Assembly (NCBI GenBank): GCA_015490995.1
Contig: WFWT01000030.1
Location: 1-33,254 of the forward strand
Direction: 5' to 3'
From: Anaerolineae bacterium
Lineage (GTDB): Bacteria > Chloroflexota > Anaerolineae > JAADDB01
DNA length: 33,254 nucleotides
Part shown: one piece after another, positions 1-33,254 of the stretch
Numbering within the stretch: position 1 is the stretch's first letter
How the letters are laid out: every line of letters begins with the position of its first letter
Program-made: the position numbers and the translations under genes
The notes under the pieces: model-generated
Told to the model about the DNA's origin: nothing
Seen by the model: the letters and a program-made list of their open reading frames with translations, nothing else
Databases searched by the model: none

Positions 1-989
1 CCTCCCCACCTCCTGTCTCCTTGCCCCTGAACAACACCACATCCCCCATCCGTGAACATCTGATGCAACCAAGCATCCTGTGGTGGAAAGGGGACAGCCC
101 TCTTACAGGACACCCCGCGCTGGACGCGTGGCTGGGACCTGGCCCCTGGATCGTGCTCCCACTTGCGCTGCGGGAACATCCCGTAGGGATCGCCCTGGTG
201 GGTTCAGAAGTGCCCTTCAACGCGTTGCCGGCCGCCCAGCAAGCTATGTTACGGTCGGTCGCTGAACAGGCCGCGGTGGTGCTGGGCACTATTATGTTGT
301 GCATTGACCGGGCGCGACGCCTCGCGGTGGAACATGAACGCAACCGGATCGCCCGGGAAATGCACGATGTGATCTCCCAATCGCTGTTCGGCATTGTCCT
401 TTCCCTGGACGCCTGTATTAAGATGCTTCCCCATCGAGTACACGAGGTACGCGCTGAGCTCACCGACCTCCGCAACCTAGCCAGTCATGTCCACCAGCAA
501 CTCCGACAATCCATCCTTGACATCTGGCCTTCCGAGCTAACCCTCGAACGCTTCAAAAATGACCTGCGCAAGTACGCGCGCCACGTCAATCAGGCCCGCC
601 TGTTCCACATTGAATTCAACACCGGGGGAGATTTTGACCACCTCTCTCCCCTCATCCGACGTACGCTGTACCGGGTCGCGCAGGAAGCTGTGGTGAACGC
701 GATCCGACACGGGCAGGTGGATTGGGTGCGTCTCTGCCTACGCGTGGACGACACACACGTGTACATGAGCGTGCGCGATGAAGGGCAGGGGTTCGATACT
801 AACGCCATTCTCTGTCGGGAATATAACCGAGAACACTTTGGCCTGCGGGGGATTCAGGAACGAGTCCAGGCGCTCGGAGGAGAATGTCAGGTGTACAGCC
901 GTCCCCAAGCGGGAACACTGCTACTGGTAAGCATTCCGATCAACGGAGAATATGCGTATGAGGGAACGGATACGCATTCTTATCGCTGA
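1..989 (+). CDS. NarL/DesK-type sensor histidine kinase, 5'-truncated by the window edge
   Basis: This is the cytoplasmic end of a two-component sensor kinase that autophosphorylates on His and passes the phosphate to the response regulator encoded next. The frame is open to base 3 with no stop, so the N-terminus lies outside the window; a TTG at 21 is only an internal codon that could be mistaken for a start. Counting from that TTG, residues 40-95 look like the end of a GAF-type sensor domain. The HisKA_3 dimerisation helix follows, with the motif ERNRIAREMHDVISQSLF (phosphoacceptor His about residue 115). The HATPase_c domain shows an N-box (QEAVVNAIRH), a G1 box (DEGQGFD) and a G2 box (FGLRGIQERV). 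The gene overlaps the regulator by 38 bp, which suggests translational coupling. The signal sensed cannot be told from this fragment. Confidence 0.93.
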   Translation, partial: SPPPVSLPLNNTTSPIREHLMQPSILWWKGDSPLTGHPALDAWLGPGPWIVLPLALREHPVGIALVGSEVPFNALPAAQQAMLRSVAEQAAVVLGTIMLCIDRARRLAVEHERNRIAREMHDVISQSLFGIVLSLDACIKMLPHRVHEVRAELTDLRNLASHVHQQLRQSILDIWPSELTLERFKNDLRKYARHVNQARLFHIEFNTGGDFDHLSPLIRRTLYRVAQEAVVNAIRHGQVDWVRLCLRVDDTHVYMSVRDEGQGFDTNAILCREYNREHFGLRGIQERVQALGGECQVYSRPQAGTLLLVSIPINGEYAYEGTDTHSYR

Positions 990-1608
990 CGACCACGCAG
1001 TGGTGCGCAAAGGCCTGGTGATGGTGTTGCGCCTGGAGTCTGACTTTGAAGTGATCGGCGAGGCAGAGAACGGTCGCCAGGCTGTGGAAATGGCCCGCGC
1101 GCTACAGCCAGATCTCATTATCCTGGACCTGAAGATGCCCCACATGGGAGATATGACCGTTCAGATGTTACGGACGCTCGTGCCTCACGCCCGCATCATG
1201 ATCTTAACCGGCGCCGAACTCACCGAAGAGGCCCTGGACATCCTGGCGGCGGGGGTGGACGGCTACGTGTTAAAGGACGTGGCTCCAGACGAGTTAGCCC
1301 ACGCCATCCGGGCAGTAGCCCAGGGCGAAGCCTACCTCCACCCTGCCGTTGCTCGACGCTTGCTGAATCGCATGAGCACCGAACCGCAGACCCCACCGAC
1401 CCACGTGTCCCTTACCCCCAGAGAACTGGAAATCTTGCGGTGGATGGCCACTCCTGCTACGTATCGGGAAATTGCTGAAAAGCTTTACATCAGCGAAAGC
1501 ACGGTGCGCAGCCACGCCAAGCGGATTCTCAGCAAACTGGGGCAGCCTAACCGAGCACAAGCTGTGTTAGCCGCCGTGCGTGCGGGCTTAATCGAATTAC
1601 CCGAATGA
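952..1608 (+). CDS. NarL/LuxR-family DNA-binding response regulator
   Basis: This is the partner of the kinase above: a receiver domain followed by a LuxR-type helix-turn-helix. In the receiver, the acidic pair is D13/D14, the phosphoacceptor is D59 (LIILDLKMP), the switch Thr is T86 (MILTG) and the conserved Lys is K108 (GYVLKD). All key residues are present, so it should be phosphorylatable. The C-terminal part (LTPRELEILRWMA..., then ISESTVRSHAKRILSKLG) is a complete GerE/LuxR domain. There are two close starts: ATG at 952, and ATG at 958, which is better spaced (9 nt) from the GGAG at 940-943. The difference is two residues. The gene lies inside the end of the kinase frame and is convergent with galK, 58 bp away. 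Target genes are unknown; the kinase-regulator pair is not obviously part of the sugar locus. Confidence 0.95.
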   Translation: MRMRERIRILIADDHAVVRKGLVMVLRLESDFEVIGEAENGRQAVEMARALQPDLIILDLKMPHMGDMTVQMLRTLVPHARIMILTGAELTEEALDILAAGVDGYVLKDVAPDELAHAIRAVAQGEAYLHPAVARRLLNRMSTEPQTPPTHVSLTPRELEILRWMATPATYREIAEKLYISESTVRSHAKRILSKLGQPNRAQAVLAAVRAGLIELPE

Positions 1609-1666
1609 CCATCGCCCGTGCCGGGAGCACGAGACAGTACCTATTGAAGCCCCCCTTCTAGGGTGC

Positions 1667-3025
1667 TCAAATACAGGCCTTCTCCGGAAGGTTCACCTCA
1701 CCACCGGCACCAAGGGCACGACAGGCAAACACTTCCGGTACGCGGTGATGGACCGCGTAAAAACGCTCCTGCAATCGCTCGACCACCGCCGACGCGGCAG
1801 AGGCTTCTACGAGGATGACCACACATCCTCCCCATCCCGCGCCTGTTAACCGCGCTCCCAAGACGCCTGGCAACTCCCGCGCGGCGGAAACCAGCGTCTC
1901 CAGCTCGGCACAACTGATCTCATAATCATCCCGGGCACTCCGGTGTGCCTCATACATCAACGTGCCAAGATGAGCCATATCACCCCGTTCCATAGCCGCC
2001 AAGGCAGCCTGTACCCGGACGTTTTCCGTCCACACATGGCGGACCCGTGCTCGCACTCTGAGAGGAACGTCCGGCGCGACACCAGGAACAGTCTCCACCA
2101 CCAGTCCCTGCTCCTGAAGCGTTTGCAAGGTTACCACTTCGGGCAACAGCGGCTCTAAGGCAGACCAGGGTATATGCTGAACATCCCGCAAGTGCGTAAC
2201 GTCAGGAAAGTGTTGTCGTAAGATGGCCACCCCGGCTCGACACTCCATAACCCGGAGATTATACTCTCCACGGACGTTGTCGTGATGGACACCGCTATCC
2301 GCCACGAGAAGGCGATATGCCTCTGGCAAAGGTGCGTAAGCGGTGGTATAGGTGCCGTCAGGGCGAGGGCGGGTATCAAGAAAGAGCGCGTGGTGAGGCC
2401 GGGCCAACAACGCGTTAAACTGATCCATAATACCCCCACGGGTGCCGGTATACCATTCCGCTTCCTGACAGAGCCGGGCTAGGTGATGGCGGGGAAAAGA
2501 AAGGTCATTCACCGCGGCGAAGGCCAACGCCAGGGCCACACTCAAGGCGGAAGAGGAACTCAGCCCACTGCCCCGTGGCACGCCCCACGGTGCTTCCCCG
2601 TCAACCAGGACATCCATCCCCCGCAGGGGACGGCCTGCCTCCTGCGCCAGACGTTGCACAACCCCTCGCGCGTAATTGCTCCAGTGGCCGGCAGGAGCAG
2701 AGGGTACTCGCGAGCTCACGGGAAAGGACACCGGCGGAAAGCGCGTTTCAACGTTGTAAAGGCATACCGTCGCGTCGGGCCGCGGACGGGCTAGGAGTAG
2801 GATATCCCGGTCAATGGCAACGGGCATGACGAACCCATGGTTATAATCGGTGTGTTCACCAATGAGGTTCACCCGTCCGGGAGCGCGGAAGACACGCACA
2901 GGCCCCGGCCCATACCGACGGCAAAAGAGGGCAAGCGCACGGGTATACCGTTCCGCCTGGGACACCGCCAGGTCGCTGCCGTAAATCGGCGAGAGGGCGC
3001 TCACCAATTCCTGGGGATCCGCCAT
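1667..3025 (-). CDS. galK: Galactokinase (GHMP kinase family)
   Basis: Predicted to phosphorylate alpha-D-galactose to galactose-1-phosphate with ATP, the first committed Leloir-pathway step, in the cytoplasm. All three GHMP motifs are visible: the galactokinase signature GRVNLIGEHTDYN at residues 50-62, the ATP-binding GSGLSSSSA loop around residue 152, and the C-terminal LTGAGWGGC motif. The catalytic-base region GIMDQ is present. At 452 aa it is longer than the roughly 380-390 aa of E. coli-type enzymes. The extra length is an N-terminal stretch and an insertion around residues 285-325 (from the LPEVVTLQ stretch to the RARVRHV stretch). The ATG at 3025 is preceded by a GAGGG ribosome-binding site about 8 nt upstream. 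It is the last gene of the leftward sugar block. It is 98 bp from the IMPase-family gene and has its own AT-rich promoter-like sequence, so it may be transcribed separately. galT and galE are not in the window. Confidence 0.95.
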   Translation of the reverse strand: MADPQELVSALSPIYGSDLAVSQAERYTRALALFCRRYGPGPVRVFRAPGRVNLIGEHTDYNHGFVMPVAIDRDILLLARPRPDATVCLYNVETRFPPVSFPVSSRVPSAPAGHWSNYARGVVQRLAQEAGRPLRGMDVLVDGEAPWGVPRGSGLSSSSALSVALALAFAAVNDLSFPRHHLARLCQEAEWYTGTRGGIMDQFNALLARPHHALFLDTRPRPDGTYTTAYAPLPEAYRLLVADSGVHHDNVRGEYNLRVMECRAGVAILRQHFPDVTHLRDVQHIPWSALEPLLPEVVTLQTLQEQGLVVETVPGVAPDVPLRVRARVRHVWTENVRVQAALAAMERGDMAHLGTLMYEAHRSARDDYEISCAELETLVSAARELPGVLGARLTGAGWGGCVVILVEASAASAVVERLQERFYAVHHRVPEVFACRALGAGGEVNLPEKACI

Positions 3026-3042
3026 TATGGTGCCCTCACGTG

Positions 3043-3058
3043 TGTGGTGTGTTCCACA
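3043..3058. promoter_or_regulatory. Inverted repeat TGTGG-N6-CCACA overlapping the predicted galK start of transcription
   Basis: A perfect 5-bp inverted repeat with a 6-bp spacer sits between the AT-rich promoter-like repeat and the galK start codon. It has the same geometry as CRP/FNR-family operators (TGTGA-N6-TCACA) and matches 8 of their 10 conserved positions. Its position over the predicted transcription start would fit repression better than activation. It could instead be a weak hairpin in the leader. That it is an operator is an inference. Confidence 0.3.
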
Positions 3059-3061
3059 GAT

Positions 3062-3077
3062 ATTATAGTTTATTATA
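3062..3077 (-). promoter_or_regulatory. Tandem TATAAT boxes upstream of galK
   Basis: A perfect 10-bp direct repeat (tattatagtt twice, 3061-3080) places two consensus TATAAT boxes on the - strand (3067-3062 and 3077-3072). Their AT-richness stands out from the GC-rich surroundings. No convincing -35 is found at 16-18 bp from either box. The leader from the nearer box to the galK ATG would be about 30 nt and includes the ribosome-binding site. This supports a separate promoter for galK inside the larger block. Confidence 0.5.
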
Positions 3078-3123
3078 GTTCAACCGTGAGCGCGCTTCCC
3101 ACTCCTTTCCAGGAAACCACCCC

Positions 3124-3936
3124 CTAACGTGCCCCTCCGGGAGAACCATCTCCCTCCGAATCACCGGTGGCTCTGCGGACAATCTCCAACAACTGGGGCC
3201 ACAGGCGAGGCGTGGCTGCAATAACGGCGCCTTCACGCAGAAAACACGCGGCACCGCCAAAGTCGGTCACCCGCCCTCCAGCCTCCTGAACGATCAAGCT
3301 ACCGGCAGCCACGTCCCACGGTGCCAGCCCGAACTCCACATACCCGTCCAGGCGGCCGGCCGCCACATAGCAGAGGTCTAACGCCGCCGCGCCACTCTGG
3401 CGTACGGCCAACGCGCGTGTGACCAACGCGTGCCAGAGACGCACGTAAGGTTCCGGCCGAACATGGACATCATAAGGCGAACCGGAGGCCAGCAACGCGC
3501 GACGCAGATCCGCTGTGTCCGCCACCTGCAAGGGACGTCCGTTCAACCACGCGCCGCTTCCCCGTTCCGCCACAAAGAGCTCATCCAGGGCCGGATGGTA
3601 TACCACCCCCAGTACCACCTCCCCCTTGCGCTCCAGCGCGATGGAGATGGCGAAATGGGGATGACGGTGCGCGTAATTCACCGTGCCGTCCAACGGATCC
3701 ACGATCCAGCGCGCTTCATGTCCGGCCTGTTCTGGGCTCTCCTCGCTAAGGATGCCGTACGAAGGAAAGGCCTGACGCAACCGGGTTAGGATCACCTGCT
3801 CTATTTCCTGATCCATCTCCGTCACCCAATCGATATCCGTGCTCTTGTGACGTATTTCGCGCGGCTCGGCCATCGCCTCCAACAGACGTTGGCCTGCTTC
3901 CCGCGCGACGGCAACCGCTACCTCGATCTCGGTCAT
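3124..3936 (-). CDS. Inositol monophosphatase family phosphatase (SuhB/IMPase-like)
   Basis: A Mg2+-dependent, Li+-sensitive-type phosphatase of the IMPase/FBPase superfamily, cytoplasmic, 270 aa, which is the usual family length. The metal-binding residues are all visible: the Glu of LSEES (E65/E66), D80 and D83 in the motif WIVDPLDGT (residues 77-85), and the distal Asp in WDVAAGSLIVQEAGG. Substrates in the family range from inositol-1-phosphate to other sugar phosphates, and sequence alone does not settle which. Its place directly after a sugar importer and before galactokinase suggests a sugar-phosphate or inositol-phosphate substrate, which is an inference. The ATG at 3936 follows a GGAGGT ribosome-binding site with 8-nt spacing. 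A 92-bp gap separates it from the permease upstream; this gap holds a short 6-bp inverted repeat (3954-3970) close to the ribosome-binding site. Confidence 0.92.
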   Translation of the reverse strand: MTEIEVAVAVAREAGQRLLEAMAEPREIRHKSTDIDWVTEMDQEIEQVILTRLRQAFPSYGILSEESPEQAGHEARWIVDPLDGTVNYAHRHPHFAISIALERKGEVVLGVVYHPALDELFVAERGSGAWLNGRPLQVADTADLRRALLASGSPYDVHVRPEPYVRLWHALVTRALAVRQSGAAALDLCYVAAGRLDGYVEFGLAPWDVAAGSLIVQEAGGRVTDFGGAACFLREGAVIAATPRLWPQLLEIVRRATGDSEGDGSPGGAR

Positions 3937-3953
3937 ACGGTAGGACCTCCGTC

Positions 3954-3970
3954 ATCCCAGGGTGTGGGAT
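3954..3970 (-). other. Short hairpin in the leader of the IMPase-family gene
   Basis: ATCCCA-GGGTG-TGGGAT is a perfect 6-bp inverted repeat with a 5-nt loop. It begins only a few bases upstream of the GGAGGT ribosome-binding site of the IMPase-family gene. It could influence translation or be a small operator. It has no U-tract and is too short to be called a terminator. Confidence 0.25.
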
Positions 3971-4028
3971 AACCCATGCCTTACCATGGAGCCAACCCGC
4001 GTGAGGACACCGACGCCGGAAAAGGCAG

Positions 4029-4856
4029 CTAAAACTTCACAGCACCCCCGCCCAGACCTTTGACCAAATGGCGCTGAATAAAGAACGAGGCCACCAACAC
4101 AGGCACAATAGCGACCACAATGGCCACCGACATCTTCCCCATTTCTATCCCCCGGAATGTCCAGTAACCGGCAATGGCCACGGGCAAGGTCTTACTGTCC
4201 CCCCCGGTGAGCAACAGCGCGAAGAACACCTCATTCCACGACAGAACAAAGGCAAACAGCGCAGCTGCCGCTATCCCTGGCCGGATCACCGGCACCACCA
4301 CGCGATAAAAGGCCTGCCAGTGGGTACACCCGTCCACCATCGCCTGTTCCTCCAAGTCGCGGGGCACCTCGTCAAAGAACCCGATGAGAAACCACGTTAC
4401 CAGGGGCAGGATAAAGGTCAGGTGGGCTGCAATAACGGCGATAAGGGTATCAAGCAAGCGCAGGTGATACATAAGGAGGAAGAGGGGCACAATGAGCACC
4501 GTAGGAGGCACCATTTGTGCGATAAGCACCCCAAAGCGAGCCCGGTCTCCGCCAACCCGGAAGCGAGAAAAGGCATACGCCGCGGGCGCGCCCGCCAGCA
4601 ATGCAATCAGAACGGTGACTACCCCCACGATCACGCTGTTGCCCAGGTAACGGGGAAAATCCGATCCCAACACCTCACGCCAGTGGACCAGAGTCGGGGT
4701 AAAGCGTACCACCTCCGGCCGAGAAAGCAGTGCCGGTGGCTTGAAAGAGGTTAAAAAGAGCCATAGGTACGGAAACAAGACGATAAGAAACGCCAACAAC
4801 ACTACACTTAAGGCCAGCCCCTGCGCCACCTGCGCCCGTAATCGATAGCTACCCAT
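4029..4856 (-). CDS. ABC sugar transporter permease, CUT1 family (MalG/UgpE-like)
   Basis: One of the two inner-membrane subunits of a carbohydrate importer, 275 aa with about six predicted transmembrane segments. The first follows the basic N-terminus (residues 14-36, VLLAFLIVLFPYLWLFLTS). The cytoplasmic EAA loop that docks on the ATPase is seen as EEQAMVDGCTHWQAFYRVVVP around residues 168-188, with the conserved Gly in the D-G-C position. A short periplasmic N-terminal region and this length are typical of the MalG side of CUT1 pairs. The ATG at 4856 comes one base after the stop of the partner permease, and the AAGGAGG ribosome-binding site lies inside that gene's end, so the two are translationally coupled. 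The imported sugar cannot be determined. Confidence 0.94.
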   Translation of the reverse strand: MGSYRLRAQVAQGLALSVVLLAFLIVLFPYLWLFLTSFKPPALLSRPEVVRFTPTLVHWREVLGSDFPRYLGNSVIVGVVTVLIALLAGAPAAYAFSRFRVGGDRARFGVLIAQMVPPTVLIVPLFLLMYHLRLLDTLIAVIAAHLTFILPLVTWFLIGFFDEVPRDLEEQAMVDGCTHWQAFYRVVVPVIRPGIAAAALFAFVLSWNEVFFALLLTGGDSKTLPVAIAGYWTFRGIEMGKMSVAIVVAIVPVLVASFFIQRHLVKGLGGGAVKF

Positions 4857-4857
4857 A

Positions 4858-5775
4858 TCAACGCGCCTCCTTACGCAGCGTGTAGACCAGCACTATGGTG
4901 AGCAACAGGGTGATAAGGACCAGCGTGTACGCCATGGCCGCGGCCTCACCCATGCGGAAAAAGCGAAACCCCACCCGGTAGATGTGATATTGAATGACCT
5001 CTGTACGACTGCCCGGCCCCCCGCGGGTGATCGCGTACACGTATTCGAACACTTTAAACGCGTCCAGCATCCGAATAATGATGGCCGCCAGGATGATAGG
5101 ACGCATCAACGGCAGCGTGATGTGCCGGATCATCTGCCAGCCGGACGCCCCGTCCACCCGCGCGGCCTCAAAGGGTTCACGGGGCAAGGATTCCAGCCCT
5201 GCCAGCAGCAACAGGAGCATAAAGGGGGTCCACTGCCACACATCAATGAGCACTATGCTGTAAAGGGCCAGCTCAGGCCCGAACCAATCCACCGAACGTC
5301 CTGTGAGAGAGCGAATAAGGTAAGGAATAATGCCCAGCTGAGAGTTGAGCAGAAACCGAAACATCAATCCCACAGCAATAGGGGTAATGAACATAGGCGT
5401 TAGCAACACAGAACGAAAGACATCCCGGAAGGGCAATGCTCGATGTAACAACAACGCCAGGCCAAACCCGAGAAGAAACTCCAGGGATACGGCCAGAATG
5501 ACAAAGGTAAGGGTATTGCGCATGGCCACCCAGTAATCCGCGTTGCGGAGGAGGCGCGCGTAATTGCCGATACCGACAAACCGCACGTCGTTCAGTCGCG
5601 TGAGGGTGTAATCGTGCAGAGAGACCCAAAAAGAGAAGAGGAGCGGGTAAATGAGCACCGCGATGAGCAGAAAGGCCAAGGGAGCCACCAAACGGTAGGG
5701 GAAGGACAGCCCCCACCGAGAGGCCTGTCCTTCCCCCGAAGATGTGTTAGTGGAGGAGCGGTAAAGCTCGCTCAT
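4858..5775 (-). CDS. ABC sugar transporter permease, CUT1 family (MalF/UgpA-like)
   Basis: The second membrane subunit of the CUT1 importer, 305 aa. A hydrophilic N-terminus of about 25 residues is followed by a transmembrane helix (LVAPLAFLLIAVLIYPLLFS) and five more hydrophobic segments. The EAA motif (EAARVDGASGWQMIRHITLP) lies about 90 residues from the C-terminus, as the family requires. Immediately before the EAA loop is the WQWTPFMLLLLLAGL segment typical of MalF/UgpA proteins. It starts 3 bp after the stop of the binding-protein gene and almost abuts the next permease, a tight binding protein-permease-permease cassette. No ATPase gene accompanies this cassette; the nearest is the CysA/PotA-type ATPase at 10175-11239. 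Confidence 0.94.
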   Translation of the reverse strand: MSELYRSSTNTSSGEGQASRWGLSFPYRLVAPLAFLLIAVLIYPLLFSFWVSLHDYTLTRLNDVRFVGIGNYARLLRNADYWVAMRNTLTFVILAVSLEFLLGFGLALLLHRALPFRDVFRSVLLTPMFITPIAVGLMFRFLLNSQLGIIPYLIRSLTGRSVDWFGPELALYSIVLIDVWQWTPFMLLLLLAGLESLPREPFEAARVDGASGWQMIRHITLPLMRPIILAAIIIRMLDAFKVFEYVYAITRGGPGSRTEVIQYHIYRVGFRFFRMGEAAAMAYTLVLITLLLTIVLVYTLRKEAR

Positions 5776-5778
5776 CGT

Positions 5779-7101
5779 TTATTCCTGTCCCACGATCTCG
5801 CGCACTTTGTCGGCCGCATCTTTCAAAGCCTGTTCGACGCTCTTCTCCCCGGCCACAGCCGCGTTCAGCTCCGTACCCACCACCTGAATGATCTCTTCGG
5901 CCTTGGGGCCGCGAGCGAGGGGTTCTGAGTTGCCCAAGATCTGGAGCACCGTTTCGTAGTAGGCCTGGCCGTAGCCCTTCTCCCACACCTCGGGGTCCTT
6001 CATTACACTAATACGGGTTGGCGCGCCGCCCATGATGACTCGCTCCTTGTCCACCTCCTTCGAGGTCAACCACGAGATAAAGGTCCAAGCAGCATCCTTG
6101 TTCTTGCTGTTGTGGGGAATAGCCCAGTGCCATGCGCCGAGGACAGCCTTGCCTCCGGGCACGGGGTACAACGCGAACTTCCCGGCCAGCTCACCGGCGG
6201 GCCCTTCAGGGTTATTGAGGGTGGGCAACATCCAGTTATAACTGAGCATTGTCGCGGCCTGGCCCGCCGCCATGGCCCGCAACGCCTCGTCGAAGCCCCA
6301 GTTCAGAGAGTTCGGAGGCGCGGCGGTGTTGTACGCCTCAATGTACATGGACAGGGCACGCTGGCCTGCCTCATTGTCCAGAATCACATTGCCTTGCTCG
6401 TCAAAGAGATTACCACCGGCCGCGTAGAGCCAATTCTTCCACTCCTCAAAGATCTTGTACCCCCGCTGAGGTTGCATGGCCGCCCCGTAAAATTCGTTCT
6501 CCCTGTCCGTCAATGCCTGGATGGTGCGCAGATAATCGTCCAGAGTGGTGGGAACCTCCATACCCCGCTCGTCGAAGATGTCCTGCCGCACAATTAACCC
6601 CAGAGCGTAATTGTAATACGGTACGCCGTAGATCTTGCCGTTGACCACCCCGATATCCTTCAAGGGCGCCACAAAGTCATCGAAATCATACCCCGGCGTG
6701 TTCGCGATGTAATCATCCAGGGGCGTGAGAAACTCGGCGAGGGCAAACTCGTCCATCCAGGGGTTGTCCACAATGATGATGTCATACGTTGCCTCGGGTG
6801 CCAAGAAGGAGGTCAGGATCTTGTCCCGCATGGCATCGTAAGGCATCGCGTCGAATTTGATTTTAATGTTTGGATTTTCCGCCTCAAAGCGGTCCGTCAA
6901 CTTCGCCACAATATCGTAGTCAGGCACTTCTTCCATGATGATGGTGAGGGTAACTTGCTCCTCCTGCGGGGCAGGGGGTGCAGCGGGTTGTTCCGGCGCC
7001 GGTGTCGGGGTAGGTGTCGGGGCCGGAGTAGGCGCACACGCACTGACAATCAACGCTACCAAAGTAACCAGCACACTCCCAACAAGCCACTTCGCTCGCA
7101 T
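5779..7101 (-). CDS. CUT1-type sugar-binding lipoprotein
   Basis: The extracytoplasmic solute receptor of the CUT1 importer, 440 aa (family 1 extracellular solute-binding protein, MalE/UgpB-like). A lipoprotein signal peptide ends in the lipobox VSAC with the acylated Cys at residue 22. It is followed by a flexible Thr/Pro/Ala linker (residues 23-45) before the folded domain begins at about residue 50 (VTLTIIMEEVPDYDIVAKL). Typical features include the first-lobe FEAENPNIKIKF segment, the hinge-region VPYYNYALGLIVRQD segment, and the late YPVPGGKAVLGAWHWAIP segment, seen in sugar receptors. It should be anchored to the outer face of the membrane. An excellent GGAGG ribosome-binding site sits 6 nt before the ATG. 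An 85-bp gap with a small palindrome separates it from the preceding permease, so it could start a sub-operon. Confidence 0.94.
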   Translation of the reverse strand: MRAKWLVGSVLVTLVALIVSACAPTPAPTPTPTPAPEQPAAPPAPQEEQVTLTIIMEEVPDYDIVAKLTDRFEAENPNIKIKFDAMPYDAMRDKILTSFLAPEATYDIIIVDNPWMDEFALAEFLTPLDDYIANTPGYDFDDFVAPLKDIGVVNGKIYGVPYYNYALGLIVRQDIFDERGMEVPTTLDDYLRTIQALTDRENEFYGAAMQPQRGYKIFEEWKNWLYAAGGNLFDEQGNVILDNEAGQRALSMYIEAYNTAAPPNSLNWGFDEALRAMAAGQAATMLSYNWMLPTLNNPEGPAGELAGKFALYPVPGGKAVLGAWHWAIPHNSKNKDAAWTFISWLTSKEVDKERVIMGGAPTRISVMKDPEVWEKGYGQAYYETVLQILGNSEPLARGPKAEEIIQVVGTELNAAVAGEKSVEQALKDAADKVREIVGQE

Positions 7102-7170
7102 GTTGCACCTCCTAAAAGATTAGATACATCACAACACTAAACAAGGGGGGATGCGATACGTTTTTGCTAC

Positions 7171-7186
7171 TGAGCAAACGTGCTCA
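7171..7186. promoter_or_regulatory. Palindrome TGAGCA-N4-TGCTCA between the two importer cassettes
   Basis: A perfect 6-bp inverted repeat with a 4-bp centre lies immediately after the stop of the upstream permease and about 70 bp before the CUT1 binding-protein gene. On the - strand it could form a small hairpin, but no run of U follows, so an intrinsic terminator is unlikely. Its symmetry and size also suit a regulator operator. Neither role is proven. Confidence 0.3.
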
Positions 7187-7984
7187 CTATCGTCGATCTC
7201 TTGCATCTCCGTACATCTTGCCACCCAAGAATGTCATTGCCAGGAAAGTCAACACTGACACATATACCAAGAAGGCAGATATTGCACTGGCTATCCGCAT
7301 ATCATTGCGAATCTGTTGAAACAGCTGCAACGGAAGGGTTTGAGCTGTAAAACCAGCAACCATGCTTGTCACCTCGAACTCACCGATGGAGATGGCGAAC
7401 ACCAACAGGGCACCAACCATGACTCCTGGCAGCACGTTAGGCACAATAACGTATCGCAAGCGCTGCCATAGATTGGCACCCAGGCTGGCCGCGGCTTCAG
7501 AAAGGGTACGTTCATCAATCGTCTGGAAACTGGCCAAGGTATTCCGGAACATAAAGGGAAAACCGATGAGCGCGTGGGCGACGATCACCATAAACACGCT
7601 ACCCGTGAGCGCAAGGGGCGGCCGAGAGAAGGCCTGCACCAGCGCGGTGCCCACAATGACCGGAGGGAAAATTAAGGGTAAAATCATGGAGACATTTCGC
7701 AGCCAGCGCCCCCCACGAGTGTCCAGGCGGTTGAGCGCGTATGCTGCCGGAATCGCGATCAGCGCGTCCAGCACCACCGCGCCGAAAGCTACCGTCAGGG
7801 AAACCATCAAAGCAGAATAGTTCCTCGGTCGCCGGATAATAGCTTCATACCACCGCAGGGTAAACCCCTGGGGCAAGATACCTTGCCAAAATTCACTAAA
7901 TGAAAAGATAACGGGCATAAGCAAGGGTACTAAAATGAACAGCACCAGAAACACAAAAATGATATGCTGAAGCAACCTCCTCAT
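7187..7984 (-). CDS. ABC transporter permease, PotC/CysW/ThiP-type superfamily
   Basis: A 265-aa inner-membrane subunit with about six hydrophobic segments, starting LLQHIIFVFLVLFILVPLLM. The EAA docking loop is SEAAASLGANLWQRLRYVIVP, in the form used by spermidine, Fe3+, phosphonate and sugar-phosphate importers rather than by CUT1 sugar importers. It starts 4 bp after the partner permease, and its GGAGG ribosome-binding site overlaps the end of that gene (8-nt spacing to the ATG at 7984), so translation is coupled. Base composition in this gene and its partner is noticeably richer in A+T than in the flanking genes. Together with the lipoprotein at 8911-10053 and the ATPase at 10175-11239 it makes a complete importer. 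Confidence 0.92.
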   Translation of the reverse strand: MRRLLQHIIFVFLVLFILVPLLMPVIFSFSEFWQGILPQGFTLRWYEAIIRRPRNYSALMVSLTVAFGAVVLDALIAIPAAYALNRLDTRGGRWLRNVSMILPLIFPPVIVGTALVQAFSRPPLALTGSVFMVIVAHALIGFPFMFRNTLASFQTIDERTLSEAAASLGANLWQRLRYVIVPNVLPGVMVGALLVFAISIGEFEVTSMVAGFTAQTLPLQLFQQIRNDMRIASAISAFLVYVSVLTFLAMTFLGGKMYGDARDRR

Positions 7985-7988
7985 TAAT

Positions 7989-8834
7989 CTATCCTCCAGG
8001 ACTTACAACGTGCCTCAAGCGATTTAGGGTGAACAACAACAAGCTTATGATCAGGATTAGCGTAACAGCCAAAGCACCTGCCTGGGGAAGATTATATGTG
8101 GACTCAGATGTGTGATAATATATCTGTACGGACAACAGGTTCTTTTCTCCACCAACCAAGGCCAACACCGTACCGAAAGCCCCCATCATTCCGGCGAATT
8201 GAATACTTAATCCGGCCAAAAATCCTGGTGCCAATACCGGAATAATCACGTAACGCCAGACCTGAAACGTGTTTGCTCCCAGGTTGCGGGCTGCCTCCAC
8301 CAAACTTCGATCCAAGTTAAGAAAAATAGCAGCCATGGTAAGAGCCATCAACGGAATCTGGTAGAATGCATACACCACAACCAAACCGTACCAAGAATAA
8401 ACATCAAAGTACACAGATCTAGGTAAGCCAAATATCTGACGAACCAACAAGTTGATTACTCCATTGCGGCCAAGCAAAACAATGAACGAAAATGCTACCA
8501 CCAGTCCGGATAAGGTCAACGGCAAAGAATACAGGGAAAGCAACAGGTTTCTGTATTTGGGAGAGATGTGAGAAGCAATATACCCGACAAAGGTCCCTCC
8601 TACAGCACCCACCATGCTACAAGCTGTAGCAAACAGCAGACTGTTACGGATGGCCGTTCTAAACTGTGGTTGCGTGAACACATTTACATAATTCTGGAAA
8701 GTGAATTCACCTGTATTGTTGTCGAAGAAACTGCGAATTGCCATGTTAATCAAAGGATAAATCTCGAAAAACAACAAGAACCCGACAAACGGTACCAAAA
8801 ACACGTACTCTACTCGGGCTTTACGCCAAAACAT
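7989..8834 (-). CDS. ABC transporter permease, PotB/CysU-type superfamily
   Basis: The first of the two membrane subunits of the polyamine/iron/sugar-phosphate-type importer, 281 aa with about six transmembrane segments. The opening stretch EYVFLVPFVGFLLFFEIYPL is characteristic of PotB-like proteins. The EAA loop reads VEAARNLGANTFQVWRYVIIP. The ATG at 8834 has a GAGGAAAT ribosome-binding site. The gene uses many A/T-ending codons compared with the rest of the window, giving an estimated GC content below 50 percent by eye in parts. This could mean a different origin from the neighbouring genes, although the operon order is intact. A stem-loop in the 76-bp gap upstream separates it from the binding-protein gene. 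Confidence 0.92.
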   Translation of the reverse strand: MFWRKARVEYVFLVPFVGFLLFFEIYPLINMAIRSFFDNNTGEFTFQNYVNVFTQPQFRTAIRNSLLFATACSMVGAVGGTFVGYIASHISPKYRNLLLSLYSLPLTLSGLVVAFSFIVLLGRNGVINLLVRQIFGLPRSVYFDVYSWYGLVVVYAFYQIPLMALTMAAIFLNLDRSLVEAARNLGANTFQVWRYVIIPVLAPGFLAGLSIQFAGMMGAFGTVLALVGGEKNLLSVQIYYHTSESTYNLPQAGALAVTLILIISLLLFTLNRLRHVVSPGG

Positions 8835-8868
8835 GATAATTTCCTCACAAAATGCCCCATTGTACGGT

Positions 8869-8903
8869 TTGGGGTAGGGCGGTTTAATGCCACCCTACCC
8901 CAA
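8869..8903 (-). other. Stem-loop between the binding-protein and permease genes
   Basis: An 11-bp perfect stem (arms 8869-8879 and 8893-8903, sequence TTGGGGTAGGG on the + strand) with a 13-nt loop starts 8 nt after the stop codon of the binding-protein gene. No U-run follows on the - strand, so full termination is unlikely. Such hairpins after receptor genes commonly protect the upstream mRNA or cause partial termination, giving more receptor than permease. That role here is inferred from position. Confidence 0.6.
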
Positions 8904-8910
8904 GCCTGTG

Positions 8911-10053
8911 TTACTTCGCGCCGACAGCTTCGGCCCAAGCAGCTTTGAGGGCATCAGAGATGGCAGCGTCCTTCTCATAATCGATAAATACCACGTTCTT
9001 GTACGCCTCCGGCGGCGGGAACTTGGCCGCTATCTCCGGCGGCAACTCCACATCCGGATTCATCGGCGACACGAACGCCTTCGCATACAGCTGCTGCCCC
9101 TCCCCACACAGCAGGAACTCCAGGAACAACTTCGCCGTGTTCGGGTGAGGCGCGTTCCTCGCCGCCACCACTCCGCCGCCAGAAGCCACCGTTCCATCCT
9201 CGGGGATCACCACTTCCGCCGGTATGCCTAAATCCTCCTTCCACTTCAGCAAGTTGTAATCAAAGTTGATCAGTATCGCCACCTCACCTCGCTGGAACTT
9301 GCTCACATCGACCTTCGGATCCACCGACGCGATAATCCCGTTCTTGTGCAGCTCTGCCAAAAACTGTGCCCCGGCCTCGTAGTTGTACGGATCCCCAGAG
9401 ACCGCATACGCCGCTGCTTCTACCGTGTTAATCCCTGTTCCCGTCGCGCGCGGGTCCAAATAACTTACCAGCCCCTTGTACGCCGGATCGTTCAACTCTT
9501 TCCACGTCCGTGGCACCTTGTCCACCAGCGTCGTGTTCACTATCCACCCCAGCGTCCCCTTGTAAGCCGCATACCACACCGAACCGTCCTTACCCTCGCC
9601 CTTCTGACCTTCTGGCCACTTGTCCCAACAACTCACCTTGTAATCCAACGTCAACCCTTCCGACGCCAACTGCGCGGCGAACGCCGGCTTCAAATCCGCG
9701 ATGTCGTTCTTGGACGCGTTCTCCTCTCGCATCCGAGCCAGCACCACCGAAGATCCCATGTCAATGTCCTGTTGTCGAATGCCATACTTCTGCTCGAACG
9801 CTGCAAAAATCTCCCCATAATTCGCCCACGTCTCCGGCATCCCATACGAGTTAATCACTCCACCCTCTGCCTTTGCCGCCGCCACCAATTCCTCCAGGGG
9901 GCTCTTGGCCTTCTCCTCCTTCTCCTCCGCTGCCGGAGGCGCTACAGCCGCTGGTGTGGGCGTCGGTGTTGGCGTCGCCCGTGCACATCCTGCAACAACA
10001 AAGGCCACCACGAGCAGCACACCAAGCCCCAACCACTTGTGTCGGTTCCGCAT
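8911..10053 (-). CDS. Substrate-binding lipoprotein of an AfuA/PotD/FbpA-type ABC importer
   Basis: An extracytoplasmic receptor of 380 aa. A lipoprotein signal peptide ends in VAGC with the acylated Cys at residue 23, followed by a Thr-Pro/Ala-Pro/Glu-Lys linker to about residue 50. The mature domain has the type-II periplasmic fold signs of the Fe3+/thiamine/phosphonate/sugar-phosphate group: VINSYGMPETWANYGEIFAAF near the start, a GTLGWIVNTTLV segment in the hinge, TWKELNDPAYKG, and the second-lobe segment FQRGEVAILINFDY. Fe3+ receptors usually carry two adjacent Tyr ligands; I see no clear Tyr-Tyr pair, so iron is not favoured. Given the sugar kinase and dehydrogenase upstream, a sugar, polyol or sugar phosphate is more likely, as an inference. 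The ATG at 10053 is preceded by GGAGG with 8-nt spacing. A 121-bp gap separates it from the ATPase gene. Confidence 0.9.
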   Translation of the reverse strand: MRNRHKWLGLGVLLVVAFVVAGCARATPTPTPTPAAVAPPAAEEKEEKAKSPLEELVAAAKAEGGVINSYGMPETWANYGEIFAAFEQKYGIRQQDIDMGSSVVLARMREENASKNDIADLKPAFAAQLASEGLTLDYKVSCWDKWPEGQKGEGKDGSVWYAAYKGTLGWIVNTTLVDKVPRTWKELNDPAYKGLVSYLDPRATGTGINTVEAAAYAVSGDPYNYEAGAQFLAELHKNGIIASVDPKVDVSKFQRGEVAILINFDYNLLKWKEDLGIPAEVVIPEDGTVASGGGVVAARNAPHPNTAKLFLEFLLCGEGQQLYAKAFVSPMNPDVELPPEIAAKFPPPEAYKNVVFIDYEKDAAISDALKAAWAEAVGAK

Positions 10054-10174
10054 GGCTACTCCCTCCTTTTACTGCGCTTCCCTTTCACTGCATACGCCAA
10101 CAGGACACTTTGGCTGGACACCAACGCGCCTCAACTCAAGTGCTTGCCCCTTTCACCTCCTTTCCTGTCCTCCA

Positions 10175-11239
10175 TCACGGTGGGATCAGCACCCCGGCAT
10201 CAGGTGGAAAGTGGACATAAACACGGTCTCCTGGCCGCAGTGATGCGGCAGCATCGGCCGGAAGATCTACCTTTAAGGTCTGGCTTTCATCTGTGCGTAA
10301 GGTAACGCGCACCGTGGCTCCCAGGAACGTCAAGGGTTCCACCCGAGCGGGGATACGATTGTGGCCTGTCGGGATCTCTGCTTCCGCCGCAACGATGCCC
10401 ATAAATTCCGGGCGCACGCCCAAGATCGCCCGCGCGCCCGCAGACCACGAGGTCGCGTCTTCCACCTGAAAGCTGTATCGCCCCCAGCGGAACGTCCGGT
10501 CAGGCCCCACTTCCCCTTCAAACAGGTTCATGGTGCCCACAAAGGTGGCCACAAAAAGGGTTTGAGGCCGCGCGTACACTTCGGCGGGAGAACCAACCTG
10601 CTGGATCACGCCCTGATTCATCACCACTACCCGGTCCGAAATGGAAAGCGCCTCCTCCTGGTCATGCGTCACATAGATGGCCGTAATGCCCAACTGGGTT
10701 TGAATGCGCCGGATCTCCACTCGCAGTTCCTCGCGAATCTTGGCGTCCAACGCGGAGAGAGGTTCATCCAAGAGCAGAATCTTAGGCTCCTTGGCCAGCG
10801 CACGAGCTAGGGCTACCCGCTGCTGCTGTCCACCGGACAGCTGGCGGGGATACCGGTCTTCCAGCCCCTCCAGGTGCACCAGCTCAAGAAGCTCACGCAC
10901 CCGCCGTCGTTGCTGCTCTTTCGGCCGCTTTTGAATCATCAGTGGAAACGCGATATTTTGGGCCACCGTCATGTTGGGAAAAAGGGCATAGGCCTGAAAC
11001 ACCATACCTACATCCCGGCGCTCCGGTGGGACGTCGTTGACCCGCTGGCCGTACAGGATGATGTCCCCCTCATCGGGACGCTCAAACCCGGCAATACACC
11101 GCAGAATGGTGGTCTTCCCGCACCCTGAAGGGCCGAGCAAGGAGACGAATTCTCCCTCATTAACCGTTAAATTGAAATTCTGCACGGCCACCACAGAGCC
11201 AAAGCGTTTGGTGACATTGACCAACCGTAGCGACTCCAT
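10175..11239 (-). CDS. ABC importer ATPase, CysA/PotA/UgpC type with TOBE domain
   Basis: The cytoplasmic ATP-hydrolysing subunit, 354 aa. Motifs in order: Walker [10 protein letters not shown] (residues 36-44), Q-loop [12 protein letters not shown] signature [15 protein letters not shown], Walker [13 protein letters not shown], and H-loop THDQEEAL. About residues 240-354 form a C-terminal TOBE/MalK-type regulatory region ([25 protein letters not shown]). The tail is the right length for importers of the polyamine/iron/sugar group. It is the only importer ATPase in the window and lies upstream of two complete permease pairs. It probably serves the adjacent pair (7187-8834). It may also power the CUT1 pair (4029-5775), as shared ATPases such as MsiK do elsewhere; this is an inference. 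A GTGGAG ribosome-binding site lies 8 nt before the ATG. Confidence 0.95.
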
Positions 11240-11287
11240 CGCTGGAACTCCACCGACCCGGATGCTAGGTTCCCGATGGCAAACAAT

Positions 11288-12088
11288 CTAATCCATCCAC
11301 GCGCCCCCGTTGACGTTAATGGCCTCACCGGTAATGAAGTCGGACAGGGAAGACGCCAGGAAGACCACCACCTTGGCCACGTCCTCTGGCGTTTCGATGC
11401 GCCCCAGCGGGGTATCCTGGACGTACAGCTCCCGCACCGCCTCTGGCGTCGTGCCCCGCAGCTCTGCTTCCCAGCGCAACTCCCGCTCCTGCATGCCGGT
11501 GGCCACGTACCCGGGACATACCGCGTTCACCGTGATCTTGTAAGGTGCCAGCTCTCCGGCCATTGCCTGCGTTAACCCCACCACTGCGAACTTGGACGCC
11601 ACGTAATGGGCCAGGAAGGGCGCGTTGCCACGTTTGCCCGCCATCGACGCAATGTTGATGATCTTTCCCCGCAGTTCACCGCCCTGCATGAAGTCCTGTT
11701 GCATCATCACGCGCGCCACGACTTGGGAACAGAGGAAGGTGCCCTTGGCGTTCACGTTCATGTTGAAGTCCCAATCCTCTTCTGTGAGCTCCCAGAACCG
11801 GTTCATGGTGGACACGCCCGCATTGTTTACCCAAATGTCCAGCCGGCGCCCCCATTCCCGAATGGCGTCCACCACCTGCACGATGTGATCTCGGCGGGTG
11901 ACATCCAGTCGCCAAGCCCGAGCAACGCCGCCGGCCGCCTCTATCAGGCGCACCGTCTCCTGTGCGCCTTCCTCGTTAATGTCCGTCACCGCTACCCGTG
12001 CACCCTCCGCGGCCAGGGCCTGCGCAATCGCCCGCCCAATTCCGGCCCCTGCACCCGTCACCCCCGCCACACGACCCGCCAGTAACAT
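11288..12088 (-). CDS. SDR-family NAD(P)-dependent oxidoreductase
   Basis: A classical short-chain dehydrogenase/reductase, 266 aa, predicted to interconvert an alcohol and a ketone on a sugar or polyol. The cofactor-binding motif TGAGAGIG is at about residues 11-18, the structural NNAG motif is present, and the catalytic Ser-Tyr-Lys set is visible (IINIAS; YVASK). Asp at the end of the second strand (VAVTDIN) suggests NAD rather than NADP. The C-terminal GEAINVNGGAWMD is typical of sugar-alcohol and glucose-dehydrogenase-like members. I chose the ATG at 12088 because GGAGG (12097-12101) lies 8 nt upstream; a GTG at 12097 overlaps that site. It sits between the FGGY kinase and the ABC ATPase with gaps of 64 and 48 bp, so it is probably in the same transcript. 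Confidence 0.93.
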   Translation of the reverse strand: MLLAGRVAGVTGAGAGIGRAIAQALAAEGARVAVTDINEEGAQETVRLIEAAGGVARAWRLDVTRRDHIVQVVDAIREWGRRLDIWVNNAGVSTMNRFWELTEEDWDFNMNVNAKGTFLCSQVVARVMMQQDFMQGGELRGKIINIASMAGKRGNAPFLAHYVASKFAVVGLTQAMAGELAPYKITVNAVCPGYVATGMQERELRWEAELRGTTPEAVRELYVQDTPLGRIETPEDVAKVVVFLASSLSDFITGEAINVNGGAWMD

Positions 12089-12152
12089 TTCCACCACCTC
12101 CTCCTCACTTTCCAGCAGATTGGGTCCCCACCCTGACCCACGCCCCCACTCC

Positions 12153-13646
12153 TCATGTGTCTGTCGTCACCCGGTATAGCTGGGGATACAGATCCTTCAC
12201 CCGCTCGTAGATCTCTCGGTAAATGCGGAACAGACGCTGATAACGCCGGTGGTAATCCATGTTGGGCTCGGTGATAGCCGCAATGGTGATATACTTCTCG
12301 ATTTCGGCCCAGTCCTGGAAAAGCCCCACTCCCATGCCGGCAATAAAGGCCGCCCCTAGGCTGGATCCGGGGTGTTCCGCAATCTGGTGTAACCGCAAGC
12401 CCAGCACGTCGGCGGTGATCTGCTTCCACAGACGACTGCGCGCGCCACCGTTGGTGACCATGGTGCGCGTCGGACGGTGCCCTCGCTCCGCCATGACCTC
12501 CAGATGGTGCTGGAAACCGTAAGCAATGCCCTCCAGAATGGCCCTGTACATGTGCCCGCGCGTGTGCCCCAGGGTCAGGCCAAAAAAGACACCGCGGGCC
12601 AAGGGATCGTTGATGGGGGTCTTCTCTCCCAGAAAATAGGGAAGAAGGATGAGCCCGTCGGACCCCGGGGGCACCTGCTCCCCTTCCGCGTCCAAGGCCG
12701 GATAATCCAGCTCCGGCGCGAAGGTGTTGCGGAACCACTTAATAATGGAGCCGCTGGCCGCCATACAACCGTTCAGCAGGTACTGCCCCGGCACCACATG
12801 GTAGTCAATGTAGAGCCGCGGATCCGGGGCCAGTTCGTCCAGCACATACAAAATATCCCCCGCGCCCCCCAGTTTGACGAGGAGATCGCCCTGTTGGCGT
12901 AGCCCTGCAGAGAAGGCAGAGGCCACATGGTCTGCAGAGCCCGCGACCACAGGTGTACCGACCTGCAACCCCGTGTGCGCGGCCGCCTCCGGAGTAACCC
13001 GGCCAATGACGTCGCTGGGCCGATGTACGGTGCCCAACCAGGACCGATCGATGCGCGCCAGAGCCAGGAGATCATCCGCCCAGTCGTAGCGGTGCATGTC
13101 AAAGAGTCCGCTTTCCAGGGCCCAGTTCTGCTCGCAGGAGAACTCACCCGTCAGGCGATAGTTAATGAAGTCATAAGACCCCAGCACCTTGCACGCTTGC
13201 GCCATTACCTCCGGTTCATGGCGCCACAACCACAGGAGTTTAGGACCGACGCTCTGCTGGGTAATGGCGCTGCCCGTGCGGTGGAGAATCGCCTCCTCAT
13301 CGGTTTGGGCCCTGAAATCCTCGATCTCCTGGTGGGCACGAGCATCGTTCTGCTGAATGCTGGGGCGCAGCACACGCCCCTCTTTGTCCAGCAGAACTAC
13401 GGTGGGCACCATCCCGCTCACTCCCACCGCCGCGATCTCTTCGGGCTGAAAGCCGCGCGCCCAGAGGTCCCGACACACACGACCCACGTTATCCCACCAC
13501 TGGTTCGCGTCCTCCTCCGCCCACCCAGGGTGCGGGGACAACAAAGTGCTTCCCGCGGATGTCTCCGCCAGAATATGCCCTTCTGTGTCAATAAGGACGG
13601 CCTTAGTAGCCGTGGTCCCAATGTCAATACCAAGCAGGTACGGCAC
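12153..13646 (-). CDS. FGGY-family carbohydrate kinase (xylulokinase-like)
   Basis: An ATP-dependent sugar or polyol kinase of 497 aa, the family's normal size. The N-terminal phosphate-binding motif GIDIGTTATKAVLID is at residues 6-20. The catalytic Asp is in the segment VAGSADHVASAF (about residue 250). The second-domain segment GILYVLD/AASGSIIKWF and the C-terminal NGGARS adenine-site motif (about residue 415) are present. True xylulokinases carry MHG after the first-domain SGQ; here the corresponding site reads GVSGMVPTVVLLD. The substrate is therefore probably not D-xylulose, and a generic name is safer. The start is a GTG at 13646 with AAGGAGG 6 nt upstream. The gene lies between the BtpA-family gene (32 bp) and the SDR gene (64 bp). 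Together with the DeoR regulator this suggests phosphorylation of the sugar taken in by the importers. Confidence 0.93.
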   Translation of the reverse strand: MPYLLGIDIGTTATKAVLIDTEGHILAETSAGSTLLSPHPGWAEEDANQWWDNVGRVCRDLWARGFQPEEIAAVGVSGMVPTVVLLDKEGRVLRPSIQQNDARAHQEIEDFRAQTDEEAILHRTGSAITQQSVGPKLLWLWRHEPEVMAQACKVLGSYDFINYRLTGEFSCEQNWALESGLFDMHRYDWADDLLALARIDRSWLGTVHRPSDVIGRVTPEAAAHTGLQVGTPVVAGSADHVASAFSAGLRQQGDLLVKLGGAGDILYVLDELAPDPRLYIDYHVVPGQYLLNGCMAASGSIIKWFRNTFAPELDYPALDAEGEQVPPGSDGLILLPYFLGEKTPINDPLARGVFFGLTLGHTRGHMYRAILEGIAYGFQHHLEVMAERGHRPTRTMVTNGGARSRLWKQITADVLGLRLHQIAEHPGSSLGAAFIAGMGVGLFQDWAEIEKYITIAAITEPNMDYHRRYQRLFRIYREIYERVKDLYPQLYRVTTDT

Positions 13647-13678
13647 GGTTTGCCTCCTTCACCTCTCAGTCCCCGACC

Positions 13679-14494
13679 TCATCCCCCACGCCGAATTTCT
13701 CTCACCACCTCCATAAACGCCTTCACACGTTCCGGATCGACCGGATTCCACGTGTAGCCATCCACCTTCAAGCTGGAACCGACGATTACCCCGTCCGCGT
13801 ACTGCAGGAACGCGCGGATGTTGCTGACTTTGGCACCGGTGTTCAGAAGAACGGGCACCGCGTTACCCACCGCCTCTTTAGCCTCCCGCACCCAGGAGAC
13901 ATCCGGCTCAGCGCCGGCCATCGGCCCGGACACGAGGATGGCGTCCACCAGAGTGGACACCACCGCGCTCTTCGCGCGCTGCCCCACAGACCGATCCCCC
14001 AGGGGGGAGGCAAACTCCGGGGTGATGTTAGCGAAAATGCGCACCGCCTCCGCGTCAATCTGACGGCGATAACGGTAAAGGGCGGCCGCGTCGGGAGCCC
14101 ACAACCCCATGTCGCTCTCGTACACCCCGGTAACGACCTCCCGGATGAACGCGGCCCCCGTGGCCTTCGCCACCGCCAGCGCGGCCATCGGGTCCCACAA
14201 GAAATCCACCCCAAAGGGGCGATCCGTAGGCCGGACTTCGGTGATCACACGGGTCATGACGGCCACGGCTTCTATACCCACGCGGAGGGCATAGGGCCTA
14301 TCGTCCTCGTTGCAGAATAGAATGCCGTCCACCCCACCGGCCAACAGGTGCTCCACGTCCGTCCGCACCCGCTCGATAATCCCCTCGACACCTGACGAAG
14401 GGTCGTAGCGCGGGGTGCCCGGCAAGGCCGGCAAGTGAGCCATCGCTATCACCGGCTTGGGTACACCGAACAACTCGACGAGAAGATCGCTCAT
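13679..14494 (-). CDS. BtpA/SgcQ-family TIM-barrel protein
   Basis: A 271-aa cytoplasmic protein recognisable as BtpA/SgcQ family from KPVIAMAHLPALPGTPRYD near the N-terminus, the VDGILFCNEDDRPY segment, FGVDFLWDPMAALAVAKATGAAFIREVV in the middle, and the C-terminal ADGVIVGSSLKVDG. The last resembles a phosphate-binding loop of TIM-barrel enzymes. The biochemical function of the family is unknown. In E. coli the member SgcQ is encoded in the sgc cluster with a DeoR-type regulator and sugar-handling genes, and this locus has a similar composition. The conserved acidic residues (FCNEDD, DFLWD) could form an active site, so a role as isomerase, aldolase or epimerase on a sugar phosphate is a guess. 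The ATG at 14494 follows GGAGG by 6 nt. Spacing is 66 bp from deoR and 32 bp to the kinase. Confidence 0.92.
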   Translation of the reverse strand: MSDLLVELFGVPKPVIAMAHLPALPGTPRYDPSSGVEGIIERVRTDVEHLLAGGVDGILFCNEDDRPYALRVGIEAVAVMTRVITEVRPTDRPFGVDFLWDPMAALAVAKATGAAFIREVVTGVYESDMGLWAPDAAALYRYRRQIDAEAVRIFANITPEFASPLGDRSVGQRAKSAVVSTLVDAILVSGPMAGAEPDVSWVREAKEAVGNAVPVLLNTGAKVSNIRAFLQYADGVIVGSSLKVDGYTWNPVDPERVKAFMEVVREIRRGG

Positions 14495-14511
14495 TGCCTG
14501 CCTCCTACATC

Positions 14512-14550
14512 CCCCCTACCCGAAGCCCTACCGGGCCGGAGGTAGCGGGG
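14512..14550 (-). other. Possible stem-loop between deoR and the BtpA-family gene
   Basis: CCCC-CTACC (14512-14520) can pair with GGTAG-C-GGGG (14541-14550) with one bulged base, around a GC-rich loop that can itself pair (CCGG/CCGG). It lies 11 nt after the deoR stop on the - strand. No U-run follows. It may attenuate or separate the regulator message from the catabolic genes. The evidence is only base complementarity. Confidence 0.3.
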
Positions 14551-14560
14551 TGAAGTGATG

Positions 14561-15322
14561 TCACACCGCGATAACCTGAATGCCCTGCTCCTGCAGCCGG
14601 GCAATGATCGCCGAATCAGCATTACTGTCCGTGATCAACGTGTCCATGGCCGAGAGAGGGGCTACCGCCGCGAAGGCCACCCGCCCCAGCTTGCTGCTGT
14701 CCGTCACCACAATACACTCCTTCGCCGAACGCAACATCGCCCGTTTGACCTGCGCGTCCTCCAGGTTGTACTCGGTCAACCCCGCTTCCAGGTCCAATCC
14801 CCCAATGCCGAGGAAGAGCTTGTCCACATACAACTCCTGAAAAACCCGCTCCGCCAGGTGACCGACCAGCGAAAGTTCCCCCGGCCGCAAGATTCCCCCT
14901 GTCAAAATGAGTCGGTTCTGGGGCACGTTGGCCAACACGTTGGCGATGTGCAGACTCGGGGTCACAATGGTCAGGTTACGTACCTTTTCCAAACGGCGGG
15001 CGATCTCCAGCGTCGTGGTTCCCACATCCAACGCGATGCTGTCCCCGTCGTGGATCAGGGCTACAGCCGCCTCGGCAATGCGCTGTTTCTCCTCCACCTG
15101 TTGCCCGCTGCGCACCAGAAAAGGAGGCTCATAACTTCGCCCCCGCGCGCTCACCGCCCCTCCATGGACCCGTCGTAACAGCCCCCGCCGCTCCAAGGCC
15201 GCCAGATCCCGGCGCACCGTCATCTCTGAAACCCCAAACTGCCTGCACAGCTCGGCCACGGTGATGGCGCCTTTCTGGTCCAGGAGCATAAGAATGTGTT
15301 GACGGCGCTCTTCGGCCAGCAC
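14561..15322 (-). CDS. DeoR/GlpR-family transcriptional regulator
   Basis: A sugar-phosphate-responsive repressor type, 253 aa. The N-terminal DeoR helix-turn-helix reads RRQHILMLLDQKGAITVAELCRQFGVSEMTVRRDLAALERRGLLRRVHGGA. The C-terminal DeoRC sensor domain has the expected segments DGDSIALDVGTTTLEIARRL, LILTGGILRPGELSLVG and KLFLGIGGLDLEAGLTE, and it ends with VAPLSAMDTLITDS. An in-frame ATG at 15484 would add 54 unrelated residues. I chose the GTG at 15322 because AAAGGAG lies 5 nt upstream, the family's length is then matched, and a good promoter falls between the two candidates. It is the first gene of the leftward sugar block and is likely to repress it, and itself, until a phosphorylated intermediate appears. 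This follows family precedent. Confidence 0.94.
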   Translation of the reverse strand: MLAEERRQHILMLLDQKGAITVAELCRQFGVSEMTVRRDLAALERRGLLRRVHGGAVSARGRSYEPPFLVRSGQQVEEKQRIAEAAVALIHDGDSIALDVGTTTLEIARRLEKVRNLTIVTPSLHIANVLANVPQNRLILTGGILRPGELSLVGHLAERVFQELYVDKLFLGIGGLDLEAGLTEYNLEDAQVKRAMLRSAKECIVVTDSSKLGRVAFAAVAPLSAMDTLITDSNADSAIIARLQEQGIQVIAV

Positions 15323-15366
15323 GGGCACTCCTTTCGTTGGCGAGGGGGATGTTTGTTTGTGTTCTA

Positions 15367-15396
15367 ATAGTACACTTTTTTTGTTCGTTCTGTCAA
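15367..15396 (-). promoter_or_regulatory. Sigma70-type promoter of the deoR-led operon
   Basis: On the - strand a perfect -35 TTGACA (15396-15391) is followed after 18 bp by TACTAT (15372-15367), which matches 4 of 6 of the -10 consensus. Transcription would start near 15360, giving a leader of about 38 nt that includes the AAAGGAG site for the GTG at 15322. The region is strikingly AT-rich against its surroundings. Repeats of the TTTGT...GTTC kind flank the -10 and could be the DeoR operator. Confidence 0.7.
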
Positions 15397-15525
15397 ATCC
15401 GCGAACGCTACCTCGGCCTGTTTCGCCTTTGCCGGGGCAGCCTACCGGCCGCCTCTGAGGACACGGATGAAACTGATTGCCCAACGGTCATCGTTTACCC
15501 CTCCGGCGCTCGCGTGTCTGGGGAT

Positions 15526-15554
15526 TTGGTCGGAATAACGGGGACGAATAGACT
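15526..15554 (+). promoter_or_regulatory. Weak candidate promoter for the glycosidase-like/O-antigen-ligase gene
   Basis: TTGGTC (15526-15531), a 17-bp spacer and TAGACT (15549-15554) form a weak sigma70-like pair that ends about 30 bp before the first ATG of the following gene. Only 3 of 6 and 4 of 6 bases match. It is the best pair I see in the roughly 190 bp between the divergent deoR promoter and this gene. Confidence 0.25.
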
Positions 15555-15584
15555 GCACACCAGCCTTGCGGACAAGGGAAGCAC

Positions 15585-18392
15585 ATGTTCATGGCCCGTG
15601 TGCGGTCGGAGGGAATGACCGAGCAAACGTTCGAAACCCTACGCCCCAGACCCCGGCGATATGCCCTGGCCGTGAGTTGTCTGCTTATCGGGTGGGTTGC
15701 GCTTCTGTGGGCCGCACACCTCGGGTGGCACCCTCCCCTTAGGCTCCCTTCCACCCCTGCGCTGACATTACATCCCCGCGCGGGGGTCAACCTGGCACCG
15801 GCTGCCTTGGACAACCCTGCACTGGTGCGTGCCCTGGCCAACGCCGGAATACGTTGGGTACGGGTGGAGATGTCATGGGCGGAGGTGGAGCCTGCACCCG
15901 GTATGTATCGCTGGGCGACCTGGGATGCCCGGCTTACCCGACTGAGACGCCTGGATATCACGCCCGTCCTGGTGCTCAACACCAGTCCTGCCTGGGCGCG
16001 CGCTGCAGTGGACCGGAATCTCCCCACCGCGCCACCGGCACGCCCGGAGGATTTTGCCCGTTTTGCCGCGGCCGTAGCGCAGCGCTACAGCACCCTTGTC
16101 CGGTATTACCAGATCTGGGACGAGCCGAACATCGCGCCTCACTGGGGCAACCGTGAGGCGGATCCTTTAGGGTACCTGCGCCTCCTCCAGGCGGCGGCCT
16201 CTGCCCTGCGCGAGAACGATCCCGACGCCGTCATTCTCAGCGCGGCGCTGGCCCCCACGCTAGACCCCGGTCGGGTGAACTACAATGACCTGAATTATCT
16301 GGAAGCCCTCTACCGGTTGGGCGCTCAGGTCTGGTTCGATGTCCTGGCCTGGCAGGGGTATGGGTTTGACCGTCCCCCGGAGGATCCCCCTGCAGCCGAC
16401 CGGTTAAATTTCCGTCGCTGGGAACTTGCCAGGGCTATCATGCAGCGTTATGGGGACGAAGCCACTGCCCTCTGGCTCACAGGGTTTGGGTGGAACGCCA
16501 CTCTCACCGCGTCTACCACCCCCTGGAAGAGGGTTCATCCCGACGAGCAGGCCGACTACCTTCGCCGGGCTTTCGCCTGGGTGGAAGCTTACGCTCCCTG
16601 GGTGGGACCTATGTTCTGGGTGCACGCGTACCCGGCAGCACCCTCCACCGATTTACGCTGGGGCTTTGCCCTTTGGGATCCTGACGGGACCCCACGCGGG
16701 GTTTGGCGCAGCCTGGTTTCTCAGGCCGCCGCCATGGTCCTCCCTCCGGGACAACATCCATTTCCCCTTCCCTGCCCGTTAATGCCCTTCCAATGCCGTG
16801 AACCCGACCGCCCCATCAGCTATCCGGTAGTCTTGAACAGGGCCCAAGGACCGGTGACCATTCCCTTCCGGGGCACAGGCATTGTGCTGGAGGTGGCAGC
16901 CGGTCCTCACTGGCAAACCATCTGGGTGCAGGTAGACGGTCAACCGGCTTCCGCGCTTCCTCGAGACGGAAACGGTCGCGCGTACTTGAACCTCTACCGC
17001 CCTCGCGGCACTTCCGTGCGCGTGCTTGTGACACGCGATCTTCCCTACGGGGACCACACTCTCACCCTCATCCCCGGGCCCGGAGATCCGGTTTGGCCCC
17101 TCGTTCGGCTGATCGTTCTGGGACCGGATCAACAGCGTCCCTGGTTGCGGGGGCTGCCCTTCTTGCTGGTGGGCATCATCGCACTGGCAGTGGGTTGGCG
17201 GCTCATGTCGTCACCCCCTACCTTGCGGATCCCTTTCCCGCCCCCCGCGATAGGGGGGCTTTTCCTGGTGGTAGCTCTGATACCTTTCACCGAACGGCTG
17301 GTGCGCGTGGGCAACACAACGTACGTGCTGCCTGAAGTGGCCTTGCTGGCCACCGGACTGGTAGGAACGGGGTACGCGCTGTTCCGTTGGGCTCATCGCG
17401 ACACGTGGCCTGTGTGGACCGTGACCTTGCCCGCGCGCCGGTCCTTGCTCTTTCTTACCCTGGTGGTGGCTGCGATGATTGTGGGATTAACCCAGGCCCC
17501 CCAGGTCGGACCGGGACTCACCGCGCTGCGAGCCCAGGTGCTCTTTCCGGCGGCGCTTTTCGTGCTCTGTCGTGGTCTGCCGGCACCACCCAGGACCCGA
17601 GCGGTATATGCCCTGCTCTGTGGTATGGCCGTGCTGGCCTTCTGGGCTTTGGGGGACGTGCTCGGAGGGCGTGCCGTGTGGCCGGAGGGCTTACCTCGGG
17701 CACGGGCGTTCTTCGGGTCCCCTAACCATTTGGCACTGGTACTGGTGCGCGGTGTCCCCTTTGCGTTGTTGATAGCGATGCGGCCCCATAGCCGGTGGGT
17801 AGGGGGAGCACTCAGCGCGCTCCTGCTCGCGGCCTTGCTGGCTACCGGTTCCCGAGCCGCGTGGGGTCTAGCCCTCCCTGCCGCATTACTGGCCCTGAGC
17901 TGGCCCGGCCGGCACCGGCCCGGCCTGATCGCGGCCGCAGGGGCGATCGGCGTCGGGGTCCTTCTCTTCCTGGCGCGGGACACTGCATCGTGGCAACAAC
18001 GATGGTATATCTGGGGAGGCGTGCTGCGCTGGATAAGCGATCGCCCCTGGGTGGGGGGAGGTCTAGGCCAGTTTCCGTACGTGTACCCTCATTACGCGTT
18101 GCCTGAAGCGTGGAGGGAGCCCCTCCTCTACCACGCGCACAACGGCTTGCTCACCACCGCTGCGGTGTTGGGTGTGCCAGCAGCCCTCGTGCTCGCCTGG
18201 TGGGTAGGTCACGCCCTCAGCGCCTCCCCGCAGGATTGGGTGGCCCGGGGCGCACGGGCCTCTCTGTGGGCCGGTGTGGCCTTCGGCCTGGTAGACGCTT
18301 TCTGGGCCCTGAACGACCTGGCCTACCTAAGCGCGCTCGCCTTGGCCTTCATATCCCCACCCCCCTCCACAAAAGAGCCCATCCACAGGTGA
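15585..18392 (+). CDS. Glycosidase-like barrel fused to an O-antigen ligase/polymerase (Wzy/WaaL-like) membrane domain
   Basis: A 935-aa membrane protein. After one N-terminal transmembrane segment (about residues 27-48) comes a clan-A-like (beta/alpha)8 glycosidase domain, about residues 60-385. Its acid/base motif is QIWDEPN (E180), where NEP is usual. At the place of the nucleophile, usually TEFGW, it reads TGFGW (Gly300). A beta-sandwich-like stretch (about 410-510) follows. From about 520 there are ten or more hydrophobic segments with O-antigen-ligase marks: GSPNHLA, ATGSRAAWG, the DRPWVGGGLGQF loop, and the HAHNGLL motif (H850, H852). WaaL/Wzy proteins join or polymerise lipid-linked glycans outside the membrane. 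The glycosidase-like part may therefore bind glycan rather than cut it, as an inference. The start is uncertain: ATG 15585 (AAGGGA 5 nt upstream) or ATG 15615 (GGAGG close by). No glycan-synthesis genes flank it directly. Confidence 0.85.
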   Translation: MFMARVRSEGMTEQTFETLRPRPRRYALAVSCLLIGWVALLWAAHLGWHPPLRLPSTPALTLHPRAGVNLAPAALDNPALVRALANAGIRWVRVEMSWAEVEPAPGMYRWATWDARLTRLRRLDITPVLVLNTSPAWARAAVDRNLPTAPPARPEDFARFAAAVAQRYSTLVRYYQIWDEPNIAPHWGNREADPLGYLRLLQAAASALRENDPDAVILSAALAPTLDPGRVNYNDLNYLEALYRLGAQVWFDVLAWQGYGFDRPPEDPPAADRLNFRRWELARAIMQRYGDEATALWLTGFGWNATLTASTTPWKRVHPDEQADYLRRAFAWVEAYAPWVGPMFWVHAYPAAPSTDLRWGFALWDPDGTPRGVWRSLVSQAAAMVLPPGQHPFPLPCPLMPFQCREPDRPISYPVVLNRAQGPVTIPFRGTGIVLEVAAGPHWQTIWVQVDGQPASALPRDGNGRAYLNLYRPRGTSVRVLVTRDLPYGDHTLTLIPGPGDPVWPLVRLIVLGPDQQRPWLRGLPFLLVGIIALAVGWRLMSSPPTLRIPFPPPAIGGLFLVVALIPFTERLVRVGNTTYVLPEVALLATGLVGTGYALFRWAHRDTWPVWTVTLPARRSLLFLTLVVAAMIVGLTQAPQVGPGLTALRAQVLFPAALFVLCRGLPAPPRTRAVYALLCGMAVLAFWALGDVLGGRAVWPEGLPRARAFFGSPNHLALVLVRGVPFALLIAMRPHSRWVGGALSALLLAALLATGSRAAWGLALPAALLALSWPGRHRPGLIAAAGAIGVGVLLFLARDTASWQQRWYIWGGVLRWISDRPWVGGGLGQFPYVYPHYALPEAWREPLLYHAHNGLLTTAAVLGVPAALVLAWWVGHALSASPQDWVARGARASLWAGVAFGLVDAFWALNDLAYLSALALAFISPPPSTKEPIHR

Positions 18393-18405
18393 GGGCGTCC
18401 CGAAT

Positions 18406-18438
18406 TTGCCACCCGTCATACTCCGGGTTTAATATAAT
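18406..18438 (+). promoter_or_regulatory. Promoter of the small XRE regulator gene
   Basis: A perfect TATAAT (18433-18438) lies in a short AT-rich patch. TTGCCA (18406-18411) is the nearest -35-like hexamer, but the spacing is 21 bp; the overlapping TAATAT at 18430-18435 gives 18 bp. The predicted start of transcription is near 18445, about 40 nt before the ATG at 18486. Confidence 0.5.
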
Positions 18439-18485
18439 CATAAGCCCCCAGTGTGGTGTTGTGTACCCTCCAGGAGGTTACCACC

Positions 18486-18719
18486 ATGAGACGAGAGGAA
18501 GAGATGGTCCGCACCCTCCAGGAACGCCTCCGTGCCGTGCGCACAGCCCGCGAAATGACCATTCGCGAGCTGGCCAGCCAGACGGGGTTGAGCGTATCCC
18601 AGCTCTACCGTCTGGAAAAAGGGGAGCGCCCGCGCGTGGCAGCAACCACGTTGGCCCGGATTGCCCAAGCGCTGGGGACATCTGTGGACTACCTGTTAGG
18701 TCTTAAGGATGAGGCATAA
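18486..18719 (+). CDS. Small XRE/Cro-CI-type helix-turn-helix regulator
   Basis: A 77-aa protein that is almost entirely an HTH_3 domain: LQERLRAVRTAREMTIRELASQTGLSVSQLYRLEKGERPRVAATTLARIAQALGTSVDYLLGL. The recognition helix is around VSQLYRLEKG. There is no sensor or oligomerisation domain, so it is a minimal DNA-binding protein. I chose the ATG at 18486 because AGGAGG (18472-18477) lies 8 nt upstream; an in-frame GTG at 18453 has no such site. It has its own promoter and is followed by a strong hairpin, so it appears to be a single-gene transcript. Its targets are unknown. The acidic tail LKDEA is short. It is not accompanied by a toxin gene or any phage-like neighbour. Confidence 0.88.
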   Translation: MRREEEMVRTLQERLRAVRTAREMTIRELASQTGLSVSQLYRLEKGERPRVAATTLARIAQALGTSVDYLLGLKDEA

Positions 18720-18737
18720 GCACCCAAAAGGGGAAAT

Positions 18738-18775
18738 ACGGGGTGTGATGGTCCGGCTCGACCCCCACACCCCGT
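18738..18775. terminator. Bidirectional terminator-like hairpin between the XRE gene and transketolase
   Basis: A perfect 10-bp stem (ACGGGGTGTG, 18738-18747, with CACACCCCGT, 18766-18775) encloses a second 4-bp stem GGTC/GACC (18750-18753 with 18760-18763). It lies 18 bp after the XRE stop and 74 bp after the transketolase stop on the other strand. On the - strand a CCCC-TTTT stretch follows; on the + strand no T-run follows. It is the likely end of both convergent transcripts. Confidence 0.6.
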
Positions 18776-18849
18776 GGCGGTTCGACGAGATTCCCGCGCG
18801 CGGGGACGATGGTCATCCGCTGGCGGCCGGCGGACGACGTGGTCGCGCG

Positions 18850-20880
18850 CTATGTGCGGAGCAGCTGTTCCGCCCGCTCTACTATGTGTTCTACGGTGAA
18901 GCCAAACTTTTCCATGAGTACTTTGTAAGGTGCGGAGGCGCCAAACCGATGTATTCCGATAACGTCTCCTTGAGGTCCTACATACCGTTCCCACCCGAGC
19001 GTCGCCGCGGCTTCGATGGCCAAACGACGGGTCACGTGCGATGGCAGCACTTCCTCACGATATGCCGCGGGTTGACGTTCGAAGATCTCCCATGACGGCA
19101 TGGCCACCACTCGGGTTGGGATGCCTCGCTGTTGCAATACTTCCCACGCCCCCACGGCCAAGTGCACTTCAGAGCCGCTGGCCAACAAGATCAGGGTGGG
19201 CGCTCCGCCCTCCGCTTCCGCCAGGACGTAGGCTCCCCGGTGCAGGCCCGCAGCCGATGCCAGCCGGGTGCGGTCCAGTACCGGAATGCCCTGACGGGTC
19301 AACAGCAGGGCAATAGGGCCCTCCTTCCGGTGGGTCAGTGCGTACCGCCACGCTTCCACCACTTCGTTCGCGTCCGAAGGCCGGATTACGGTCAAGTTAG
19401 GCATCGCCCGCAAGCTGGGCAGGTGTTCCACGGGCTGATGGGTAGGTCCATCCTCGCCCAGCCACACACTGTCGTGAGTGAAGACGAAGATAGTGGGGAT
19501 CTTCATCAGGGCGGCCAGCCGCAGCGCGGGACGCAGGTAATCGGAGAAGACCAAGAAGGTACCCCCGTAGACAATCAGGCCACCGTGCAGGGTCATGCCG
19601 TTCAAAGCCGCGGCCATCGCGTGCTCGCGCACGCCAAAGTGGATGTTGCGCGCCAGGGGGGCTTCTCGGCTCAGGTCACCGTAGCCTTTCAAGTAAGTGT
19701 TGTTGGAAGGGGTGAGGTCCGCCGAGCCACCGATGAGGTTCGGGATGCGGGGGGCCAGGGCGTTGAGCACTACCCCAGACGCTTTACGGGTGGCTATGTT
19801 CTGTCCGGCCTCAAAGGTGGGCAAGTCCGCGTCCCAGCCGGGCGGCAGCTCCCCGGCCATAAACCGCTCGAACGCTTCGGCCAAGTCCGGATATGCCTCT
19901 CGGTACCTGGCAAAGAGATTTCGCCACTCCTCCTCCCAGCGCTGACCACGGGTCACAGCCTGACGCATGTGGGCATACACTGCCTCGGGCACGTAAAAGG
20001 CAACGTCCGACGGTAAACCAAGGCGTTCTTTAGTAAGGCGCACTTCCTCTTCGCCCAAGGGAGCGCCGTGCGCAGCCGCCGTATCTTGCTTGTTAGGACT
20101 GCCGTAAGCGATGTGTGTGCGGGCGATGATCAGCGAAGGGCGCTGCACTTCTCGCCGGGCCGCCTCAATAGCCTGGGCTACCGCCTCCCGGTCGTGTCCA
20201 TCCACCCGTTGCACGTGCCAGCCGTAGGCGGTAAAGCGCTGGGCCACGTCCTCGCTAAAAGCCAGGTCTGTGGAGCCATCGATGGTGATGCGATTATCGT
20301 CGTACAGATAGATCAACCGTCCCAGGCCCAGGTGACCGGCCAGGGAGGCTGCCTCATGGGAAATCCCCTCCATTAAGTCGCCGTCGCTCACAATGGCATA
20401 AATGTAATGGTCCACAATGGGGAAGCCAGGACGATTAAAATAGTGCGCCAGCCAGCGTTCGGCAATGGCCATACCGACCCCTACGCCGAACCCTTGCCCC
20501 AGGGGACCGGTAGTCACTTCCACGCCGATCTCCGGATCGTACTCGGGATGACCGGGCGTCTTGCTGCCCCATTGTCGAAACTGTTGCAGGTCTTCCATGC
20601 TGACATCGTAACCGGTCAGATGAAGTAAGGCGTAGAGAAGCATGGAACCGTGACCGGCCGAGAGGAGAAAGCGGTCCCGGTTGGGCCAGTGTGGGTTGCG
20701 CGGGTTGTGTTTGAGAAAACGGGTCCACAACACGTACGCCATGTCCGCGGCCCCCATGGGCATCCCCGGATGTCCCGAGTTTGCCTTCTGCACCGCGTCC
20801 ATGGCCAGGCCACGGATAACGTTTACACACAATTGGTCGATGTCCGTTGCGGTGGTCACTTTGGTCGGTTTCTCGCTCAT
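18850..20880 (-). CDS. tkt: Transketolase
   Basis: A thiamine-diphosphate enzyme that moves two-carbon units between ketose and aldose phosphates in the pentose phosphate pathway; cytoplasmic, 676 aa, full family length. Visible marks are the N-terminal signature [20 protein letters not shown] (about residues 26-45), [14 protein letters not shown], the cofactor motif [22 protein letters not shown] with YDDN, the pyrimidine-domain GVREHAMAA with the Glu that activates the cofactor, and [17 protein letters not shown]. The ATG at 20880 has GGAGG 7 nt upstream. The 105-bp gap from the dehydrogenase gene contains no clear promoter, so the two are probably co-transcribed from 22018-22048. I saw no frameshift or missing active-site motif. 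Confidence 0.97.
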
Positions 20881-20985
20881 TGCCTCACCTCCTCAAGTTG
20901 GTCACGGCTCGTGGCGTCCATCGGTTCATCGCGGGACACGCCATCACCCCGCAGTTCTGGGCATCGCGCGGCCGTGGGAGCAGCG

Positions 20986-21984
20986 TCACTCTTTATCGGG
21001 TCCGTTCCCGTACACCTCGGGATTAACGCAGTAGGGCAAACGCTTCCCTTGCACACCGGCGATCAGGTTCTCTGCCGCGATAAGGGCCATTCGACGGCGG
21101 GTGGCCTGCGTCGCGCTGCCGATGTGGGGCACCACGATACAATTCGGCAGGGTTAACAAAGGATCATCAGGGGGAATGGGCTCCGGTTCGGTCACGTCCA
21201 GCGCAGCATACGCGATCCACCCCTCCTGCAATGCCCGGTAAAGCGCTTTCGGATCCACCACCCCACCGCGGGCTGTGTTGACCAGGATGGCGGTGGGCTT
21301 CATGCGGCGTAGTTCCGCTTCGCCGATGAGGTGATACGTTTCCGGCGTAAGGGGGGTGTGAATGCTGAGAACGTCCGCCTCTTGCAACAGGGTGTTCAGG
21401 TCCACGTATGTCGCTCCCAAAGCTGCCTCCACCTCCTCGTGACGACGACGGCTGTGATAGATGACCCGCATGCCGAAACCGGTGGCCCGCCGCGCCACCG
21501 CGGCGCCGATACGGCCCATTCCCAGAATGCCCAGCGTCGCCCCGTACACATCGTGTCCCAGCAGGAGGGAAGGACTCCAGGTTTGCCACCGCCCGGCCCG
21601 CACGTAATCCACGGCTTCCACAAGGCGCCGGGCCGCGGCCAGGATGAGGGCAAAGGCCAGGTCTGCCGTCGCATCGGTCAACACCCCCGGCGTGTTACCT
21701 ACCGGAATCCCACGCCGGACACAAGCCGCTACATCCACGTTGTCATACCCCACTGCCATGTTGCTCACTACACGCAGGCGAGGCGCGCGAGCCAGGAGCT
21801 CCTCGTCAACGCGTTCCGTTAACATACAGTAGAGCCCGTCCTTGTCGACCACGCGGGCCAAGAGCTCCTCCCGCGGGATGGGCCGATCTTCTGTCCAGAT
21901 GTCTAGCTCACACACATCAGCCATTCGGCGTATCGCATCGGGGTGCACCTGCCGTGTCACCAGCACGCGAGGTCGTTCGGCCAT
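20986..21984 (-). CDS. D-2-hydroxyacid dehydrogenase, glyoxylate/hydroxypyruvate reductase type
   Basis: An NAD(P)H-dependent enzyme predicted to reduce glyoxylate or hydroxypyruvate to glycolate or D-glycerate; cytoplasmic, 332 aa. The nucleotide-binding motif is [14 protein letters not shown]. The catalytic triad is visible as Arg in NTARGGVVD, Glu in DVTEPEP and His in VVPHIGSAT. The N-terminal [24 protein letters not shown] and the [40 protein letters not shown] segment are typical of GyaR/GRHPR proteins. I chose the ATG at 21984 (GGAGG 7 nt upstream). The in-frame codon at 22008 lies almost at the predicted transcription start. It is upstream of transketolase and downstream of an MFS transporter, so a role in glycerate or serine-type carbon flow is plausible, as an inference. 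Confidence 0.94.
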
Positions 21985-22017
21985 CCTGCCACCTCCGACA
22001 GTGCGCATTCAGAGGAG

Positions 22018-22048
22018 ATTATACTTCCCTTTGCCAGGAGAGGGACAA
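22018..22048 (-). promoter_or_regulatory. Promoter for the hydroxyacid dehydrogenase-transketolase pair
   Basis: On the - strand TTGTCC (22048-22043), a 19-bp spacer and a perfect TATAAT (22023-22018) lie just before the dehydrogenase gene. The predicted start near 22011 leaves about 26 nt of leader with the ribosome-binding site, which supports the ATG at 21984. One arm of a 9-bp inverted repeat falls inside the spacer. Confidence 0.55.
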
Positions 22049-22077
22049 ACCGGTGCCGTACTGCAAGGCTCTCCTGG
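22034..22077 (-). terminator. Inverted repeat after the MFS gene, overlapping the next promoter
   Basis: Arms CCAGGAGAG (22034-22042) and CTCTCCTGG (22069-22077) form a perfect 9-bp stem with a 26-nt loop, starting 4 nt after the MFS stop on the - strand. No U-run follows. It may end or attenuate the MFS transcript. Because one arm lies between the -35 and -10 boxes of the next promoter, it could also be a regulator binding site. Confidence 0.4.
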
Positions 22078-22081
22078 GCCT

Positions 22082-23428
22082 TCAGGAAGGTCGCCGTGAG
22101 GTGGTTGGGGTCGGTGGCGTCTCGGCCAGGCGCTCCGGTGGCAAAGGGGTGTATTCCCCGCGGCGCACCAGCAGGATGAGCATCAGGGCAGCCAGGAAGC
22201 GTCCTATCCCGGACACGAAGAACGTGCTGCGGATGCCATACAAGTCGGCCAACTGCCCTCCAATCAGGGGGCCGACAAAAGAGCTTAAGAGTACTCCTGT
22301 CTGGTACAGCGCGGCGAAACGGGCGCGCTGGCGGGGTGGGGAAAGGGAAAGCAGCAGGTTAAAGTTGGAAACGAGAAACCCGGACCACACCAGGCCCGCG
22401 TACGCGTTGAGGAAGATCACTTGCCACGGCGCGGTGACGACCATCCAGGCCCAGGGAAGGACCGGGATCGCCAGCGCGGTCAGGCGGTTAACCTTCAAAT
22501 TACCCCAGCGATCGACCACTCGACCCCAATACAGGGTACCCACTAAGCCGGAGATGCTCCCCACTGCGGCCAGCAATCCGACCCAGCGCGCGTTGCCGCC
22601 CAGGTTGCGGACCAGGTGAACGGTGAAATACGGCGCGGCCACGGTCAGGCTCAGGTTCCACACCACATTAGCCAGGGTAAACATCACGTAGTCCTGCTCA
22701 TCCCGAAGGGCCTGCCAGAGGGTACGACGGGGACGGGATTTCAGGTATTCTACGGGCAGAGGAGCCGGGTCAGGCACGTAGCGGAAGAAGGTTCCCCACG
22801 CGATGAGGCCTAAAAGCCACGCCACCGCGAAGGTAATGCGATACCCAAGAGGCACTCCCCACCGGTCGGCTACCCATCCCAGGATGGGCAGAGTGGTCAA
22901 CAAACTGATGCGCACGGCAAAATCCCGCAAGGCAAAATACCGGCCACGCAAGGTGTTGGGCACCACGTCCGCTGCCAGGGAGGTCCACGCAGGTTGTCCC
23001 AGGGCCAGGAAGAAGGCCCGACCTGCGAACAGAAAGGCCACGAGGAGGACCAACCAGCGAGATGACAAGGTGATAAAAGTGGCCAATACCAGGCCGAGGA
23101 TGAACACCCGCGCCAGCAGGCCGGTCACCAGCACAATGCGACGTCGATGCCCCAGACGTTCCACTAATATTGCGCCCGGCAGCTGGGCCAACGCGGCCAG
23201 CAGGTTGCCCAGCGCGGGGACACTACCGATTTGGGTGTTGGAAGCGCCCAGCTGAATGATGTACAGGGGGACATACTGGAGAAGGGCGTTCTCCGAGACC
23301 TGGGTTAGGACGTTCTCCGCACCGAAGGCCAGCAGCGCCCGGCGCTTCGCCGCGGGTACACGGTAGAGGAAGTTGAGGAGCAGGGGCGACCGCCACCGCC
23401 GCCACCACACTCGCCCAGGCCAACGCAC
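22082..23428 (-). CDS. Major facilitator superfamily transporter
   Basis: An inner-membrane secondary transporter, 448 aa with about 12 hydrophobic segments. The MFS loop 2-3 signature is degenerate: LVERLGHRRRIVLVTGLLAR around residues 95-115. A second copy occurs after helix 8 as WGRVVDRWGNLKVNRLTAL. The motif TLRGRYFALRDFAVRI in the first half and LSPPRQRARFAALYQTGVLLSSFVGPLIGG in the second half suggest the sugar/multidrug-exporter-like subgroup often annotated as 'MFS transporter' in Chloroflexota; the substrate is unknown. The start is a GTG at 23428 with GGAGG 5 nt upstream. The basic N-terminus (WWRRWRSP) fits a cytoplasmic location. It precedes the hydroxyacid dehydrogenase and transketolase genes in the same direction, but a promoter and hairpin lie between, so co-transcription may be partial. 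Confidence 0.92.
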   Translation of the reverse strand: MRWPGRVWWRRWRSPLLLNFLYRVPAAKRRALLAFGAENVLTQVSENALLQYVPLYIIQLGASNTQIGSVPALGNLLAALAQLPGAILVERLGHRRRIVLVTGLLARVFILGLVLATFITLSSRWLVLLVAFLFAGRAFFLALGQPAWTSLAADVVPNTLRGRYFALRDFAVRISLLTTLPILGWVADRWGVPLGYRITFAVAWLLGLIAWGTFFRYVPDPAPLPVEYLKSRPRRTLWQALRDEQDYVMFTLANVVWNLSLTVAAPYFTVHLVRNLGGNARWVGLLAAVGSISGLVGTLYWGRVVDRWGNLKVNRLTALAIPVLPWAWMVVTAPWQVIFLNAYAGLVWSGFLVSNFNLLLSLSPPRQRARFAALYQTGVLLSSFVGPLIGGQLADLYGIRSTFFVSGIGRFLAALMLILLVRRGEYTPLPPERLAETPPTPTTSRRPS

Positions 23429-23614
23429 TCCAACCTCCCGCCCACAGGGCTCATCACGGAATCGTCCTTAATCGGACAGCATCAGGCCGACGCCTGGTCA
23501 CCTCTCATGTACCATTGTGCCTGGACCTTCCTGGCCAGGCCAAACAGCGTTCACGTCCGGGGAAGGTGGTTGTCCGTACAGCCCGTGGTACAATGAAGAT
23601 GTGCACCATCCGGT

Positions 23615-26600
23615 ATGGGGGAAGGCGCTGTGCACAGGATTTCACGGCTATGCGGCCGGCATTCGGCCTGGCTTCTGAGCGCCCTATTCCTGATCACCCT
23701 CGGTACCGTGGTCTTGGCACTGGCCCGCGGCCTCCGCCCTCAACCCCAGCACACCATTTTCGTGGGAGTAGGAGGCAGTGCTCTCGTGGCTGCCCTGGTC
23801 GCGACGGGGGTATACGCCCGTTCCCTTGCCCCATCACCCTTACCGACCACCTCCCGCTGGTCACCCCGAGTTACGCTCATCGCCCTCTTCGCCCTTCTCC
23901 TGATAGCCGCGATCACCCGGGGGTATCGCATCAACGCTATACCGGCCGGCCTCTGGCTTGACGAGACCGACATCGCCTTGCAGGCGTTGGAGATTCTTGC
24001 GGGCGCGCGGCCTATGCCGTGGGAGGTGGCCCGTCTTGAGGTACCTTGGCTTTACCACTATTATGTAGCCCTCTTTTATAAACTCTTCGGCCCAGGTTAT
24101 CTCACCGTCAAGATGCCTCATCTCCTCATCAGCGTCCTCACCGCCGGTGCCCTGTTTCTCCTGGCTCGCGAGTGGCTCTCACCTTGGGGCGCGGTGCTCA
24201 CGACCGTTGCCTGGAGCACAATGCGGTGGTCACTGAACATGAGCCGATGGGGCCACGCCAATACCCTGACCCTCTTTTGGTATTGTACTGTGCTCTGGCT
24301 CCTGTGGCGAGGTCTCCACTCGAGACACACGCGCTGGTGGGTGCTCACCGGCCTTGCACTAGGACTCAGCCAGTACGGATATCAGGCCACCCGCTCCCTG
24401 GTAGTGGTGGTGGCTTTATTTCTCGCCTATTGGTTGTGGACCCTTTCCCCTCCCCGGAGACAAGTGCTACGACGGGTAGGTCTTCTCTGGGGCGCCTTCA
24501 CGCTGGTGTACGCGCCCTTGGCCCTCACTTATCTGGCCGAGCCGAACCTTTTCCTGGAACGGTCACGGGCCATTAGCATCTTTAATCCGCTTTTCACTCC
24601 CGACCCGTGGGTTGCGTTGAGGAGCAACGTGGGCAAATACTTGGGCATGCTACACTACGTGGGAGACCCCAATGGCCGCCACAACATCCCCGGATGGCCT
24701 ATGCTCGATCCCATCCTGGGAGGGTTGGTGGTGCTAGGGTTGGGCCGCGTGCTGGCCCACCCTCGACGTCCGGCGCACGTCGCGCTACTATTATGGCTTG
24801 CCGCGTTTCTAACGGCCGGCATTCTCACCACCGAAGCCCCCAACACTTTTCGCGTGTACGGCCTTACCCCTGCCCTTGCCCTGCTGGCAGGCTTGGGGCT
24901 GGATACGCTGGCTGCCGCGCCGTTCCTACCACGGCCCTGGCCTATTCTCACCACACTGATCGTGCTGGCCGCGGCAGTGAACCTCTACGTGTTCTTCGGT
25001 GTCCAGGCCCAGCACCCGGCAGTGGTAGGGCAGTTTAACGTGGGGCCGACTCGCGTGGGGCAGTATATCGCCACCCTTCCCGGCGAGGTGACCGTCTACC
25101 TGGACAGAGAATTTTGGGGATTTTCTCCCATCAAGGTCATTAACCCGGGCCGAGCGCTGACCCGTCTGAAAACGCCTGAGCACGTCCCGCCGCCCCCTGA
25201 TGAAACCGGCCCGGTCGTGTATGTGCTGGGCCGATATGGACACCGCCTCCTACCATGGCTACGTCAGTTGTACCCGGAGGCAAAGGTGTACCTCGATGTA
25301 ATGCCTCCTTACGGGTACGTGTTTACCGCGGTTTACATCGACGAAGCGCTTGTGAGCCGCCGTGGCCTCCTCGGCAGAAAGCGCACGCCGGCGGGCCAAG
25401 CTCGAGAGACCGTGGTCACGCTCGCCGCTTTGCCCCAAGATGTGGAGCCGATCACCTTGCGTGGCGGCCTGTACGTACCCAGGCCGGGAACGTACGAGCT
25501 ACGGGTGACAGGCGTGCAAAGGGCACTTATCCGTTTCCCGGGGCAAGCCCTGTCCTTGCCCTCAGCCCAACCCGCTGTCGTCACGCTACCCGAAGGTCTG
25601 GTCCCCGTACAGTTAACCCTGACCCTCTCCCCGGACGCCCGCCCCGCCTTTTTCTGGCGCGGCCCTCACACCCGCGAGTGGACCCCCATCCCCGACCGCG
25701 CGTGGTACCCGCTAGATATCCCGCTCGGCGGCCTGTTGGCCCTCTGGTACGAAGGGGGTGGCTTTCGCACCCCGCCGGTCCGAATTACCCACGCGAGCAC
25801 GTTGTACGCGGATAACGCAGGCGATCTGGCCACCGCGGCCATGCGCTGGATCGGCCAGATCCGAATTGAACAGGAAGGCACATATCGGTTCGGCCTTGCC
25901 TCTGATGACGGCTCCCGGCTCTGGATTGATGACCGCCTGGTGGTAGACAACTGGGGACTTCACCCGACCCGCTGGGTGGAAGGCGAGATACGACTCACTC
26001 CAGGGTGGCACACCGTGCGCATCGACTACGTGGACAACGGCGGCGCTTACTGGTTTGAGTGGCGATGGGTTCCTCCCGACGGTGTACCTCAACGGGTACC
26101 GGCCCGTCTCCTGCGATGGACACCCGCGGACGTACAACACGCACTCCGCCCCCCGCCAGACCCACCCCCCGTCCTCCGAGTGGTCGACACGACCGGTCAG
26201 GTGATAGATACGGTGCCGGTGGCCGCGTACGAACTGCAAGATCCCCGCTTTAACCGACCGGTAGGTGACGCGAACTTTCAGGGGTGGCCAATGAAGGTGA
26301 ACAACCAGATGTACGACCGGGGGATAGGCGTTTACGGGCCAGGTGAGTTGCGCTTCCGACTAAACGGCCGGTACCGTCGCTTTCGGGGAATGGTGGGTAT
26401 CGACCAGGACACGTACGGCGACGCGCACACCCAGGTCCAGATTTGGGGGGATGACCGTCTCTTGTGGGACAGTGGCCTCCTCCGAAAGTGGGACCCTGTC
26501 CGATTCTTTGAGGTGGACGTGACCGGGGTACAGGTCCTCATCCTGCGCCAGATTGAAGCCGGGCATTTTGAAGGCCGTGGGGACGGCGTGGATTGGATCG

Positions 26601-26620
26601 ACCCGGTCCTTGTGCCATAA
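23615..26620 (+). CDS. GT39-like membrane glycosyltransferase with C-terminal PA14 and NPCBM modules
   Basis: A 1001-aa protein in three parts. Residues 15-510 are a GT-C membrane domain of the PMT/ArnT type with about 11-13 transmembrane segments; the first large extracytoplasmic loop carries the catalytic-type Asp-Glu pair (GLWLDETD, D116/E117), and ARLEVPWLYHYYVALFYKLFG and SRWGHANTLTLF are typical family segments. Such enzymes transfer a sugar from a polyprenyl-phosphate donor. About 600-700 is a beta-rich linker. About 725-840 is a PA14 module (GTYRFGLASDDGSRLWIDDRLVVDNW), and about 855-1000 an NPCBM module (DRGIGVYGPGELRFRLNG; DVTGVQVLILRQIEAG), both predicted carbohydrate-binding and outside the cell. 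The ATG at 23615 has only a weak ribosome-binding site; a GTG at 23630 is an alternative. A TACAAT at 23589-23594 may be its -10. Confidence 0.9.
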   Translation: MGEGAVHRISRLCGRHSAWLLSALFLITLGTVVLALARGLRPQPQHTIFVGVGGSALVAALVATGVYARSLAPSPLPTTSRWSPRVTLIALFALLLIAAITRGYRINAIPAGLWLDETDIALQALEILAGARPMPWEVARLEVPWLYHYYVALFYKLFGPGYLTVKMPHLLISVLTAGALFLLAREWLSPWGAVLTTVAWSTMRWSLNMSRWGHANTLTLFWYCTVLWLLWRGLHSRHTRWWVLTGLALGLSQYGYQATRSLVVVVALFLAYWLWTLSPPRRQVLRRVGLLWGAFTLVYAPLALTYLAEPNLFLERSRAISIFNPLFTPDPWVALRSNVGKYLGMLHYVGDPNGRHNIPGWPMLDPILGGLVVLGLGRVLAHPRRPAHVALLLWLAAFLTAGILTTEAPNTFRVYGLTPALALLAGLGLDTLAAAPFLPRPWPILTTLIVLAAAVNLYVFFGVQAQHPAVVGQFNVGPTRVGQYIATLPGEVTVYLDREFWGFSPIKVINPGRALTRLKTPEHVPPPPDETGPVVYVLGRYGHRLLPWLRQLYPEAKVYLDVMPPYGYVFTAVYIDEALVSRRGLLGRKRTPAGQARETVVTLAALPQDVEPITLRGGLYVPRPGTYELRVTGVQRALIRFPGQALSLPSAQPAVVTLPEGLVPVQLTLTLSPDARPAFFWRGPHTREWTPIPDRAWYPLDIPLGGLLALWYEGGGFRTPPVRITHASTLYADNAGDLATAAMRWIGQIRIEQEGTYRFGLASDDGSRLWIDDRLVVDNWGLHPTRWVEGEIRLTPGWHTVRIDYVDNGGAYWFEWRWVPPDGVPQRVPARLLRWTPADVQHALRPPPDPPPVLRVVDTTGQVIDTVPVAAYELQDPRFNRPVGDANFQGWPMKVNNQMYDRGIGVYGPGELRFRLNGRYRRFRGMVGIDQDTYGDAHTQVQIWGDDRLLWDSGLLRKWDPVRFFEVDVTGVQVLILRQIEAGHFEGRGDGVDWIDPVLVP

Positions 26621-26661
26621 CTCCCCACACCTTGTCCTCCGGCACGTGCGGAAGGCGCGCG

Positions 26662-26692
26662 GTGGGGGTACGCCATTGTGGCGTACCCCCAC
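26662..26692. terminator. Bidirectional hairpin terminator between convergent genes
   Basis: A perfect 13-bp stem (GTGGGGGTACGCC, 26662-26674, with its complement at 26680-26692) and a 5-nt loop lie 41 bp after the glycosyltransferase stop and 6 bp after the stop of the secreted repeat-protein gene. There is no good T-run on either side, so it is Rho-assisted or a stem-only terminator, or an mRNA 3'-end stabiliser for both transcripts. Confidence 0.7.
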
Positions 26693-26698
26693 TACGGT

Positions 26699-29600
26699 TT
26701 AGGGCCGATGCACCGCCGGCAAGAAGAAACGGTGCACGGGAACCGGCGTCGGTGTGAGTGTTGGCGTAGGCGTGGGTGTCGGTGTCAGGGTAGCGGTCGG
26801 CGTCGGTGTGGGGGTTGGAGTTGGCGCCGGTGTGGGCGTAACCGGCAAGGGGAGCAACGTGTACCGCACCACGAGTTTCGGACGGAGGTCCGGGTTTTGT
26901 TTGTACTCCGACGAGGGGAGCCGGTATTCCACACTCCCTTCGTCCGCCCGCAACATGACACCGAAGTTGGCCGCCGGATTCTCGACCCACGCCTGAACCA
27001 TGCCCGGAATCCTCCAGGTAACATCCACGAAGGAACGAGGAATCACCTGTGTATCCTCCGGTGAGGTTTCGCGGTCCGATGGTCCGTTTGCGCCCGGCCG
27101 TTCCCAACGGACATCTCCCCCGTCAGCACCCTGGCTGGCCACGTACCAGGTAACCGTCTCTGGGTCCCAGGGACGGAGAAGGCGATACGCGCCCACGGTA
27201 AGAGGTGTGGTGCAGGGGAGGTACGGACAGGTCCCTGAGCGCAAGGTAAGCTCCGCGTCTGTGATCTGCACAGTGGGTGGTAGCAAGCTCAGGTCGAACC
27301 AGAACAGAATGGACTTCACGTCAAATTGTCGGGTCGCCTTCAACCGCAGCCAGGGCAGAGGCCCAATGGGCGGCGCCGTTTCATCACCTTGGTTGTAATT
27401 CTCGTCGGGCAAGTAGCGGTTGATGTACGTATCCACCATCCCTTCCCCCTGGAAGACCAGGGTATTGCCTACTATCTTAACTTGAGCGAACTCCGCGGAG
27501 GGGGTGGTGTAATCCTCGGAATCGGCCACCAGGAGGGTCTCAGGAAGGGCCGTCCCGTCGTTGTCCTGGAAGGCCAAGCTCAGGCCAACGGTACGTCCAT
27601 CGGCCAGGGGGAGCCCCAGGACGTCGTTAGGAAGGTAAATTTCCACGCTGTAGCCGTCGGTCAGAGAGCTCACTCCCACGGCGACGTCACTTGTGGGCAG
27701 CGCGTTCTCCCACACCTGTGCGTCTAAGGTGATGGTGTAAACCCGATCGCCCACGCCACCACCCTGCCCGTCCCCCTCCCCGTCCAGGCCGAGGATCACA
27801 GCGTCGCCCAGCAAGGGGTTGTCCGGGGTGGTAAGGCGTTCGTCCCACACCCGGATGCCCAGGTACAGGCCGTCCGGGTCCCACAACGCGCGCGCTTGAG
27901 CCTGCAGGTCGGTATCTCCGGAGGGGGCCTCGCCCAGCACCAGATCAGCCGAACGGGCAGTAACGGTGATCGCCGCGGGTACAGGCCAGTCTCCCAGGAA
28001 CCCATCCACGCTTAACGGCGCAGCCAGTTGAAGAGCGGTCAGTGTATTGGGAGGGCCGGCATACCCGAGGATCACCCCTCCCGGGCCGACCGCCCAGGCC
28101 GCACCCCCCTCCACCGCATCCACCGCGTAGAGGGCAGGAATGTCCGGGAAGCGTTCTACCGTCCACGTGCGTCCCCCATCGCTGGTTCGGCCCACCACAG
28201 CCCCATCATACGGGTCTACCGGCAGGAAAAGGTCGCACGCTTCTCCATCCCGCTGCTCTTCACAGAGCCCACCTGCCAGGTATCCTTCCCGCGCAGAGAT
28301 GAAGTCCACGTCGAAGATGTCGGTTAAGGCCAGCTGGGGATCCAGGGGGAGAAGGGTCCAATCTGCTTCGCTTGCCCCGCCCGATTCGGTGAACCAGATA
28401 ATGCCCGTTACCCCCACGGCCCAACCGATGTTCTCGTCCAGGAAGAAGATGTTCCACAGGTGACTGCCCCCGCGACCGGCCTGCAAGAGAATCTTGTTCC
28501 ACGTCTCGCCATTGTCCGGCGTGTAAAGAATGTGCCCGCCGCCACTGCCACGGCCCACCAGCCAGGCACGGGTACCCTGGGTTGCCACACCGTAAATAGG
28601 AATCGCGAAGGAGGGCTTGCTTTTACATCCCGGCTCGTACCAGTTGAAACATCGGTACTGCCAGCTTTGTCCGTAATCGACCGTGTTCCAAACGCGACCA
28701 CTCTGCCCGCCGGCCCACCCAATGCCGTTAGGCTGCAGGTCCACCCGCGTGATCCAGCGGGCTTCAGGCGGGTTCGGTGGCAATCCAATCCACGTCTGTC
28801 CCCCGTCGACCGTGTAAAACACCCGTCCTAACCGGCCCACCACAACGCCACGCTGTGCGTCGGCGAAGTCAATGCCCATCATTTCCAGCACATCCCCTTG
28901 GGCGGGTGGAGGCAACACTTGAGGCCTCCACGTTTGTCCCCCATCCTGCGTGTGCAACACAATACCCCGGTATTCCCCTTCCGGGTTCAGGTCTTGGTTC
29001 ATGAACTTCTGACCCACAACCCACCCTCGTCGCTCGTCCACGAACTTAACATCCCAGAACTCCTGAATACCGCCCCCGGTGGGTTGGGTCCACGTCTGGC
29101 CGCCGTCGTCGGTGCGGATGACCTGCGCGGCCGCCCCCACCGCCCAGACACGACCTTGCAGGTCAACGGTGACCGCGTACAAGTGAGACTGGGCAGCAGG
29201 GGTCACCTCCTTAAACACTCCGGGCGCCTCTTCCCGCAACACCACTCCCTGATTTCCGACCACCCAGGCCAAACCATCCGGCCCAAACGTCACCGCGTTG
29301 AGCTGCACGGTGGTGGGCGAAGACACCGAACGCCACGTTTGTCCCCCATCGGTGGACCGAAGGATCAGCCCACTATCCCCCACCGCATATCCTGTCTGCC
29401 CATCCGGGGTCCACGCGATGCCCCGCAACGCGTATCCTCCCGTCCGCACAGTGCGCCAGGTGCGTCCTCCGTCCTGGGTGGTCAGGATCACGCCCTTGTG
29501 CCCGACGGCCCACCCACGGGACGCGTCGACAAACCACACATCATAAAGAGGAGTCGTCACGCCGGACTGACCCTCAACCCAGGTGGCACCCCCGTCCACG

Positions 29601-30121
29601 GTGTAGAGCACCAGCCCTCCTTCACCCACCACCACGCCACGGGTAACGTCGGTAAACCAAAGGGCATACAGATCACGGGTGGTACCGGTCCCTTGGGCAC
29701 GCCAGGTGCGCCCACCATTCGTCGTGTGCAATACGGTCCCCCGGGTCCCGACCAGCCATCCATGGGTCTCGTTCACGAACATTGCATCAGCAATGTCCTC
29801 TTCAGTTACTTGCTTGTAACGCCACCACACACCACCGTCACGCGAGCGGTACGTCGTCCCCTTGTTGCCGAAGATAAACACCTCCTGCTCGTTGAGAACC
29901 GTCACTGCATGCAGATCCTGATCGGCACGCCACTGCACCTTCCAGGCGTGGACAGGAGTAGCACTCACACGAGCAGCGACGGTTGCCCCTGAATTCGCTA
30001 CCGCAGGATGCGCGGCCGAAACGGTGGACAAAAGAAACCACCCTGCACCCAACAGAAGCGCAAACATGCTCCCCACCATCAACACATACCACTTCACCGA
30101 TCGTCTACTCCTGATCCGCAT
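26699..30121 (-). CDS. Secreted Ycf48/BNR-repeat beta-propeller protein with CBM9-like and DNRLRE-like modules and a Thr-Pro tail
   Basis: A large exported protein of 1140 aa. The N-terminus (MRIRSRRSVKWYVL then a hydrophobic core, with a VSA-A site near residue 37) is a signal peptide. Residues about 60-740 hold 12-13 repeats of the D-GG-TW type (for example NGGRTWR, DGGQTWR, DGGQTWI) spaced 40-60 residues, matching Ycf48/BNR-like propeller blades. About 750-920 is a CBM9/DOMON-like domain (LSVDGFLGDWPVPAAITV; LYLGIRVWDERLTTPDN). About 930-1090 is DNRLRE-like (VDTYINRYLPDENYNQGDE; SILFWFDLSLLP; RPKLVVRYTL). A Thr-Pro stretch of 35 residues then precedes the tail HRFFLPAVHRP. I chose the ATG at 30121 (GGAGG 5 nt upstream) over the in-frame codon at 30175. 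Function is unknown; surface adhesion or polymer binding is plausible. Confidence 0.88.
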   Translation of the reverse strand: MRIRSRRSVKWYVLMVGSMFALLLGAGWFLLSTVSAAHPAVANSGATVAARVSATPVHAWKVQWRADQDLHAVTVLNEQEVFIFGNKGTTYRSRDGGVWWRYKQVTEEDIADAMFVNETHGWLVGTRGTVLHTTNGGRTWRAQGTGTTRDLYALWFTDVTRGVVVGEGGLVLYTVDGGATWVEGQSGVTTPLYDVWFVDASRGWAVGHKGVILTTQDGGRTWRTVRTGGYALRGIAWTPDGQTGYAVGDSGLILRSTDGGQTWRSVSSPTTVQLNAVTFGPDGLAWVVGNQGVVLREEAPGVFKEVTPAAQSHLYAVTVDLQGRVWAVGAAAQVIRTDDGGQTWTQPTGGGIQEFWDVKFVDERRGWVVGQKFMNQDLNPEGEYRGIVLHTQDGGQTWRPQVLPPPAQGDVLEMMGIDFADAQRGVVVGRLGRVFYTVDGGQTWIGLPPNPPEARWITRVDLQPNGIGWAGGQSGRVWNTVDYGQSWQYRCFNWYEPGCKSKPSFAIPIYGVATQGTRAWLVGRGSGGGHILYTPDNGETWNKILLQAGRGGSHLWNIFFLDENIGWAVGVTGIIWFTESGGASEADWTLLPLDPQLALTDIFDVDFISAREGYLAGGLCEEQRDGEACDLFLPVDPYDGAVVGRTSDGGRTWTVERFPDIPALYAVDAVEGGAAWAVGPGGVILGYAGPPNTLTALQLAAPLSVDGFLGDWPVPAAITVTARSADLVLGEAPSGDTDLQAQARALWDPDGLYLGIRVWDERLTTPDNPLLGDAVILGLDGEGDGQGGGVGDRVYTITLDAQVWENALPTSDVAVGVSSLTDGYSVEIYLPNDVLGLPLADGRTVGLSLAFQDNDGTALPETLLVADSEDYTTPSAEFAQVKIVGNTLVFQGEGMVDTYINRYLPDENYNQGDETAPPIGPLPWLRLKATRQFDVKSILFWFDLSLLPPTVQITDAELTLRSGTCPYLPCTTPLTVGAYRLLRPWDPETVTWYVASQGADGGDVRWERPGANGPSDRETSPEDTQVIPRSFVDVTWRIPGMVQAWVENPAANFGVMLRADEGSVEYRLPSSEYKQNPDLRPKLVVRYTLLPLPVTPTPAPTPTPTPTPTATLTPTPTPTPTLTPTPVPVHRFFLPAVHRP
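26735..26839 (-). repeat. Thr-Pro coding repeat near the C-terminus of the secreted repeat protein
   Basis: About 105 bp of degenerate hexanucleotide repeats (ACNCCN type on the - strand) encode the alternating Thr-Pro linker. Similar shorter tracts follow the lipobox in both binding lipoproteins (about 6990-7035 and 9955-9985). Such repeats are prone to length change. Confidence 0.85.
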
Positions 30122-30177
30122 ACAGACCTCCCTCTTCTTGGAGCGTTGGGATACCGTGTGCCCATAACCGGACACCG

Positions 30178-30238
30178 CGAGGCATCAGGTCGTCCCCTGC
30201 CGGGGACAAAGGGAGCCTGATACAAACACAACGCCTCG
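30178..30238 (-). other. Nested three-stem structure in the leader of the secreted repeat-protein gene
   Basis: Three perfect 6-bp stems are nested inside 61 bases: CGAGGC/GCCTCG (30178-30183 with 30233-30238), ATCAGG/CCTGAT (30184-30189 with 30216-30221) and GTCCCC/GGGGAC (30192-30197 with 30202-30207). On the 3' side of the RNA (- strand) the outer two stems are contiguous, and the 5' side carries asymmetric internal loops of 11 and 8 nt. The element ends about 57 nt before the ATG. I do not recognise a known riboswitch class. It could be a regulatory RNA fold or an operator cluster. Confidence 0.5.
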
Positions 30239-30613
30239 TTGTCCTCACCGGCCACGCGGTGGACCCCACCAAGCCCTCCCACGCGTAGCCGACTGGCAAA
30301 CTGCACGGTTTTGTCGAGGTGTAATGTTGGCCTAACCCCCCAAAATGGGCAATTTCCCTTTCGTCGAGTGCGTGAACGACCGTTCATCTGGACGGACGGG
30401 GTCCCGGAGACACTTCGTCACTCCGTCAACTTCCAGGGGGACGGTGCCCCCTACTCGTCCCTGCTGTGCCTGCAACCGGGGGCTTCCCTGTAACCTAAAC
30501 AACGGCACTTGCCTTCATCCTTTCCTTCTGCTACCCTACACACCGAGCACAAACCGATACATGCGAGGCGCGCGTCTTCTGGTATCAGCGCCTGAATGTC
30601 GGCACCTAATTTC
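30239..30613. other. Divergent intergenic region without a recognised gene
   Basis: With the leader above, this fills the roughly 490 bp between the divergent secreted-protein and GH13 genes. Short frames are present on both strands but have no ribosome-binding site and no family resemblance. I found no convincing -35/-10 pair in either direction. The promoters of both flanking genes should be here. Confidence 0.5.
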
Positions 30614-33254
30614 ATGGCCCTACCCATTAGCCGAACCGCCCGTCGACGCTACAACTTGGACACCGACCTCCTGCCACACGACCCTCGCACCGCGCGCGTG
30701 ATGGCCCAACGCCTCAACGCGGTGCGTCCGCCCGACAACCCCGCGCGCGGGGGCGAAATCGCGGCCCAGGGGCTGCTGGACACCATCTTTGCCCACGTGG
30801 TGCAGCGTTACGCCCGGCAGGTGAACCCCAACGTCCTCACCGAAGCCCTCACCTGGCTGGAACATCGCCTCGGCCAGGACCCGGTGCGCCGCGTTCTCGC
30901 AACCTTGAGGGACCACTTCCCCGCGGCCGCGAGGGAACCCGAGGCCGCGCTGGTGGACCTCCTCCTCCTCTGGCTGGCCAACGAAAATCCCGCTCGGGCC
31001 GCGTACCGTGACCTCTTCGACGACAGCCCCCTGCGCGCGGACACCGCCTACCTGCGCCTCATCGGAGAACTCCACGCCTTCTTCGACACCCAGCCTTACT
31101 TCGGGCCCGACAACCAGAACCTCATCGACATGCTCAAAACGCCCATCGCGGCCGTGCCCGACTCCATCTACGGCCAGTTGGAATACGTCCGCACCCGCTG
31201 GGGCTACTTGCTGGGCGACCTCCTGCGCGACTTGCTGGTCACGCTGGACGTTCTCAAGGAAGAACAGAAGGCCGCGCCGCCGGGTCCCGGCCCGGTGGAA
31301 GTCGCTACCTACACCGGCCTGGAGGACCTGCCTGAGCGTTACAGCCCGGACCGCGAGTGGATGCCCCGCCTGGTGCTCCTCGCCAAGAACACCTACGTCT
31401 GGCTGGACCAACTTTCCAAGAAGTACGGCCGCCCCATCACCCGGCTGGACCAGATCCCGGACGAGGAACTGGACACCCTGGCCCGCTGGGGCTTCACCGG
31501 CCTGTGGCTCATCGGCGTGTGGGAACGCAGCCCCGCGTCCGCCAAAATCAAGCGCCTCACGGGCAACCCCGACGCCATCGCCTCCGCGTACGCGCTCCTG
31601 GATTACACCATTGCCCGCGACCTGGGCGGCGAGGAAGCCATGAACGACCTCCAGGCCCGCGCCTGGCAGCGGGGCATCCGCATCGCCGCGGACATGGTCC
31701 CCAACCACATGGGCATCGATTCCACCTGGGTCATGGAACACCCGGACTGGTTCATCTCCGTGCCGGAACCCCCGTTCCCCTCGTACACCTTTAACGGCCC
31801 GGACCTCTCCTGGAACCCGCGGGTGGGCATCTACCTGGAGGACCACTACTACGACCGCACCGACGCCGCGGTGGTCTTCAAGCGGGTGGACCGGGAAACG
31901 GGCGACGTGCGCTACATCTACCACGGCAACGACGGCACCTCCACCCCCTGGAACGACACCGCGCAACTGGACTTCCTCAAGCCCGAAGTGCGGGAGGCCG
32001 TCATCCGGACCATCCTCCAGGTCGCCAGGCGCTTCCCCATCATCCGCTTCGACGCGGCCATGGTCCTGGCCAAGATGCACTTCCAGCGCCTGTGGTATCC
32101 CGAGCCGGGCACGGGCGGCGCCATCCCCTCCCGCGCGGAGCACGGCATGACCCGGGCGGAGTTCGACCGCCACATGCCCCGCGAGTTCTGGCGGGAAGTC
32201 GTGGACCGCGTGGCGCAGGAAGCGCCGGACACCTTACTCCTCGCCGAGGCCTTCTGGCTCCTGGAAGGGTACTTCGTGCGCGTTCTGGGGATGCACCGGG
32301 TGTACAACAGCGCGTTCATGCACATGCTGCGGGACGAGAAGAACGCCGAGTTCCGCCGGTTGATCAAGAACACCCTGGAGTTCGACCCCCAAATTCTCAA
32401 GCGGTACGTCAACTTCATGACCAACCCCGACGAGGAGCCCGCGGTGGTCCAGTTCGGCAAGGGGGACAAGTACTTCGGCGTGTGCACGATGCTGGCCACC
32501 CTGCCCGGCTTGCCCATGTTCGGCCACGGCCAGATCGAGGGGTACGCGGAGAAGTACGGCATGGAATTCCGCCGTGCCTACTGGGACGAGCGCCCCGACC
32601 CCGACCTCATCGCCCGCCACGAGCGGGAGATCTTCCCCCTCCTGCGGCGGCGCCACCTGTTCGCGGAGGTGGAGCACTTCGTCCTGTACGACCTCTTCAC
32701 GCCCGAGGGGGTGGTGGACGAGAACGTGTTCGCTTACTCCAACCGCTTTGGCGAGGAGCGGGCCCTGGTGGTGTACCACAACCGGTTTGCGGACACGCGG
32801 GGGTGGATCAAGGACTCGGCCGCGTACGCGGTGAAGGGGCTGGACGGCAGCAAACGGCTGGAGCGGACGACCCTGGGCCGGGCGTTGGCCTTGCCCGACG
32901 ACCCGCGGGCCTTTGTCCTCTTCCGCGACCACGTCACCGACCTCTGGTACATCCGCAACGCCCGCGACCTGCACGAGCGGGGCCTGTACGTGGCGTTAGG
33001 TGCGTACCAATACCACGTCTTCCTCGACTTCCGCGTCGTCTACGACGAGGACGGCACCTGGGCCGCGCTGCACGACCGGCTGGGGGGGCGGGGCGTGGCG
33101 GACATCGAAGCCGAGCGGGCGCGGGTGCGGGAAGACATGGTCGCCGCCGCGCTGGAAGACCTCATCCGCTTTCTGGAAACCGTCCCCTTCGAGGAGATCC
33201 CAACGGTGCTCACCCTCGAACGCGTACCGCCCATCCTGCGGGACGAGGCCTTCC
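30614..33254 (+). CDS. GH13 alpha-amylase-family glycoside hydrolase or transglycosylase, 3'-truncated by the window edge
   Basis: A single open frame of 880 codons runs from 30614 off the right edge. An N-terminal helical region of about 250 residues (RTARRRYNLD...) is followed by the catalytic barrel. GH13 conserved regions are present: region I DMVPNH (D360, H365), region II IIRFDAAMV (nucleophile D480), region III LLLAEAFW (acid/base E545) and region IV MTNPDEEP (D606), where the usual Asn-His-Asp has Pro in place of His. The protein should act on alpha-glucans or related glucosides. No signal peptide is seen, so it is probably cytoplasmic, for instance in glycogen or trehalose metabolism. 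The ATG at 30614 lacks a clear ribosome-binding site; another in-frame ATG at 30596 directly follows a stop and lacks one too. Codons end almost always in G or C, more than elsewhere in the window. Confidence 0.9.
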   Translation, partial: MALPISRTARRRYNLDTDLLPHDPRTARVMAQRLNAVRPPDNPARGGEIAAQGLLDTIFAHVVQRYARQVNPNVLTEALTWLEHRLGQDPVRRVLATLRDHFPAAAREPEAALVDLLLLWLANENPARAAYRDLFDDSPLRADTAYLRLIGELHAFFDTQPYFGPDNQNLIDMLKTPIAAVPDSIYGQLEYVRTRWGYLLGDLLRDLLVTLDVLKEEQKAAPPGPGPVEVATYTGLEDLPERYSPDREWMPRLVLLAKNTYVWLDQLSKKYGRPITRLDQIPDEELDTLARWGFTGLWLIGVWERSPASAKIKRLTGNPDAIASAYALLDYTIARDLGGEEAMNDLQARAWQRGIRIAADMVPNHMGIDSTWVMEHPDWFISVPEPPFPSYTFNGPDLSWNPRVGIYLEDHYYDRTDAAVVFKRVDRETGDVRYIYHGNDGTSTPWNDTAQLDFLKPEVREAVIRTILQVARRFPIIRFDAAMVLAKMHFQRLWYPEPGTGGAIPSRAEHGMTRAEFDRHMPREFWREVVDRVAQEAPDTLLLAEAFWLLEGYFVRVLGMHRVYNSAFMHMLRDEKNAEFRRLIKNTLEFDPQILKRYVNFMTNPDEEPAVVQFGKGDKYFGVCTMLATLPGLPMFGHGQIEGYAEKYGMEFRRAYWDERPDPDLIARHEREIFPLLRRRHLFAEVEHFVLYDLFTPEGVVDENVFAYSNRFGEERALVVYHNRFADTRGWIKDSAAYAVKGLDGSKRLERTTLGRALALPDDPRAFVLFRDHVTDLWYIRNARDLHERGLYVALGAYQYHVFLDFRVVYDEDGTWAALHDRLGGRGVADIEAERARVREDMVAAALEDLIRFLETVPFEEIPTVLTLERVPPILRDEAF

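Follow-up and report, generated by a model that had tools for sequence, protein, structure and literature searches.

A GH39/PslG-like barrel with a degenerate catalytic site, fused to a predicted WaaL/Wzy-type glycan ligase or polymerase, recurs across Anaerolineae

The window (i.e., the whole 33,254-nt stretch of DNA analysed here, contig WFWT01000030.1 of an Anaerolineae genome) contains, at 15585-18392 on the plus strand, a single open frame for a 935-aa protein. An earlier note, made from the DNA letters alone, had described this protein as a glycosidase-like barrel joined to an O-antigen ligase/polymerase domain, with Gly in place of the catalytic nucleophile. The gene lies outside any exopolysaccharide cluster: a DeoR regulator, a sugar kinase, BtpA and ABC transport genes are found on one side, and a transketolase on the other. 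The stretch at 1667-15484 (minus strand) is devoted to sugar uptake and catabolism, with a galactokinase-like protein, an inositol monophosphatase, two ABC sugar transporters, an FGGY kinase, BtpA and the DeoR regulator. Further along, 23615-26620 (plus) encodes a 1001-aa membrane protein in which PA14 and NPCBM carbohydrate-binding domains come after a PMT_2 glycosyltransferase domain, i.e., a second glycan-transferase with binding modules in the same window. At 26699-30175 (minus) there is a 1158-aa protein that combines YCF48/BNR-type propeller repeats with a CBM9-like domain, and at 30596-33253 (plus) an 886-aa frame that runs off the window end, its sole Pfam match being a partial alpha-amylase catalytic domain (residues 290-390). 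The layout of the fusion gene is as follows.

15585..18392, plus strand: whole gene, 935-aa predicted pseudo-glycosidase/WaaL-Wzy fusion; single open frame, homologous fusions across the class
15651..15719, plus strand: N-terminal TM helix, residues 23-45; AlphaFold2 helix of moderate confidence, hydrophobic sequence
15762..16739, plus strand: GH39/PslG-like (beta/alpha)8 barrel, residues 60-385; phmmer match to PslG, 5e-20; pLDDT 93.4; Foldseek matches 5bx9, 9g17 and 4zn2, TM 0.77-0.80
16842..17129, plus strand: beta-sandwich between the barrel and the membrane domain, residues 420-515; model strands 424-512
17154..18353, plus strand: predicted WaaL/Wzy-type multi-helix GT-C membrane domain, residues 524-923; model helices, family profile match to 7tpg
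17811..18194, plus strand: Wzy_C core (PF04932), residues 743-870; 1.7e-13, 51.1 bits against a cut-off of 31.7

For the whole protein, AlphaFold2 gave a model with a mean pLDDT of 84.6. Full-length Foldseek comparisons gave poor rmsd values because domain placement varies, and the barrel was therefore modelled alone, with the higher confidence listed above. It is a clan GH-A (beta/alpha)8 barrel with its closest relatives in GH39. Among PDB sequences, the top phmmer match was PslG, the Pseudomonas aeruginosa GH39 endoglycosidase of Psl exopolysaccharide synthesis (4.9e-20, over residues 83-377); the best Foldseek matches of the barrel model were three PslG entries (E 2.6e-21), and other GH39 entries also match. 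The clan-A-like barrel of the earlier note thus stands, but the GH5 or GH42 membership that it had entertained was rejected, since the Pfam GH42 match falls below the cut-off and PslG/GH39 is best by both sequence and structure. An NCBIfam search with the 935-aa protein returned no matches.

The catalytic residues of PslG are Glu165 and Glu276 (PMC6813494). A 2025 structure shows Glu276 covalently trapped, and the -1 sugar is bound by Asn164, which corresponds to residue 179 here (PMC11912335). In the phmmer alignment, E180 and G300 fall on chain indices 139 and 250, which with an offset of 26 correspond to Glu165 and Glu276. The model agrees with this placement: G300 is near the C-terminal end of beta-7 (295-302) and E180 just past beta-4 (174-177), as clan GH-A expects, and no other Glu occupies the nucleophile site. 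The WDEPN motif with its acid/base Glu and the GGG codon at the nucleophile position, both pointed out previously, are therefore as described. For comparison, we used 76 canonical barrels (30 fused, 46 stand-alone) that share 36 near-invariant columns, as well as 106 fusions from Anaerolineae, hereafter “class fusions”. The canonical residues at seven site positions are ERNEEEW, and the window copy has A71, V130, D179, E180, H186, G300 and V346.

15972..15974, plus strand: Val130, in place of the canonical invariant Arg of beta-3 (Arg in 76/76 canonical barrels, 0/106 class fusions)
16119..16121, plus strand: Asp179, in place of the canonical Asn before the acid/base Glu (Asp in 100/106 class fusions)
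16122..16124, plus strand: Glu180, codon GAG, in WDEPN, acid/base position (phmmer alignment; kept in 77/106 class fusions)
16140..16142, plus strand: His186, in place of the canonical Glu (Glu in 74/76 canonical barrels, with 1 Asp and 1 Gly; 0/106 class fusions)
16482..16484, plus strand: Gly300, codon GGG, in LTGFGW, nucleophile position (phmmer alignment; Glu in 38/106 class fusions)
16620..16622, plus strand: Val346, in place of the canonical Trp after beta-8 (Trp in 73/75 canonical barrels with a residue there, 0/106 class fusions)

Loss of the canonical glycosidase site in the window copy is thus well supported at the level of sequence.

The C-terminal half has kept its own site. Wzy_C is matched above its curated cut-off, and the family profile of this half matches the WaaL structure 7tpg at 1.9e-12, in agreement with the WaaL/Wzy domain proposed in the earlier note. 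In WaaL, Arg191 and Arg265 bind phosphate and His313 activates the acceptor (PMC10920833). The two phosphate-binding Arg and the acceptor-activating His all have counterparts in the window protein. Ligase counts are based on 105 class fusions, since in the remaining one (L121) a contig end cuts the sequence after the barrel and the ligase half is unseen.

17853..17855, plus strand: Arg757, equivalent to WaaL Arg191 in the profile alignment (Arg in 69/105 class fusions, Lys in 18/105)
18000..18002, plus strand: Arg806, equivalent to WaaL Arg265 in the profile alignment (Arg in 105/105)
18138..18140, plus strand: His852, in HAHN, equivalent to WaaL His313 in the profile alignment (His in 105/105)

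R722 is also invariant (105/105). The best reading is that the protein is a predicted undecaprenyl-PP-dependent glycan ligase or polymerase of the WaaL/Wzy (GT-C) type. Given the N-terminal TM helix and the outward-facing active residues of WaaL, the barrel and beta-sandwich would be extracytoplasmic, on the same side as the membrane active site. Another Wzy_C is found in the same genome in a 1070-aa frame (G000:C132:12891-13442; L319, L320), possibly another fusion.

The degenerate barrel is not a peculiarity of one protein, as had first appeared. The genome that the window comes from encodes a second fusion, on contig C114, with WDQPN at the acid/base site and Gly at the nucleophile position, as well as stand-alone barrels (C83, C96 and C54) that keep both Glu. 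Relatives were found in 190 of 400 sampled phylum genomes; 60 regions were fetched from this sample, and 57 fusions were counted, including the window gene. Outside Anaerolineae, 30 of 32 fusions have Asn-Glu and Glu at the two sites, the exceptions being L062 (Asp-Glu/Glu) and L063 (Asp-Asp/Ala), whereas no Anaerolineae fusion among the 57 has the canonical set. When 298 class genomes were searched with a profile, 285 contained relatives, and the majority of the best matches listed are in frames of ~900-1150 aa. A further 80 class regions were fetched, the class fusions being drawn from the best-scoring matches. The fusion is present in most Anaerolineae genomes, with named relatives including Thermoflexales, Thermoflexus and Anaerolineaceae; most of the genomes are metagenome-assembled. 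A scan of named genomes relied on the pattern WD[EQ]PN, which is biased, and its residue counts were kept out of the main figures.

Because the first class profile was built from class fusions and could miss intact ones, the class was re-searched with an intact fusion from another class. With this query against the 298 class genomes, all 32 inspected barrels (the best 30 loci, a duplicate of one of them and one 1056-aa frame) have the full ERNEEEW site, and none is fused to a Wzy domain. The 1056-aa frame, L351 (G585:C173), has the full canonical site and no Wzy domain despite its length. The same search yielded three further fused matches, all degenerate. Hence, among the Anaerolineae barrels inspected, those that are fused are degenerate and those that are intact stand alone, with no exception, and none of the 109 class fusions examined (the 106 plus these three) has a canonical active site.

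The residues found at the catalytic positions vary widely. At the nucleophile position, the 106 class fusions have Glu (38), His (18), Gln (13), Asn (10), Ala (8), Ser (8), Gly (6), Asp (3) or Thr (2), and residue 300 is Pro, Tyr or Phe in further fusions from the named-genome scan and the added degenerate hits. The acid/base position has Glu (77), Gln (19), Asn (9) or Ala (1), and the residue before it is Asp (100), His (5) or Asn (1). Both Glu are present in 22 of the 106 and neither in 13. Even the 22 members with both Glu all lack Arg130, Asn179, Glu186 and Trp346; these 22 could retain some activity. Six of the 36 near-invariant columns have lost their conservation in the class fusions: R130, E186 and W346 (0% each), N179 (1%), E300 (36%) and E180 (73%). 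For the remaining columns the next lowest value is 82%, with most above 90%. The catalytic face accounts for five of the six lost columns, compared with 11 of the 36 overall (hypergeometric p = 0.006). The barrel itself is retained in all class fusions examined, where many of its columns stay near invariant, among them those of the aromatic residues W137, W178, W187, W297 and W303. Apart from Asp179, no new class-specific conserved polar residue was found in the cleft; Asp179 is likewise the only class-specific conserved acidic residue, with no class-conserved Asp or Glu substituting for residue 300.

In a tree built without the three columns for the nucleophile, the acid/base and the residue before it, the class fusions are split from the rest by a branch with SH-aLRT 91. 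At least 10 changes at the nucleophile and at least 12 at the acid/base position are needed on this tree, or, if losses occur without regain, ~10 and 13, respectively; these counts depend on trees from short searches with SH-aLRT support only. With a transferase site that is fixed and a glycosidase site that is free to change, the two halves of the protein have evolved under opposite constraints.

Genomic context also distinguishes the class. In the fetched stretches, a stand-alone barrel is found beside the fusion in 24 of 32 cases from other classes but in none of 24 from Anaerolineae. Named Anaerolineae often have a gene for an extracellular G5/propeller protein ahead of the fusion, and genes for an NAD-epimerase and a second Wzy_C protein after it; glycosyltransferases occur there too. 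A Macro-domain protein of ~184 aa is encoded directly downstream of the fusion in several Anaerolineae (L163:13033-13587, L170:12968-13519 and similar cases).

We lean toward the view that the barrel is a class-wide pseudo-glycosidase, kept as an extracytoplasmic module that would hold glycan for an undecaprenyl-PP-glycan ligase or polymerase. The ancestral fusion may, like the fusions of other Chloroflexota classes, have carried an endoglycosidase that was still active and that served chain trimming or quality control next to the transferase, much like PslG during the synthesis of Psl. To make Psl at the inner membrane, P. aeruginosa requires both PslG and its activity (PMC6813494, PMC9075953). 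In the Anaerolineae lineage, cutting could have become dispensable or harmful, or could have moved to separate stand-alone barrels. The fused barrel would then owe its retention to a cleft in which the growing or acceptor glycan could be bound uncut, with its end offered to the active site in the membrane. Much like a carbohydrate-binding module, the barrel might hold or orient donor or acceptor chains, or raise processivity; nothing specific was found in support of the length sensing suggested earlier. The sugar-contacting site itself has diverged, so any glycan would have to be bound elsewhere in the cleft. Also counting against a holding role, Glu is kept more often at position 180 than at position 300, which a purely non-catalytic domain does not require, some activity could persist in the 22 members with both Glu, and the window copy has a neighbourhood that is not one of exopolysaccharide synthesis. 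The main rival, which we consider unlikely but credible, is that the barrel is an inert relic or spacer that serves folding and the placement of linker and sandwich but binds no glycan. The columns that lost conservation are the canonical sugar-contacting residues, and the scarcity of new polar cleft residues fits this reading too. However, the barrel has been kept in every class fusion over deep divergence with many columns near invariant, and a mere spacer would be expected to undergo deletion or shrinkage in some lineages.

Continued catalysis by another route is disfavoured. It is improbable that the barrel is an active hydrolase of unassigned specificity whose nucleophile has moved: the fold prediction is confident and 22 members keep both Glu, but no acidic residue has taken over from residue 300, which is any of nine residue types in the 106 fusions alone. 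An enzyme with altered chemistry is a quite improbable alternative, for instance with Glu180 serving as general base in a glycosynthase-like single displacement on lipid-PP-glycans, or with the Asp179-Glu180 pair providing neighbouring-group catalysis. Glu180 and Asp179 are kept together in 54 of the 68 members without a nucleophile, and lipid-PP donors are available to the fused transferase. Engineered glycosynthases classically have Gly, Ala or Ser in place of the nucleophile; PDB entries 9fkh/9fkk, among the Foldseek results, are an E241G glycosynthase. Nevertheless, bulky His, Gln and Asn are commoner than Gly, Ala and Ser at position 300, Arg130, Glu186 and Trp346 are lost as well, the acid/base Glu has been lost ~13 times, and 13 members have neither Glu. 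We give very little credence to the more specific proposal that the fused barrels are natural glycosynthase-like transferases, in which Glu180 (with Asp179) would act as the base to add sugars from lipid-PP-glycans to a chain, in tandem with the protein's own membrane transferase. Finally, a chance mutation or sequencing error in an active enzyme was rejected. GGG is one base from GAG, and 38 homologues do have Glu, yet the two closest orthologues (47-56% identity) both have Ala, other site residues are lost too, and the pattern is class-wide.

A glycan-holding pseudo-glycosidase thus seems the best account of a glycosidase that was fused to a chain-building or chain-attaching enzyme and had its catalytic site repeatedly removed in one large class while the fold was kept. 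The recurrence of the dead barrel across most of the class suggests that it was retained for holding or positioning the chains on which the ligase or polymerase acts. Why exopolysaccharide clusters hold a glycosidase at all is an open question for PslG (PMC9075953). The pattern described here sets holding apart from cutting, and offers a way to test the question through swaps of intact and dead barrels. The earlier note knew of no description of such an arrangement, an apparently non-cleaving glycosidase fold on a glycan ligase or polymerase, and in the open-licence literature that we searched we likewise found none of this fusion. Annotation pipelines would miscount these fusions as glycoside hydrolases in Anaerolineae, a class often credited with carbohydrate breakdown.

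Several known systems are related to the fusion. Klotho and chitinase-like lectins are pseudo-glycosidases in which the fold is kept for binding after loss of a catalytic Glu, but they are animal proteins from other GH families and are not fused to a glycan-building enzyme. PslG, the best match of the barrel, is also a glycosidase of exopolysaccharide synthesis held at the inner membrane (PMC6813494, PMC9075953); unlike the window barrel, which is fused to a transferase and has lost its site, it is a separate protein with Glu165, Glu276 and Asn164 intact. The C-terminal half resembles WaaL (CAZy GT121, 7TPG) and inverting Wzy polymerases of clan GT-C1, to which the window protein adds the N-terminal glycosidase-fold domain; the likeness comes from a profile match and covers ligase or polymerase. 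WadA-type bimodular ligases (GT121 plus GT25) are an earlier example of a ligase with a second carbohydrate domain in the same chain (PMC10920833), although the partner in WadA is an active glycosyltransferase rather than an apparently dead glycosidase. No GT25 domain was found in the window protein, for which Pfam gave only Wzy_C and the weak GH42 match. The intact GH39-Wzy fusions of other Chloroflexota classes share the domain order of the window protein, and both halves are homologous to its own. These fusions retain the Glu/Arg/Asn/Glu/Glu/Glu/Trp site and usually lie beside a stand-alone barrel; Anaerolineae fusions do neither. In two cases outside the class (L077, frame from 711, minus strand; L079, frame from 1380, plus strand), a 419-aa stand-alone barrel with WHEPN and an Ala nucleophile is found near an intact fusion, and here the roles look reversed, with the neighbour dead and the fusion keeping its Glu.

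Follow-up and report, generated by a model that had tools for sequence, protein, structure and literature searches.

Short C-terminal tags carried by many unrelated exported proteins of a single lineage are known from the PEP-CTERM/exosortase, GlyGly-CTERM/rhombosortase and MYXO-CTERM/myxosortase systems. PEP-CTERM and GlyGly-CTERM tags are tripartite, consisting of a motif, a membrane helix and a basic end. The same tripartite plan is given for MYXO-CTERM in part of the published description of that system (PMC11980579). The YLP-type tails considered here resemble all three in being short tags carried by unrelated exported proteins of one lineage and differ from them in having no membrane helix. 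Their class is not undescribed, as NCBIfam already catalogues it under two models, NF050076 (sort_motif_YLP) and NF053834 (ultrashort_CTERM), with the product name 'YLP-box putative sorting motif-containing protein'. The earlier note on this DNA had called the tail a signal that is not characterised, which holds in so far as the catalogued name claims only a 'putative' sorting motif and fails in so far as the class has been modelled. A literature search by the motif letters, rather than by the name 'YLP-box', found no paper testing YLP-box sorting, and judging by titles none of the papers listed for the strings YLPLV or YLPL concerned Chloroflexota.

The window, meaning the whole stretch of DNA analyzed, is 33,254 nucleotides of an Anaerolineae bacterium (GCA_015490995.1, contig WFWT01000030.1). 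The protein of interest is encoded on its minus strand by an open reading frame of 1140 amino acids, from an ATG at 30121 to a stop codon at 26699-26701, with an in-frame GTG upstream at 30175 as a possible earlier start. Its features are as follows.

30017..30121, minus strand: signal-peptide-like N-terminus, about residues 1-35, with a basic start and a hydrophobic helix at 9-29
28052..29956, minus strand: Ycf48/BNR-type propeller region, about residues 56-690 (PF14870, 2.8e-45; PF02012; structural model; Foldseek)
27521..27943, minus strand: CBM9-like domain, residues 727-867 (Pfam CBM9_1, PF06452, 2.6e-7)
26867..27433, minus strand: DNRLRE domain, residues 897-1085 (NCBIfam NF033679, 2.3e-19)
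26735..26836, minus strand: Thr-Pro-rich linker, about residues 1096-1129, read directly
26699..26725, minus strand: C-terminal tail FLPAVHRP and stop codon, YLP-box-like ([YFW][LIV]Px[LIV]), read directly; Pro1135 invariant

The repeats, CBM9 and DNRLRE modules, Thr-Pro stretch and FLPAVHRP end that the earlier note had read from the letters were all borne out by Pfam, NCBIfam and direct reading. Pfam matched PSII_BNR (Ycf48) in six stretches and BNR at 5.1e-13, and 12 Asp-box-like repeats, one of them degenerate, were counted by eye. The N-terminus had a crude signal score of 2.6. In an AlphaFold2 model built from a 10-sequence alignment, with a mean pLDDT of 82.7, residues 9-29 form a helix that fits a signal peptide and the body is folded from about residue 56 to 1097; pLDDT is below 50 over residues 1098-1140, which places both the Thr-Pro stretch and the tail outside the predicted fold. 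Foldseek matched the modelled body to propellers, with a TM-score by target of up to 0.76 for Ycf48 (5ojr) and with tandem GH74 propellers among the best matches. What the body has in common with Ycf48 and GH74 is the Asp-box propeller fold: the protein misses the Ycf48 equivalog cut-off of NF010237 (152.9 versus 326 bits) and shares with Ycf48 the propeller fold alone, and the comparison with GH74 is likewise one of predicted fold. The convergent neighbour (window 23615-26620, plus strand) encodes a 1001-residue PMT_2-type glycosyltransferase with fused C-terminal PA14 and NPCBM domains, and it may be asked whether this putative glycosylator could act on the adjoining Thr-Pro linker. A divergent open frame (30596-33253, plus strand) has a match to an alpha-amylase catalytic domain (1.7e-8).

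The YLP-box models, 10-11 positions long, describe a short aromatic-aliphatic-Pro motif at the very end of exported Chloroflexota proteins. The two surfaced in a loose-threshold scan of the last 60 residues alone and were absent from whole-protein NCBIfam scans at thresholds of 1 and 0.01. Among 91 tails collected in the carrier sample described below, NF050076 matched 64 and NF053834 matched 58. For 74 tail-less exported C-termini the two models were not among the best 25 of 122 families, and each therefore has at most one match in these controls. The window's own tail, scanned over the last 60 residues, matched neither model at E values up to 10. It begins with Phe, has Ala where Leu is usual and a terminal Pro where the basic end would be, and follows a Thr-Pro linker. 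The curated cut-offs are 15 bits for NF050076 and 10 bits for NF053834. A homologue of the window protein (L227, genome G019) passes the second with 12.5 bits and falls under the first with 14.1; the first is passed by L053, a second protein encoded in the window's genome, with 15.7. Because its own tail is unmatched while a homologue and a same-genome protein each pass one of the cut-offs, we file the window protein, on its sequence, as a divergent, Thr-Pro-linked YLP-box-like variant and not as a member by model cut-off. NF050076 matched only two of 19 related tails (15 from the window protein's family and four from the same genome that were chosen for bearing the tail), and three homologues in which a Thr-Pro run precedes a canonical YLPL end (L233, L234 and L235) were missed by the YLP-box models, likely through a composition filter. 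Given this divergent Thr-Pro-linked form, the existing models appear to miss part of the class.

The tail is conserved among homologues of the window protein, which were gathered blind to their C-termini. A hand count of 16 distinct closed ends (loci L220-L249, the window's included, with the identical L241 and L246 counted once) found [YFW][LIV]Px[LIV] near the end in 14. L231 has a variant tail, YRIPFV, and L238, which matches the window protein over the DNRLRE domain only, has none. The sequence ahead of the tail ranges from long Thr-Pro runs to none. Pro1135 is invariant in an alignment of 10 proteins with 31-58% identity to the window protein, and this proline is the sole invariant column in the 19 C-termini mentioned above, four of which had been chosen for their tails. 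That the terminal motif is kept among homologues at this level of identity while the preceding sequence varies argues that the tail of the window protein is not there by chance. One open frame of the same genome (L044, contig 14, 12299-13177) has FLPLLGKN followed by a long Thr-Pro run to the contig end, and the motif may thus also occur ahead of a linker.

The canonical form of the tail, [VI]YLPL[VI]x[KR] followed by a stop codon, recurs across Chloroflexota and is restricted to certain lineages. Genomes were searched at the DNA level for Y-[LF]-P-[LF]-aliphatic-x-[KR-like]-stop, with the reversed pattern as control; because TGG could stand in for the stop codon, the pattern and its control alike pick up some sequences that are not true ends. 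Counts were read by eye and summed over both strands. In two overlapping genome sets, the pattern matched in 193 of 298 genomes of the class (at least nine matches in 13; control sum at most 8) and in 78 of 301 genomes of the phylum (at least nine in 10; control sum at most 4). The top genome, G025, had 73 matches versus 2 for the control, Ca. Viridilinea halotolerans had 31 versus 0 and a Herpetosiphonaceae MAG 14 versus 0. Families f27, f19 and f43, genus g126 of f38 and most families outside the class had zero or nearly zero matches, and the contrast between g126 and its sister genera within f38 was the sharpest observed. A scan of named genomes for the Thr-Pro-linked canonical tail returned 24 stretches, 19 of them with in-frame ends, of which 18 are in Chloroflexota records. 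The remaining in-frame end (L138, 3683-4285) lies in a 0.7-Mb Patescibacteria MAG, possibly through misbinning. Four of the other five stretches, all from other phyla, have no in-frame end, and the fifth (L144), at a contig end, is unsettled. Tail plus stop also occurs in tandem, as three copies 65 bases apart in G577 (contig 32, 21966-22119) and two copies 82 bases apart in G527 (contig 80, 40830-40935), an arrangement suggestive of duplication of the tail-coding end.

The tail is constrained as protein and not as DNA. The 75 strict tails comprise 74 different 24-mers encoding 34 peptides, with synonymous codons freely used, and the residue ahead of Tyr, which the search left unconstrained, is V, I or L in 64 of them. 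A terminator or repeat as the cause was dropped because of this diversity of 24-mers.

Carriers of the tail were sampled from 60 stretches gathered around pattern matches. Tails ended 91 of 516 closed open reading frames, compared with 0.74 expected when the last 12 residues were shuffled, and these 91 fall into 43 homology groups that include a GDSL lipase, a clostripain-like peptidase and an M23 peptidase. By a crude score, a signal-peptide-like start was present on 68 of 79 full-length tail frames versus 74 of 389 others from the same stretches (Fisher p=3e-30). The recurrence of a short tail on exported Chloroflexota proteins, which the earlier note had put forward, was thus confirmed by a test of enrichment. 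Among signal-peptide frames, the more general motif was enriched at the terminus over the interior 29-fold in G129, 47-fold in G533 and 18-fold in the window's genome, figures that rest on three, three and two cases (with one, zero and zero terminal cases on other frames) and on samples that include contigs picked for matches or Thr-Pro runs. Tail proteins are also longer than other exported proteins, with a median of 777 versus 380 residues. A family of 91-111 residues is exported and tailed as well (L164, 5093-5377; L200, 4001-4276; L206, 4530-4811 and 7162-7497), and each of its members adjoins an exported protein without the tail, these partners all belonging to one family.

With the tail so strongly enriched on proteins with signal-peptide-like starts, a sorting or anchoring role, as the earlier note had proposed, is a fair reading for the terminal motif; the Thr-Pro stretch that it had paired with the motif is not in general part of such a signal. 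Among the 91 tails from tail-rich genomes, just three have at least four [ST]P in the 53 residues ahead, and 76 have at most one. In the window protein's own homologues the Thr-Pro stretch is common, being present in most.

Other anchors are rarer on proteins that carry the tail. A lipobox-like site was found in 6 of 68 exported tail proteins versus 19 of 74 exported tail-less ones, and a C-terminal membrane helix in 0 of 68 versus 7 of 74; both contrasts are modest (p=0.014 each), and because of them retention is favoured over release. A choice-of-anchor Q domain, a name that we take to refer to interchangeable anchors, lies within the last 60 residues ahead of the tail in 11 of the 91. In tail-rich genomes the tail ends only one of four closed choice-of-anchor Q proteins, and for that reason the idea that it is one of the alternatives in this group is weak. 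In tail-free genomes such proteins end in SLH (G212), in a membrane helix followed by RR (G222 and G130) or in other domains, a variety in keeping with the name. Two of these ends (L253 in G222 and L274 in G130), with a Thr-Pro linker, Cys, membrane helix and RR, look like another C-terminal sorting signal.

From these observations we infer that the tail is best read as a signal for sorting or surface retention, and to the following course of events for the window protein we give a probability of about 0.6. The protein would be exported by its signal peptide and would fold into its propellers, CBM9 and DNRLRE domains, leaving the flexible Thr-Pro linker to present the terminal F-L-P-A-V-H-R-P, a divergent YLP-box of the Chloroflexota type that would work like the canonical one. 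A putative extracytoplasmic partner would then most likely bind the tail peptide, and this binding would retain the protein at the cell envelope or sort it there. In this way the tail would take the place of the membrane-spanning segment or lipid by which other exported proteins are anchored.

A different role for the same recognition, unlikely but the strongest of the competitors, is that of an export signal that is read, and perhaps cut off, as the protein crosses the outer envelope layers, after which the mature protein is released. Many carriers do resemble releasable enzymes or adhesins, among them the lipase and the two peptidases named above, and the portions of two published studies that bear on this (PMC7332563, PMC13319060) indicate that Chloroflexota envelopes can be multi-layered; the scarcity of other anchors on tail proteins fits anchor replacement instead, and the tail has no known cleavage site or enzyme. 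It is improbable that the tail is purely structural, completing the upstream domain as a final hydrophobic strand or a cap without being recognized in its own right. The motif is strand-like and hydrophobic, and most canonical tails, those 76 with at most one [ST]P ahead, abut a domain directly, whereas in the window protein a linker of about 35 residues parts the tail from the fold, the model leaves the tail disordered, and the same lineage-restricted end occurs on 43 homology groups.

The earlier note had suggested looking for a co-occurring processing enzyme. Sortase (PF04203), exosortase (PF09721) and SLH (PF00395) were profiled in a hand-chosen panel of 30 genomes with at least five tail matches and 30 with none, the window's own genome lying outside it. 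Sortase was found in 28 of the tail-rich and 21 of the tail-free genomes, and not in tail-rich G242 (seven tail matches, nine contigs, 97% complete) or G175. Exosortase was found in 12 of the tail-rich versus 4 of the tail-free genomes; a few families aside, most tail-rich genomes lack it, with none in those tested of f21, f70, f80 and f106. SLH was found in just two of the 60, G212 (51 matches) and G099 (three). None of the three tracks the tail, either as its machinery or as an alternative anchor, and neither enzyme fits the part of processing enzyme. Families recurring around tails, named by impression, were an ABC transporter, a glycosyltransferase and regulators, and no family resembling a dedicated partner was seen among them. 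In G055 (contig 382) an exosortase gene at 10410-11156 and a YLPLVAR tail match at 11673-11696 share a strand, with about 500 bases between them.

That the tail is a sortase or exosortase substrate, a reduced LPXTG- or PEP-CTERM-like signal, is very hard to credit, for although an LP pair before a basic end resembles LPXTG, sortases are frequent in tail-rich genomes and exosortase adjoins one tail match, the motif has no membrane helix after it, FLP opens the last 8 residues of the window protein, which has no LPXTG model among its NCBIfam matches, and the two enzymes are distributed as described above.

Sorting or retention at the envelope by a putative partner may extend beyond the window protein. 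Somewhat short of an even chance, in our estimation, is the wider proposal that the YLP-box and its Thr-Pro-linked form are a single helix-free C-terminal address that would, through such a partner, deliver proteins to the outer envelope layers or attach them there, and that would be distinct from the sortase, exosortase, rhombosortase and myxosortase systems. The envelopes of Chloroflexota are described, in the parts of the literature drawn on here, as layered and in part diderm-like, without BamA or LPS genes, in filamentous members such as Chloroflexus aggregans, Ca. Viridilinea and Litorilinea, and the nature of the layers is unsettled (PMC7332563, PMC13319060). The tail may be linked to these layers, and a short address on dozens of exported proteins per genome would offer a handle on the question of what they are.
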